From Craspedostauros australis (lineage: Eukaryota > Bacillariophyta > Bacillariophyceae > Mastogloiales > Achnanthaceae): a DNA stretch of 64,000 bases. Shown one piece after another: positions 1-64,000 of this stretch. The notes under the pieces were generated by a model. The model was not told the DNA's origin. It did no database searches and saw nothing but the letters and a program-made list of their open reading frames with translations. The translations under genes and the position numbers were made by a program. Where the stretch lies: contig JAMXDE010000021.1 of assembly GCA_026770025.1 (NCBI GenBank), forward strand, positions 620,001-684,000, given 5' to 3'. The stretch's first letter is position 1, and each line of letters starts with the position of its first letter.

Positions 1-3000
1 CGTCGATCATCTCGTCGCTGAGTTCGTCACTTGCCTCATTGGATGATGGATCGCTCTCATAGCCTTCTTCCTTTCGACCTTGTTCGTTGAAGTCTTCGAG
101 CTCGCGCAGAGCTCTGGGAATACTCTTCCCTGCGGTTGACTTGGGATTAGCTTCTCCCTTCCTGCCTCGTGCTTCGTGACGTCGGATCCTCTCCTTTCTA
201 GCTATGTCACGCTTGTTTGGTTTGCTCGGTGGAGATCTGGATGGTGTGTCATGTGTAGATCTCGCTGGTGTGTTCGGAGGAGTGACACCTGTCTCGTCAT
301 CGGCTTCGTCGCCGGAGGGTAGGATTTCGTCATCCTCATGATTGGATTCGCTCCGATCTTCCTCGTCATTCTGGATTAGTTGAGTCACTGCTCCGTTGTT
401 CTCATTATCCTCATCATCGCTGTCTGATAGAATGTAGTATCTGTTGCTGTTGGCGAAAGATACTCTCTTCGCTTCCGGTGTTTGACGCGTTGCCGTCCTT
501 GGCGTTGCTCCCTTCCGTCCGATGGTTGTGAAGCCGTCTGCGTCCGTTGTTCCTGTTTCGTTGGATATGTTCGGTGCTGGTGCCCAGCCACGGAACTGTC
601 CATATGATTGGTTGAGCCACTTGATGTCTCGTGAACAGATGAGTGACTTGGTCGATGGTCTGTACATGTTGTAGACCCCTGATGCATGTTGGTGTGCATA
701 TCCAATGAACACCATCTCTTCTCCTCTGTTCTTGAGTTTGGCGGTAATCCCGCCGTAGGTAGTCTTCACAACACCCACCTCTCCAAATGTGCGGAGTGCA
801 TCCGCGTATGGTGGATCGTTGCAGAAGAATTGTCGATGTGGTGACTCCTTCTGGTTCTTCGCTACGGTGATGTTGGCGATGGCGGTGGCAGTGCTAGCAG
901 CTGCTGCCCACAGGCCATGCCTATACTCTTCGTCGAGCTGTGTTCCGTTGAGCATGGAGCGGATCTTGGTGTAGAGGTACGCGAACTTGCGTTCCACTCT
1001 GCCGTTCTGTTGCGGCGTGTTCGATGCCGTGTATTCGAATTTCACGTTGAGTCCTGCATCGATGAGAATATCCTCCGTGGATTTGTTCTCTCCGCTGTTG
1101 TCACCTCGGAAGGTGATCTGTTGGTCACCAGTCTGTGACTTGATCGTCTGGACGAATCGTTTGATGTATCCTGGTTGATCACTTTTGTTCTTGAGAAAGA
1201 AACTCCAGCAGTGATCCGTGCAGTCGTCCACGATCAGGGTCCAGTAGCGTTTATCTCCGAAGCTTATGTGTTTAGTGTAACTAATGTCAATGAAGAACCG
1301 TTCGCCACGGCGAGTTGCTCTCGGAATGGTTGCCTTCGGAATATTCTTCACTCTTGCGTTCGCGACCGCGCAGTCGCGACACACCGGCATCTCGCCGATG
1401 ATTTTCCATCCGTACTGAGCGGCCGTCCGCTTCATGGTCTCGAGTGGCGCGTGGCCGAGCATTCGATGTAGGTTCACTGCGCTGATTTCCTTGGATGGAT
1501 TCTTGACGATAGCTGTACAAGCCTTGTCGTCGTCTGTTGACATGATGGGATGCATCTGCACTCCCGTGATGAATCCGTTGGATGTGGGGAAGACTCGGTC
1601 GAATACGATCTTCATTCCGGATCCGTTGATGATGTCCATCAGAATGCCATTGTTACCAAGCTGGTAACCGTTGTACAGAGCCTTGTTCGTGGAGAAAAGG
1701 TTCACCGCCATTTTTGGTGTGTACTTCACATCATCGAGCCGGATGATGTGGCCAGTGTTGTCTCGTTGCTTGACCTTCAAGCGAATGGACCCCATCTTGG
1801 GAGAATCCAGCTTCGTGCTGTCTCCCACTTGGACGAAGGACTTGATGTGCCGCACGTTGAAGAGAGCGGCGTCTGAATTGACGATGTGACACGAAGCTCC
1901 ACTGTCGGCGAGCCAGGTGTCCTTGTTGACCTTGTCCTTGTACTTGGTGCTCAGCTCGTGGAGTTGCTCCACAGCTGCTGCAGCTATCTCGTCGTCGAAG
2001 CTGCCGTCGTCGTCGTCTTCGTGAACTCCATCTTCGTTGTATGGAGGATGATGATCTCCGTCATCCATGTCATCGGGTAGTTGTGCGTAGTCCGATGGAA
2101 TCGTACTGTTCCGATGAGATCCTGTGGCTGGATCATATGGGTGGACGCGTGGTCGCTCGCGTAAAAGTACGCGCATACATCCTCCTAGGATGTAGTGAAG
2201 ATCCGTCTCTGGGATCGTCTCTGTCTCGGCTGCTTCCAGTATGCGATTGATCACAACCGAATTGGCGAGAATCTCTTCAATCGATCTGAAGTTCTCGGAT
2301 AGGATCGATCCCATCATGTTCACCCATATTGGTCTCAGCACTCCTTGTGCGACTCCTGGGAACAGGCTCACTCCTGCTTCCATCACTGCATCGAAGATGA
2401 GTTGCTTCTGGATCACCAATGCTGTTTCTGTTGCATATGGGACGGTGTCATGACGATGGAGGTAGTTGGACCTGTTGGGATCCTCGATTGGTGGGAAGTC
2501 GATATTCCCTGGGTAGACAACACGCTCGTTTGGATTGAAGCTGTCGTCTGGATGATTGTCGTCCTCGGATTCGTCGCTGTCATCCTCGTCGAAGATGCCC
2601 GATCTGTTGTTCCCCGCCGCTGGAGGAGGCGGCGCTGCGCCGCCGTTCGTTTCGTCGTCTTCATCTGCGCCGTCCTCGTTGGCGTCGTCGTCATCGTCGT
2701 CATCGCTCATGGCCTCTTCGATGTCGCTATCGTTGGCCTCGTCCATCTCAGCTTCGTCGCCGTATGAACCGATCAGGTCGTGCGCGTTGAAGCAGCATTC
2801 GTAGCTCACTTCGCGTCTTGGATCCACCTCGTGGATGATTGGCTCCTCGCTGAGCCACTCCGGGATGATCTCATCATCCTGTACTTCGTCGTCACTCCCG
2901 ACGTATTCGAAGTTATCGAAGAAGGAGTCTTCGATGTAGTCGTCGGACACCAACATGCAGAGCGGCATGTCCTTTGCTGAGAGTACCATCTCGTGCCCGC

Positions 3001-5284
3001 TCTTGTCGTGTCCTTCCGTAGCCGCGTTGGCTTGTTCGTTGTTCTTCTTGCTTTCGTTGAACTTCTTCTTTCGGCACTCCGCCTCACGATGTCCGAAGAT
3101 GCCGCAGTAGTTGCACTTTCCCTTGAAGCCGCTTCCCTTGTTGCGCTTTCCGTTCATTTTGTTGTTGTTGTTGTTGTTTTTCTTGTTGTTCAATTTCTTG
3201 CGTTCTGGGCAATCGGCGGATCTATGGCCATACACGCCACAGTTGTGACAAGTACCCTTGAAGTTACCGGTGCTTGTGAAGCCGGTGTCGTTGCTCTTCG
3301 TGTTGCTGTCTTGGAAGTCGTCCACGTATGCCTTGCCTCCTCTGTGCGTGGCGTATGCTGTGCGAAGTACTCCTCTGATCGTGTTGATGGTAACCAGTTC
3401 TGGATTGAACGTGAGTTGGTGTTGGAAGTTCACGATGTGAGTTTTGTATTCGTTGCTCACCGTACTGAGGATTTGCACGATCATTTCCTCGTCCGAGATC
3501 TCATACTTGACATCGTGGAGACGCGATCGTAGACTCTCGAGTTGCGTGATGTAGATGTCGGGGTCCGTGTCTCTCTTCATCTTTTCGTTGTTGAATTGGC
3601 GCTTGAGTTTGATCTTCGTCACCGCGTCGGATGGTCGGAACTTCTCCGCGAGAACGTTCCACGCTGCGTGTGCGTCTCCTTCAGGGTAGTCGTCGGAGAT
3701 GCATTGGTTGATGTATTGGATGGCCTGCTTGCCTTTTCCTTTCTCTGCATCCATCATGAGGATCAGATCGCTGAAGCAGTCGCATCCCAGTTCGTAGATC
3801 TCCTCCATCGCTTCCTTGTCTTCATCGGCGGCTGCCGCGATCTCGCTCAATGTTGGCACCTTGGTCTTGCCCAACATCACGTCTCTCGTCTTCTGTGCAC
3901 GAGCGTATGCCTTCGCTTGGGACTCCCATGCGCTGTAGTCTTCCTGTTCACCGCTGAACATTGGCGCCTTGATGCGTCGCTTGTTCACGTTGGCTGATGT
4001 CGCCATGTTGGTTCGTTGTTTCGTCGTTGGTGCGCTCGCGCCCTTGATTTCCGTCTGTTTCTGTGTTGTCACTTTTTCGATTTTCGCTTGTTGTTTCGCG
4101 AGGACTGATTTGCTCACAAATTCTCCTCCTGGTGGTGTCTCACTTTTCCCACCCTGTTTGGCTGTGCGAATGCTCTTCGTCACACCAGTTTCCTCTTGCT
4201 TGACCGTCTTGAGAATCCTCTTCTCCTCGCGGTGTAGTCTTGCAGACCGTTCTTCTTCGGTCTCGTCGATCGCGCTTGCGTATGTGCCTGATAGGACAGT
4301 AGCCGCGGCTGCTTCCTTCTCTTCTCGTGGTGGAGTCTCACTCGCACCTTCTTCTCTCTTGATAGCCGGATTGGACAGAGGGATGTCTTTCAATTCCTCT
4401 TCCTCGCTCATTCAGCCTGCTGCTCTTGAATGATGTTCGTCTTCCTCGCACGATACGATTCGCGGGCTCGCCCTGATCTATCGTTTATAAACGTGTTGGC
4501 AAGTTCCGCTCACGGTAACCTACGATCGTGGAAGATGGTGTTGGTTGATAGTCGTTCGTTTGCTATTTCATTACGTTGGCACTCCGATACTCTCGGTGTC
4601 CGTTCGTTCTCTTGCCCGATGTTCTCGGCGCTTCAATCTGTTTCGTAGATTCGGTCTCCGACTATGAGTCGGTACGCGAGATCCTCTCTCGCTCCTCTCT
4701 GTATTCTCTCTCTCTCTCTCTACATCGTGTGCTCGTGCTACACGATCCTCCGTGTTTGATGCGTACTCCGCATTTGACACTCTGTTCATTCAGTACTGGC
4801 TTCTACTCCATGAGTACTTACCATTTGAAGTTCACCTTCAGTATCCATGATCTTCATGGGTCATCGTATCTTCGCCTCCTGCTCTGACTTGGAGACAGCT
4901 GTCGACGTGGTGACATGTTGACATCTTGTCGACGTCAGTAGGCGTCCTTCTGCTCTCCAGATGTCACGTTCCATTGGTGATGCAGTAGTCTGTCAGATGA
5001 TATCGTCATCTGAGGTTTAGTTGGGAAGTACCTCGAGATTCTCTTGGTACCATTGATGCATGGACGGACGATCTTCTGATTCTTCCAGAAATCGTTATTT
5101 GCAAATTTCCTCCAGAAATCTTGCCCCTTTTCGTGTGTTCCATTTCCCCTGTAATTCTGACGAATCACAGCATACTATCGACACGAGTATAGTTATACCG
5201 TCCAAGTGCGTATGAGAGAATAACGGGTGAACGATGCACATATACACGTACATCTTGACATATACTCACATGTACATCTCGACA
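1..5284 (-). mobile_element. Ty1/copia LTR retrotransposon, left part outside window
   Basis: Minus-strand element with its 5' LTR at 4494-5284 and a gag-pol reading frame entering from an ATG at 4411. Parts in order are a gag region, two zinc knuckles (about 3245-3190 and 3115-3070), an acidic linker, an aspartic protease with a DSGA motif near 1900, and an integrase with an HHCC finger (about 1470-1375) and a DDE core (about 1300-990). Integrase lies before the reverse transcriptase, which must sit beyond position 1, so this is the copia order. The part inside the window looks whole and open, with no break I can see; its far LTR and target-site repeat are not visible. The gene order and the host fit the copia-like elements known from diatoms. 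I did not assign a named lineage. Confidence 0.9.
4494..5284 (-). repeat. LTR of the large copia element
   Basis: 791-base terminal repeat, read on the minus strand from TGTCGAGATG to TTGCCAACA, with the usual TG...CA ends. Its bounds were set by matching it to an inverted copy at 5907-6707. The copies differ at very roughly one site in ten to fifteen by eye, so they come from different insertions. A CT-rich stretch lies near 4705-4722. Confidence 0.8.
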
Positions 5285-6707
5285 AACAATGACTTGATCA
5301 CTCTACGTTCTTGGTGTGGTATCCTATGACCCATCTACAATTTTGTTCTAACATGTACCATCAACGAAGCAACAAGTCAAGATGGCGACATCAGCCAACA
5401 TGAAAAAGCAATGCATCAAGGCGCCGATGTTCAGCGGTGAACAAGAGGATTTTAGCACATGAGAGTCCCAGGCAAAAGCATACGCTCGTACACAGAAGAC
5501 GAGAGACGTGATGTTGGGCAAGACAAAGATTCCAACAATGAGTGAGATTGCAGCAGCCACTGGAGAAGACAAGGAAGTACTGGAGGAGACCTACAAGCTA
5601 GCATGCGACTGCTTCAGCAATCTGATCCTCATGATGGATGCAGAGAAAGGAAAGGGCAAGCAGGCCATTCAATACATCAACCAATGTGTCTCCGACAACT
5701 ATCCTGAGGGGAATCTACACATGGCATGAAATGTTCTTGCGAAGAAGTTCCGCCCATCCAATGCGGTGACGAAGATCAAACTCAAGCGCCAATTCAACAA
5801 CGAAAAGATGAAGAGAGACACAGACCCCGACGTCTACATCACGCGACTTGAGATGCTACGCTCGTGTCTCCACGATGTCGGATACACGATCACCGACAAG
5901 GAGATGTGTCGAGATGTACATGTGAGTATATGTCGAGATGTACGTGTATATGTGCATCGTTCACCCGTTATTCTCTCATACGCACTTGGACGGTATAACT
6001 ACATTCGTGTAGATAGTATGCTGTGATTCGTCAGAATTACAGTGGAAATGGAACACGCGAAAATGAGCAGAATTTCTGGAGGAAATTTGCAATCGACGAT
6101 TTCTGAGAGAATTGGAAATATCGTCCGTCCATCCATCAATGGAAACATATGGTACCAAGAGAATCTCAAGGTATTTCCCAACTAAACCTCAGATGACAAT
6201 ATCATCTGACAGACTGCTGCATCACCAATGGAACGTGACATCTGGAGAGCAGAAGGACGCCTACTGATGTTGACAGGATGTCATCATGTCACCACGTCAA
6301 CATCTGTCTCCAGGTCAGAGCAGGAGATGAAGATCCGATGACCGAAGGACATCAAGATCATGGATACAGAAGGTGAAGTTCAAATGGTAAGTACTCATGG
6401 AGTAGGAGCCAGTAGTGAACGAACGAAGTATCGAATGCAGAGTGGGCATCGAACAATAAGTATTGTGTAGCACGAGTACACGATATTGAGAGAGAGAGAA
6501 TACGAAGAGTGGTGAGAGAGCATCTCACACACCAACTCATAGTTGGAGACTGAATCTACAAGACAGGACAAATGTGCCGAGAGCATCGGGCAAGAGAGAA
6601 GACACTGAGAGGATCAGAGTCTCAACATAATGAAATAGCAAACAGAACGACTATCAACAACACCGTCTTCCACGATCGTAAGCTTCTGTGAGCGGAACTT
6701 GACAACA
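5285..6707 (+). mobile_element. Truncated copia remnant: gag piece plus LTR
   Basis: Plus-strand fossil. A gag-like stretch (about 5360-5906) resembles the gag start of the neighbouring large element and runs straight into a same-direction LTR at 5907-6707 (801 bases, TGTCGAGATG to TTGACAACA). Most of the element, including all of pol, is absent and the element is broken. Its left side abuts the oppositely oriented LTR of the large element, so the two LTRs form an inverted pair around the gag piece. No target-site duplication could be recognised. Confidence 0.75.
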
Positions 6708-8390
6708 AGCACTATCGTGGATGGACTGTTGGATCGCCTTGCCGGAACACCTTAAAAAGAGACTAAACAATTCAAAATGGGAACAAATTTGCTGAAATGA
6801 AGAGCACCAAAGGGTCAAGTTGAGTTGAGATTCAATGAGGGACAGACTATTACCGGACACGGTATCAACCAGATGGGAGAAATTCTTGTTTTGGCGCGAA
6901 ATCTTCCGACTTGATCGACCACCAAATCTTTTCTCCTCCTTTCTCTCCTCCATTCACGAATCCATTATGACTCAAACATGACCGACCTGACTCACACCTC
7001 ACCTTGGGAACTATATGCTCCTCAGATCCTTTTACTACAACATACCTCGATTCCCTTCATGCTGATGACTACTGCACTACTGCTGTAGTCTTGACGCGTG
7101 TATCCAACCTGCTTCAACTCGAGCAATGGAATCCGAGGGTCAGCTCCAGCCACAGCCACTGCTTCATGACCGTCACTAACATGCGTCATGATCTACACTG
7201 CAGTGTATCTAAGTGTACGGAGAGCAAGGCACTGTAATGATCGTCCACCCTGCAGCACTGAACCAAGTACATCAGTGCAGGGTCTTGCCAAGTTGTGTGA
7301 CATCGTTTCTTCACCCTACTAACACTACAAGCTAACTCATAATAAACACAGACAAGGATTAGCTACAAAGCACTCTTCTATTCATTGTTACAGTAACAAC
7401 TCTTCAAACAGTACACCTCTCTTGAACTGCATTACACGGCTATCCCGAAGCCGGCAGATCCAAGAGACATCTTCCACCGATTCGCGCCGACTACGCCCGA
7501 ATCCTAACTAGTTGGATCAATGTAGTCGGAAGCAAAAGGCTGAAACCCCAAAGAGATCCAAAAATATGCACATCCGTCGGTCCATAAAACTTAAATAGGA
7601 CCAACCTCAGAACTGTAATGGATCAGGATATGTTTTAGATCCACGAGGATGAGGAATATGTGCTTAATTTGGAAATCGGAGACAAAATGTTAGGAGGTCC
7701 ATTTCAAAGGGTTGGTTGGCTCGCTGACCGGCTCCAAAACTCGCTTGGGCATGGTCGCCACATTTCCGTTCTTCTCTTGTTCGTGATTCTGCGATGCGCA
7801 AGAGGGAACATTTCGACGGATGGATGTGGGTAGAGGAAGTTGATGCGAGCATTGCCCATTCACGAACAGTATTAGTCACGAGACGAGTATTTCGGTCATT
7901 TTGTTGAATCGCATGACTCGCAAACCAAAGAAGAACGACTGATTCGTGCACAAACCACCACCAACACGATCGGCGACAAAAATGTCGACTTGTTCTTGTA
8001 CAGGAACAATGTCGCGGAGAGCGTCGGGAAGGGCGGTTGAGGACGTGGATGCCTCGGTGTACTGCCAACCAAAGACCTTGACGACACAACGTCCGAAGAC
8101 AGTGGCAATACACAACGAAGTGACACCATCAGAAGCGACACCAAAGTCTCAGCATTGGCATCCCGATAATAGCCAATGACATCAACAGTTCTATTGTCTG
8201 AATCTTCTCGCCGACGCATATATACCCTACTCGTACGCCAAAGGCAGCATTGCATTGAAGCAAGGCATCAGTTCCTGCACATTGTGAGAACGGAACCACT
8301 CTATCCTGCGTTGTGGCAATACAGAAGACAACGATAGCAGCAATCGCAGCGGCAATCGCAGCAATAGCCAATAGCAACACGAGAACGACC
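6708..8390. other. Intergenic stretch
   Basis: No convincing gene. Short open frames here lack family motifs and compositional support. An E2F-like TTTTGGCGCGAAA lies at 6889-6901, and an imperfect CAATCGCAG-type repeat at 8335-8375 sits just before the next gene, probably in its 5' leader. Confidence 0.5.
6889..6901. promoter_or_regulatory. E2F-like palindrome TTTTGGCGCGAAA
   Basis: Matches the general E2F/DP consensus TTTSGCGCSAAA. It lies 188 bases past the end of the copia remnant and about 1.5 kb before the next gene, so its target is unclear. The same 13 bases recur at 43085-43097. Confidence 0.35.
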
Positions 8391-10186
8391 ATGGCCAACT
8401 TCTCAGCAACCAGGAAAAAGCCGAAACAGAGCAAGAGCATCCTTCCGCTGGTGGTGGTTTTCGGGATCGGTATATTGACGATTGGCCGGATAATCCAGCT
8501 CAACTCGGCCAGTCTTCTGGAATCCAATGTTGTGGTCAACGAGCTGTCGGCCTTCGTTCCAGACTCGCAGACTGTCGAAGAACATAAGCCACCGACGGTC
8601 AAAGCGGTCGAAGAGGCGACAGAATTGCAACCACAATCACAGCCGGACGACACATCGACACCACCGAGGCTTGTGACCGATGCTGGAGTCGATGTGTCAG
8701 ATCCAGAGCTGTATACTGGTGAAGACCTGCATGGAGATAGCTCAACAGCGACAGTGATGGGACTCGGTAGGTTGGCATCGTGTAGAGCATTGGGTTGGCA
8801 AGACACGGCGCAATGCGTCCCCATGGCACGTGGCATAGCTTGGCAGGGCGTGCTTCGGGCTTGGTTGGTTGGTTTTGTGAGCGTGGCTCTTCGCCAAGGA
8901 TGTGATGGGTGCAACCTGGTTGCTTCCCGTCTTCCTCTTCTTTCATCTATAGCACCACCAGATGTTCTTGAAGCTCATGGAGCATGCATCAGCGTTAAAA
9001 CCACGACCATCAGCCCCAGCACGCTACCTTGCTTGAAAGCGTCGCAATGCACATCTTTCTCACACATCCATGTCATGTTATTCATCCATTCATTCACGCA
9101 ATGCCATGGCTCACTTGTCCTTCCTCCCTACTGCCCCATCATGAAATTCGATGTTGGTACGATACAGCTACCGGATACAACCTCGGTGTTTTCGAAAGAT
9201 TCGTAGGGACTTTGCGCAAATCGGGATTCAAGGGCCACATCATCCTGGGAGTAGCGCCGGACGTTCCAGAGTTGACTTTGGCATATTTCGAGGTCCAGAA
9301 CGTCACCACCAAGGTGCTGCAGTGGGTGGACTGCCAGTATGATCGAGAGAGCACAAGCTCCAAGGTTTTGTCACAAGACAAAACTTGTGTGCATCCCTAC
9401 ATCGACATCAAGTCGCGGTGGAGCCGATTTCCGCTGCAGCGCGATTGGTTGGAGCAATGCGAGACGTGCACGGGTCCGGTCCTCGTGATGGACGTCCGAG
9501 ACTCGTTCTTCCAGCGAGATCCATTCGGTCCCGGCTCACCGAAGGTGGAGGGTCTGCAGGTCTTTGAGGAGCACAAAAATCAGACAACAAGCCATTGGCT
9601 GACCAACTGGCCGATCAACAACTGCAAAAAGGTGAGGTATAAGGAGACGATGCTTTGCTCCGGCACCACGATCGGCACTCGGAAGGCCATGATGAAGTAC
9701 CTGGAAGTGATGCACCAGGAAATGAGGAGCTGGATTCAGCAGAAGGAATGCCGTTTTGATATCCACGGTGACGATCAGAGCATCCACAACCACTTGTTCT
9801 ACTCAGGCCAACTCCCTTTCGCGACTGCCATACCGAACCGCATTGGCATCGTTCACACGGTCGGATACGAGGCTGCCAAACTTTGGAAGGCGAAGAACAA
9901 TTATTACATGACCGCCAAAGGATTTTCGAAACCGCAGGCAGGCAGTGCTCCATTCTTGGGCGCCACCCCGGACCGCTGGCTCGGACCAGACACGAACCTG
10001 ATCGATGATGACGGGTACATCCTTGATTTCGATGGATCCAGATCAAGGGTCATCCATCAATTTGATCGATTCGGAAAGCAGATTATGCCATGGATGCATT
10101 CGCACGGCATCAACAGCGACCCGGTCGCTCGAGAGCTCATAAAGAATCTCAAGGAAAAGGCCCGAGGGATCAAAAAAGACAAATGA
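8391..10186 (+). CDS. Type II membrane protein, glycosyltransferase-like
   Basis: Two exons, 8391-8766 and 9168-10186, giving 464 residues. The start is the first ATG in the frame and has the context ACCATGG. The donor is G|GTAGGT and the acceptor ATACAG|CT; both are phase 1 and join into MGLATGYNLGVFERF. Residues 1-16 are basic and 17-36 form one membrane helix, as in Golgi-anchored type II enzymes. A low-complexity stem follows, then a lumenal domain with VLVMDVRDSFFQRDPF, whose DxRD core resembles the metal-binding DxD of glycosyltransferases. HGDDQSIHN lies further on. The fold assignment is inferred from these motifs; donor and acceptor are unknown. The 401-base intron is long but has a pyrimidine-rich stretch before its acceptor. 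No stop or frame change appears inside the exons. Confidence 0.72.
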
Positions 10187-10878
10187 GGCACAGCAAACGC
10201 ATCCGCCGACAAGGAATAGAGAGCTGGATTTGTTTGCTTCTGGGAGCTTGGCATGATGGAATTACCGATGATAGAATAGTATGCACTCTCCAGAGCGACC
10301 GTTGAATGAGGTCACATCGATGTTTTTGTTCAGGGAACAGTGGGAGAAGTGGAGTGTTGTCCATCACAGTCGTGTGAGGTATTTTACATACAAATACAAA
10401 TGGACAGATCCATGAGAGCCATAGGCAAAACGAATGTACGGTATGGTGTTACGTTGACCACTTCAAATGGTAGCGTTGTGATCTTCGTCGTGCTGGTCGC
10501 AAGTGTGTGGGATGGGCCCACCCCCGCCGACCAAATGGCACGGGCATTCGCGTGACTTACCCCGCTCCTCTACTTTCATTCTCGCAGTAGCGTTGCGTCT
10601 TAATCGAACGAGTCCATCCTAAGAAACACACCGAACAAATCGCGCACAAAAAGTCAAACAACATCACAACAACACCTTCTCGCGTACCTGCCCAGCAACG
10701 ATCTTGTGGCAATGTCATAATTGCAACACGTCACGAGCTTCATTGTTGGGAAACAACAAGAGAGCCACACGGCCATCGTCATCTAGATCAAGTTCATATA
10801 ATAGGATCAGTGGCAAGTGGTTGATATCCGCCAAGTATTCCATACAGATAGATACGACTACACAAACAGACAGCGAAG
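10187..10878. other. Intergenic, 3' and 5' flanks
   Basis: Holds the 3' flank of the glycosyltransferase-like gene and the 5' flank of EMC10. No open frame with family motifs and no structured RNA was recognised. Confidence 0.5.
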
Positions 10879-11760
10879 ATGATGAGAGCGGTGAGATCGC
10901 ACCTGAGCTTGACCTTCGTGGTCACGTGCATGGCAGCTCTGGTGATAACAGGCGCCAGCGCAAACGAAGCAAGCGGAGATGCTGCGGCCTCTCCGCTTGG
11001 AACATCATGGACGCTGTACCACTCCTTCAACGGTGGCAAGGACTTCACTCGCCGCGGCGTGATCGGATGGAACGCGGAAGAGCAAGAGCTCGAAGTGCGT
11101 AACGACGACGAGTGTTTATCGCTGGCCAATCTGGAGCAGGCGAAGGAAGCCGGCTGGTACCAGGTCAAGCTCGTGCCCGACGACGAATCCAGCTTCGCCA
11201 TGGCCACGGTCCCCGCGTGCAGCATCCAGCGTGCCAACTTCCGCGACGAATTCAGCCTCTTGATCAATCGCGACGACGCCTTGCTCAGCATGGCGTACAA
11301 CCCGCTCATCAGTCCTTTGGCGCCGAAGGATTGCGCGGACATGGATACCGACCGATTGGCCGCCGAGGGCGGCATCAAATTCTCGTCCAAGGCGGCGCTG
11401 GAATTGGATAAACCCGGCATGGTCATCCGTCCCGTTCTGCCGCAGACCAAGCCACCGCCCGGTCTCAACTTCATCCCCAATCCCAACAAGCGCAGTGCGG
11501 ACGCCGCTGCCATGGGCATCCCACCGGACGAAAAAGAAGCTGTCACGGGCCCCGTCAGCTTCATCAAGCGATATTGGTACGTCGTGCTGCCGCTGTTCAT
11601 CTCCAGCTTCATCGGCACGGAACCGCCGCCGGAAGGAGAAGAAGGCCAGCAGCAGGAAGGAGGATCGGGTGCCGCAGCAGTTGCAGGCGGAGCTGCAGTC
11701 GGAGCGGCGGCAGTTGCTGCGGCGGGCGGCAGAAAGGAGCGTCGTGGAAAGAAGGGTTAA
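10879..11760 (+). CDS. EMC10: ER membrane protein complex subunit 10
   Basis: 293 residues in one exon, with ATGATG at the start. Residues 1-29 are a signal peptide ending near ASA. The lumenal part has the family hallmarks WTLYHSFNGG followed by FTRRGVI, then AGWYQVKL and VPACSIQ. A C-terminal helix at about 232-246 (YWYVVLPLFISSFIG) fits the single membrane anchor of EMC10. The EMC inserts and folds multi-pass membrane proteins at the ER. The tail after the helix is rich in Gly, Ala and Glu and ends in basic residues; this tail is unusual and may be lineage specific. Length is close to the family norm. The next gene faces this one across about 1 kb. Confidence 0.88.
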   Translation: MMRAVRSHLSLTFVVTCMAALVITGASANEASGDAAASPLGTSWTLYHSFNGGKDFTRRGVIGWNAEEQELEVRNDDECLSLANLEQAKEAGWYQVKLVPDDESSFAMATVPACSIQRANFRDEFSLLINRDDALLSMAYNPLISPLAPKDCADMDTDRLAAEGGIKFSSKAALELDKPGMVIRPVLPQTKPPPGLNFIPNPNKRSADAAAMGIPPDEKEAVTGPVSFIKRYWYVVLPLFISSFIGTEPPPEGEEGQQQEGGSGAAAVAGGAAVGAAAVAAAGGRKERRGKKG

Positions 11761-12802
11761 GGGTGGTCCGCAAATGCGACGCATAGTGGGACCTGGGCGG
11801 AGACCGGATAGAACGCATGCCCTTGTATCGATGTCCATCCATGGCGTTGAGCCTGTTGTCGCATCGTGTCCAACGTACAGTCATAGCGTGGACCCTCGCC
11901 AGTTCTGCGAATGCGTGGCAAAACCAGGATCCGAAAAAGGAAACAAACGCAAACGATCCCCACTGTTCGGTTCAACAACCCAAACGACGCCATGTTCAAA
12001 GGCCACATCATTGGAACATTACCACGGCAACGTCGCGAAATCGCGACATCGCGGCGACGCTGACCAACTTCATCAACACAAAGACGCAAGTCTCCCAGCA
12101 CTACACGCACTTTTTCCTGCCTGCCTCCCTTTCTCTCAGCAGTCTCTCTCTCGCGCTCATCGGTGCAAGCATCCGACAAAAGTCCCATGCACTCGACCCC
12201 ACGACAACACCATCAACGATGGCGACAGCGACAGCAGACACATGTCCTAAGCACTTTTTTTCCATTCGCAAATTAGAGTACGCGTAGAACGTATCGTATC
12301 CAAGTTCAGACAAGAAGCGTTTGACGGATTCGGCGGCTTCGAAAAAGCAGCTGACGCCGTCGAGAACTTTTTTGAAGATTGTTGTTGTTGTTTCAGCCTC
12401 GAAAATGTTTAGCTTGTGGTAGAAGCAGACCTTTCGCGCGAGTGCATCGATCTACAGCTTGAACAGCGATGGACGCCGCTCGTTTGATGTCCAAACCTGA
12501 CGGCGTGCTATTGAATATTGCATGCCTCGCTGGAAAATACTGAGAAAATCCAGGACAATACAAATACGCAGCGCACTTGATTCATGCATGGGAATGCATG
12601 AGAATGATTACACGCGTGAGAGAGGGTGTGGTATGTCAATGACTGATTACTAGAGTCCGGTACGTGCACACGCAATGATTTTTGATACAGAGCAGAGTAT
12701 ACTTATTCGGCACGGATACGATGCTAGGTCCGTCTTCGATCATAGATGCTCGCACCATGCTGGTATTTGTACGGACGGTTGTTCCAGATGGGGGTGCCGC
12801 TC
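11761..12802. other. Intergenic between convergent genes
   Basis: About 1 kb between the 3' ends of two convergent genes. A 156-codon frame at 11817-12287 (+) starts with a hydrophobic-looking stretch but shows no family motif and overlaps open frames on the other strand, so it is not called. No RNA gene recognised. Confidence 0.45.
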
Positions 12803-14308
12803 CTACTTGTACTGCTTGTTGTAGGCTTCGATGATGGACAGGAATTTGTCAAAATCTTGTCTCATGCTGTCGGTTGGCTCCGAATTGTTTTTCATACGAA
12901 TCTGGTCGAAGTCTTCGCACAGACCGCCACCGCTGCTTTTGATGGAAGCCACTGCAATTGCCTTCTTCGTCTTCTTCTTATCATGCAGCACGACCATCAC
13001 TTCCGATCCTTCGGACACTGTATTCTTGTAGTCAAAGCAGCAGTTGCTCAGGGTCTTGCCAATCCGGTACAATTCGAGATCGCTTCGGATGACACGGAAT
13101 CGCTTGGAGTCCTTCAGATTGTCCCAGCATTTGTACTTGCGATTCGTGGAGCCAACAGCGTCCATCTCCTCCTTGAAGTTGGTGTCCTTCTTGATCAGCT
13201 GGGCCGGCGTCTTGGAAAGAAGGTCATTCTCTGCCCAGTCAAAGAGTCCCGCGGTGTCCTCCTGTCGCGATTGCATGTCACATACCATCGTCTGTGCATC
13301 CAGCAGCACGTCGAGGTGGACCAAAGTGGCTGGGTCTATCCAGAGATGGAAGCATCGGGCGAGGTGTTGCATGGACAGCGACATCTTGTCTCCGCTAAGG
13401 ATCTGTGTCAGCGCGGCACGTGTCTTGTCGGCGACGTCGTCGTCAAGGTCGTTCAGGATGCGTCCGAAGTACCCTTCCACCTGCAGGTCTGCTGGGTCCA
13501 CGATCCAGTCCTTGTTAGAAAGGGTGAGCTCGTTGGCAGCGTCTGGCCAAATGAGGCTTGTGTCTTTTGCTCCAATTGGCTTGTCTGCCGACAAGACCTC
13601 GAGGAGTTCCTTTAGATCGTACTGCAGCAGCGTATCACCAATGCTTTCCACGAGTGTCTCTTTGAGTACTTTGTCTGAGTCTACGCCGTCGACATTGAGG
13701 ATCTGAGCTAGGGATTGGAGTTCTTTCTTCTTCAATTTGGAGAGTCTGGCCTTTACTGTTTGACGCAGTTGTCGCAAGTAGACCGTCTTGTGAGCGCCCT
13801 CGATGTCGAACCCACCCCAACCACGGACGAAGAGGTCAGATCCTCGGCGGACGTCTTTCCAGATGAGCAACTTGTCGGAGCTGTCTGAGTTGCCAATGAT
13901 AAATTGGCGGATGATGTTGAGCTGAGGCACCCCAAGGATGTTCGAGAAGTTCTCCAGCGCCTCGTACTCTGCCTTCCCCTCCGACTCTTTGATCACAGCA
14001 GTGTAAGAAGCTTCGTCGAGGAACGGGAACTTGAACGTTGAGGCTGAGTCGTTGATATCACCTGATCCCGTTGCTTCCATGGCGGCAACCTTGCCGTTAG
14101 TCTGTGCCGCTGCAACTCCGCTGAGGCTGCTGAACGTGCGCAGGTTCGGAGAATGGAAGCGTTGGTGGCCGTAAGCCCAAGGGCAAGCTTGGTTGTGGTT
14201 GTTGTTGAAGGCGGTGGTGATGGTCCGCGGTCGGAATGCTCTCGTCGTTGGTAGCGAGTACGTCATCGCGGCTACCACGGATGACAAGCCAGTCTTCAAG
14301 CCTTGCAT
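12803..14308 (-). CDS. Organelle-type protein with SAP-like and PcfJ-like regions
   Basis: 501 residues in one exon. The first 60 or so residues are rich in Ser, Thr, Arg and Asn with few acids, which suits a mitochondrial or other organelle presequence. Residues 186-225 (KLKKKELQSLAQILNVDGV and the following KVLKETLVESI) look like a SAP-type helix-extended-helix, a fold often used to bind nucleic acid. The last 96 residues hold IGKTLSNCC (416-424), VVLHDKKK, IAVASIK and DFDQIRMKNNSEP. This order matches PcfJ-like proteins of phages and conjugative elements: a conserved Gly...Leu..Cys turn, strands, then a Q.R..N..P-type end. The middle is unrecognised. The PcfJ link is by motif recall and needs a profile search. 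Divergent from the next gene across 1.16 kb. Confidence 0.7.
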   Translation of the reverse strand: MQGLKTGLSSVVAAMTYSLPTTRAFRPRTITTAFNNNHNQACPWAYGHQRFHSPNLRTFSSLSGVAAAQTNGKVAAMEATGSGDINDSASTFKFPFLDEASYTAVIKESEGKAEYEALENFSNILGVPQLNIIRQFIIGNSDSSDKLLIWKDVRRGSDLFVRGWGGFDIEGAHKTVYLRQLRQTVKARLSKLKKKELQSLAQILNVDGVDSDKVLKETLVESIGDTLLQYDLKELLEVLSADKPIGAKDTSLIWPDAANELTLSNKDWIVDPADLQVEGYFGRILNDLDDDVADKTRAALTQILSGDKMSLSMQHLARCFHLWIDPATLVHLDVLLDAQTMVCDMQSRQEDTAGLFDWAENDLLSKTPAQLIKKDTNFKEEMDAVGSTNRKYKCWDNLKDSKRFRVIRSDLELYRIGKTLSNCCFDYKNTVSEGSEVMVVLHDKKKTKKAIAVASIKSSGGGLCEDFDQIRMKNNSEPTDSMRQDFDKFLSIIEAYNKQYK

Positions 14309-15471
14309 GATGATGGTTGGTTTGGTGCGCGTGTGTTTGGATGGTCAGGGAGTATAGTACTGTTGACTAGAGGAAGGCACTTGGTTGCTGGCCTCTTGGA
14401 ATGCGTTTGCTTTTTTATGTCGGGGTGGACGATGTGACAAGACTTCGCTCTGGTTGACAATGCAAGCAATAGATGTACGAACTGTTTGCGTCTTGCCACA
14501 TGCCGTCAACACAAGCCACGGCTATCGCATCGCATCGCAGCGCAGCACATCGCACAAAACCACGTTGCGTGTAAGTGCGAGTTCCAACGAACGTGTGTGC
14601 GTCGACGTGAATTCCCTTCAATTGCAACCTGTCGCGGAGCATACTCGTACATACCCGCACATACGAGCACACGGTGTCAAGAAAATCCGACTTGTTTCTC
14701 CACGTTATCAACTCATCGTGGAGGCGAGCTGTGCAGGATCATGCGTGCCCTCCTGAGCTGCTTGTTTGCGCGATGGATCTTGCAACGTGTCATCGACATT
14801 GCGGGCGTCACGAGCACGGTCCGTGGCTTCGATTGCGAGTGCGACATCCACGATGATGGCTCCACGATTTGGTAGCGATCGTGGCGACTCCACCAGAGTA
14901 CTTGTAGTGCGAGTATGGATGGAGTGGTCACCACGACACCGAAGATGGACATCAGATGCATTTACGCTGCGGGAACAGATACGTCGCCGTGAGGGAGGAA
15001 CGTCGACTCTCCAAGTGCTCCTTGTTGATTTGACTCCTTGCCATGATGCTGGGAATTACTTTTTGCTGCCGCAAGAGAAGCTCTGTGAGATGTTGTGGGG
15101 GTTGGATGCAAACGAAACGGGCACGAACAACTGTGGCTCTTCATGTCATCACATGACCACCTCTCATCTTGCTTCTCTACCCCCAAATAGATACTTTGTT
15201 CTCATTTTGTCGAGTCCCGCATGAAAGGTATCGTGTTTGGACATCATTTTGGCGCCACCACACCAAAACAAGGCAGAAGGCTGCTGCGATGTGCCTGTGC
15301 TCGGGTCCACCAAGACAAACGACCAACACGACGATGGCTGCAGTCGTCGGCATCGAAGGAAGCGTAGGATAGCACTATACCGCACAATATATTCTGTACT
15401 TTAATATAATAGAATAGTATACTTCGCAACACACTGCCAAACAGAGAGCGAGCAGCAGTAACGATATCCGA
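14309..15471. other. Divergent intergenic region
   Basis: Shared upstream region of two divergent genes. It contains GGGAGTATAGTACTG at 14348-14362 just upstream of the left gene and TTTTGGCGCC at 15246-15255, 217 bases before the right gene. A GCATCGCATCGCAGCGCAGCACATC-like imperfect repeat lies near 14525-14555. Open frames here carry no recognisable motif. Confidence 0.5.
15246..15255. promoter_or_regulatory. E2F-like TTTTGGCGCC
   Basis: Copy of the recurring TTTTGGCGC motif, 217 bases upstream of the METTL21-like start codon and about 940 bases upstream of the divergent neighbour. Confidence 0.3.
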
Positions 15472-16650
15472 ATGATGACGACATTGAGCAAGCAGCAGAG
15501 CAATGCCGACACCAGTGAGAACCCCAGCTTGCAGCGGAGAGATAGCGACGGCGGTGTGGAGGATGATCCATTCTGGCAGGTTGCCTTCGATGAGGATGGA
15601 GGGTTGTCATCCCGTCGATTCGTCTCGTTGGACGATGACTGTGACATGTCGGGCCGGTCCACGATGTACAGAATACCGGGCTTGGGTAGAACACTGACGT
15701 TGGAGAGTTTGGCGGAAGTTGATGGGATTTGGAGTCCGGTGGGTGGCGACGTCTGGTACTCATCGGCCATCCTCGCAGCCATTATGATTCAGTCCATGAC
15801 GGGCAAGCTATCATCAGTGCTACCACCCTCCACTGTGTCGCAGCTGCAAGGTTTATTAGGAGATATCTGCAACATCGGCGACAACAACAACAGCAGCAAC
15901 AATCATGGGAGTGACGATGACGGTAGAGCCATCACGGTATTGGAGATTGGAAGTGGGGCTGTGGCCTTGTCCGGTTTTGCCTGCGCCTGTGCGTCTACGT
16001 ATCAAGCAGTGCAAACGCCAACACCCACACCCACACAAACATCAGGGAAAACACAACCACACGCAACATCAGCATCGACGTCAACAGAGGCGACGAGAAC
16101 AGCCGGTTGCGATTCGCAGCTGCAAGAAGATCTTGAGAAAGATCAACATTTGCGTCAACAGCAAAAGCAAAGGATCATACTCTCGGATAATGACAGGGAA
16201 TGCCTGTCGCAACTGAGAAGGAATGTGGACTCGAACGGTATGCAAGATTCAGTACACGTTCGCGAGATAGATTGGGGAGACTGCGCCGAATTCTTCGAAG
16301 AGGAGGAACATATCGACTTGGTCATCGGATCGGAGTTGATCTACACGAAGGAAACTGGAGATGCGTGCACTGCCTTCGTGCAGACGATCTTCGATCGGTA
16401 CCCAACATGCGCCGTCTTGATTGTCCAAGTTGTGGATAGGTTCGGTTGGGAGGAGATATTCATGCCGTCGATACAGAGGAAACGAGCGGATGGAAAGGAG
16501 TTAGTGGTCAAGAAGATCGACATCTCATTGGAGCTTCATGATGTTGCTGCGCAGATGGTCCAACCCGGCGGCACCTTGGATTTGTCAGCGTTTGGCGCCG
16601 TCCTCATCCGAAGAGCCGACCGACAACAGCGAGTAATCGGCGAAATATGA
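15472..16650 (+). CDS. METTL21-like protein methyltransferase
   Basis: 392 residues in one exon, class I S-adenosylmethionine fold of the Methyltransf_16 (METTL21/METTL22) group. Visible motifs are IWSPVGGDVWYSSAILA at 86-102, motif I VLEIGSGAVALSGFA at 156-170 with the E.G.G glycines, the SDND acidic loop at 238-241, REIDWGD at 264-270, and DLVIGSELIY at 282-291, equivalent to the D..[DE]..Y signature of this group. Family members methylate lysines or other residues of chaperones and elongation factors; the substrate here is unknown. The insert between motif I and the acidic loop (about 175-233) is rich in Thr, Pro and Gln and longer than usual. An Asn/Asp-rich stretch precedes motif I. A TATA-like AATAGTATACTT lies about 50 bases upstream of the start. 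Confidence 0.85.
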   Translation: MMTTLSKQQSNADTSENPSLQRRDSDGGVEDDPFWQVAFDEDGGLSSRRFVSLDDDCDMSGRSTMYRIPGLGRTLTLESLAEVDGIWSPVGGDVWYSSAILAAIMIQSMTGKLSSVLPPSTVSQLQGLLGDICNIGDNNNSSNNHGSDDDGRAITVLEIGSGAVALSGFACACASTYQAVQTPTPTPTQTSGKTQPHATSASTSTEATRTAGCDSQLQEDLEKDQHLRQQQKQRIILSDNDRECLSQLRRNVDSNGMQDSVHVREIDWGDCAEFFEEEEHIDLVIGSELIYTKETGDACTAFVQTIFDRYPTCAVLIVQVVDRFGWEEIFMPSIQRKRADGKELVVKKIDISLELHDVAAQMVQPGGTLDLSAFGAVLIRRADRQQRVIGEI

Positions 16651-17055
16651 GCGGTTGAAAATATATGACGACAAGCATGAATAGTGCGTGTGCGCAGTCC
16701 GAGTACTATGCAGCAGCATTATATAGCGGCAGTCATATTTGAAAGAAATGATGTGGATTATCTATTGTATGACTCTATAGTAGCTCCAACTTGACGCTTT
16801 GGGTTCGGTGTCGGCATCTTGCAGAATACGCAAAACGGTGCCGTGGAATCAAAAGAGCAGAATTTCATTGTTAGCCTAGAACTCGTATTGCGCGTGTTAA
16901 TTGTTCCTCAGGCGTTTCTTCCATAGCGTCGAGCGAACTGCGTTCTTGTGTCTGCTCTGCGTTTGCTCTCCGTCGCCGGCGTACAATACCTGTTTGTATT
17001 TTCATTTCCGTGTGCATTTCGAGTCCTGATTGAATCGATCAGCGCATCCATCAAC
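16651..17055. other. Short convergent intergenic region
   Basis: Between the 3' ends of two convergent genes. Nothing coding or repetitive was recognised. Confidence 0.5.
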
Positions 17056-17562
17056 CTACAGCTTGGAATTCCCTTCTGATCCTTGCCCCTGAATCCCAAG
17101 CCGCGGCACCTCGATCGCAGGACAAGCGTCCATGACGACATCCAACCCAGCATCCTTCGCCCTCTGCGCCGCGTCTTCATTGATGACTCCAATCTGCAGC
17201 CACACGGATCGGGCATTGACCGCTATCGCTTCGTCCACAACACCGCCGGCTGCCTCCGAATTGCGAAAGACATCCACCATGTCGATGGGAACATTCACCT
17301 CGCCGAGACTCCCGCACACGCTCTGACCATGGATCGTCCTGCCGGCCAATCCTGGATTGATGGGGATGACGTCGTAGCCTTGATCCAGGAGGAACTTCAT
17401 GACGCGATTGGACGGTCGTTCCGATTTGGGCGACGCTCCCACCAACGCGATCGTCTTGGACGAGGACAGGACGCGCCGAACTGTTTCCTCCTGCCTCCAG
17501 AAGGGGGCCGCCGACGACGACATGGTGGCAAATGCCGTGGTTGCGAGATTCTTCCATCCCAT
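17056..17562 (-). CDS. CoA-binding (YccU-type) Rossmann protein
   Basis: 168 residues in one exon. A single CoA_binding domain fills the protein from about residue 28: [20 protein letters not shown] with the Gly-Ala-Ser nucleotide loop, [13 protein letters not shown], then [10 protein letters not shown], a central helix and [20 protein letters not shown] ending in [10 protein letters not shown]. This order matches bacterial YccU and related small proteins, which bind CoA or its derivatives; their cell role is poorly known. A short Ser/Ala-rich leader (about 1-25) could be a mitochondrial presequence, or translation could start at Met14. A (CT)n tract at 17625-17640 and CAGAGTACTC at 17678-17687 lie upstream. 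Confidence 0.88.
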
Positions 17563-18241
17563 TTTTGTGGTGTATTGTCGTCCCAGTGTGGTCTAGTTCC
17601 GGACTGGTTCCTGCGTTACTGTCACTCTCTCTCTCTCTCTTTCTCTGCTTATTGTGGGTGTTGTATGAGCAGTTGGTCAGAGTACTCTCTTGTGCCGTCG
17701 TATTGGTGGGGTACGACTATGAGTACCCCGATGGTTGGTTCGATGGGTGTGAAGGATCACGTCAGCTGGTGCTTCCACTCGCATTTGCGCTGCGGAGGCA
17801 GCGAAGAAGCGGAATTCATGAAATTGTCGGGTTTGGATCGCCGAAGAAGGTTCCCAGACACGACTGTGAAAAGCAACCGTCGACTAGTGTGATTTAAAGT
17901 ACGTCGTCTGTCTGCTTGACCGTGGATGACGTCACGTGCGAAAAACACAAAGCAGGAGAACAAGAACAAACAACGCAGAAAAAGAGGAGGCAAAACACGA
18001 TCTCAACCTCAACAACGTTTGTCGCGAATCGACGAACAAACAGATGCCTTGCGATGATGTCGTGTGCCTCTGCGACATGGTTCTCGAACAAGATCCTGTC
18101 ATCAACCACAGAAACAACAAACATTGACGATCACACCTCTTCACCATACCTCCATAACCTCGAATAGCTCGTACACATACATTCTGCAAGGTTATACTGC
18201 AGGTCCAACGACAAGTAATCACACACAGAAATACCGAAGCC
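17563..18241. other. Divergent intergenic region
   Basis: Common upstream region of the CoA-binding gene and the plastid-protein gene. It holds the (CT)n tract 17625-17640 and CAGAGTACTC 17678-17687. The stretch 17930-18240 is rich in A and C on the plus strand and probably forms the 5' leader of the right gene. Confidence 0.5.
17625..17640. repeat. (CT)n microsatellite
   Basis: Uninterrupted CT dinucleotide run about 60 bases upstream of the CoA-binding gene; a pyrimidine tract on the plus strand. Confidence 0.7.
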
Positions 18242-18625
18242 ATGATCGCCAGAGTTATTTGCCTGATCCCGCTGATTGCGGGCGCTGCGGCCTTCGCTCC
18301 GATGCAGCAGAACGGACGACCAAGCACCGCCGTCTTCCAGGGAGATGGTACAGGTGGATGGGGAATCGGTTCCTCCAGGGAGCTCACCCCGGAGGAGTAC
18401 GGAAAGGGAGAGAGATCGTACTTCGAAGGGTTCAAGCCCATGGCGAAGGGAGACTTCATGGATCAGCTGCGGGATGACACCACCTCCATGGAGGACAACG
18501 AGCTTGAAGAGCTGCTCGGAGTCGCCCGTGTTGCCGGAATCAAATTGAGAAAGAAGGTCAAGAAGCAGCAGAGGACCGAATTCGACCTGGCTGACGATGA
18601 TTTGGATCTCAGCGTCGCCGATTAG
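18242..18625 (+). CDS. Small plastid-targeted protein, function unknown
   Basis: 127 residues in one exon. The N-terminus MIARVICLIPLIAGAAAFAP is a signal peptide ending in A-FAP, with Phe18 at the predicted cleavage point. This bipartite AFAP signal directs proteins through the four membranes of diatom plastids. The mature part has GGWGIGSSRELTPEEYGKG, then SYFEGFKPMAKGDF, an acidic stretch ELEELLGVARVAGIKLRKK, a basic cluster, and an acidic tail. No membrane helix is present in the mature part, so a stromal or peripheral thylakoid location fits. The GGWG...PEEY pattern recalls small plastid proteins of stramenopiles, but I cannot name a family. The targeting call is strong; function is open. 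Confidence 0.8.
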   Translation: MIARVICLIPLIAGAAAFAPMQQNGRPSTAVFQGDGTGGWGIGSSRELTPEEYGKGERSYFEGFKPMAKGDFMDQLRDDTTSMEDNELEELLGVARVAGIKLRKKVKKQQRTEFDLADDDLDLSVAD

Positions 18626-19349
18626 GCGCCCATGAGTTGCAGCAGGCATGAGAGCGCGAACGACCATGGGCTCGCATCTCATTGTGTAATCGACTGGCTG
18701 CTCCCCCTATTCCTCTCAAGCAGCTGAGCATCATGGACAAAAGACGTTTGGGTCCATCATGCCTATATTATAATCGTAATACGGATACCTGTCGCACACC
18801 AAGAAATTTGACAAGTGCTCCACTTCATGGAGTATTGATACTCCAACACTAATATTACGAGTGCGTCAACACAATGCAAAGCAATCCAATACAAAACAAA
18901 ACGACACAAGGAACGATCAACCCAAGCCGAAATGAATGAGATCACACCGCCGAACTGAGTCTGCTTCTTCGACGGCAGTCAATACGCACAATTCAATAGG
19001 AGTGCTACGGTATCCAAGGAATGAGAATGGGTCAACATGAAGATTCAACTCATCCACGTGGACTGTGTTGGGCAACTGGCACTACATCTTCTGCTCCATA
19101 ATATCTTTCTCAAATGCATTCATCCAGGCATTTCAATCATACATACGAATACGTACCATACTAGTACAATAACCACAACGAAAACAAAGCGGAGTAGCAG
19201 ACTGCTCAGTTCTACTGCAATCCATTTCCAGGCCAGAAGTTGGTATCTTGCCTTCCTCCGTCCTTCTGGAACATGAAATGGGGTTGAGTTGGACGAGTAC
19301 GCGATGTTAGAGCCTTTTGCAGCCCTGCGGAACTGTACGTGTATGTTGC
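18626..19349. other. Convergent intergenic region
   Basis: Between two convergent 3' ends. It is AT-richer than its flanks (18760-18930) and has no recognised gene or RNA. Confidence 0.45.
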
Positions 19350-20711
19350 TCACAGCCCACCCAACTGTGCCAGCGCCTTCTTCACTCCCAGGCGATAGTT
19401 GATGGCTTCTTGCATGTCCTGCTTGAGATCTTCACTTGCGCTGGTTTCGTCTTGCTCGATGCTCGTCGAACGCAGCAACTCCAACGTCTCCTGCCGAACG
19501 GACTCGGCCATCAAGCGTCCTTGGCCAGCACCTTCCAGTATCCGCCGCTTTCCCATCAGCTGTTGCGCGACCATGGTGAACGCCCTCGCCTTGTCCGATC
19601 CGTCGAGGAATCCGTAGTCCTGGATGAAACGGTCATTGCCCGCGTTTCCGCCACCGTAGCAGATGTTGATCTGTTCCCCCGCTTTCACGTTGGACCCTGC
19701 GATGATCTTCAAGCGACCGCCGGCTGCCGCGCGGCCCGACAGGATGTGAGTGCTCGTGCGATCGTGGTTGCACATGTCCAGGAATGGAATCAGCAAGCGG
19801 TAGGATTTCCCTTCGTCTTCTGCTCCCTCGACGGTCAGGACGCGGCTCGTGATGATCCAGACTGCCCAGCGCAGGTGCTCTTCCGTCAACGAGCTGCCAT
19901 CAATCCAAGCAGGCAAGTCTTCTTCGATGTCGAATCGGGATTTGGTTCGCTGTCGTCTCGCCAAGGTCTCCTCCACGATCAGCGGACTTTGCAATGCTTC
20001 GAGAGCCTCGTTTCTGAAAAAGTCGGTGCTGCCCAAGCAGTCGGCGCTCAGGAACGGCGGCAGCATGCGGTAGTACGTTTCTCTCTGCAACCTCGCTGCG
20101 CCAACATTGCTGCTCGTCGCAGTATCGGAGGAGAGCACCTCGCAGTAGTCTCTCAAGAAGCTCATGGCGGGCATCGTGGGATCCGCACCTTCCTGACCCA
20201 AATTCACCGCCAGCTCGTACGGAATGTCAATGATGGCCTCGCCCTTCCTGATGTCGCGCATGGCCACCACGCCACGCAGCTTGAAGCCATCCGTGATGGG
20301 GAAGTATCCCAGACCGCAGCGGACGAGGTTGTCACCGGCTGTGCCCTTCTCCAGGTAATCGTAGAATGCCAAGGCATCCTTCGAACGGTCCGTCTCGATG
20401 GTGATGCCATCAGCAGACGATGGCGCGCCGCCAAATCCTTTCATGCCGCCGCCGGGTCCTGCTGATTTCTTCTTGGTCTTCGTCTTCACGCGCTTGGCCA
20501 TTGCCAGCGACGTTGTTGTGCTGGTGGTAGGCTTTTCGTGGATCCTAAACGTATTGTGTTGCTGTTGCCAATGCACCAACGTCCTCGTGCTGATCAAGAA
20601 GGCATCCGCATACAGTGTGACCTGTGATGGCACCACTAGCAACATTGAGAGCAGACAAGCTGCAAGTTTGATGCGACCATGACTCGAATGCGCCGACATC
20701 ATCATTATCAT
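19350..20711 (-). CDS. SET-domain protein lysine methyltransferase (RLSMT/SETD3 type)
   Basis: 453 residues in one exon from the first ATG of a Met cluster (20711, 20705, 20702, 20699). A split SET domain is visible: LRGVVAMRDIRKGEAIIDIP, LIPFLDMCNHD at about 307-317 with the NH cofactor motif, and GEQINICYG at about 345-353 followed by DYGF at 365-368. The segment between holds the usual iSET helices, and a C-terminal helical region fits the Rubis-subs-bind domain. The group methylates plastid Rubisco or aldolase in plants and actin or other proteins in animals. The N-terminus has a hydrophobic signal (KLAACLLSMLLVVPSQV) followed by YADAFLI, which could be a plastid signal with a weak AF motif; this is inference. 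A basic patch KRVKTKTKKK follows. The substrate is unknown. Confidence 0.85.
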   Translation of the reverse strand: MIMMMSAHSSHGRIKLAACLLSMLLVVPSQVTLYADAFLISTRTLVHWQQQHNTFRIHEKPTTSTTTSLAMAKRVKTKTKKKSAGPGGGMKGFGGAPSSADGITIETDRSKDALAFYDYLEKGTAGDNLVRCGLGYFPITDGFKLRGVVAMRDIRKGEAIIDIPYELAVNLGQEGADPTMPAMSFLRDYCEVLSSDTATSSNVGAARLQRETYYRMLPPFLSADCLGSTDFFRNEALEALQSPLIVEETLARRQRTKSRFDIEEDLPAWIDGSSLTEEHLRWAVWIITSRVLTVEGAEDEGKSYRLLIPFLDMCNHDRTSTHILSGRAAAGGRLKIIAGSNVKAGEQINICYGGGNAGNDRFIQDYGFLDGSDKARAFTMVAQQLMGKRRILEGAGQGRLMAESVRQETLELLRSTSIEQDETSASEDLKQDMQEAINYRLGVKKALAQLGGL

Positions 20712-21484
20712 CAAGGTCTCGTCGTTGTCGTGCGTATCGTAGCTAGCGTAGTGTGCCTCTTGTTGGTCCAAAAGTCTCAGAAATGGCCACGTCAATAGAG
20801 GTGGTTGAACCTCCTTCCCCTCAATTGTGGGAGAGTGTTTGACCCTTGATTGGCATCTGTGTGCTGTTGATGAATGTGCGGTGTGTGGCACGAGTGCGAG
20901 TACGAGCAGTCAGATTGATGTCGTTTGCGGAAGATCGGATGGAGGACATCAAAGGCGAACGACCACAGATTTGATGTGTTGATTGACGTTGATCGGATTG
21001 GTCGGTTATCACTCCCCGTCTACGCAAGATGATAGACTTCAATCATTTGAAGCGGAAAGAAAGTGCAACTAGCGCGTACAAGAGAGCCAGGAGGCAGGGG
21101 CACATCTCGCCGCGGCATCAGGAGACTATCAGTACATTACTATTTTGGTTAAACGTAAAATGGCATCGCGGCTGATGGCTTTGTCTTCACCTCTACATGT
21201 AGGAGCATGGTGAAGCGGGCTCTGCACAGGTATTGACTTGCTCTACTCATACACGCCTCTATGAAAGATTGAGAGCAAGACTGAACGATCTCACTTCGCG
21301 CTGTCGCTTGTTTCCCCGGAAGCAACATTCGTGGAGTGCTTGTCTGGTCAACTGGTGTTCATGTCGTGCAGTTTCTCTCGCTTCAATAGACGTCCACATG
21401 AGTGCTAGTATTCGCACCCGACCTGAAAGCAGCAGCGCATGCTCGCATTCCGTGGGAGAATACGTCGCGAACAGAGTGCCCTCA
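20712..21484. other. Intergenic
   Basis: Upstream of the SET gene and downstream of surface protein A. No gene recognised; an open frame at 20821-21042 has no family features. Confidence 0.45.
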
Positions 21485-24400
21485 CTAGCAGAAGTTTCGG
21501 ATGCGAATGGTTGGGGTGCTTGCAAATCGCACATACGGCCGTTCGCTGTTTCGGAACAGATGGAGTTTGATGTTGCGGTTGGTGCCGTAGTTGCCGTTCC
21601 ATTGCAGAGTGTCAGACTGCCTCTCGCCTCGGCATGTCTGAGTTCCGCAGCTCCACACCCAGGTGGTGTAATCGTCCAGGAAATTCCCATCTGTAACTCC
21701 GGCATCGTACATGCCAACCCAGTCGAATTCCAGCGGGTTGCAGATGTAGAAGTCGATGATGATCCTCTCTCCAGGCCTGTAGCACGACTTGTCCGTCGTG
21801 ATGATATTGAGACAGGGTGTGGGAGGGGATGTTGGATCACTGGTCGGCCTGCTTGTGGGGCGGGAGGTGGGGATGGCCGTTGGATTGCTTGTTGGCTTTG
21901 CAGTCGGGTGGCTTGTTGGCGGCGATGATGCCAGTGCCGTTGGTTCCAACGTGTCAGTGTCTGCCGTGGGTGGTGGTGTCACGGGCTGGTCGGTCGGCTG
22001 CGATGTTGGTGACGCAGTCGGGTTGGACGTTGGTTCCAGTGTTGGCGGAGCAGGGGAGCATTCCGTGCAGCATTGGCATTCCACAAGATGGCAGTCCGCC
22101 TTCAACGTGTCAAGACTGCGTGTCATCGTCAGCGCGCACACAGACGGTGGCATGACGCCGGCAATATCATTTCCATCCAGCTGAAAAGACTCCAAGTTGC
22201 GCAAGTTGCCGTACTCTTCCGGCACGAAGCCTCTCAGAGAGTTGGTATGGACGTCGAAAGTTTCTGTAGAGTGGTAAGCAGGAGTGGACGAATGAGTGAG
22301 GATGCATGTTGTGTTTGCACGCATGCAAATAATGTCGTCAAGAAGAACATGATAAACCACAAACGAAAGGGTAAATGCGTTGGCCGTGCAGGAATCGTTT
22401 CTCAACAGTGCTTGTGCTCGTGCTCGTGCTCGTACTTGTACACTGAGTGAGCACACATGGAATTCGGTAAGTCATAAGACAACATCCAACATGATTGCGA
22501 CAAGCCATGCACGTACCGAGCATCGTCAAGTTGCCGTATTGAGGTGGAAGGCGTCCGCTGAAGCTATTCACGCTCATGTCCAACGTTTCTGAATTCGAGA
22601 GATGATTGGGAATATAGACCGCATTTCCGGCAGAAGCAAAATGTGGCGTGTGAGAAGGGGTGTGTGCTTTTGTTGGCAAGTGATTTGGACTTGGCAAGGC
22701 AGGGTTCTGTGCTGCAAATGGTGGTAAATGTGGAGAACAAGGCTTGACACGTTTTGCTGTTGTGTGACTTACGCAGGGCAACGAGGTTTCCAAGTTCGGA
22801 TGGGAAGGTCTGTCTGAGCTTGTTGCTGCCAAGGTTGAGGTATGTAAGTTCAACCAAGTTTCCAAATTCCGTCGGAATGGAGCTGCTGAATCGGTTGCCA
22901 CCGAGGTCCAAGATACCTGTTGTGCATACGATGAATTGGTCGGAATGGTGAAGGTTGGGAGGAGCGAAAATGCAAGAATGATCGTCAGTCAAGATCGAAA
23001 CAGCCAGAGTGGCTTCGAACTACGAGTATACTCATAACGAGAGACGCCACCACCTCCCACAAACAAAATCAGTTTTTCTCCACATTGCCAAGCCATACAA
23101 AAGATACTTACGGAGCTTTGTCAGAAGGCCGAACTCAGCCGGAATGGTTCCACGGATCTGATTGTTGGACAGGCTCAGAGTTTCTGCATCCATGTGAGTT
23201 TGTATGCGGATACGCGTGCATCACAAGTTAGAGCGAAGCAGAGAGAGAGAGAGAAGGAAGATGGTGAGCACATGAGATGAGAAATGCAGAATTTTTGCGC
23301 AAATCATAGCGCCATGACAAGAAAGCACGACGATACAGAAATGACATACCAAGCGTATCGGCCAAGAGGGCCAATTCTGGAACAAGGTTGCCTTGCAGAT
23401 CGAGGCTCTCCAAGTAGATGCGCGAGACTTGACCAGATTCATTGCAGAGACCATCCGGGTGAGACGTGACCCAGTCACACTCATCGGTGTATGTCATCCA
23501 CGTGAGGGTGTTGACCTCTAGCTTGCGGCCGCGCACTCCAGATGGCTGGATTTTTGGATTGACGAAATCTGGGCTGAGTTCCTGCACGATGCTGCTCGCG
23601 AAGCAAGCCAGAGCGAAACGCTGCAAGATGCGTTCGTCTGTGTAGGAGGAGTAGGCCGCGTCGGATGCGACCCAAACGAAGGCGTTGAATTGCGGCGAGA
23701 GCTTATCCTCCAGGAATGGCACCGTCTGTGGCGAAACAGATTTGATGAGGTTCATGAAGGATTCCGCGTTGACCGTGAAGGATTGGTTGGTGGGAGCGCT
23801 GGTTTGCGGCGCACGGGATGGGGATGCAGAAGGATTGGCGGTGGGACCCTTCGTGGGCGCAAGGGACGGGGTGGCTGTGGCAGGAATTTCGTTCGCCATT
23901 GGCGCAGCGGTCTCCTCAAAATCCGTTGGTGCCAATGAGAAATCAGGATCAGCCTTATCGCGGGGGGTGTTGACACTACCTGCGGTGGAGGTTTCGTCTT
24001 TGCGTAATTGGACCAGAGTGATTGCGAGCGCTCCGATGGCCGCGAGAAGGACGACGCCGAGACAGAAGGAGACGATGTAAATGCGACGCGAACGGGCCTG
24101 CATGTTCTTGAACGACTTCTCCACGAGGGAATCGTCTGAGTGATCGTCAACGAAGCCAGCGAATTGCGACCCTTCATCGCCAGCGGGGACGCGGATGAAG
24201 CCTGGCAGAATGCGCGAGTCTCCGGAAGTGTTGAGACCGGTGTTGGCGTTGCTCTTGGCGTTGCTCTTGGCGCCAGCAGGAGAGGAGTTGGCGGAGGGTG
24301 GTTTGGAGCGCTGCGGACTGGTCCTGGGTCGCTGGCCTTTGTTGTACTCCTTGAAGTTTCGCTGGCGAGGCGTGGATCCCGTGGCCTTGCGTCCCTTCTT

Positions 24401-25015
24401 GACGATGTCCATGATGCTGCCGTTGACGGTGTCGTTGGCGATGGTGCTGAGATCGTCAGGCTCCGACCCCGCGATGGCCAGCTGCTGCGGCGGCATGGCA
24501 TCGTCCGTGTCGACCGACAAGTTGCGTGCGCGTGCTGGGGAAGCCTGCTGCTGGAAGCCGAGGCCTGGATTGAAGTGGCTGCCCTGAGCGTCCTGCGCGT
24601 CCTGCTGGCTGTACTCTCCCTGCTGCTGGTACTGCTGCTGGTGGCGCTCGTAGCTGCGGTTGCTGTCGACGAGGGGCGTCTTGTAGTACTGGTAGTCGAG
24701 ATAGGAGTCGTCCTTGGAGCGGTTGTCGAAGTCGTCGTCGTCGGGATCGAAGAGCGCGTCGTCCTGCGACATCATGTCGGCCAGCGTCTCCGTGCCGATG
24801 ATGCTGTCGTCCATGCTCTTGCCCATGGCCAGCCGCGAGCGGCCCTGCAGGTCCAGCATCTGCTTGAAGTAGGCCATGTCCGGGTTGTCGCTGAAGATGG
24901 CATCGAAGTCCTGCAGCTGCGTGTTGCGCTCCTGCGACTGTTCGTACGATCGCCGGTTGTCGATCATCCTCTGTTGGAAGGAATCATCGACGCTGTCTGC
25001 TCCTGCTTCGCTCAT
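21485..25015 (-). CDS. Surface LRR protein A with Pro-Thr stalks and C-terminal beta domain
   Basis: Five exons on the minus strand: 25015-23350, 23183-23112, 22916-22773, 22588-22517, 22263-21485; all introns GT-AG and phase 1; 910 residues. Residues 1-310 form a disordered N-terminal tail with SDNPDMAYF at 42-50. A membrane helix lies at about 312-336 after RSRR, so the tail should face the cytosol. A Pro-Thr stalk (about 353-404) leads to a cap with LSPQFNAFVW and CDWVTSHPDGLCNESG. LRRs follow, with exons of exactly 72 or 144 bases. The array closes with ADCHLVECQCC. A second Pro-Thr stalk precedes a C-terminal domain with CYRPGE, DWVGMY and WVWSCG. The helix plus LRR layout suggests cell-surface recognition or adhesion. 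No kinase is present. Ligand unknown. Confidence 0.85.
23239..23252. repeat. (GA)n tract in intron
   Basis: Short GAGAGA run on the plus strand, a pyrimidine tract in the sense direction of gene A, in its first intron not far upstream of the acceptor at 23184. Confidence 0.5.
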
Positions 25016-25197
25016 CTTTGCTTGCTCTATATTTGGATTTGTATTTGTATTTGTGTTGTTGTGGTGAATGGTCTTGCTGCTGCGAATGGTATCGTTGTCG
25101 CTGGGACTCTGGTGAGCACTGCGGTGGGAGGCGATGCAAACTTTGGGACCAAGTTGGTACGATTGATTGTTGCCGCGTGGAATCAACAACTCCTGCT

Positions 25198-25232
25198 GAT
25201 GATGATGATGATGATGATGATGCTGATGATGG
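25198..25232. repeat. (GAT)n microsatellite
   Basis: GATGATGATG repeats with one interruption, about 185 bases upstream of the start codon of surface protein A. Confidence 0.7.
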
Positions 25233-26161
25233 TGCTTGTGATGGGAGACCTTCGTCGGTTTCACTTCGGAAGCAAGAATGTGCGCAAAGCCCGTTCTTCC
25301 GTTTGCGGATCTTGGTGGGTGCTGTGCTTGGCAGCCTGGCTGGTGATGACAATGATGGCAATGATGACAATGACGATGCGGGAAAGTGCTGCTCAGATGA
25401 TCGCTGTCCACGTTGTTGTGAGAGTTTCGCAACCTTGGTGTTGCTAACAGTGTGAGAGGGACGCGACAGATGCGTTTTGGTTCGAGGACGAGCACGATCT
25501 ATGTTGCCACACAAGAATGTGGATTGATAGGGCCGTTGTTGCGTTGTGTTTTCCTTTCTTGCTACCTCTCTTGTGCGGAGTATGGTGTGGTGCTGTGTCA
25601 CGCAGAGGATCTGTGTTTTTCTGTTTGCCTGTCGTGTTGCGTTGCGAAAGTATCCGAGAAAGCTGTGTGTTTGCGCATTGCACTCAACCACGGTTGTCTT
25701 CCGTTTTGTGGTTGGATGATTCTGTCTTGTCACGCACCCTCATTTTCTTTTGGCCGGGACATAGGGCGATTTAACGTCATTCGTTACTCCATCGGCATTG
25801 AAAGCCGTTCAAACATGTGGGAAATGCCGATCCGAGCAAGCCTCCTCGACAACTTTATCGTGCCAACGCTATCAACCATCGTCGGGCGCAGTTCCGTTAC
25901 GCCTCGTTTTTGTTGATTGTCATTGCAGATTCATCAACATCGTCTCCGTCTCCGTCTCCATTCTCGTCCATGGATAGTCGCCATCACCATTCGCATGGAT
26001 GGAATGCACTCCATCATGCCCTTCTTCTGGGCGGAGTACTATGCCGTCGCATTTTGTAAACTGGTGAACACTGCGCGCAATGTACATGACGAAAACTCAA
26101 AAGAAGTCCGATCGGAGTTGAACCACATCCGCGACAACCTCCGCATTGCATGTGAATGACA

Positions 26162-26171
26162 TTTTGGCGCC
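26162..26171. promoter_or_regulatory. E2F-like TTTTGGCGCC
   Basis: Recurring motif between genes A and B, 1.15 kb upstream of the start of A and about 440 bases beyond the 3' end of B. Confidence 0.25.
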
Positions 26172-26607
26172 AAGCTCATGGCGGCGGCTTATGTTCTCTC
26201 ACAATTCAAGCAATCGTGCGTGCCATTGGGCGCCGCCTGGGCGACTTGTCGTTTCTTTCATTTTTCTTGAGTGCCCTTCGTGTATTGTCAACACAGTGGA
26301 GTTTCAAGAACACCAATACTACTACTATTGTGTGGCATTGTGATGCCGTGTGTGATTCTGTTTGGGCGCCCGTCATTCTTCCTCTCATCCATTGATGGGC
26401 CTGTGTCCGCGCAGATGGCGATGCTGTTGTCCTCCGGAACAATCTCTCTGTTGTCCCTCTGCAAACAATCCTCCACAACATGCTACGGACAAGCCACATC
26501 GACCGAAACAAATCAAACCAGACCGAAAAAGCTTAAAGTTGAATGTGTAATACTTGTTATTTCCGAATACCATTTGTTGTCACGGACCCTGTGCAATGAG
26601 CTGCTGT

Positions 26608-29049
26608 TTATTGCTGCTGGTCAAGGCATGCCTGATACTCCTCGTCCGTCGTCGCGACCTGGAACAAGGCGCTGTTGGAGAAGCCGACGTATCTCTGACC
26701 AGGTCCATCGCGGACCAAGTAGGCACGGTACTCGCCGGCTGATAGCGGCGTGGCGAAGGATATGACGTCCCAGTGCTCCTCGTTTTCATCGGAGCCGCTG
26801 GCCCAAAGGAACTGGTCCTGGACATGGTTCTGCAGGTCGCCGGGGTCCGCGCCGTTGGGGAAGATGGCAAGCCAGTGGTCGGGCTGCGGTTGGCAGTTGC
26901 GGAATCCCACAACCACCTCTTCCGCGCCAGGTGGGTAACAGAGCTCGTTGGTCTCGATCTTGTTGGAGCAACCGACGACGCCAGGGTCGGAGCCGCCGCT
27001 GTCGACCTGAATCCAGAATCCGAGGTCCGGGTCAACCTGGTACGGAGATCCTGTGAAGACCTCGAGCAGGGTTCCCTCCAAGGCATCTGGTCCTTGGCAC
27101 TGCTCGTTGACGATGTCCGGCTCCACTGTTGCGATGTTGGAACAGTCGGCGCTCAGGCTCCTAGTTTCCGGACAGAGGCTGCACCCGTCGCATGCGTCGC
27201 CATCGACCGTGAGCGTGCACGTGCCATCGTCGGCATCATTGTCAGAGAGACAGATGACGGCGCCGCGCTGATGGAAGACGGAATACTCGAAGCAGCCGTT
27301 GGTGTAGAAGGCGGGGCCTTGGGTTGGCGATCCCGTTGGCATGTTCTCCGTGTTGACAGTGGGACCTGCGGTTGGTGCCGCGGTCTCCTTGCGTGTTGGT
27401 CCAGCGGTTGGCGCACTCGTGGGCGATGACGAGCCTGTGATGGTTGGTGTAGCAGTTGGCGTCGTCGTTGGTGTCGTCGTTGGTGTAGCAGTCGGTGTAG
27501 CAGTTGGTGTCGCCGTTGGTGCTGCAGTTGGCGCGCCTGTGGGGCTCGCTGTGACTCCTACATTGCTGGCAAGAGCCGGAGAGACGAAGGTCTCTTCGAA
27601 GACCGCTTCGGTTGCCGAGCACTCCTCGTTGATAACGTCGGGAGCATTGGCGCCTGGGATGTTTGCGCAGTTGATTTGGATTGCACCTGTATTCATGTCG
27701 CAGACTGTACAGCTGGTGCAGTTGGAGTTGTTGACCGTGACGGTGCATTTGTTGTCGGCTTCATCCGTAACGCAGACGGAGGACCCGTCGTTGTCGAAGC
27801 AACCTGGTTCGAGCATGCCGGCAGCAAACGGTGCTTCCTTGGAGGAACCGTCGTCACCGTCGACGCCCCTGTCCACTTGGGCATCGTCCCCGAGCTTGGA
27901 CTGCTCGCTCTTGGTGTCATCCTTGGATCGGTTGACGGCGAGGACGATGATACCGGCCACCAGACCGCAGAGGAGGCAGCAGAGCAGACAGAACATGGTG
28001 AGGTACCGTCGGCGGCGCTCCCTGTGCTTCTCGATCAGCGTGATCGTGGTGGGCGTGCCGTCCTTGGTCTCGAGGTGGAACTTGCCATTGACGGAGGTCT
28101 GCGTCTCCACCTCATCGAAGTGCTCCACGAGGGCGATGGCGCTTGCGTGGCTGGTGCGGGACTTGGAGCCGAAGCTCCTGGTGCGAGCGAGGGGACTGTC
28201 CACGCCGAGATCCGATTCCGATTCGCAGTCGGAGGGCATGTCGTCGTTTGGCTGAGAGGCCCTGTTGCGTCCGAACCAGCTGCGGCGGCTCTTGGCGCTG
28301 GCGCCGCTCCTGCTGCTGACGTTGCTTTGGGTACGCACCCCCAGCCAGTTGGTGAAGCTCTTGAAGGAGGCTCCGCTGTAGTGGCTGCCAGCGGCCGTGC
28401 TCTCATCGTCCAGGACGATCTCGACCTCATCCATGTCCCCCGACTCTTCATCGATGGGTGGTTCCGGGGCAAAGCCGTTCTGTTCCCTGCGCATGTTGGT
28501 GTTGATGTCCATTCCTCCAAGCGGTGCGAGGCCGGCGCTTCTGCTGTTGGCTCTGGCATTCGCCAGCATGGCTCTGTCCTCGCGGGTGGCCACCGTGCCG
28601 TCATCCCCAACAGCGTTGTTGCTGTTGCGATTGCTGGTTCCGAAGCCAAGTCCGCAGCAATCCATGCACTTGGGGTTCACGAGATCCTCAGGAGTCTCCG
28701 TCTTGGTGAAGGCCACTGGTTCGTGGAGGCCTGGGACGTTGGCTGCCTGATTGTGTGCACCTGTCGCTTGGTTGGCCATCTGGCTGCCTGTGTGGCTGTC
28801 GGTTGCTGTGTTGCTGAGAGTGTGGCTTCCAGATTGGCTGGCGGAGGGGTGAGACAGAGTGGGGTTGGAGGTGATGGTTCCGTTGCCTTGGTTCATGAGG
28901 CTGGCGTCGCTTCCTTGGTCGGTGCTCTCATCTCCCTCGAGGGTGTCATCGAACGGGCTGGCGGTGGAAGACCCACTGCCTTCGCCGTCCATGTTGGTGT
29001 GGCCGTGGCCGTAGCCGTGGCCGTAGTGATAGTCTTCGTTTCGTCTCAT
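26608..29049 (-). CDS. Surface protein B: duplicated Cys modules, Pro-Thr stalk, C-terminal beta domain, no LRR
   Basis: 813 residues in one exon. Residues 1-348 are a Ser/Gly/Asn-rich tail; the start is His/Gly rich. The membrane helix is at about 349-372 after RERRRR, so the tail should be cytosolic. Outside, a Cys-rich module (about 417-477) holds CFDNDGSSVC, CTVTVNNSNCTSCTVC and INEEC. A Pro-Thr stalk (about 500-580) separates it from a second copy (about 586-651) with CLSDNDADDGTCTLTVDGDAC and VNEQC. The C-terminus (about 694-800) has CYPPGAEE, DHWLAIF and YRAYLVR, the same domain as in proteins A and C. No LRRs are present, so B looks like a reshuffled member of the cluster. The Cys module family is not recognised. 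CAGAGTACTATAATAG lies about 100 bases upstream of the start. Confidence 0.85.
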   Translation of the reverse strand: MRRNEDYHYGHGYGHGHTNMDGEGSGSSTASPFDDTLEGDESTDQGSDASLMNQGNGTITSNPTLSHPSASQSGSHTLSNTATDSHTGSQMANQATGAHNQAANVPGLHEPVAFTKTETPEDLVNPKCMDCCGLGFGTSNRNSNNAVGDDGTVATREDRAMLANARANSRSAGLAPLGGMDINTNMRREQNGFAPEPPIDEESGDMDEVEIVLDDESTAAGSHYSGASFKSFTNWLGVRTQSNVSSRSGASAKSRRSWFGRNRASQPNDDMPSDCESESDLGVDSPLARTRSFGSKSRTSHASAIALVEHFDEVETQTSVNGKFHLETKDGTPTTITLIEKHRERRRRYLTMFCLLCCLLCGLVAGIIVLAVNRSKDDTKSEQSKLGDDAQVDRGVDGDDGSSKEAPFAAGMLEPGCFDNDGSSVCVTDEADNKCTVTVNNSNCTSCTVCDMNTGAIQINCANIPGANAPDVINEECSATEAVFEETFVSPALASNVGVTASPTGAPTAAPTATPTATPTATPTTTPTTTPTATPTITGSSSPTSAPTAGPTRKETAAPTAGPTVNTENMPTGSPTQGPAFYTNGCFEYSVFHQRGAVICLSDNDADDGTCTLTVDGDACDGCSLCPETRSLSADCSNIATVEPDIVNEQCQGPDALEGTLLEVFTGSPYQVDPDLGFWIQVDSGGSDPGVVGCSNKIETNELCYPPGAEEVVVGFRNCQPQPDHWLAIFPNGADPGDLQNHVQDQFLWASGSDENEEHWDVISFATPLSAGEYRAYLVRDGPGQRYVGFSNSALFQVATTDEEYQACLDQQQ

Positions 29050-29852
29050 CTTGGAGGTCTCAGTGATGCTTTATTGGTGAAGCTGTTGGTGCTCTCAATG
29101 TTATTATATGTCGAGGTAATCGATCTTGCTTCCTGTTTTGTCTGTTCACAGAGTACTATAATAGTATGGTGTGCACAACTGCGAGGATGCTCTTGCGTTT
29201 CAGATTGGGATGTTTCCGAATTGTGTTGTTCAGACTGAGTGCAAAGGAACTCGGCTCAGCCGAAGCCAGCGCAAGTCAATGGAGCTCAGCGTCAATGCAA
29301 GGCAATTCGATGCAAAGGAAGTGCATTTCATCGTGGAGCGCAGTACTCAACGAGTGCTATCAGATCAACTCTTCGTCATGTGATGTTTCGGGTGCGACGG
29401 CAAAGCCACCCCCGCCCATTGTCGATGGTTCAAACAGATGCTTTGCACCATTGTGGTGACAAATCCCGCGCATTCACATGTCCGAGTGTCGCCCTGTTCG
29501 AAATTTGAGTTTTGGCGCCTCAGGTTCATGGACGTTACGGATAACGCCCGCACATGATGCAACGTGCACACGCAACGTGCAGCATGCCGAGGCCACCAAC
29601 CCAACAGAAGGCGCAACGATTTCGTGAGAACGTCATCAAGTCGCCGCTCTCGTCACGACATTCTCACAATCCTTCTTTGCCGTCATGAGGACGAAGAACA
29701 CAAACAACATTGCCAGAACCCTTCCTTTTGCTCGAAATGAGGCGATGCTCTTATCATTATCATAACGATTATTATGATTCTTTTTATGCAAGAGAGTGTG
29801 GTTCCATTGGACCATGCTTACATGCAATATAATACGCGCCACCCACTCTGCT
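29050..29852. other. Intergenic between surface genes B and C
   Basis: About 800 bases. The B-side edge holds CAGAGTACTATAATAG at 29149-29164 and TTTTGGCGCC at 29510-29519. No gene recognised. Confidence 0.5.
29510..29519. promoter_or_regulatory. E2F-like TTTTGGCGCC
   Basis: Recurring motif, 461 bases upstream of the start codon of surface protein B. Confidence 0.3.
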
Positions 29853-32800
29853 CTACATGCAAGAGGCGTTGACTTCGAATTCTTCACTGCTGGCGTATCC
29901 TTCATACGGAGCATCAAAGCTGTTTCGCACGAGGAAGGCTCGGAATGTGCCTCGCATCCCGTCCACAGCATCCAGTTCGACATGGCCTTGCTGCATCACG
30001 CCTCGGCACATCTTGCTACCACAGGTCCAGGACCACGGCATGCTACCGCTGCGACCCAACGATGTCATGGAAGTGTGCGAGGGGTAGATGCCGATCCAAT
30101 CATCTTCCAACGCATCGCAGTTCTCGAATGAGACCGTGATGCTCTCTCCTGGCGAGTAGCACCTGGACCCTGCCGTGATGGTGGCTTTACACCTGCCACG
30201 GGATGATTGAGATGTTGGTCGCGTGAATGCCGCAGCGTCTGGTGCAGCAAGGACTTGCGCAACGGCAATGGTCTGTTCCGTCGGCAAGGTGCTTGGCACG
30301 GCGCTTGGTGATTCGGTCACTTCCAACTTTGCCGTTGGTTGGTCTGTGGGAAGATCGGTCGGTGCAGAAGTTGGTGCTGGCGAAGGTCTCGACGTTAGTA
30401 ACGCCGTCGCTCTAGAAGTAGGCATCGCGGAAGGTCCAGAAGTTGGTCTTGGCGAAGGTCTCGACGTTAGTAACGCCGTCGCTCTAGAAGTAGGCATCGC
30501 GGAAGATCCAGAGGTCGGTCCTGGTGACGGTTTCGACGTTAGCAGCGCCGTCGCTCCAGACGTTGGCAGCGCGGAAGGTCCAGAGGTCGGTCCTGGTGAC
30601 GGTTGCGAGGTTGGCTGTTCGGACAACATCGACGTTGGCAGTGCTGTCGGTCCAGAAGTTGATGATGCTGTTGATTCAACCGAGGGAGTCGCTGTTGGTG
30701 TATCCGTCACGCCCAACTGGGTCGGACTTGCCGTCTCGTTGGCTCTTTCATCGTCCCGAGCGGCATCAGTGGCATTGATGGTGGCAAGAGACGGCGCGGC
30801 CGACGGCATCACGGATGGCATCACTGACGGCAGTGCTTCGGTCGAGTTCGTCTCAAGCACTTCCGGGGTGAATGTGGGTGGCCACGATTGTGCGGCGTCG
30901 GCGCATCCCGAACCTTCGAAGCAGCAGACGGTGCAGCAGGGGCAGTCCACTTCGCGGCAATCTGCCGTGAGCTTGTTCAAGAACGTCGCATCGCACAGTG
31001 AACTCACAGAACCTGTGAAGCTGTTGCCTCCCAGGTACACGCTTCGCAATGAGTCCATGGCGCTCAGGTCGGGTACGGGACCGGACAGACCGTTGAAGTC
31101 CAAGATGACGTGTCTGAGGGAAGTGACGTTGGCCAGCTCGGAAGGAACCTCGCCCGTCAAGCTATTGCTTGCCAAGTCGAGGGTCCTCAACTGCATCATG
31201 TTACCCAGCTCGCTTGGGATTTCGCCCGTCAGATCATTTCGTCCGACGCCCAACATGGTCAAAGTATCGAGGTCACCAAACTCCGTTGGGATGGGACCGC
31301 CCAGCTCGTTCTTGGTGAGTTGGATCTCCCTCAATCCTGGCACCTTGGCGAGCTGTGTCGGAATGTTTCCGTACAACTTGTTGCCTGGCATCGCCAAGAT
31401 TTCCAAGCTCTCGATCAAAGACAGTTCGATGGGCACCGTGCCTTCCAAGCCTGTGTCGCGAATGGAGATCTCCACAACTTGGCCGGACTCGTTGCAAGTC
31501 ACACCGTTCCATGCGCATTCGTTCAATGCGTTCAGCTGAAAGTCATCAACGATGCGTCGGCCGCCGATGACCGCTGTTGTGTTTCTGAATCCCAGCATGA
31601 AACTGGCCATCGTCCATCGTTGGATGCGGCGGCCACTTGCAAGCGAGAAGTATTCTGAATCGGATGCTAACCATTCCATCGCTTCGTACTGCGGCGAAGT
31701 TGGATTCTGGAAGGGATGAAACGCTTCCGGCAGTCGGTTGAGAATGAGATTGCGAAGATTCAGAGCTGCGGCGTTGATCGTGGGTGCCATGGTTGGTGCG
31801 CTCGAGGCGGTTGGGTTTGCCGTGGGGACTGGGGTGGTTGGCTGTGCGGTCGGTGATTGCGTCGGCGCCATTGATGACAACGTCGTTGGCTTCGCCGTGG
31901 GAGAGCCGGTAGGCTGTTGAGTTGGAACGTTGGTGGGTGGTTGCGTTGGTGATGGTGTTGGCTCGAGGGTTGGGACCTGAGTTGGCACAGCCGTCAAGAC
32001 GGTTGGTGCTTCGGTCGTAACGATGGCTGATGGAGCCTCGGATGGGACGTCGCTCTCCACGAAACCAAGGCTGGGTGGGAATTCGAAGATGGTCTCCGAC
32101 TTTGCCTCCTCATCTTGTGACGAGGCATCCTGCGTCTTGATAACGGCCAATGCAGCGATGGCGCTGACGATGCCAATCGCGAGACATGCCATGCACACAA
32201 TGAGGCTGATGCGCACTCGTCTGCTGCGAAGAAAGCTCCTGCTTTGCGAACGGCGTTTGGGCATGCTGGCGATAGTGGAACAGTTGTCCAGCTCAATGTC
32301 GACCATGCCATCGCCCATGGCGCTCTCATTGCTTGGGGAGCGCGTCGGATCAGGTTGCAGCTCAAGATCTTTGGGAGACGCCGTGGTCATGGCACCTGTG
32401 GCTGCTGCTGACACCGCGAACCCTGGCACGTTGGATGTGTTCAAGTCCAGATTGTGGTAGGTAGAATTTTTCTGTATCGAGCTTGGTCTCTTCGGTGAGG
32501 ATGCCGGGCGCGAAGCGCGCGGGTTGTAAGCGCCCTTGCGTGCTCTGAAGCGGAACCAGCTCTTCGCGACACGCTCTTCGTGCAGTTGCTGCTTCTCCTG
32601 CTCTGTCAATTGGGAAGCCGATGCGGCAGATGAATCCGACGATCGTGGGGGATGCTGCGAATGGATGCCGCTTGCACGATCTGAGTTGCCGATCATAGTT
32701 GGGACTGGGCCGCTTTCTATGTCTCCGTGGTTCGCGTGTGCGTTGATATTGTCAACATCGGCACCCAGCCTCGCAGATCGTTGCATTGGGGCGCTTCCGT

Positions 32801-33140
32801 TCAACGTGCTGAGCGGCTGATCGTCCATGATGCCCGCAATGGTGGACTCGCCAATGAGACTGTCACCTGATCCACGCTGGCGATCCTTCATCATCGATCG
32901 GAAGTATGCGGCTTCCGGGTTGTCGCTCCACAGCAGGACGCTGTCGATGCCACCGTTGGTCGAATTGCCACTTGAGTGGTACGTGCTGTCATCGGAGGGT
33001 TGATGTAGTTGTTGCCGCGGTTGCTGCTGAGGTTGGCGGAAGTTGTTGTTGGTCGCGTCAGTCTTGCTTCTGTTGTCGCGGAGCTTCGTCACGCTTCTGT
33101 CCAAGGTGCTGCGAGCTTTGTGGGGTGCGTTCGTGGTCAT
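29853..33140 (-). CDS. Surface LRR protein C with long repeat stalk and C-terminal beta domain
   Basis: 1095 residues in one exon, from the first ATG of the frame at 33140; a longer frame upstream has no ATG. The N-terminal tail carries WSDNPEAAYF at about 71-80 and GDSLIGESTIAGIM soon after. The membrane helix is at about 311-334 after RSRRVR. A Pro-Thr stalk (about 365-455) leads to the cap TSPQYEAMEWLASD and CAWNGVTCNESGQ. Six or so LRRs (about 556-720, for example LTGEIPSELGNMMQLRTLDL) end in ADCREVDCPCCTVCC. A second long stalk (about 750-985) contains three 24-residue tandem repeats. The C-terminal domain has CYSPGE, DDWIGIYP, WSWTCG and FRAFLVRNS. In contrast to gene A the LRR part has no introns. 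A recognition or adhesion role is inferred. Confidence 0.87.
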   Translation of the reverse strand: MTTNAPHKARSTLDRSVTKLRDNRSKTDATNNNFRQPQQQPRQQLHQPSDDSTYHSSGNSTNGGIDSVLLWSDNPEAAYFRSMMKDRQRGSGDSLIGESTIAGIMDDQPLSTLNGSAPMQRSARLGADVDNINAHANHGDIESGPVPTMIGNSDRASGIHSQHPPRSSDSSAASASQLTEQEKQQLHEERVAKSWFRFRARKGAYNPRASRPASSPKRPSSIQKNSTYHNLDLNTSNVPGFAVSAAATGAMTTASPKDLELQPDPTRSPSNESAMGDGMVDIELDNCSTIASMPKRRSQSRSFLRSRRVRISLIVCMACLAIGIVSAIAALAVIKTQDASSQDEEAKSETIFEFPPSLGFVESDVPSEAPSAIVTTEAPTVLTAVPTQVPTLEPTPSPTQPPTNVPTQQPTGSPTAKPTTLSSMAPTQSPTAQPTTPVPTANPTASSAPTMAPTINAAALNLRNLILNRLPEAFHPFQNPTSPQYEAMEWLASDSEYFSLASGRRIQRWTMASFMLGFRNTTAVIGGRRIVDDFQLNALNECAWNGVTCNESGQVVEISIRDTGLEGTVPIELSLIESLEILAMPGNKLYGNIPTQLAKVPGLREIQLTKNELGGPIPTEFGDLDTLTMLGVGRNDLTGEIPSELGNMMQLRTLDLASNSLTGEVPSELANVTSLRHVILDFNGLSGPVPDLSAMDSLRSVYLGGNSFTGSVSSLCDATFLNKLTADCREVDCPCCTVCCFEGSGCADAAQSWPPTFTPEVLETNSTEALPSVMPSVMPSAAPSLATINATDAARDDERANETASPTQLGVTDTPTATPSVESTASSTSGPTALPTSMLSEQPTSQPSPGPTSGPSALPTSGATALLTSKPSPGPTSGSSAMPTSRATALLTSRPSPRPTSGPSAMPTSRATALLTSRPSPAPTSAPTDLPTDQPTAKLEVTESPSAVPSTLPTEQTIAVAQVLAAPDAAAFTRPTSQSSRGRCKATITAGSRCYSPGESITVSFENCDALEDDWIGIYPSHTSMTSLGRSGSMPWSWTCGSKMCRGVMQQGHVELDAVDGMRGTFRAFLVRNSFDAPYEGYASSEEFEVNASCM
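30387..30602. repeat. 72-bp tandem repeat in stalk of protein C
   Basis: Three consecutive 72-base units (30387-30458, 30459-30530, 30531-30602). Units 1 and 2 are nearly identical and unit 3 is more diverged. Each encodes 24 residues of the Pro-Thr-Ser stalk and keeps the frame. Partial units flank the array. Confidence 0.85.
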
Positions 33141-35299
33141 CTTGTCTGCGCTGTTGCTGTGGATGGAGGAGGATGCCAATAGTTCGACGGAGTATCTTGG
33201 TCTTGTTGCTTGCGAGTCGGAGTGTTGTTCTTGATTGCAGGATTTGGACAATAGACTCGAGGTTCCGTTCTGGTCCTTACGAATGCCTGACGGTTTTGTT
33301 CTTGTTTCGTGTTGCTTCGTAAGTGTAGGAGTAGGTGAGTATGGTATGACACGGTACGATGCGGTGTGTTGTGACGTATTGGTTGGTGTGGATGAGTGCT
33401 CGTATGATGCTTGCTGGGATTGGGATTTCAGTTGAGCGACTTTATGGGATGGTTGGTCTCTGTGCTTGGGTTGGGACTTTGTGATGTGCGATGTGTGATG
33501 GATGATGTGAGTCTGTCTTCTGCTTCCGCAACAGCTCGATTCAAGAGTGGATTGCTTGGTGGGTTGAGGTTGAGGTTGTTATGTCCTGATCAGATGGCAA
33601 GTTGGTGGGTCGGCGAGATGATTTGGTTGGTTGGTTGGGTGGTTGGTTGGCTGATGGATCGAGGCATGGGGAAGCCACATGGTATGCAAGTCGTGGAATG
33701 CCATGTTGGTTGTTCTCCCCCATGGTCCATCGCACACACAAACCATTGATGTGGTTTTGGGTCTTGTTGCTGTTGTCGAGAATTGTCAATGTTGTCGTTG
33801 GTCATATTCTCGTTGGAACTGATGTCTTGGCAGTTGATGTCGGTATTTGTCGTTGGTCTTTCAGTTGTTGCCGTGACAGTTGGTGTCGTTGGTTTTGTTG
33901 TTGTCGTTGTTGTTGTTGCTGCTGTTGCTGCCACGCCGTTGGGTATCGTCACTGTTGTCCTTTTCCGTGGGGCCCGTCAGCGAGTTGCAGAACCGTTCGG
34001 AGCATCGTTTGCGGACTTGCCGAGAACATTGGCGGCGTGTTTTTCTCTCCACGTTCCGCATGTTGCGCTTATTGCGCGTATTGCGCGTGTTGTGTGTGTT
34101 GCATTTGGTCGTTTTTGTGAAGCATCCCACAAACGGCGCCCTTGTGCCGACAAAGATAGAATGCACACGCATTTTACTTAACAAATGAGACACTCATACG
34201 ACACTTGACACTGTGAGTGGAACAACGGATACCACACAATAGCAACAGCCAAACTGTAAAATGGGACTCAACAATTAAGGAGGTAACTCGTGATTGATGA
34301 GGGAGTTGGTTGATGTGACAAGTAGAACGTTATTTGACGTTATCCCACAACGATCATTTTCTCAGCTGCCTCCACAACTCACATTTTTGCCAATCTCGTT
34401 CCACGTTTCTCTCTTGTCTCTCTTGGTGGCTGCGGACGCGGACATGTGTCTTGTTTCTTCCACGAGAGAGTTGCCCCTGTGTTTGCACGTCATTGGATGT
34501 GGAGTAACGTGGAGCAACATGGAGCAACAGTCTCAATGGGCATCAACAGTCTTCGCTGGTAGAATCACGATAACACTGTCGCAACATCAAACAAGATACG
34601 AGTAAGACAGGACAACGCAGCAACACGACAGTACCGCATCACGACGGCTCGGCCACACGACAACGTGACAACGCGACAACGCGACATGACAACAACAAGA
34701 TTACACGGCAACTTGGCGACTCGCTCACCTCCAACTCGCAACACATTAACACGCCGACAAACCGATACCCCAACTCGCAACACAGTGACACGCCAACACA
34801 CCAACACGACAGCATTCTCATACTCGTAACAAGCCCAGCCACAAGTGCGAAGACTCTGTTGGCACTGTTCCGTTTCTCTGCTTCGTCGCATCACCCGACA
34901 ACAAAAAAGCCTCATTCATCTGCTCATAATCTCTACGCTCACGTCCTTGCTGCATTCCGTCCACGCTAACAACACCAACGCCACGCCAGCTTCTACTCAA
35001 CGCTCACCATCCATCGTTGACCGTCCATCATCCATCTTCTTCGCTCTTCAACCACGTTCACTCGACCTTCAGCTCATACTGCAATCGCTAACCCATCCAT
35101 TCACCGATCTGTAAACACGCTGATACGCCGACAAGTCCGCAACTCCATCACCCATCAATCAGGCCACAAGCGAAACCGTGAACGTGAACGCCAAGCTCGA
35201 CTTCCACAATCAACTGTCACAAACTTTCCAGCACCGCAGCAATCACACGTACAAGCTCAAGTACAAGAACACAAGTATCGACAACCTCAGAGTGCAACG
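33141..35299. other. Long intergenic region
   Basis: Upstream region of gene C (minus) and of the next plus-strand gene. It holds GGTTGGTTGG-type repeats at 33622-33652, GTTGTTGTCG-type repeats at 33870-33935, and ACAACGCGAC-type repeats at 34600-34700. Frames through these tracts have biased composition and no family motif. The stretch from 34850 to 35299 is C- and A-rich on the plus strand, as expected of a leader. Confidence 0.5.
33622..33652. repeat. GGTT-rich simple repeat
   Basis: Imperfect GGTTGGTTGGTTGGGTGGTTGG tract upstream of surface gene C. Closely spaced GG pairs could form a two-tier G-quadruplex on the plus strand; this is inference only. Confidence 0.5.
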
Positions 35300-35860
35300 A
35301 TGTTCCGATCCACAAGCAAGACCATCCTCCTCCTCATCCTGGCGCTGCTGATGTGCCATCACACATCCCTCGCAAAGGAGGGACAGCTACGCGGCGCCCA
35401 AGAGACGCACAGGAAGAGCAACACGAAGGGCCACGACAAGAACGAAGAGAAGAAGGAAGAACAGACGAAACAGACGACGGGGGTGAGTACGAGTATGGAA
35501 GCAAGCAAGGGTGGCAGCAAAGACGCAAGCAAGGCCAAGGGAGACAGCAGCACGAAAACGAAGACTGAGAGCAAGACCAAAGACAAGACCAAGGCTGGCC
35601 GACTTCAGCCGCACCCAGATACAAGACCGAAGGAAACGTTCGGGCTGCATGTCAAGTCCAAGACAACGAGCGTTGCTGCCACAACAACGCCAACGACGGC
35701 AGCCTCCAAGACGGATGCGGCACAGGATGGATCTGCCGAGGCAACGAATGCGGCTGCCGCTACGACCAACGAGGTTTTGACAGTCGAAGAAGAGCTGGAA
35801 AAGCTGAAGGATCTCCAGAAAGTGCTGGAGGATGCCATGATACGGAAGCTGCAGCTGTAA
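35300..35860 (+). CDS. Secreted Lys/Thr-rich low-complexity protein
   Basis: 186 residues in one exon. Residues 1-25 are a clear signal peptide (TILLLILALLMCHHTSLA). The mature chain is very rich in Lys, Thr, Ser, Glu and Ala, with runs such as SKTKDKTKAGRLQPHPD and TTSVAATTTPTTAASK. It ends in a short amphipathic helix, TVEEELEKLKDLQKVLEDAM. No Cys in the mature part and no membrane helix, so it should be soluble and secreted. The Lys/Ser/Thr-rich composition resembles diatom cell-wall peptides such as silaffins, but composition alone does not prove that role. No family domain recognised. It lies between surface genes C and D on the other strand. Confidence 0.65.
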   Translation: MFRSTSKTILLLILALLMCHHTSLAKEGQLRGAQETHRKSNTKGHDKNEEKKEEQTKQTTGVSTSMEASKGGSKDASKAKGDSSTKTKTESKTKDKTKAGRLQPHPDTRPKETFGLHVKSKTTSVAATTTPTTAASKTDAAQDGSAEATNAAAATTNEVLTVEEELEKLKDLQKVLEDAMIRKLQL

Positions 35861-36796
35861 ACGTGCTTCGATCTCGCGAGACTAAATCCGTTCTTGTCAG
35901 AATGCATGGGATGCGCCAAACATGGGCTGCGTCCACGTGCATGCACACCGTGGACACCGTGGACACACACGAATGGAGTGCTGATGGGAGTGCTTGCGTC
36001 CTCGAAGGATGCGCACGATCGAGAACTTCGTCCTGTTCAATAGTGAAACACGCACCAATGGATGGCGCATGAGGGACGACGAATGTGTGCGTGTCTGTGT
36101 GCTTACGTGCTTGCTGCGCTTTGGCGAGGACAGTTGACCGTGACAGATGGGTCACGACGAACGAACTGCGCTGAACCAAATGGCCAATCGGAATATTCCA
36201 TCATCTTTCTCACATCCAACCGCGCGGGTGTCAGGGACGCAGGCCACAACGGTATGCACAGGCCGAAGCGCATCCAAGCGCACACGAGGACCTACGCGCA
36301 CAACAATCTCGCAAGTGGAGATTGCCAGTTGTGCAAATGACAGCACTGGCGGAATGAGGGTTCGCCAATGCAACCAACCAGCCAGATGAGAGCTTGGTTT
36401 GTTCTCCATGAGCCACGGTGACATGCGATGTAAAATAGTTGTAGTACATTGTGTTGGTAGAGTACGTCCACCCTCAAGCATGATATGCTTGACAGCATCT
36501 CTCTCTCTGTCTACGTTCAGCGATATCCCTTGTCCATGCGTGTCTGGATTGCATACACGTTGACATGTGCAACAAGACAGATGATGATCAACTCTCTCTT
36601 CGTACACGCACCAGTCCGACAGCAAAGGAAACACCACAGCGTGAAAAACTGGACTGGCAACGACGACTACCACAATGACTACGACGACCATGTCGTCCAC
36701 GATTAAGCACTACATTTCGGACTATCTGTTTGGTTTCGCATCGATCTGGCCACCTCGGCGACCTACTGGTGGTGGACCAACCCGACGCATTCCATT
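35861..36796. other. Intergenic between convergent genes
   Basis: About 940 bases between the 3' ends of the secreted protein gene and surface gene D. A TGGACACCGTGGACAC direct repeat lies near 35950-35965. No gene recognised. Confidence 0.5.
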
Positions 36797-39309
36797 TTAG
36801 GGGTTGCCTGACCAGACGCTTAGATTGGCTTCCGAAGGAGTGTTGGTGACGGCCACTCGGATGGAGGTCGGTGGTTGCGATGGGCTGCTGCTTGGTTGCA
36901 TGGTACAGCCATCACAGCATTCACACAGGACCTCGGCGCAATCCACCCTTGCTGTGCGAAGTATCCTGTTCGGATCGTTGCAAATCTGGTCTGGCATGGA
37001 GCCAGTCAGTTTGTTCCTGGCAAGGGAAATGGCGTTGAGTCTCGGCAAGGCACCCACCTGTGAGGGGATGATGCCTTCGAGCTCATTGCCTCCCAGGTTG
37101 AGAGATTGGAGGCGTGCCAGATTTCCAATTTCGGAGGGAATTTCGCCCGTCAGTTCGTTATCCTCAAAGCCCAAGCTATCCAATTTTTGCAAACGACCCA
37201 CCTCAGTCGGGATTGGACCTACAAGGTCGCACCGTCCCAAACCAATGGTGAGGAGCTGGGTGAGGTGTCCAATCTCCGTGGGGATGGACCCCGCAAGTGA
37301 TGTGCGAACGAGGCGGAGTATTCTGAGACCCGTGAGCTGTCCCAGCTCGGTTGGGATCTCACCATGAATGCCCGCGTTTCCGTTGAGGTACAGGACGGAG
37401 AGCGAGCTGGACAGGAGGCCCAATTCAAGCGGCAGCGTCCCGGCCATGTCGTTGTCTCTGAGGTCCAGCTCCCTGACTTCGCCCTGCCCGTTGCATATTT
37501 TCTCGCGTGAGTACCAGCTGCATTCGTCGGTGTAATCCATCCAACCATCTGATTCAAGCCAATCGTTTCCACCCAAGCTGTAGAAGAAAGATCCGAGAAC
37601 CCAACGCTGAACGGCCTTTTGCGGAGTGTAGGTGGGGTACGATGGATCCCGTGCCAACCAGACAGCAGCCTTGTACTGCGGCGAGAGCTCATCGGCCAAG
37701 GTACTCGTAGCATTGGCTGATGCAGGAAATTGCAAGAGAAGGAAGGCGATGACCTCCTCGATCGGAGCTGGTTGCGTTGGAACTGCTGATGCCGCTGATG
37801 GTCGCAACGATGGTCTGGTGCTCGGCAAAGAAGTGGGCAAGCTGGTTGGTACGATAGTTGGCCCGTGGGTTGGTGCCTTTGTTGGCGGTTGGGTGGGCGA
37901 AGAAGTGGTCGGAGTTTCCTGTGCCACCGGCTTCTTGTCTTCCACGGTTGGACCCTGGGTTGGTTGTGCCGACGAAATGACTGCCGCGGGAGACGAAGAC
38001 GACGACGAAGTCGGAGATGCCACGCTGCCGGATGGGGTTGATGTCGGAACTCCTGTCGGGGCGTTGGTGGTGGCATCGCCGACATCAGATCCTTCATCCG
38101 TGGGATCTTCACTCTGAAAGACTGGAGCGAGAGACGGTTGAGCAACCGGTGCCGTGGTTGGGAAGGCTTGGACTGGATCGTCACGGCCGGGAAATCCCTC
38201 AAATTCGTCGGAACCGGCTTTGGCACTTGCCTCGCTGTCATCCGATTGCAGCACCTGGACAACCCCGATGGACGCAATGACGATGAAAATACAGAAAAGG
38301 CAGAGGGATGCCACAAGTGCCCGTCGCACGACAACGTTGCGAAGAGAGTCTCTCAGGAATCCTTTTGGTTTTTCCGCCTCGAACATTCCCTCCTTCGTCG
38401 AAAGCGTGTTGTTGTCAGTATCCGCCCGATCTCTGACCGGAGGCGTGTGCGGCGCGATGTTTGGGTAGACGTACTCCACCGGTGACACGTCCTGATGCTG
38501 CGGCGTCATGACGTGCTGCTGCGGCATGCCAAGACGCGAGTTCGTGTCAGCGTAGTATCGCCCCGGTGTGTATCCGCTCAGCGTGCTCATCTGCTGATCC
38601 TCGGGCATGTCGGAATCATAGTTTGGGTACACCTCGTATCCATCCTGCACGCTGTGCAAACTCTCGGTTGGTGGTGGATCTGTGTGTAGTCGTATGCGTG
38701 CACGCAACATAATCGATTGGTACGAATTTGATGCATAGTACGATTAGGACGAGTATTCCGTGACATTGAATCCGAGGCAGAATTGGATGGCATTTCGTCA
38801 ATTCCATGATGAATGACGAATGATGATGCACAACATGGGATGGCACGACCATGGAAAGCGTTTGCCAATGCCAGGGTAGAAGCCAAACGTGGGTAGCCAA
38901 AAGGAGTAGATTGGCATGCATAAAGTTGAATTTGGCGCAATGAAGGAACATTGAACAAGAGCGGATGTTGTGAGACTTGGAGGCCTGCGCATGGGCATGT
39001 GTTGATGTGGAACATACGAATGTATTTGTAATGCAATGACATGCAAGCCCATGCCATTCACAGCAATGCACAGCAATGCACAGCAATGACCGATATCCGA
39101 GAGAAGCACCAAATGCTGACCAAAGTGTGCAAGCACTTACATGCCGTGAGGTCCCTCATGAGGCTGTCACCAGCCAGACTATCATCAGCCCCTTCGTAGG
39201 TGCCGTACTGTTCCTTCCGCCGCTCCATGACAATCTGCTGGAGGTACGCATCCTCTGGCTCATCGCTCCAGAGGACCTTGTCCGTGTGCTCCGTGACGAT
39301 CGATTCCAT
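36797..39309 (-). CDS. Surface LRR protein D
   Basis: Two exons, 39309-39141 and 38679-36797; donor T|GTAAGT and acceptor CACACAG|AT, both phase 1; 683 residues. Exon 1 encodes the N-terminal motif LWSDEPEDAYLQQI and ADDSLAGDSLMRDL. The membrane helix lies at about 177-200 after VVRR. A Pro-Thr/Ser stalk with runs such as PTQPPTKAPTHGPT follows. The cap has LSPQYKAAVWLARDPSYPTY and MDYTDECSWY. About six LRRs (for example LTGEIPSEIGNLARLQSLNL) end in RVDCAEVLCECCDGC. Unlike A and C, the protein stops soon after this cap and lacks the second stalk and beta domain. Reading frame, splice phase and the shared N-terminal motif all support the two-exon model. Ligand unknown. Confidence 0.83.
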
Positions 39310-41046
39310 CCTTGCAATGGAAAATGGTGTCTCCGTCTGCTGCTTGTGTCCTGGTGCTGGCGTTGTTGGAGCTGCTCTTCTTGTGGGATTTGCAACAGCC
39401 TCGAGGCAATGCCGTCTGTGACCTCTTGATGAGTGGTGCCTTCAGAACTTCACCAGAAACTTTCTCACTCCGCTGTACTACGACTATACTCTGCGGCAGT
39501 TGCTCGTTCTTGATCGCTGTGTTCTCTTCGCTGATGGCTCGTGTGCCTCTTGCGCCTTGTGTTGGTATGGTTGAGGCCGTCAATTGTCTCTCAATCCAAC
39601 TGGATCTCTCTCTCTCTCTCTTGCATCGACTTCCTTGATCGTGTGCTGTCCAGTGCTGTCCGTGCTTCTCTTGCAACCGATGTGTTTGGCTCCCAGACTC
39701 AATTTGTGTGGGGTTCGATTTCAAATGTCGACAAAAACGAGAGCGGTTCAGGCCGTGGTTGTTCGTTGCTGTCGCCAATGTTGGTGTCGGTGCAAGAACG
39801 CCACCACTGTCAAAAATCTGTTCAACGATTCTCAAATCCTTTCCGGCTTCCTGTTCGTCTCCTTGTTCCTAAATGATGCCGACAAACCAAAGATGTGAGT
39901 TGCTTGTGGCGTTATGTAAAGTGGTGGTTGCACCATGTGAGACCTGGACAATATTACCATGGATCAAATTTTGACGTTAACATCGAGAATTTTAAATGGG
40001 CGACTGCATCCAATGATCACAAGAACAAAAGGGACAACACCGTGTGTGACATCACAGAACCTCACAAAATCGAGAGTGTCAAACAAAGAGTGGCGCCAAA
40101 GGTCCAGCCAAGCAGGGCATAGCAGAGCGTCCACGGAGGGCACCATTCCCTCTCTCTCTCTCTCTCTGCAGAGAAACAGAATGGTGCTATCGACAGGACC
40201 ACGCTGATCTTCACAAGTAGAGCGGCGTCATCGAATAGTACGATAACGAGCACGATTACACTATGAAGCCTCCACTCGTAGTGCAATCTACTTTACGATC
40301 GTTGTTGAGGCCAACGCCAGCATCTGATTGATCCGTCCTACTTGATTCGAAGCCTCGCGACGATGTTCTTCTCATCTCCCGAATGGAGCGTGCCTACGTA
40401 TGTGGAAGAACCAGAAGTGTGTTTCGCTGCGTGTCTGGTCGTTGAATCTTTGCCGAGCGTTATCGTACTTTGCTCGGAAGATGATGGTGGCTTCCGCCTC
40501 ATCCGTCGGTGATCTTTCGGCCCTTGTAACGGAAACGCCAAATCATGTGAACGTTGCACAGGCCTCTCTCTTTGTCGTCGTGAGAAACTGCGCAGGGAGA
40601 AACAAGAAAGATCTTGTCAACACAGGTGACATCAACAAAGCCCAAAAACTACACAGCAGAACATCACCAATGGCGACACCTTGTCAAACCAGCAAAGATA
40701 CCTCACCTCTCTGTCGCATCACATCCATGTCTCGTGCTACTACAAACCAGCAAAGAGCAGAGTACCCCTCTTCCTCTTTGGTACCAATGCAATGAACTTC
40801 CAGGAGGTTCTTCGATTTACTTGGTTGCTTTGCCTTTGCCCGCATGCCGAAAGTCTGCGACCCATCGTGCCTGTACCATCCCAACACTCATGCTCGTACT
40901 ACATCGCTCCTGATCTGCGCCATCAGTATTCTGATCATCCGACTTCCTCCCGCACAAAATCACCACGACGCTTTCGACAATCTGCAGGATTAGCAACGCA
41001 TCATCCACCACAGACGGGCCATCGCACAGCATCTATCACGAGAACG
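39310..41046. other. Intergenic
   Basis: Divergent region upstream of surface gene D and the dienelactone hydrolase gene. TGGCGCCAAA, the reverse of the recurring TTTGGCGCC motif, is at 40091-40100, and short CT runs lie near 39608 and 40151. Frames at 40400-40913 lack motifs; the one in phase with the hydrolase has no conserved part before 41047. Confidence 0.5.
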
Positions 41047-42069
41047 ATGGCTGCGATTGGATCGTGGGCGGAGCTGACGCCACCAACGTTTGATGCGGGC
41101 GTGAAGGATGCCAAATCTGTGCCCAAGCAGATGTACAAGAACGAAGACTTCAAGGCGGCCGTGATGGACGCCTGGGCGGCGGAGCTGTCGGCCACCGATG
41201 ACGTGCAACAAGTGGAAACCGCATCCATCGTGTACTCCTCCTCCGAATCTCCAACAAACTCAAGTGGAGGCTGTGGTGATCCCATCACAACACCATTGTA
41301 TGGCCATCTTGTACGGCGATGCAAACCATCAAGCAGCGATACCGACGATGGAAGCGGTGCCAAATCTGTACAATCGTCGTCGACGAATCCAAACATCGGC
41401 GCGTTGTTCTTTCACACAGCAGCAGGACCGCACGACGCATTCCTCCTGTGGAAGGCGGCCTCGTTGCTGCAGCACGTCGATTGCACGATCCTCATTTGCG
41501 ATCTGTTTTCCGATGAATCCGGATGGGGATGGGATCCTGATCGCTCCCGGTACCAAAAGGTCCGCGAACATCTCTTCGCTGGCGCGAATGACGACGCACC
41601 GCACGTGCTGCAGCAGCGCGTTGCGGCGGCATGCGATACCATCCAGAACGGAAGGAAGGACATGAAGATCGCGGCTCTGGGATGGTGCTTTGGTGGGCAC
41701 CCGATCCTGCAGCTGGGGAAAATGAACCTGCCCAACCTGCACGCCATGGTGACATTCCATGGTGTCTTCGATACGCGTCTTGCGACCATGAAGCAGTCCG
41801 ACGTATCGCAGGAATCAAAAACATCGCAAGCCGCAGTTCTGCTGTGCCATGGAGAGCAGGACCCGTTCGTTGCATTGGCCGATGTGGAGCTGTCGGCCAA
41901 GTCTCTGGAATCGCACGGACACCGCGTTCGCGTGCTGGAACTGAAAGACGCGATGCATGGATACACCAATCCAGCGCAAGATCTGAATCCCAATCCATCC
42001 TTCGCGTATCAAGCCGAAGGGGCAAATCGGGCATGGGCTGATGCCGTCGAGGTCTTGAAATCGATCTAG
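41047..42069 (+). CDS. Dienelactone hydrolase family protein
   Basis: 340 residues in one exon; the ATG at 41047 follows ACG and starts the conserved part, so upstream codons in this frame are taken as leader. Alpha/beta hydrolase fold with the dienelactone hydrolase nucleophile elbow LGWCFGGHP (Cys214), acid in HGEQDPFV (Asp272) and base in DAMHGYTNP (His304), in the right order and spacing. Use of Cys rather than Ser as nucleophile is typical of this family. Members open cyclic enol-lactones or act on related esters; the substrate here is unknown. A Ser-rich loop (about 64-116) replaces the usual short N-terminal connection. No targeting signal is obvious, so the protein is probably cytosolic. 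Confidence 0.86.
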   Translation: MAAIGSWAELTPPTFDAGVKDAKSVPKQMYKNEDFKAAVMDAWAAELSATDDVQQVETASIVYSSSESPTNSSGGCGDPITTPLYGHLVRRCKPSSSDTDDGSGAKSVQSSSTNPNIGALFFHTAAGPHDAFLLWKAASLLQHVDCTILICDLFSDESGWGWDPDRSRYQKVREHLFAGANDDAPHVLQQRVAAACDTIQNGRKDMKIAALGWCFGGHPILQLGKMNLPNLHAMVTFHGVFDTRLATMKQSDVSQESKTSQAAVLLCHGEQDPFVALADVELSAKSLESHGHRVRVLELKDAMHGYTNPAQDLNPNPSFAYQAEGANRAWADAVEVLKSI

Positions 42070-42495
42070 AGAGTAGAACTTGATGGAGTCGCATTGTACA
42101 ACATCTACGGTGCAGGCAGAATGTGCCTTTCGTCGTGCTCTATCCTTCAGTGTTCCGAAGAGGTTTCGCATCGCACATTGTCCTCGCTTGGATGAGCCAG
42201 CCGACGCAGGAACAGCCTGCCAGATTGAACAAGGAACTCTGACTAGACAGTTGCACTATTCCGACGCACCACAGAGAGTGAGAAAGTTGGTATCGTCTCA
42301 TAGACTGTAGCATTCTCTAATGGAGTAGGCTTACGACCAGCGCATCTTCATCGCATGGTTGCTGAGTGTTGAGTGTTGGATCGCTCTCATCACATGTCGT
42401 ATGATGACATTGGAAGGCGGAGGCATGCAAACGCACTGGCATTGCAGCAGATCCATCTCCAATTGCTCTCCACGACACTGGAATGTCCGAAGGAT
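42070..42495. other. Convergent 3' flank
   Basis: About 430 bases between the 3' ends of the hydrolase and PET117-like genes. Nothing recognised. Confidence 0.5.
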
Positions 42496-42741
42496 TCAGC
42501 CTGAATCGCTGCTACCTGCTGACGATTGCTGGGATGCCTCCTGTTGCTGTCTCTGCTGCTCCAATCTCCGTTGCCTTCTCTTGTACCGAAGCCGTTCCTT
42601 GTCCCTCTCCACACCGGCCCGCATAACATCCCGATCCCACACCTGCGATCTGTGGCTGTACGCAACGGCACCCACAGCAGCCAGCGTCGTCATGCCCATG
42701 ACCACCGCCGGTCCTCCGCGAGGAAGCAGCTGCCTGACCAT
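42496..42741 (-). CDS. PET117-like cytochrome oxidase assembly factor
   Basis: 81 residues, too short to stand out by length. The start is taken at 42741, giving MVRQLLPRGG followed by one hydrophobic helix (AVVMGMTTLAAVGAVAYSH), then VWDRDVMRAGVERDKERLRY and a Lys/Arg/Gln-rich tail. The helix followed by (D/Q)...M..GV.RD.ER.R.K.. is the hallmark of PET117, a small inner-membrane protein of mitochondria that helps assemble cytochrome c oxidase by acting with the heme A synthase step. Length fits the family. The long plus-strand frame over this locus is its antisense shadow. The gene is divergent from DPH1, with an E2F-like site between them. Confidence 0.75.
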   Translation of the reverse strand: MVRQLLPRGGPAVVMGMTTLAAVGAVAYSHRSQVWDRDVMRAGVERDKERLRYKRRQRRLEQQRQQQEASQQSSAGSSDSG

Positions 42742-43410
42742 CGCCTGTATCTTTGTGGTGGGAAGGTGACTGCTTTGTTGGGAGGCTCGCGGATGGGTGT
42801 GCACAACCAATTAGGGTACCGTGACAACACTGATGAAGGCGGGTTTGATGCCAATGACTCCAATGACTCCAATGACGCCAACGACGCAGGGATGATGAGG
42901 ATACTCTTGCTCTTATCGGTGCTTGTAGAATGGGGTGACAGGCATTCACGACAACTCGCTCCACTATCGCCTGTTGCGGTTGTTGCAACTGTTGCGATTC
43001 CATCTGATGCGTTGTTACGTCCACGTTCGCTTTTGTCTCTCTCTTGTTTCTTTCGATTTACAGTATTAGTCGACTGTGCTTTTATTTTGGCGCGAAACTG
43101 ATAATCGACAACTTTGACTGCTCTCAACTGAAGAAAACAAACAGAATATCATTCACGAGTCAGTTCGGCTGATTCGTGACTGTCGTTTCTACTCAGTCTG
43201 TCCACCACACGGAGAGATGTGAAACAGAGCGAATCTGGGCTTCTCTGCCACCACCAACACAAAACATGATGTCAACCCAACATTCGGAGGCCGTCCTGGA
43301 GTGGGTGCCCATCAAAGATCGGCCACAGGTTCATGGGTATCACAATCCTTGTTGCGTGGTAGTACGATCTAATCAATCTGAACAAACGGACCCCCATCAA
43401 AAGCAACACA
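42742..43410. other. Divergent promoter region
   Basis: 669 bases shared by the PET117-like and DPH1 genes, with TTTTGGCGCGAAA at 43085-43097 and AATGACTCCAATGACTCC-type short repeats near 42853-42880. Confidence 0.5.
43085..43097. promoter_or_regulatory. E2F-like palindrome TTTTGGCGCGAAA
   Basis: Full match to the E2F/DP consensus, 344 bases from the PET117-like start and 314 bases from the DPH1 start, about the middle of their shared upstream region. Confidence 0.4.
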
Positions 43411-44724
43411 ATGGCGACGGAAGAAGACGCTACCGAAGACCAGGCAGAGCCAAAGCCTGCCCGTGAGGCTGCACAGAAGCCCCGTCGAATCATCCGCAGA
43501 CGGAGACGCAACAAGGGACCGGAGATCGACATGGCGCTGCTGGAGAAGACCGTGCAAGCGTCCAGCCTGCCCAAGGCCTACAGCTTCGAGCTGCCCAAGA
43601 CGGTCCAGCGCATCCAGTCCATAGGCGCTGCGCATGTGGCCTTGCAGATGCCAGAAGGTCTCCTCATGTACGCAACCGTGCTGTCCGACGTGATCAAACG
43701 GCTCTGTCCGACGCTCACGCAGGTTTCCATCCTGGGCGATGTCACGTACGGAGCCTGCTGCGTCGATGATCTCGGAGCGAAGGCCCTGGGAGCCCAGCTG
43801 CTGGTGCACTACGGCCACTCTTGCCTGGTGCCCATCCAGCACACGGCCATTCCATGTCTCTACGTCTTTGTGGAGATCACCATCGATGTGCCGCATCTCG
43901 TGGACTGCCTCGACATGACCCTGTGTGGTGCGCCCGTCTCCACATCAGCTTCGACGTCAGCAGATGTGGATGTGCCTACTAATTCAGACACTAGTGTGGA
44001 GACGAAGCCTCTCGTCTACCTCCTGGGCACCATCCAGTTCCGCCACGCTCTGTTGGAAGCTGATAAGCTCCTGCAAGCCAAGGGATACGAAACCAAGATC
44101 CCGCAGGCCAAGCCACTGTCTCCAGGAGAAGTTCTGGGCTGCACATCGCCGGTTCTTACCAGCGACAGGGATTCCAACGCGGTCGTGTGCTTCGTCGCGG
44201 ATGGACGTTTCCACCTGGAATCCACGCTCATCTCCAATCCGCACATCCCTGTGTTCTACAGGTACGATCCGTACAGCAAGGCGCTGACGGAGGAGGCCTA
44301 CAAGCATGAGGAGATGAAGGACATTCGTCACAACGCCATCCAACGCGCTCGATCCGCCAAGACCTTCGGCATCTTGCTCGGGACTTTGGGACGTCAGGGA
44401 AACCCTGCGATCGTGCAAAGGATCAAGGAGACGCTGCGCGCGCAAGGCAAGCGCCACTTCCTCATGCTCGTCTCGGAGATCACGCCGCACAAGCTGGCTC
44501 TGTTCCACAACATCGACGCATGGGTGCAGGTGGCATGTCCCAGACTTTCCGTCGATTGGGGACATCATCTGTGCGAAAAGCCCGTCCTCAACCCATACGA
44601 GTTGATGGTGTGCCTCGAGAAGTCGGAATGGAGGAAGGTGTATCCCATGGACTACTACGCGCAGGCTGGCGGCGAATGGGCCAACTACCATGAATCCAAC
44701 AAGAATCGTGTCATCGAGATATAG
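43411..44724 (+). CDS. DPH1: Diphthamide biosynthesis protein 1
   Basis: 437 residues in one exon. DPH1 pairs with DPH2 to form the noncanonical radical-SAM enzyme that moves the 3-amino-3-carboxypropyl group of SAM onto a His of elongation factor 2, the first step to diphthamide. The three cysteines that hold the 4Fe-4S cluster are visible: YGACCVDD (Cys116 or 117), VLGCTSP (Cys244) and VACPRLSVDW (Cys376). Other family signs are LQMPEGLLMYA, GDVTYGACC, VHYGHSCLVPI and FHLES. The N-terminus is basic (RRIIRRRRRNKGPEI), as in many eukaryotic copies. A Ser/Thr-rich insert lies at about 176-197. Length matches the family. Confidence 0.95.
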   Translation: MATEEDATEDQAEPKPAREAAQKPRRIIRRRRRNKGPEIDMALLEKTVQASSLPKAYSFELPKTVQRIQSIGAAHVALQMPEGLLMYATVLSDVIKRLCPTLTQVSILGDVTYGACCVDDLGAKALGAQLLVHYGHSCLVPIQHTAIPCLYVFVEITIDVPHLVDCLDMTLCGAPVSTSASTSADVDVPTNSDTSVETKPLVYLLGTIQFRHALLEADKLLQAKGYETKIPQAKPLSPGEVLGCTSPVLTSDRDSNAVVCFVADGRFHLESTLISNPHIPVFYRYDPYSKALTEEAYKHEEMKDIRHNAIQRARSAKTFGILLGTLGRQGNPAIVQRIKETLRAQGKRHFLMLVSEITPHKLALFHNIDAWVQVACPRLSVDWGHHLCEKPVLNPYELMVCLEKSEWRKVYPMDYYAQAGGEWANYHESNKNRVIEI

Positions 44725-45517
44725 CGCAGCCCAACACTGCACAACACAGCATACTGCAGTGCAGTGCAGTGCAGTGCAGAACAACGAATGGCACGAGAGA
44801 GAAGCACGAACAAAGGTACGTCCCAGCTGACTGCACATGCACATTGCAAGTGTTCAACTGCACGTTCCACTTGTATGTTCGCTTCACCTTGCTCAATGTC
44901 CAACGTAGCAAATAGATCCATCACGAGGGCGTAGAATCTCATTTGAGCCAAGTGCTTAGCACCATCACCTGTCTCTTCCAAATCTGCGCAACATCAAACT
45001 GCTTGTAACACTTTTCCCTCGATCATCATTCCACACTGTCGGGGGACATTTAAGCTCGCAACATTCCAACTCACGTGCAACTCACACAACTGCATGTTCT
45101 AATCCATTGCATCATGTTCCGTGTTCCTTTACTGTGCGTCCATTTCGTCACAGCAGTCGGTCCTGTGCGAAGCAGATCGTACAGCAGCCCTGCTGGCCTG
45201 ATCAGAAATGTGTAATAGGTACACCTGTACTGTGTCAAATATAATTGTGAAGTTCATAGAGCAATAATGTAATAGAAATAGACGCATCAAACTGTACAAA
45301 AGACGCGTTTTCGTTCTCTCCCTCTATCTGTTTGCAGTGCAGAACGCCCTCCATGATTGCTGAATCGAACTCCCCCGACGTACCATACCCACCCACTCGT
45401 ACTTTGCTGCACCCCACAGAGTTTGCACACTCCGTTACACGTGATTAGGAAAGCAAAATAACTGTTTGGCTTTTTCACTAACTTACAAGGGTCCTTTTAA
45501 CTTCCGATCGCGTGGCT
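44725..45517. other. Convergent intergenic region
   Basis: About 790 bases. A GCAGT pentamer repeat is at 44755-44780, just after DPH1 and probably in its 3' UTR. No gene recognised. Confidence 0.5.
44755..44780. repeat. (GCAGT)n microsatellite
   Basis: About five GCAGT units directly after the DPH1 stop codon. Confidence 0.8.
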
Positions 45518-46372
45518 TTACTGTCCCATGCGGATGATGAGGATCACCACCAGAACGACCAGCACACCGATGAACACCCACGACAATGCCAGGGCCTTCC
45601 ACATCAGCGACACTCGCTTTCCACCGTCTGAAGATTGGGCGACGTTGTTGCGCGATGAGCGTTTCAGAGCCTGCAGGATCTTAGCTTTCGGGTCCGTAGG
45701 CTCGTCGCTCGAGGTGTTCGAAACGTCTGTGTCTGTGCTGCTCGAGCCCTGGAGGGGTGGTTCGTCGGGCGCCCTCGGGGCCTGCTTCGCCGCCCTGGCG
45801 GAGGCCAGCGTGCTGCCGCCGATGCTGCTGATATCGTCCTCGGTCCCCTCCTTCCACACTGACACGTCGTACGTGCTCGGCGAATACTGCAGACTGTCCT
45901 CCACGCTCTGCCCGTCCTCTTCTCTCAACAGGGAATTAAAATACGAGTGGAACGGGGAGCTGTACATTTTCAATGCAGATGGGCGTAGCATTTGCTTCGG
46001 GTCTGCCTTGGGTGGTGTGGCCTTCGTCTTCTCGGAGAGGACGGGAATCTGTGGGAGGGGTGTGGTGGCATCTTCATCGTCGGTGCCCTCGACCGCAGTC
46101 TCGAAGCTGGAGGAACCGAAGTTGACCTCCTCCAGATTGGTGATGCCCGCGAGATGATCACCGATCACATCACCGATGTCCTCACCGTCGAGCTCATCGT
46201 CGGTAGGAGCCGGCTCGTCGGTGGCGTTGTCGACGGCGTTCTTCTTCGCATCTGTTGCTGCGCCATCAGGAGGCGCTGTCTCCGCGACGAGATTTCGCTC
46301 ATCAGCTGCGCTAGTATCTGGGGTTGATTGTGGCTTCGCTGCCATTGGCTTGGCCTCCTCAATGTCGCTCAT
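45518..46372 (-). CDS. Tail-anchored protein, function unknown
   Basis: 284 residues in one exon. The first 255 residues are hydrophilic and mostly disordered, rich in Ser, Asp, Glu, Pro and Ala. A conserved-looking middle block has LRPSALKMYSSPFHSYFNSL and SLQYSPSTYDVSVW. The C-terminus is one membrane helix, LALSWVFIGVLVVLVVILII, followed by RMGQ, so the protein is tail anchored with its body in the cytosol. Basic residues just before the helix (KRSSRNN, GGKRVSLMWK) would favour ER or outer mitochondrial membrane insertion. No known domain recognised. CAGAGTATACTT lies 52 bases upstream of the start. Confidence 0.72.
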   Translation of the reverse strand: MSDIEEAKPMAAKPQSTPDTSAADERNLVAETAPPDGAATDAKKNAVDNATDEPAPTDDELDGEDIGDVIGDHLAGITNLEEVNFGSSSFETAVEGTDDEDATTPLPQIPVLSEKTKATPPKADPKQMLRPSALKMYSSPFHSYFNSLLREEDGQSVEDSLQYSPSTYDVSVWKEGTEDDISSIGGSTLASARAAKQAPRAPDEPPLQGSSSTDTDVSNTSSDEPTDPKAKILQALKRSSRNNVAQSSDGGKRVSLMWKALALSWVFIGVLVVLVVILIIRMGQ

Positions 46373-47450
46373 CTTGTGCTGTTGCTCGTTGCGTGCGGAT
46401 GTGTCGATGTGTGTGGGTGTGCTCAGAGTATACTTTTCTGCAGTTGCTCAAGTTGCTGTTGTTGGTTGTGTTGTGTTGTGTTGTCAAGTGCAATTCATGC
46501 GATTGTCGATCCCGGATGACGGTCGCGATTGGTGTGGTTCGTTCTTTCTTTCGTCACCTCTTTCGTTCGGGCTGTGCTTTACCGTCACGATGGTGATCGT
46601 GTTGCTGCTGTTGTTGCTGCTGCTCCTGCTGATGATGGTAATGACATACAATGCCCTGGTATGCTTGCGTTGTGGCGGAGTGAATGGTTTGCTGGCTCAA
46701 TTTACAAGCTCTCTTCAATCTTGACTTTGCCTTTGAGTCTGTTGTTGTTGTCGTCTTCGTTCTTCGCGTGCCGTCGGCCGTGAGTCGGAAAAGCGCCTTC
46801 TCCGTGCTGCACCTTGCTTTGGTGGCTTCAATTGGTTGACGGGTGGGTTGTTGCTGAGTAACGAGGAGGTCGGCCACGAGGCGTTTCTGTGCGAGGAGAC
46901 ACGGCGGTGAAGCAAACAACGAATCAAACAAACAATCGCAGACTCCAAACCAAATTCAAAACAGGATGTTGTGAGTGGATAGTAACGGCCATGCGGACAA
47001 TTCACACAGTTGGAACGCGCGAGCCGGGCTTGACAATAATGATCTGTGTTGAATCGTGACTTCTGTTTGCCGAACACCATGCTATGGAGGTTAATACGGC
47101 GTTATTTTGAACGCTGGATTGCCAACCACGAGCGAGTCCGCTCTCTCCGAACACCTCACAAAATCAACGTTGTCATCGCCACCATCGCCATCCTCGGAGT
47201 CTTCCAAAATACAAAAATCCTCCTCTTGGCGCACTCCCACTACTCTCCGCTTCCTGCACTCTCTTCCTCATACACAGCGTGACATGGCATGGCATGTCAT
47301 GCTGGAGCGACTGTTCCAGCTACTCTATAAATATTAACACTCGTAATCGTAATCGTGTCATCTGTACTGCTCTACTCCTATTCGTATACCATCGACACAT
47401 GGTTGGTTTACACCAAATATATTGTTTGTTTGAAGGTTGCTAAGGGGAGG
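46373..47450. other. Intergenic
   Basis: About 1.1 kb between the tail-anchored gene and surface gene E. GTTGCTGCTG-type repeats lie near 46598-46630. No gene recognised; frames here have repeat-biased composition. Confidence 0.45.
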
Positions 47451-50319
47451 CTACGGTTCCAGCGCATCAGGCTGGCACTGAAAGCAGCAGTCCGTGCAAC
47501 AATCGCAGAGGATCTCATCGCAGTCGGCGTAGAGCTGGTTGATGGATGACGCGTTGCAGACGGATTGCGGCATCTCTCCAACGATGTTGTTCTTGTAAAG
47601 TCTGAATGTCTCCAAAGAAGCGAGCGAACCCAGCTGATGCGGAACGTCTCCAATGAGCTCGTTCCTCTCGATGCTGAGGACGCGAAGATGGGAGAGCCGC
47701 GATAGTTCTTCTGGGATCTTGCCATCCAAATCGTTGCGTGATATGATCAGAGATTCTGCGGAGCAATTGTGTTGGGATGTGAGGGTATCAACAACAGCGT
47801 GTGTTCGTTCCCAGTGATGACGACGACAGACACGTAAAACGTAGAAAAGGGAAGAAACCACTTGGGAAAAGATAGCATGCCATTTGGTGTCATGTGAGTC
47901 TGCTTGTCATATGATGCCATGTGATTGTTGATAGAATTGCATGGATGTATGTTGTCACACCATGGAATTCCTCGCATACTCATGCATTGTACAACTACAA
48001 CTACGAGATGAACGTACCTAGCTTCGACATGGCTCCGACGTAAGATGGGATGCTCCCTGTCAGCTTGTTGCCTTGTAGGTTGAGAGTGACTGCGAAATGC
48101 AATGCAATGCAATGCGATACGGCGTAGCGAAAGGTGATGTGCGAAAAGAGGACCTGTTAGTGGACGCTTGACGATCATATCTTGAAGGGTGCGTGTTTGG
48201 ATAGCACCATGGGTATGTACTCTACTCGTTTGGGAGAGAAGTTACTGCCCGCGAAGTGTCATCTCGCGCAGTGCATACATGGGGCCACAGTACAAGTAAT
48301 ACCAACAGCGACTGCAGCTGCAAAAGCATGCGGAATAGAGTACAGATGCCCACCTCTCGAGAGGAACGTACCGAGGTTGGAGAGCAACGCGATTTCGGAT
48401 GGGATCGATGATTCCAGCCGATTGCTGCCGAGGTGCAAGGTCTGCAGCGTGTCTGAAAGCATCCAAAGTCCCGATGAGAGATTCCCACCCAGGCTCAAAT
48501 CTTCCAAATGGATCGTGGTCAGGTTACCATCACTGTCGCAGACAGTCTCTGCACTGGTGATGTTGCTGGAGCGAGCTCTATCCATCGTGTTTGCGTCGTG
48601 GAATGTTGAGAACCAGGTGCATTCATCGGTGTAGGTCATCCACCCGTTCATGCCGTCCGCTCCGAAGACGATGCGTGAATCCAACGAGATGTGCCTGTTC
48701 CGACTGTATGATCCTTCCAGATAGATCATCGCCATTGCGAAACGCTGCAACAGACGAGTGGACATGTACGAGGGGAATGCAGGATCGGCCAGAAGCCAAT
48801 GCAAGGCTCTGGATTGGGGGCTCTGCTCATCCTCAAAGTCGGTCGTGCCCTCTCGCATTTTGTTCGTAACAAGGTCCTTCAGGAGCAGCTCGTTTGCCGT
48901 TGTTGGAGCGTCGCTGGGGGACTCACTTGGGAGCATCGTCGGCCTCGAGGTGGGTGACATGGAGATGCTTGGCGTATTCGAAGCAGTCTCAGTTGGTGTT
49001 TGAGAGGTGGAGCCGTTGGTTGGTTCTTGGGTTGGCATACGCGTTGGAGGGTGTGTCGGTATGAGCGCTGGTGCTACGGTGATTCTGGAGACCTCGTTGG
49101 GCGCGTTGGGCGGAAGCGAGATGCTCGGGCTGAGTACTGGTGCGCTTGACACATCCGCCGACGAGGATGACGACGATGATGATGAACTTGAAGTGGAGCT
49201 GTCATTTCGACGCACGTGCATCAGCAGCAACCCACAAAGGGCGACAGTGATTGCAGAGATCACGCACAGCACTGCCGTCGCCAGGACATATCTCTTGAAA
49301 CGTTCTTGTCTGTTGTGGATCAGGAGTCGTTTGTGGGATGCATTTGGATACTTTGCACCCTTCTCCTGGTGCGACGTCCGGGTCTTGACCGGACTTTTGT
49401 TACTCGCGACGAAAGTGACTTCACTCTTGCGAACTGGTCTACCGTTTCCATTGGAAGCATCTCGTCTCCGTTTGCCCTCGCAGTCGCTCACAATCTTGAG
49501 ATTGTCTCCAGTGTGCTGATATCGATACTTGCGATTGGCTTCGAGGTCATCATCGTTGAGCTGAGCACGTTGAGGTCTCCCACGCTTGCTCTGCGCAGGC
49601 CGATGTTGCTGTCGAGTAGCTCTGGACGCACGGTTCGACGATGGCGTCCGTTTGCCAACACTCTCTATCTCGGGAATGCCGCACTCTTCTGCAATATGGG
49701 AGGCTACCTGCGCCATATCCACAATGCTCAAGTCATCCTCCATGTATCCGTCGTGATCTTGATCTCGTTGAGAAAATCCTGATGACATGCTGCGGTTCTT
49801 GGCTTGTTGACGCTGGTGACCATTGGCATTTCTGTTGCTGTTGCTGCTGCTGTCATTGTGCCCTCTACTGTTTGATTGGCCCTTCGTGGGTTGCAGCAGA
49901 GCCTCTCCTGTGCTGACCACACTGCGAACGGACGCGATCAGTCGCTGCCTGATCTTCCGCTTTTCAGCTTCATCCGTCGTTGTGGCTTCCGTGGAATTGG
50001 TCGTGTCAAATTGTGCGTCACTTCGACGATGGCGACCATCAACCGCGTCATCCCATGCTTCGTCTTCTTCATCCTCCTCTTCCACCTCGTGGATGGTGTC
50101 TACGAACGGCCTGTCATCATCTTGGAAGAAGCTCTCTCTTGTGGATTCATACAGAAACCGACGCATGAGGTCGTGATCGCTGTCGCTCATTCCTTTTGTC
50201 TCGTGGTCGGAACCACTACGCTCCAGCGCCTCCGTCTGTTTCTGCCTTCGCGCACTCCTTTTGACTCTCGCCTTGACACCTGAAGTGGCAGCCTCGAGGT
50301 CGACACCATGTTGCTCCAT
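47451..50319 (-). CDS. Surface LRR protein E
   Basis: Three exons, 50319-48372, 48089-48018 and 47755-47451; GT-AG, all phase 1; 774 residues. A long, highly charged cytosolic tail (1-340) has an acidic run EVEEEDEEDEAWDD. The membrane helix lies at about 344-368 after RQERFKR. A Ser run and Pro-Thr stalk follow. The cap has QSPQSRALHWLLADPAFPSY and MTYTDECTWF. LRRs such as LNLQGNKLTGSIPSYVGAM follow, exon 2 being exactly one 24-residue unit. The array ends with ADCDEILCDCCTDCC, and the protein stops nine residues later, with no second stalk. The SDNP-type N-terminal motif of A, C and D was not found here. Same family as A, C and D but set apart by about 8 kb. Ligand unknown. Confidence 0.84.
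48097..48114. repeat. (AATGC)n in intron of E
   Basis: Short AATGC run right before the acceptor of exon 2 (48090), within the first intron. Confidence 0.6.
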
Positions 50320-51670
50320 AATGTTCTTCCCTGAAATCTCGCTGTGATTGTGTCGCCTTTGGTTTCCAGCCGTTGTGGATGTTGTATTAGTGCGAGTGAA
50401 GTCGCAATACGTCTCAGTTGGTTGTCCTTTACTCGATTTCTTGATGCACCTCTTCGGCTCTCTTCCGTGGAATTGATGCAGATACTCGTCTCGGGAGACT
50501 GATTCTCTCGTGATGTCTCACTTGGTTGCAATGCACCCTTGTTTTCTTTGGATGTTTGGATGTTGTGGCTGTTGCCGACTCTAACTTTTGAAATCGCTTT
50601 TGGGTATCGATGCCAATGTCAATGTTGATGTCAATGTTGATCGAATGTTGATCTAATGTTGATCTAACGTTGATCTGGTTGCATGATTGCAGACGCCGAT
50701 GGTCCTTGTCCTTGAGCTTGTGATCGAATGAATGTCCGCGGTGGGCTTGTCGCCATTCGCTATCACGCTTGCATGAAAGTGTTGGCAAGCAGAGATAAGT
50801 GCTGATACGATGATGACGGAGCAGAGAATTGAATGATACTCTGCCAATACTCTACTATTCTACAGATTTTGATGCAACTGCTGATGTGGCTGTGAGTGTG
50901 ATAGCGGGAGCGGGCAATGCGGGGGAGGGATCATCATCGCTGCTTTGGTTCGTTGACGGGTGTTTGGTGGAGAAAGGAAAACCAATCATGTGTGAAATTG
51001 TTTTTGGTTGGAGGCTCTCTATCCAATTCAAATTTCAAGTGGCCCCAGTTTCTCAGCCTGTGTGTGGCTGACGCGTTTCCGTGAAGGGCATGCGAGCGAC
51101 ACACACGAAACCGCAATGCCATTTGGCGCCATTTCTTTACAAGACACGAGTGATTCGACAAGGTGAGCGAGCCGAGGAGGGACGCGCAAAAAGCGTGGCG
51201 AGATGTCAGAGAGCACAGCGCAGAGCAGCGCGGGTGCGACAGAGTGCCGAATGGTGCATAGTACTGACACGGAGACCAGTAGTCGTATGAGTAGCTGGCA
51301 TTGGTCCGTGCGAGTTATGCATGTCGCAGGTACAGTACGCCTGGACTCGAATACGGATGCTAACAGCGCCACTTACATTTTCTAACCCCGTCTTGTAGCG
51401 CTGTCCTGGTGCTCAGACTAACTTCATGGACTACTCTTGGTTGGTTCGCAGCCGCATCAATTGTATTCGCAGGTTTGGTGGATCTGTCGTGGAGTCGTTG
51501 CAGATACTCTCCTGATGAATTCCCACCGTGTTTTCCACGTGTGACCTCGACTTCCAGATGTACGCGTGCCACTGCTAATCACAAGCACTTGTATCATTGA
51601 TCGTCCCGCTGTTCCATGACACTATCACGATGAATTCTCTCGTCGAAATGTGTCATGCGACGTCGTGCCG
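50320..51670. other. Intergenic
   Basis: Upstream of surface gene E. Short imperfect repeats of the GTTGATCTAATGTTGATC kind lie at 50625-50675. ATTTGGCGCC is at 51121-51130. No gene recognised. Confidence 0.5.
51121..51130. promoter_or_regulatory. ATTTGGCGCC motif
   Basis: One-base variant of the recurring TTTTGGCGCC motif, about 800 bases upstream of surface gene E. Confidence 0.2.
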
Positions 51671-52198
51671 CTAAGTTTCCGCCTGCTTGGCCTTACAAAT
51701 GATAAGGATCGTGTCTCCACCCGCCAAATGATCAGCAATAGTGCCGTCGAAATCCTCGCAGGATCTGGCAGACGAGGCCTTGGAATCCAGCGTCCACCAT
51801 TTCTCGGATTGGCCCTTGTAGACCATCCAGTGGCGTGTCAGTCGCCTGTGGATCCAACCCAAAGTCCCCGGCACATTGACGAGAAGACCAGCGAACCCCT
51901 CCCGTCTCCCATCATCGATCGTTGCAATGAGATCGGCGCTCGACTTCCTCGCATCAAAGAACATTGCCTCGTATCCTTGCTGTTGCAACACGAGCAGCGC
52001 CACATTGGCATCGTAGTTGCCAGTCCCCATCCAGCTGCGATGCGGGTTCCTTCCCCATTTGGTGTCGGGCGACAGCGTCTGACAAGCCGCTTCCATGTCT
52101 GACTTGGTGAGCCTCGACTCGCCGATCAGCATGTTGAGCGCGTGCAGCAGGCACATCTGGTTCATCGGACCCTGGCTTTCGTGGTAGGGTTGCGCCAT
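51671..52198 (-). CDS. Josephin-domain deubiquitinase
   Basis: 175 residues in one exon, made almost entirely of one Josephin domain. It begins YHESQ and has NQMCLLHALNML with the catalytic Cys16, GNYDANVALLVLQQQGYE, then TRHWMVYKG with His123 and WTLDSK with Asp138 as third residue; Gln9 would form the oxyanion hole. The order and spacing match ataxin-3 and JOSD1/2. These cysteine proteases cut ubiquitin chains. No ubiquitin-interacting motif follows, so this is the short JOSD type rather than ataxin-3. It faces away from the sigma-adaptin gene across about 0.9 kb. Confidence 0.92.
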   Translation of the reverse strand: MAQPYHESQGPMNQMCLLHALNMLIGESRLTKSDMEAACQTLSPDTKWGRNPHRSWMGTGNYDANVALLVLQQQGYEAMFFDARKSSADLIATIDDGRREGFAGLLVNVPGTLGWIHRRLTRHWMVYKGQSEKWWTLDSKASSARSCEDFDGTIADHLAGGDTILIICKAKQAET

Positions 52199-53111
52199 GA
52201 TGGATCGGCGCGTGCGTATTGTGGACGTTCTTCTCCAATGGGAACCAATGCGTCGTCGTCACACGAGCGTTGCCATCAACCAAGAATGGAGCGCGCCACG
52301 TTCATCGCATGCGGTCCGTGTCGGAGCGTGGTGATAGTTCGTAGAACGTGGAGAGACACGGTGGAGTGCTCGCCCTCGCTTACTCCAAGGCCAATATCTG
52401 GAATTTCCCTGCTTCAGTTGTGAACAGATCGACACCGGCGCTCTTCCTCTGTGTGCATTGACGTCGGTCCTTTGATTGGTTGTGCTGGAAGGTCTGCATC
52501 TGATGCGGTGTCTTTGCAGTGTTCCTCGTGGCGCTCTTTCGCGAGTGTCGTTTGCGATTTCACGTTTTGCTAGGTAATTTGCCTAATCGAGGTTTTCGAA
52601 TTCGCCCTGGATACTTTGTCTTGTATTTCGACGTTTCCTTCAATGTGTGAATTACTCGAACCCTATAATTTGGTTCGGTTGGATCCAACCAGTCATTGCC
52701 GACAATGGCGCAGATGCGCGAAGAATGACACGGCAACAAAACGCAACAGCACAAGAGGCGTGTGCGCGCATTCGTGCTTTCGCTGCGCATCTCAGGAGAC
52801 GTGGAAATTCACCAAGTTCATACACCAGTAATACTGCGACAAGCAAGGAAGGAAGCATTGACAGAGGAAGGCAGTGCATCAGCGGAGAAGAGTTGTTCGG
52901 TTGCAACAGCGATTTGGGTTCATTCGCTGAAGACAAGAGACAGACAGAGGGGGAGGCAACTGCGTCAGCGTGTGCGGATTGAAATAGAATCGATCTTCAA
53001 AGCAGCGATAGCACGAGCAAAGGCACGAGCCAAGGCAACAGCAGGACCAGCTGATCAGCAGCCCAACGAGCGAAGAAGTGCAGAACAGGGACACCAAGAA
53101 CTCGATTCACA
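52199..53111. other. Divergent intergenic region
   Basis: Upstream region of the Josephin and sigma-adaptin genes. The stretch 52750-53110 is A/G-rich on the plus strand and is probably the leader of the right gene. No gene recognised. Confidence 0.5.
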
Positions 53112-54192
53112 ATGGACGGAGGTGGTCATGAAGGCGGCGGCACGCTTGCCAACGTCGGCTGGCACTTCGTCGTGCTGATGAGCCGTCAGGGCAAGATCCG
53201 TCTCTCCGAATTCTTCTCCTCGTACACGGAGAGCGAGAAGCGCCGGATTCTGCGAGATATCGCCGGAGACGTGCTGCCGCGCGCGCCCAAGATGTGCAAC
53301 ATCATCGAGAAGGGAACGTACAAGTTCGTGTACCGTCGGTACGCCAGCCTCTACTTCGTCATCGGCGTGCCGCACGGCATGAACGAGCTCATCGTGCTGG
53401 AGCAGATCCATCTCTTCGTGGAGGCCCTCGATGGGTACTTCAATTCAGGTGCGTTTCGGCTTCGCTCACATCATGCTCCGCCAGAGTGAAGTGCTTCCAC
53501 TGCATTCGCTGGCATCTTTCATGGAGATTTCCCGTGGAGGTCTTCCATGGAGGTCTTCCATGGATGGGTGCCAGCACCAGCGCCTTGCCAATTCGTGCTT
53601 TACGTTGAATGTTGCCACAGGTTTCGCCAAGGCGGCCGGAGATGTCCATGAGAATCGGGACAGTGTTCTGTCGCAGCTCCGCTAAACCCTGCGTGGCCTC
53701 GCCTCTCCCAATGCCGTGCCCGCCCATACCATCATATGAATGCGTCGATTGACAAAATTGCTTCACCTTGATGGACGTCGATTGTCTTTGACTTGGCGTC
53801 TCCATCCCTCCAACGGCACCACTTTATCACGGAATCATTGCACTCACATACATACCATACATTCTCTCCTGTTCATTCATTCTGCTCTGTTGTCACTTGT
53901 ATTCCTTCATGGAATGGTGGACCTGATGTACCGACTGACAGTGTGTGAGTTGGATTTGGTGTTCTCGCTTCACAAGTCCCTGCTCATTCTCTTCGAAATG
54001 TTCGTGGGCGGCAAGCTGTGTCAGAGCAACAAGCGCGAAGTGCTGAAAGCCATCGTGGAAGCAGAGGAGCTGGTGGAAGAGCTGACAAAGCCGGGAGATG
54101 ACACAGCCAGTCAGCTGGATGATGGTCTGTCCTTCCAAGAACAGTTCCAGCTCGGTCGCAAACCTGGACGAAGAACGGGCGGAGGAAGGTGA
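53112..54192 (+). CDS. Adaptor protein complex sigma subunit
   Basis: Two exons, 53112-53448 and 53942-54192; donor CAG|GTGCGT and acceptor GACAG|TG, phase 1; 195 residues. The join gives YFNSVCELDLVF, which is the sigma-adaptin core. Other signs are MSRQGKIRLSEFFSSY, MCNIIEKGTYKFVYRRYASLY, NELIVLEQIHLFVEALD and VLKAIVEAEELVEEL. Sigma subunits are the small chains of clathrin adaptor complexes in vesicle transport and help bind the dileucine signal. The sequence fits AP-1 best in the C-terminal half, but AP-2 or AP-4 cannot be ruled out. Two oddities: an N-terminal extension of about 17 residues rich in Gly before the usual start, and a Gly/Arg-rich C-terminal tail (about 175-195). Confidence 0.88.
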
Positions 54193-54947
54193 AGCCGACA
54201 AATCGGGTCTCCATGAGCAGCATGCGTTCTGCGCGAACTGCATCACGAGCCATTCACGCAGGCACAAGTTGCGCATACATACGAAAAGCAGCGGAGGGAG
54301 CGGCACCGCTCTACCGCATTGGTACTCTATTGAGCACAAGTACGAACAAGTAAAGATCAATATCGACCAATGCAACAGTGTGTATAGCATCCTCTTGAGT
54401 AACCAAGAGGATGAAGTGGTGTTCCATCAACTGCATCCAGCACTACTCCGACGCAAGTGTGCAATACGATGCCGCTAAGGCTGTGCATAGTAGAGCAGAG
54501 GAGTCGCGTGTCCTTCCTGGTGTATCATAATATGCATGTATGGTAGGTGTTGGCATGTGGCGTTATTCCTCTACTTACTCGTCGATTCATAGATGCCTGT
54601 GTGGCGACCGTCGGCGTCCTGTCCAGTCATTGCTTCCAGAAGCAAGCACGCACACTGAAATCGAGCTGAGCCGCCTATCATGTCCACATTGCACAGTTGC
54701 AAACTCGCGTTGCAGCTCGACAAAGTGATGTTTGCACCACATACCATCGTCGCCATCATTGATGCGCGAATTCCGTTGAGGTTGTGGATCATGTGCCGAG
54801 TGCTCTGGCTGGAGTGCACTCTTTCTCCAGTCCACAACGAATGCGAAATGAAGAGATGCCGAGCGTCGCGGCGCAGTGCAAACGCTCAAGAGGGCATCTA
54901 TTCTGTGGTACGTCTTCGTGCGAGTACTTCAATGGCATTCCATGAAG
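54193..54947. other. Convergent intergenic region
   Basis: About 755 bases between the sigma-adaptin and RCHY1 3' ends. No gene recognised. Confidence 0.5.
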
Positions 54948-56917
54948 TTACGGCCGATTCTGTCCATTTTGGGGTGGCGCTCCTGGATCCCCTCCGGCAG
55001 ACGCCTGATCCTGTACTGTGTTGAACGAGCTGCAGCTTGGGCACTGGGTTCCCAGGAAGTGCCAATTCTGCCGTACGCTCCTGGCTTCGCAGTCGTTGCA
55101 AATGATATCGACCGATCGTTGCAAATCCGCCGGCATGGGATGCTCGGCAATATCCCGAGCGCGAGCCTCCCAAGCCGCCGCCATCGACTGCTGTGATACC
55201 ACTGTCTTCTTGCAAATGGGGCAGCGATAATCGAAACCAGCCAGCTTCCGGAAGCAGTGAGCATGGATGGCATGCCCGCACGGCAGATCCTGCGGGGATT
55301 GTCTTGACGAGAACATATCTTCGCGGCAAACTGGGCAGTTGTTTTTGTACTTGTCCTTGAAGCATTGGTGCGTGTTGAAGACGCTGACGGAGATGCACAT
55401 GCAGCATTCGTTACAGTGTCTGAATGATTCTCTTCCGCCGACTCTGCAGAATCCACATTGGTGACAGTGGAACGGCTTCCGTGACTGTGTGCGCGCGTTT
55501 GCAAACAATTGTGTACGGTGTGGCAAAATTGGTTTGTGTGCGTGTTTGGGTGTATGCATCGTGCATGGACAGCGTATCCATAGTGTGCGGATGGTTGGGT
55601 TCGTTTGGCGTGGTGTGGAATTGGTCCCAGCCAGAATGGAAATAGGCATGGAGGAGTGAGTTGATGTGCTGTTGTGAGTATTATGGTACAGACCAACGAT
55701 GATGTGGGCGTGGATGTGGATCTGGATGCGGTTCACTTGGACACCATCAAGAAGATCGAAAGGAGAAAGAGCAGACCCATCCCAAAGACCTTTGCCATTC
55801 CAACACAAGAACGCAAAGTCGCCCCAGCAAAAATGCAAACCTACCTGCGCCATCCATAGGTTACAGATATGGCAGTGATATTCGCCAAACACCGTTTGGC
55901 AACTGATACAATGATTCCTGTGTCGTTCCGAACGTTGTTGTTGTTGTTGTCGTTGTGCGGTACAATGATGGTTGATTGATTCAATGATTGAGTGATTGTT
56001 TTCGTGGAGCAGATATCGATCGTCCAGGCCAATACGGAGACACGAGAAAGTGAAATGGGACGTGAGAAGCTGGCGTTAGCGTTAGTGTTTGTATTTGAAG
56101 AAGCTTTGATGTCAACCATTGAACAGGCCTCTCCAGGAGCACACAGCAGCGCAGAACCAGCGCCATGGGATTCTTCATGGATACCAACGCATGTAATCGT
56201 TTGGGTGGATGAATGATGGCGAAGCGAATATAGTATCTTGCTGCAAGAGCAAACATTCTCATAATCGCAGTTACCGATTTGCTTCGCCATTTCAATCTCG
56301 ATCAAGTAGAGACCCCCAGACAGAGGCCATACTCCCCGTCTCACGACAACGATCGTATCAACAGAGACACACTCCATACACAACCACACGCATACAACCA
56401 CACGCATACAATCACACGCGTACATGCGCGACACTTACGACGCTGCCTGCCTGGTATTGCAGAGCTTGCAAACGACTTCCCGCACATGGAATCGGTTCAT
56501 GGGCGGGTGCCCTGGCGGGCTCATCTCGTCATGGCAGATGCGGCAGCCGAAAACCCTGTTGCAGCACGGCGCCACGATGTTGCAATTGCGCTCGTAGTGA
56601 CCGCAGACGTTTCTGCTCTCGGGGGTTGGCACCACGGGTGCCTGCTGGGGCGTGACCTCCGTGCGTCCACCAGACATGAGGTTTTGGATCCTCATTCGCT
56701 TCTCGGCATCGCTGAGCGACGTGTCTCTCTGAATGGCCTGAATGGCTCTGCGACGTGCAATCGCCGCATCGTCCTCCACCCGCTCCGGTGCTGGTGCTGG
56801 CGCGTCTTCGGCCATCTCCTCTTCATCCTCCTCGTCCTCCTCGTCGTCTTCATTGATGTCATCGTCGCTGTCACCCATATCAGCGTCGATCATGACGTAG
56901 TCATCACCGGATGCCAT
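54948..56917 (-). CDS. RCHY1: RCHY1/PIRH2-type E3 ubiquitin ligase
   Basis: Three exons, 56917-56439, 55917-55845 and 55484-54948; phases 2 and 0; 362 residues. The joins restore NHCISCQTVFGEYHCHIC and WMAQSRKPFHCHQCGFC. Domains in order: an acidic leader (DDDINEDDEEDEEDEEEM, about 18-35) and a Gln/Pro segment; CHY zinc finger (about 105-182) starting VCGHYERNC; CTCHY finger (about 186-245); RING-H2 (about 234-275) with CPVCRED, LPCGHAIHAHC and CPIC; and a C-terminal zinc ribbon with CNDC and QCPSC. This is the full RCHY1 layout. Family members mark substrates such as p53 in animals and stress regulators in plants; the substrate here is unknown. The acidic leader is longer than in animal copies. 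CAGAGTATAATAG lies 29 bases upstream of the start. Confidence 0.93.
56381..56418. repeat. 14-bp tandem repeat in RCHY1 intron 1
   Basis: About three imperfect copies of CACACGCATACAAC next to the exon 1 donor on the intron side. Confidence 0.6.
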
Positions 56918-58005
56918 TGTTGTCTAGAGTATTGGGACTGTGGTGCAGAGTATAATAGAATAGAATAGAATAGTATGGAGTAGAGGATTCTGTTTGATGT
57001 CCTTGTTCTTGATGTTCTCGGTATCTTCGAAGTCCTCGATCTCCACGTTGCGTGCTCTGCGTTCTGCGTCCGATGCTGACTTCTGTGCGAGCGCAATTCT
57101 GCAATCCTGAGATGCCACGGGTGTGTGATGTAGCTGGAGGAACTGGGAGGTCCTGCGCTGTCCTATGCACAGTATGCTACTCGAGAACGGGAATGTGTCG
57201 TCTCGGGTGGTATGACCTGTGACTTTCGAAGGCAGCGGGTGCTGATGGCAGACGTATCTAGTAGCAGGTGAGCGACAGCACGAAGTAGGCGCCTTGTGTA
57301 TTCGTAGCGTACTATTGTGTGATGAGAGTATTGTGGATGCTCTTCTCTCTATTCGTTCGCTTGCGTGTGCTTGATTGTGGGAGAGAAAAGTGCCGGCTCT
57401 GGTGCAACATCAGAACATGGTGCCGTACCATGGGGATCATCGCCCCGCACTCGTAAGTGCCTCGCGTGGGTGGGATGGAGGTCCCTTTCTCCGCCGTCCT
57501 CCCACTGACGGAAATAGAGACATGCGCGGATGGCTCAGCATGATCACTGCGCCTGTGTGTGTGTTTGGCGTTGCGTGCCTTCGCGACATTCTCACCTTCG
57601 CCATTTGTGGTTCGAATGGGTCGTCGATTGAGTCATCAGTCATCCAAACCAATCAGTATCCACGATTACCATGTGATATGGCACCACACGAATGGTAGCA
57701 TCACGAATGTAGGAGATAGAAGCGTGGATTGTTTGGTGGTCTCCAAGTCACCATGCTTCACGTTGGTGCTCGTTCCAACAGGATCATCATCATCATCATC
57801 CTGACGAATACAAACAACAAGGAGGACCACTAACCACTCTCCAGCTCTGTGCTCGTGTGTGGATTAGCGCACCTTGATCATTTGAAGGTGGTGTCGTGGA
57901 AAAGTGGAAACTACTACAGCTGCGCACAGTGGTTACGGTTGCTCGCAGGCACGCATGTAACTAGTCTCTCCTCGTCGAGTTGGCTCGACTCCATGGTACG
58001 CCTGC
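56918..58005. other. Intergenic
   Basis: About 1.1 kb between RCHY1 and GMP synthase, which are on the same strand. ATAGAATAGA repeats are at 56952-56975 and a CATCAT run at 57782-57801. No gene recognised. Confidence 0.5.
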
Positions 58006-58056
58006 CTACTCCCATTCGATTGTGGCAGGCGGCTTGGAGCTGATGTCGTAACAGAG

Positions 58057-58090
<34 letters not shown>

Positions 58091-60187
58091 CTGCTCATGG
58101 TGCCCATCACATCGTAGGGGAGGTGGTAAAAGTCCGCGGTCATGTAGTCTGTGGTCTCCACGCAACGGACGCTGGCGACCCATTCGTAGGTGCGTCCATC
58201 TCCCATGACGCCGACCGATTTGACCGGGAGCAAAACGACGAAGGCCTGACCGATCTTGCGGTAGTGACCGCTCTTCAACAGCTCCTCGATCACGATGTCA
58301 TCGGCTTCCTGGAGGATCTTGACCCGGTCGCGTGTCACCTCTCCCAGGATGCGGATGGCGAGGCCTGGACCAGGGAATGGATGGCGCCACACGCTGGTTT
58401 CATCGATTCCCAGCGCCATTCCCAGCTCTCTCACCTCATCCTTGAACAGTTCGCGAAGTGGCTCGATCAGCTTGAGCTTCATGGTATCAGGCAGACCACC
58501 GACGTTGTGGTGCGTCTTGATCGTCGCAGATGGGCCTTTGTAGGAGATTGACTCGATAACGTCCGGGTACAGGGTTCCCTGGAGAAGGTACTCGCAATTG
58601 CCATTCAGATCGTTCTCGATCTTGGTCGCCTCCTCTTGGAACACCTCAATGAAGGTGTTGCCGATGATCTTTCTCTTCTGTTCAGGATCGGTGACGCCGG
58701 CCAGCTTGTCGAGGAACCGGTCGCAGGCATCGACACATCTGAGGTTGACGCCGCAGTCCTCGCGCATGCGCTTGAGGACCTTCTTCGCTTCATCCTTGCG
58801 AAGGCATCCGTTGTCCACCAGCACCGCGTGAAAACGATCGCCGATGGCGCGGGTCATCAGCACGGCAGCGACAGTTGAATCGACGCCACCGCTGACAGCG
58901 CCGATAACATGGTGCTCCCCTACCTTGGCCCGAACCGATTCGATGAACTCATTGGCGTAGTCCGTCATCACCCAGTCCTGCTTCGCGCCCGCGATCTTGA
59001 TGCAGAAGTTGCTCAGGATCGTCTTTCCCAGCGGCGAGTGCGTCACTTCCGGATGGAACTGCAATCCCCACATCTTCCTCTCCGAATTCTCGATCGTGAC
59101 GAACTCGGCGTTTGGTGTCGCGGCTTTGGGCACATTCCAAACAGAAGACAAGAGCAGGCGTGGCGGTGCAATTCATCGTGAGAGATTGCCTCTGTGGTTT
59201 TCCTTTCAGACGGCTGTTCGTATGCGTATGCGCATGCGTATGCACATGCGCATGGGTTTGCGCTTCCATGTGCGTGTATGCTTGCATGTGCGCCTTGGTT
59301 TGTGGTTGCAGGCGTGGATCCGATATTGTCATGACGGATACTGAAAATGCGTACAACGGCCACGGCAACTCGCTGCCCTTGGGAATTGTCTTCCAATGCA
59401 AATGCAATTCCAAATGATCGTCGCCCAACGACACAGCACTGCTCCCCAAGTTCATTCACATTCTTCGAGCTTGCGCAATGAATGCGGGAATTTGCAATGT
59501 GCTTTGCACGCATTTCAGAAACCCTTGCCAACATTCACATCACGACATCCATGGAGAGTAGAGCATTTTGCCATTCACAGTGCTGTTCGTGGAAATTGCA
59601 CAGGACTCACCGACTGCCTTGAAGCCGTCTGGGGACTTGGTCAACTTGTCACCATGCGACATCCACATTTGGAATTCGTTGGGCATGCCATCGAAGAGCC
59701 TGGATTCGCAGCCTTCTACTCTCTTGACTATCGCCTTTCCGTACTCGTGCTTCAAACCCGGCTCGACGGCTCCGCCGAATGTGTGCGCCAGTTCCTGCAT
59801 ACCGTAGCAGATTCCCAGCACGGGGACGTCACGTTCCTCGATCAGCTTCCAAACTTCAGGCTTGACGTGCGGGGCGCCTTCGTCGTAGACGCTGCTGGGA
59901 CCGCCGCTCAGGATCACTGCGATGAGCTTGCGCTTGCCAAGCTCCTCGGCGGAGACCAGGCAGGAGTACAGTTCGCAGAACACATTGATCTCGCGGACGC
60001 GACGTGCGATCAAATGAGAATACTGGGACCCGAAATCCAGGATCGCCACCTGAGGGCTGCAGGTTTGTTGTTGGCGGTTGTTGGCGATTATTGTGGCATC
60101 CGTGGTGTTCCGGATGGCGAATGAAGCAATGTGGATAAAGTGAAGAGTTCGGTGCGAGGTGCAGTATCGGGGGTTAAGATTGATCAT
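58006..60187 (-). CDS. guaA: GMP synthase (glutamine-hydrolysing)
   Basis: Two exons, 60187-59611 and 59123-58006; donor G|GTGAGT, acceptor CAAAG|CC, phase 1; 564 residues. The class I glutamine amidotransferase domain has [33 protein letters not shown] with nucleophile Cys127, and QFHPEVTHS with the catalytic His just after the intron. The ATP pyrophosphatase domain follows with the P-loop [23 protein letters not shown], then the dimerisation domain with [11 protein letters not shown] and the C-terminal PPATIEWE. The enzyme makes GMP from XMP, glutamine and ATP. The ATG at 60187 is the first in frame and gives about 45 residues before the domain, rich in Asn, Arg, Thr and His. They could be a targeting leader, though cytosolic action is usual. 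Confidence 0.95.
59215..59256. repeat. Alternating purine-pyrimidine tract in intron
   Basis: ATGCGTATGCGCATGCG-type run with TG/CA and GC steps within the GMP synthase intron; Z-DNA prone by sequence rule. Confidence 0.6.
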
Positions 60188-61085
60188 TGCCTGTGTCTGT
60201 TGTGCCGCGATGCGCTCTGTATCCTTGTGACGTGTGACAATCCAATCGCAGGGAGAAATAGAGAAAGAGCGGCAGAGCCAACGAGGTGCTCCCAAACAAC
60301 AACACCGGCAGCGGTGGCAGCATGCATGTTGGCAACGCAACCTAAGTCAAGTGAAGTGTCCCGACAGGCTTCCACGATGCCAAGAGCAATGATTGATGGC
60401 CACTGCGGAATCTTACCGATCGTAGGCATCGAGTTGAGCTGATTGGGCCATCTTTTCGGTTTCGAGTTGTGGCTTTTCGTTTGTGTGTGACGAGAGTCTG
60501 TTGCGGGGATGTGTCCTGTTTTATGCCGCGCTGTGCTGTGCTGCGCTGATGCGGGTACGAAGTGCAGGTATCGGTATTGCTATCTGTGTCTGTGCCCTGG
60601 GTTTGGGTTGGGGTTTGGGTCTTGTGCCTTGTCTCGGGTGAACTTGTGTCGTTTGTTCGTGCCTTCTCTCTCGTTGGCGCCTGGTTGGCAGAATGAGACT
60701 TCACCGTTGTTCTTTCCTGTTATTCTTGATGTTCTGTCTGTTGCTTTCTTGTTCAGTGGTTGGAATGTTGGTCCGACCGTCTGCCGTTGATGGCACCCTT
60801 GTGAGAACAACACATCAACAGGCACGCGACACTGTCATCATCTCTTGGCCACGACGATTCGCAGAGTGCGGTCCTTCGCGCAAGATCGCAGTCTACCAAT
60901 GCCATGTTAGACGGAACTATTGGATGACATTGAACGGATGTATTGTATTCTACGAGAGTAGCCGTACGGTATTGCTCTTCACAATCTCGTGTTGTGGTAA
61001 ACGCGCATACTACATAGAATATAATACTATTTTAATGTACTGTGTATGGATATTGTCCTGCTCTACTCGTAAAGACACGCAATAG
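60188..61085. other. Intergenic between GMP synthase and receptor-PARP gene
   Basis: About 900 bases. GTTGGCGCCT at 60673-60682 is a weaker form of the recurring motif. GGGTTTGGGTTGGGGTTTGGG-like G-rich tract lies at 60598-60620. No gene recognised. Confidence 0.5.
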
Positions 61086-64000
61086 TTAGGACGCCCTGCT
61101 TTGTTCCGGGCGGGCGTCCTCGGTTCTGCGGAATGTCAACAAGTACTCGGGATAAGCCTGAGCGTCGTGATACACCACAAAGACCGATGGGTTGATGACG
61201 TCGTCAACGGTCGAATCGTAGAGCTCGAAGCTGTTGTAGGGCTTGGGATCTGGGGTCCTCTGGCCGTGATTTCCTCTGCACCAATCCCCCACAGCCACAC
61301 GGCACATGAACATATGCCGCGTGCCGTCGTCATCCGGGACGGCGTATGCCGGGTCCATGGAATACGATGCATCGCGGGCGAAATACACTCCCCCTCCGAA
61401 TGCCACGGCGTTGCGGCCAGAAAAGCTTCTGTTGAAGCCTTGCTGGTTGATCTTTTGGATGTTGTCTGCCTCTGTACCATGAAACAGCCACTTGCGTTCC
61501 ACCTGTCCTTTCAGGTTGTTGGTATAGGTGCCTGGGTGCTCCTTTTGTGTGGTCTGCATAGTCTGCAACTTCACGGTGTACGATTGCCAAAGGGACATGT
61601 TCTGCACACGTCTGATAGACGTGATCTCGACAGCATCTCTGTCTCTGGGGTGCAGCGTGCTTCGGAAGTAATCCTTCGCACATTGGTATTCTTGCGACTC
61701 TTCGCGCAATGGATATAGTCCATCCATGACGCGCGAACTTCCATTGCTCGCTGTGTCCCAGTTTGATGGTGCCCCGAGAGACGGCATTTCCGTTCCCATA
61801 TTCTTCGCCAGAGATTTCATCACACCGGCATCCGCGGCTTCGGTTGCGATTTTCGGGAACCATCCTGAAGTTCTGCGCAGCTCCATGGCGTCCATAATTG
61901 TGGCCTTGATCTTGTCATCGATCTGCGATGCCTGGCGGTTGTCGATGTTTCCTGCACTCTCCGTGAGAGGATCGAAGAGGACGTTGCCGTACGCCCAACT
62001 GTCGTCGTTTGGATGCTCTCGAACTACCTTGATAAGCTGGCCTACTCTGAGCGGGAGCAAGCCCAGATGGTCGCCGTTGATTTCATCGAAGCTGGGCGGC
62101 AAAGGCGGGAGTAAGTGACCTTGCTTGGGATCGGGTTGCAACTGGTACTCCTCGCGCTGGATGCGCCGGGCGTTCCCAGATTTCAAATTGACTTGCTTCA
62201 GTTCTTGGAGGTTCAGCTCGAAGCCCGCCCCGGTGTGAGCGTTCTGCTTCTTCTTGACGTTGCTGCTGAGCTCGATTTCGAGTATGGAGTCTTCAGGGTT
62301 CTTTTGGTAGTCTTGCCACCCTATCTCGATCAGCGTTGAGATTTCGCGGTTGTACGCAACAAACTGCGTCTCCGCCAGCCGCTCGGATTCTGGATACTGA
62401 TTGATGAAGCGTTGGTCCTCCTCCCAGTACCACCTCACAACCGTGGTTGGTGCATCGTTCATCGCCTGCTGGGCCTCGTTGTACTCCGCAGACGTCCGGT
62501 GCGGGACATTTTGCTTCACCTCCACGACCCCGGTCAATTGCACGTTGATTTGCTCCGCCATTTCCTGCAATTCCGCCGCGCTTTTTTGGAGTGCACGATA
62601 CTTTGCCCGGTTCTTCCTGCACATGATGAATGTAGCAATGACGAAGACCAGTGCCACGGCGGACGTGATGAACACGTAGTTCGGGATGCTGTCCTTGTCC
62701 TTCGGGAGAGGGGTCGAATCCTCGGGGATGATCCCACATGCAGTGTCCTCTCCCATGGCCGTTGGCACGACGCATAGGCCTTCCTTGTCGAGTTGGAAGA
62801 CTGGCTCGGTTCCGTCGGATGGCACCGTCACCTCGCCGACTGACTTCCATGCGTACGAGTCAGACGCAGCTCTCTGCAAGTTGACGATGGAGAACCTTGG
62901 GTCCTTTCTGTCGCCCGTTTCGGTGAAAGCGACGGGTCCACTGACTCCGTCGAACTCGAGCTTCTGAAGCTCCTGGACCACACTTGCACCATCTCTGCGC
63001 TTGTCGGCAGGGACACGACCGATGGCCTTCGCAGCGGAGACGATGGCATCCACCATCATCTCGGCAGGGTACTCGGGAAGATCGTCGTATGTGTCCAGCC
63101 CTCGCTGAGCGAGGTATTGGTTGAACCGTCGCAGGAAGTCCGCGTACTCCTCGTTCCTGTTGCGGAGCGGAACCACGCCAAGGAGTCCGGGGTACGGTCG
63201 TTCTGGCGAGAATTCGGGGCTGTACCGTTCAGCCCATGCTTCGGGTGCCAGCCACACCGCATCTTCTCGCGCCAACCCCTGGGCGTACACCTGGTCCAAG
63301 ATCTGGCTTGCGTCTTGGGCGTGCGCCACGAGAAGGATGATCTTCGAGTTCTGCTCAGAGTCAAGCCCTGGCAAGCTCTCCATGGCCTGGCGCACAGCGT
63401 CGGGGTCCACCATCGTGTTTCTCGCGTTGGCAGAGTCTCTCACGAAGGTGATGGTCGGCGCCTGGTAGGTCGTGCCACCCTGGGACTCCCACAAGTCGCG
63501 AAAGTCCTTGGTGAGATCTCTCGCGAATTGCTTGTCGGTCAGGAGGATGTGGACGTTCGTCCATCCCATTGCCTTGAGCACGCCCGCGAGGCCTCCGACT
63601 TGACCGAATTCGTTGTCGGGCGGGACCATCCGTGAGAAGAGCGGGTAGTCGTCGGCCCTGTCCGAGAAGATGGTGGCGGTAGACGAGATCGCCACTTGGG
63701 CGATGTTCTCCAAGGATGTGACCGTGGCAACGCTATTGGAAGCGCCGCTGCAGCGACAGCCTATCACGGCGTGGATCGCCTGGTCGAATTCGGAGCGGAG
63801 CTCCCAGTAGGCCCTGGACGCCTGCGCTGCGTCGCAGCCAGCATCTCCGATCTTACTGGTGATGGTGAATTGATCATTCTCGAAGATGTCGTCGTGCCAT
63901 CCATCGGTGGGGTCGTTGAGGAAGGCGACGACGGCATTGAAGAGATCGTAGCCGTATGGGGTGTTGGCGACTCCGTACAATCCAGCCATGTTGACGACGG
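61086..64000 (-). CDS. Receptor-like transmembrane PARP: ANF ligand-binding, TM, WWE, SH3-like, PARP (5' partial)
   Basis: Open from 64000 to a stop at 61086; numbering is from the in-window Met at 63989, but the domain starts earlier, so the true start lies beyond the edge. Residues 1-400 are a type 1 periplasmic-binding/ANF receptor domain (VAISSTATIFSDRADDYPLF, then FSRMVPPDNEFGQ and MGWTNVHILL). A membrane helix is at about 437-456, followed by basic residues and a short coiled coil (460-490). A WWE domain (about 515-612) has VRWYWEEDQ and ELKQVNLKSGNARRIQR. An SH3-like segment (about 644-718) has LRVGQLIKVV and GWFP. The PARP catalytic domain (about 750-955) has WLFHGTE (His837), GGVYFARDASYS (Tyr869) and PSVFVVY (Val936 in the third triad place), ending AYPEYLLTF. 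The H-Y-V triad predicts mono-ADP-ribosylation. This looks like a surface sensor coupled to ADP-ribosylation inside the cell. Confidence 0.9.
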   Translation of the reverse strand, partial: VVNMAGLYGVANTPYGYDLFNAVVAFLNDPTDGWHDDIFENDQFTITSKIGDAGCDAAQASRAYWELRSEFDQAIHAVIGCRCSGASNSVATVTSLENIAQVAISSTATIFSDRADDYPLFSRMVPPDNEFGQVGGLAGVLKAMGWTNVHILLTDKQFARDLTKDFRDLWESQGGTTYQAPTITFVRDSANARNTMVDPDAVRQAMESLPGLDSEQNSKIILLVAHAQDASQILDQVYAQGLAREDAVWLAPEAWAERYSPEFSPERPYPGLLGVVPLRNRNEEYADFLRRFNQYLAQRGLDTYDDLPEYPAEMMVDAIVSAAKAIGRVPADKRRDGASVVQELQKLEFDGVSGPVAFTETGDRKDPRFSIVNLQRAASDSYAWKSVGEVTVPSDGTEPVFQLDKEGLCVVPTAMGEDTACGIIPEDSTPLPKDKDSIPNYVFITSAVALVFVIATFIMCRKNRAKYRALQKSAAELQEMAEQINVQLTGVVEVKQNVPHRTSAEYNEAQQAMNDAPTTVVRWYWEEDQRFINQYPESERLAETQFVAYNREISTLIEIGWQDYQKNPEDSILEIELSSNVKKKQNAHTGAGFELNLQELKQVNLKSGNARRIQREEYQLQPDPKQGHLLPPLPPSFDEINGDHLGLLPLRVGQLIKVVREHPNDDSWAYGNVLFDPLTESAGNIDNRQASQIDDKIKATIMDAMELRRTSGWFPKIATEAADAGVMKSLAKNMGTEMPSLGAPSNWDTASNGSSRVMDGLYPLREESQEYQCAKDYFRSTLHPRDRDAVEITSIRRVQNMSLWQSYTVKLQTMQTTQKEHPGTYTNNLKGQVERKWLFHGTEADNIQKINQQGFNRSFSGRNAVAFGGGVYFARDASYSMDPAYAVPDDDGTRHMFMCRVAVGDWCRGNHGQRTPDPKPYNSFELYDSTVDDVINPSVFVVYHDAQAYPEYLLTFRRTEDARPEQSRAS

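Follow-up and report, generated by a model that had tools for sequence, protein, structure and literature searches.

A candidate membrane receptor with a flytrap ectodomain and a predicted mono-ADP-ribosyltransferase output in the diatom Craspedostauros australis

Surface receptors that carry kinases, phosphatases, cyclases or channels are known. ADP-ribosylation is mostly regarded as part of the way in which cells respond internally to stress, DNA damage or infection. WWE domains are known partners of PARP domains and read ADP-ribose. Venus kinase receptors are described as dimers that are activated by L-arginine (PMC2680970). For the S-helix of receptor cyclases, a role in preventing constitutive activation has been proposed (PMC1592074). 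PF00644 is among the Pfam descriptions given for a cluster of Monosiga membrane proteins as a whole (PMC5620054). In the parts of two surveys drawn on here, no PARP is reported in the two diatoms examined in 2010, and at least two PARPs are reported in Thalassiosira oceanica in 2014. A receptor joining a flytrap through a membrane helix to a PARP was not recognised among the matches listed for open PMC full text; the initial annotation knew of no described ANF-PARP receptor of this kind.

The window analyzed comprises 64,000 nucleotides of C. australis (contig JAMXDE010000021.1, positions 620,001 to 684,000). On its minus strand, an open reading frame (61086..63998) runs for 970 codons to its stop without an internal one; it is open at the right window edge, with its 5' end beyond the window. 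All features of the protein described below lie on this strand. The initial annotation had read the frame as uninterrupted and as encoding an ANF-type ligand domain, one membrane helix, a coiled coil, a WWE, an SH3-like and a PARP catalytic domain. The single frame was confirmed, the ligand domain and the PARP domain were recovered by profile and the single helix by hydropathy; the WWE domain is borderline, and the coiled coil and the SH3-like domain are not established. An order of flytrap, single membrane helix, WWE and PARP in one chain is thus supported by sequence, with the WWE borderline. The catalytic and ligand-pocket residues are those that a functional receptor enzyme could have. We favor, as somewhat more likely than not, a mono-ADP-ribosyltransferase of receptor type that spans the membrane once in type I orientation.

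The Venus-flytrap or ANF_receptor domain (PF01094) covers residues 43-376 (62871..63872), with E 1.3e-37 for the domain alone and 8.6e-37 in the whole protein (127.4 bits, cut-off 25.4). Residues 1-42 (63873-63998) probably form the first strand and helix of the fold. The best relatives in the PDB are mGlu6 (4e-15) and mGlu7 (1.8e-14), the natriuretic clearance receptor following at 2.5e-6. An ABC amino-acid-binding protein row in NCBIfam (24.2 bits, cut-off 477) is taken as distant kin. In mGlu1, a ligand role is described for Ser165, Thr188, Asp208, Tyr236 and Asp318 (PMC2680970). Their equivalents are S84, T107, D128, F158 and E253, of which the first four were computed from an alignment to mGlu7 and E253 was placed by eye; of these five amino-acid-binding positions, three are unchanged and the other two conservatively replaced. 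Retention of this pocket points to an amino acid or a derivative as the likeliest ligand.

The same pocket bears on a reading that is improbable but deserves consideration: a membrane-anchored, constitutively active PARP, in which the flytrap is there for targeting, oligomerisation or ligand trapping and does not gate the enzyme. Membrane PARPs with no described sensor are known, namely PARP16, a sponge clade-3 protein with an N-terminal membrane helix and Rhizarian clade-3 proteins (PMC4245714), and gating in the present protein is argued by analogy. However, kept amino-acid-binding positions are not predicted if ligand binding has been lost, and Venus kinase receptors, which share the plan, are reported to respond to ligand (PMC2680970).

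The PARP catalytic domain (PF00644) spans residues 768-957 (61128..61697), with E 1.3e-29 and 103.6 bits alone and 96.9 bits in the whole protein (cut-off 26.7). Its best solved relative is PARP15 (E 4e-43), with 47% identity to the PARP15 segment. Scores against PDB chains fall from PARP15 (150.6 bits) over PARP14 (142.1), PARP10 (108.1) and PARP12 (93.9) to the tankyrases (up to 31.4), a similarity rank that would place the domain in clade 3, in the PARP14/15 group. Alignment with PARP15 identified the catalytic His840 in FHGT (61479..61481) and Tyr872 in GVYFA (61383..61385), so that the first two positions of the H-Y-x triad are kept; S880 and Y885 are also as in PARP15. The third triad residue is Glu in poly-forming PARPs. 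Here it is absent, and Val939 (61182..61184), aligned with a Leu of PARP15, takes its place. Mono-ADP-ribosylation is therefore predicted, and a chain-forming ('poly') activity is not expected. An RNA 2'-phosphotransferase row in NCBIfam (12.3 bits, cut-off 231) and the Pfam rows PTS_2-RNA, DUF4446 and DyP_N, all below threshold, are taken as ART-fold kin or chance.

Valine at this position also occurs in PARP13, an inactive protein with the triad Y-Y-V, and would suit a dead or nearly dead domain kept as an NAD+- or ADP-ribose-binding scaffold. PARP13 lacks the His, though, while His840 is present together with Tyr872, Ser880 and Tyr885, and a hydrophobic third residue is common in mono-transferases. 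Precedents for scaffolds exist, described for PARP9 and suggested for plant RCD1 (PMC4245714). We regard loss of activity as a poor prospect.

A single membrane helix is located at residues about 441-460 (62619..62678), where the Kyte-Doolittle profile peaks at 2.64 (residue 442, 19-residue window), compared with 1.06 in the best window elsewhere. The basic stretch RKNRAKYR follows on the C-terminal side, which by the positive-inside rule indicates an N-out/C-in topology. Residues 461-491 (62526..62618) may continue as a membrane-proximal helix, possibly a short coiled coil or signalling helix. In one heptad register, seven of nine a/d residues between 463 and 491 are hydrophobic, which is suggestive and leaves the annotated coiled coil unestablished. 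Nine Pfam rows obtained with this fragment were all below threshold and are likewise regarded as ART-fold kin or chance.

No N-glycosylation sequon occurs in residues 1-440, and three occur in the supposed cytoplasmic part, a distribution counted against the receptor reading. The missing sequons favor a protein of an endomembrane (e.g. ER, vacuole or plastid envelope) that senses a luminal ligand, a variant that overlaps with the main reading and could be gated too. To our knowledge, the ANF_receptor domains of described receptors face outside, and the protein itself carries no sign of retention. With PARP16, an ER-associated precedent is reported (PMC3372510), but we give an endomembrane location little credence.

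The segment C-terminal to the membrane-proximal helix contains a possible WWE domain with inserts at residues 522-615 (62154..62435). The match to PF02825 reached 22.3 bits for the segment alone (cut-off 21.1) and 16.4 bits, below the cut-off, in the whole protein, and PDB sequences gave no match at E up to 10. The WWE assignment of the initial annotation is thus weakly supported, by the isolated segment and not by the whole-protein search or the PDB. A proline-rich motif, PPLPP, is found at residues 631-635 (62094..62108). The SH3-like segment at residues 644-720 (limits set by eye; 61839..62069) is unconfirmed. SH3_2 (PF07653) scored 14.5 bits over residues 647-668 against a cut-off of 21.8, and the PDB search at E up to 10 returned no SH3 chain, the only matches being two acyltransferases at 1.2. 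Single-sequence AlphaFold models, with mean pLDDT of 34.3 and, for residues 515-735, 32.9, were useless.

A chance open frame can be rejected. In 1000 random 6.4-kb sequences, generated with a first-order Markov model of the open reading frame and read in six frames, the longest open frame had 470 aa (mean 225), compared with the 970 codons observed. Third positions are rich in GC all along the frame, at 0.59 to 0.82 in ten 97-codon blocks, the lowest value falling at codons 680-776, just N-terminal to the PARP domain. Although this dip and the occurrence of introns in the genome (the GMP synthase gene needs one of about 0.5 kb) could be taken to mean two adjacent genes, a mis-assembly or a hidden intron that removes the membrane helix or the linker, such a division is very improbable, as the 391 residues separating the ANF_receptor and PARP profile matches are open, rich in third-position GC (0.59-0.75), and include the membrane helix as well as a probable WWE, a domain known to pair with PARP.

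Translation probably does not begin at the ATG of residue 4. This codon would fall within the opening strand of the flytrap, and the window shows no signal peptide ahead of it; the gene should therefore extend rightward. A second copy was not found in the window by tblastn, where no row other than the frame itself was better than E 1.9. The neighbors are LRR and PT-rich membrane proteins, SET and Josephin genes and the GMP synthase gene with its required intron. They fit a diatom origin, and a bacterial contamination or a viral gene was rejected on their account.

Relatives were sought in virus and prokaryote collections, so absence there says nothing about diatoms. Single-protein contig scans, which find close relatives only, yielded three pattern matches in viral contigs for the whole protein and three for the flytrap, none confirmed, and no pattern match for the PARP part; a two-row PARP alignment yielded 55, none confirmed. 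In prokaryote genome contigs, neither the 20 pattern matches of the whole protein nor the 64 of the PARP alignment were confirmed. Phage records searched by tblastn contained no relative, and no PHROGs family matched with an E of 0.001 or lower.

In the proposed mechanism of the receptor-type transferase, a small ligand, with amino acids or their derivatives as the likeliest candidates, would make the extracellular flytrap close. Flytraps paired in a dimer would pass this change down the single membrane helix and the amphipathic helix behind it, and the WWE-linker-PARP module in the cytoplasm would alter its ADP-ribosylation of itself or of nearby proteins. The WWE could bind the ADP-ribose made, holding or relaying the signal. 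We infer the plasma-membrane location, dimerisation, gating, ligand class and role of the WWE; ligand gating and dimer-driven catalysis would follow the analogy with described receptors. We also put forward tentatively, at somewhat less than even likelihood, that the protein represents a new class of receptor enzyme: an extracellular ligand of amino-acid type would be the direct switch for mono-ADP-ribosylation in the cytoplasm, the WWE attached to the enzyme would read the mark, and ADP-ribose would be the first intracellular signal. If true, ADP-ribosylation would join the list of direct surface-receptor outputs, and a protein working as its layout suggests would represent a new route from an outside signal to protein modification. 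Given the diatom surveys of 2010 and 2014, as far as drawn on here, a receptor-PARP would also bear on PARP evolution.

Compared with the PARP14/15 group of clade 3, the protein shares the catalytic domain, at the identity given above, and a probable WWE; it differs in its membrane receptor architecture, and no macrodomain was matched in Pfam. With PARP16 and the sponge and Rhizarian clade-3 proteins it shares a PARP domain in a membrane protein. The helix of PARP16 is C-terminal, however, and the passages drawn on do not mention a ligand-binding ectodomain for these membrane PARPs (PMC4245714). Diatom class C GPCR-like proteins with a PBP1 ligand domain have a flytrap-type ectodomain as well, but they are described with seven membrane helices, and PARP is not among the domains named in the part of the source used (PMC3727952). 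The present protein has one hydrophobic helix, and no seven-helix family appears among its Pfam rows.

Receptor guanylate cyclases (natriuretic peptide receptors) share the ANF/flytrap ectodomain, one membrane helix, a cytoplasmic enzyme and possibly a juxtamembrane coiled coil. Here, the enzyme is a PARP, neither a kinase-homology nor a cyclase domain is found among the seven Pfam rows with an E of 1 or less, and among solved structures the ectodomain scores nearer to mGlu receptors (4e-15), with the natriuretic clearance receptor at 2.5e-6. Venus kinase receptors, as described, likewise combine flytrap, one membrane helix and enzyme, and share the amino-acid-type pocket with its key Ser (PMC2680970), whereas WWE-PARP replaces the tyrosine kinase in the present protein, the same seven rows containing no kinase. 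The best reading is a plan as in natriuretic-peptide receptor cyclases and Venus kinase receptors, with a new output.

The minus-strand frame 61086-63998 joins a Venus-flytrap (ANF_receptor) domain, a single membrane helix, a borderline WWE domain and a PARP catalytic domain in one chain, an architecture that is real and unusual. The frame is uninterrupted, as described in the initial annotation; it runs for 970 codons without a stop and is left open by the right edge of the window, from which its residues are numbered. Across the same interval, the other two minus frames contain 22 and 12 stops, the plus frames 8, 22 and 45. The longest open frame arising by chance reached 470 aa (mean 225) in 1000 random 6.4-kb sequences, generated with a first-order Markov model of the frame and read in six frames. 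In ten 97-codon blocks, GC content was 0.59-0.82 at the third codon position versus 0.33-0.47 at the second, with the lowest third-position value, 0.59, in codons 680-776 directly before the PARP domain. Because the frame is open, chance frames are shorter and third-position GC is high, 61086-63998 is taken as one coding region.

Pfam profiles recovered both the proposed ligand domain and the proposed enzyme. ANF_receptor matched residues 43-376 with 127.4 bits in the whole protein (cut-off 25.4; E 1.3e-37 for the segment alone), and Peripla_BP_6 matched the same part with 51.9 bits (cut-off 31.7). PARP matched residues 768-957 with 96.9 bits (cut-off 26.7; E 1.3e-29 alone). Three more rows for the whole protein were all under cut-off. 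The proposed WWE domain (residues 523-615) barely passed its cut-off of 21.1 when scanned alone (22.3 bits), but fell below it in the whole protein (16.4 bits). Positions 2-67 of the 67-position profile are spread across 94 residues, so inserts are present, and the segment yielded no match to PDB sequences at E up to 10. The SH3-like domain was not established: SH3_2 gave 14.5 bits against a cut-off of 21.8 for the segment alone, and SH3 is kept as a lead, not as a result. A PPLPP motif stands between WWE and this stretch. Structure predictions from the single sequence gave no usable model.

The sole strongly hydrophobic stretch has a 19-residue mean hydropathy of 2.64 at residue 442, versus at most 1.06 in windows elsewhere, in agreement with the single helix proposed earlier. 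It is directly followed by RKNRAKYR; by the positive-inside rule, the flytrap would thus face outward, and WWE-PARP would sit on the cytoplasmic side, which contains NAD+. N-glycosylation sequons, absent from residues 1-440 and present three times in the cytoplasmic part, count against the receptor reading. Of the coiled coil claimed behind the membrane, a short stretch with weak support is left: at residues 463-491, one register has seven of nine hydrophobic a/d positions, the other six registers two to five. It may form a short coiled coil by analogy with the S-helix known from receptor cyclases (PMC1592074). Two cysteines, C409 and C421 (62736-62774, minus strand; residues 409-421), are located near the membrane, and C55, C81 and C83 elsewhere in the visible ectodomain. 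As their number is odd, one could be left for an intermolecular disulphide.

The nearest solved relatives of the PARP domain are PARP15 (4e-43; 47% identity to the aligned segment), PARP14, PARP10 and PARP12, with the tankyrases far behind; by similarity rank alone, it would be placed in "clade 3". His840 (FHGT), Tyr872 (GVYFA), Ser880 and Tyr885 are the same as the aligned PARP15 residues; these positions belong to the NAD+ site. The third triad residue is Glu in poly-forming PARPs and commonly hydrophobic in mono-transferases. Here it is Val939, in PARP15 Leu. The protein is predicted from these residues to be an active mono-ADP-ribosyltransferase.

The best solved relatives of the flytrap are mGlu6 (4e-15) and mGlu7 (1.8e-14); the natriuretic clearance receptor scored 2.5e-6. 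Ser165, Thr188, Asp208, Tyr236 and Asp318 of mGlu1 are given in a paper on Venus kinase receptors as the main alpha-amino-acid-binding residues (PMC2680970). Positions 127, 150, 170 and 198 of the mGlu7 chain share the mGlu1 spacing (23, 20, 28) and align with S84, T107, D128 and F158 of the flytrap. The Asp of the mGlu7 GSDSW motif, presumably the equivalent of mGlu1 Asp318, aligns by eye with E253. In this low-identity alignment, three of the five positions appear identical and two conservative, which would favour an amino acid or derivative as ligand rather than a peptide at the dimer face, the ligand type of natriuretic receptors. The mapping covers the five alpha-amino-acid positions; the distal-group residue (mGlu1 Lys409) lies outside it.

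Residues 1-28 (VVNMAGLYGVANTPYGYDLFNAVVAFLN) seem to resemble the first strand and helix of the type 1 periplasmic-binding fold, which makes Met4 an improbable start. A signal peptide and perhaps about 20 residues are expected right of the window. The neighbouring GMP synthase is split over two open frames, 58009-59172 and 59543-60346. Of 18 candidate GT-AG pairs that leave the joined frame open, the one preferred for its donor and the resulting protein bounds a 487-base GTGAGT...AG intron (59124-59610). Within this probable intron, CATGCGCATACGCAT-type repeats follow one another and might represent an expanded simple repeat. Since introns occur in the neighbourhood, an upstream exon of the receptor-PARP gene is possible.

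Pfam was applied to 40 of the 113 window frames of at least 150 codons. The matches (Copia-type gag/pol, LRR, SET, Josephin, diphthamide synthesis, RING with zinc ribbon, GMP synthase) fit a eukaryote; neither macrodomains nor further ADP-ribose families were matched in these 40 frames. Neither a tRNA nor an Rfam family at gathering score was found in the window. Copia-type gag and partial pol occupy one 1470-codon frame (2-4411, minus strand) extending past the left edge. A 513-codon frame (12806-14344, minus strand) carries a PcfJ-like domain (5e-07), a family from bacterial mobile elements. Four minus-strand frames (23231-25498, 29856-33578, 36800-38743, 48262-50517) look alike in plan by eye: their N-terminal half is disordered, and they carry a single membrane helix and Thr/Pro-rich PT repeats; in the LRR frames, hydropathy shows the helix. 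Pfam LRR matches were confined to 29856-33578 and 36800-38743; the other two, unmatched, share flanking motifs and could be interrupted by introns. Inside the LRR cluster lies an 820-codon frame (26611-29070, minus strand) with one hydrophobic stretch (1.91) and, by eye, PT repeats and two Cys-rich stretches, for which Pfam gave nothing at E up to 0.001. Such tandem LRR/PT-repeat membrane proteins look diatom-like. LRR tandem duplicates are reported from the Seminavis robusta genome (PMC7335047).

No relatives of the receptor-PARP were found in virus and prokaryote sequence collections, and a single sequence is known here. In a 2010 survey, neither of the two diatoms examined had a PARP (PMC2964712); a 2014 survey found two or more for Thalassiosira oceanica (PMC4245714). 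The latter portrays clade 3 as a heterogeneous group in which a sponge protein and Rhizarian proteins carry membrane helices; neither 'ANF' nor 'periplasmic' appears in the main text of that survey. In a survey of membrane proteins, a large cluster from Monosiga has PF00644 in its Pfam descriptions (PMC5620054), so further membrane PARPs may exist in protists. PBP1 ectodomains are carried by seven-helix receptors in a paper on diatom GPCRs (PMC3727952). Two papers on Seminavis do not use 'PARP' in their main text (PMC7335047, PMC8027222). Among the matches listed from full-text searching of open PMC papers for this layout, no flytrap-membrane-PARP protein was recognised by titles and abstract beginnings; protein databases may well contain an undescribed protein built this way.

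Ligand-gated ADP-ribosylation would be the bold reading of this protein. The protein is a member neither of the receptor cyclases nor of the Venus kinases. By build, it groups with the flytrap-single-helix-enzyme receptors, and by enzyme with the PARP14/15-type PARPs.
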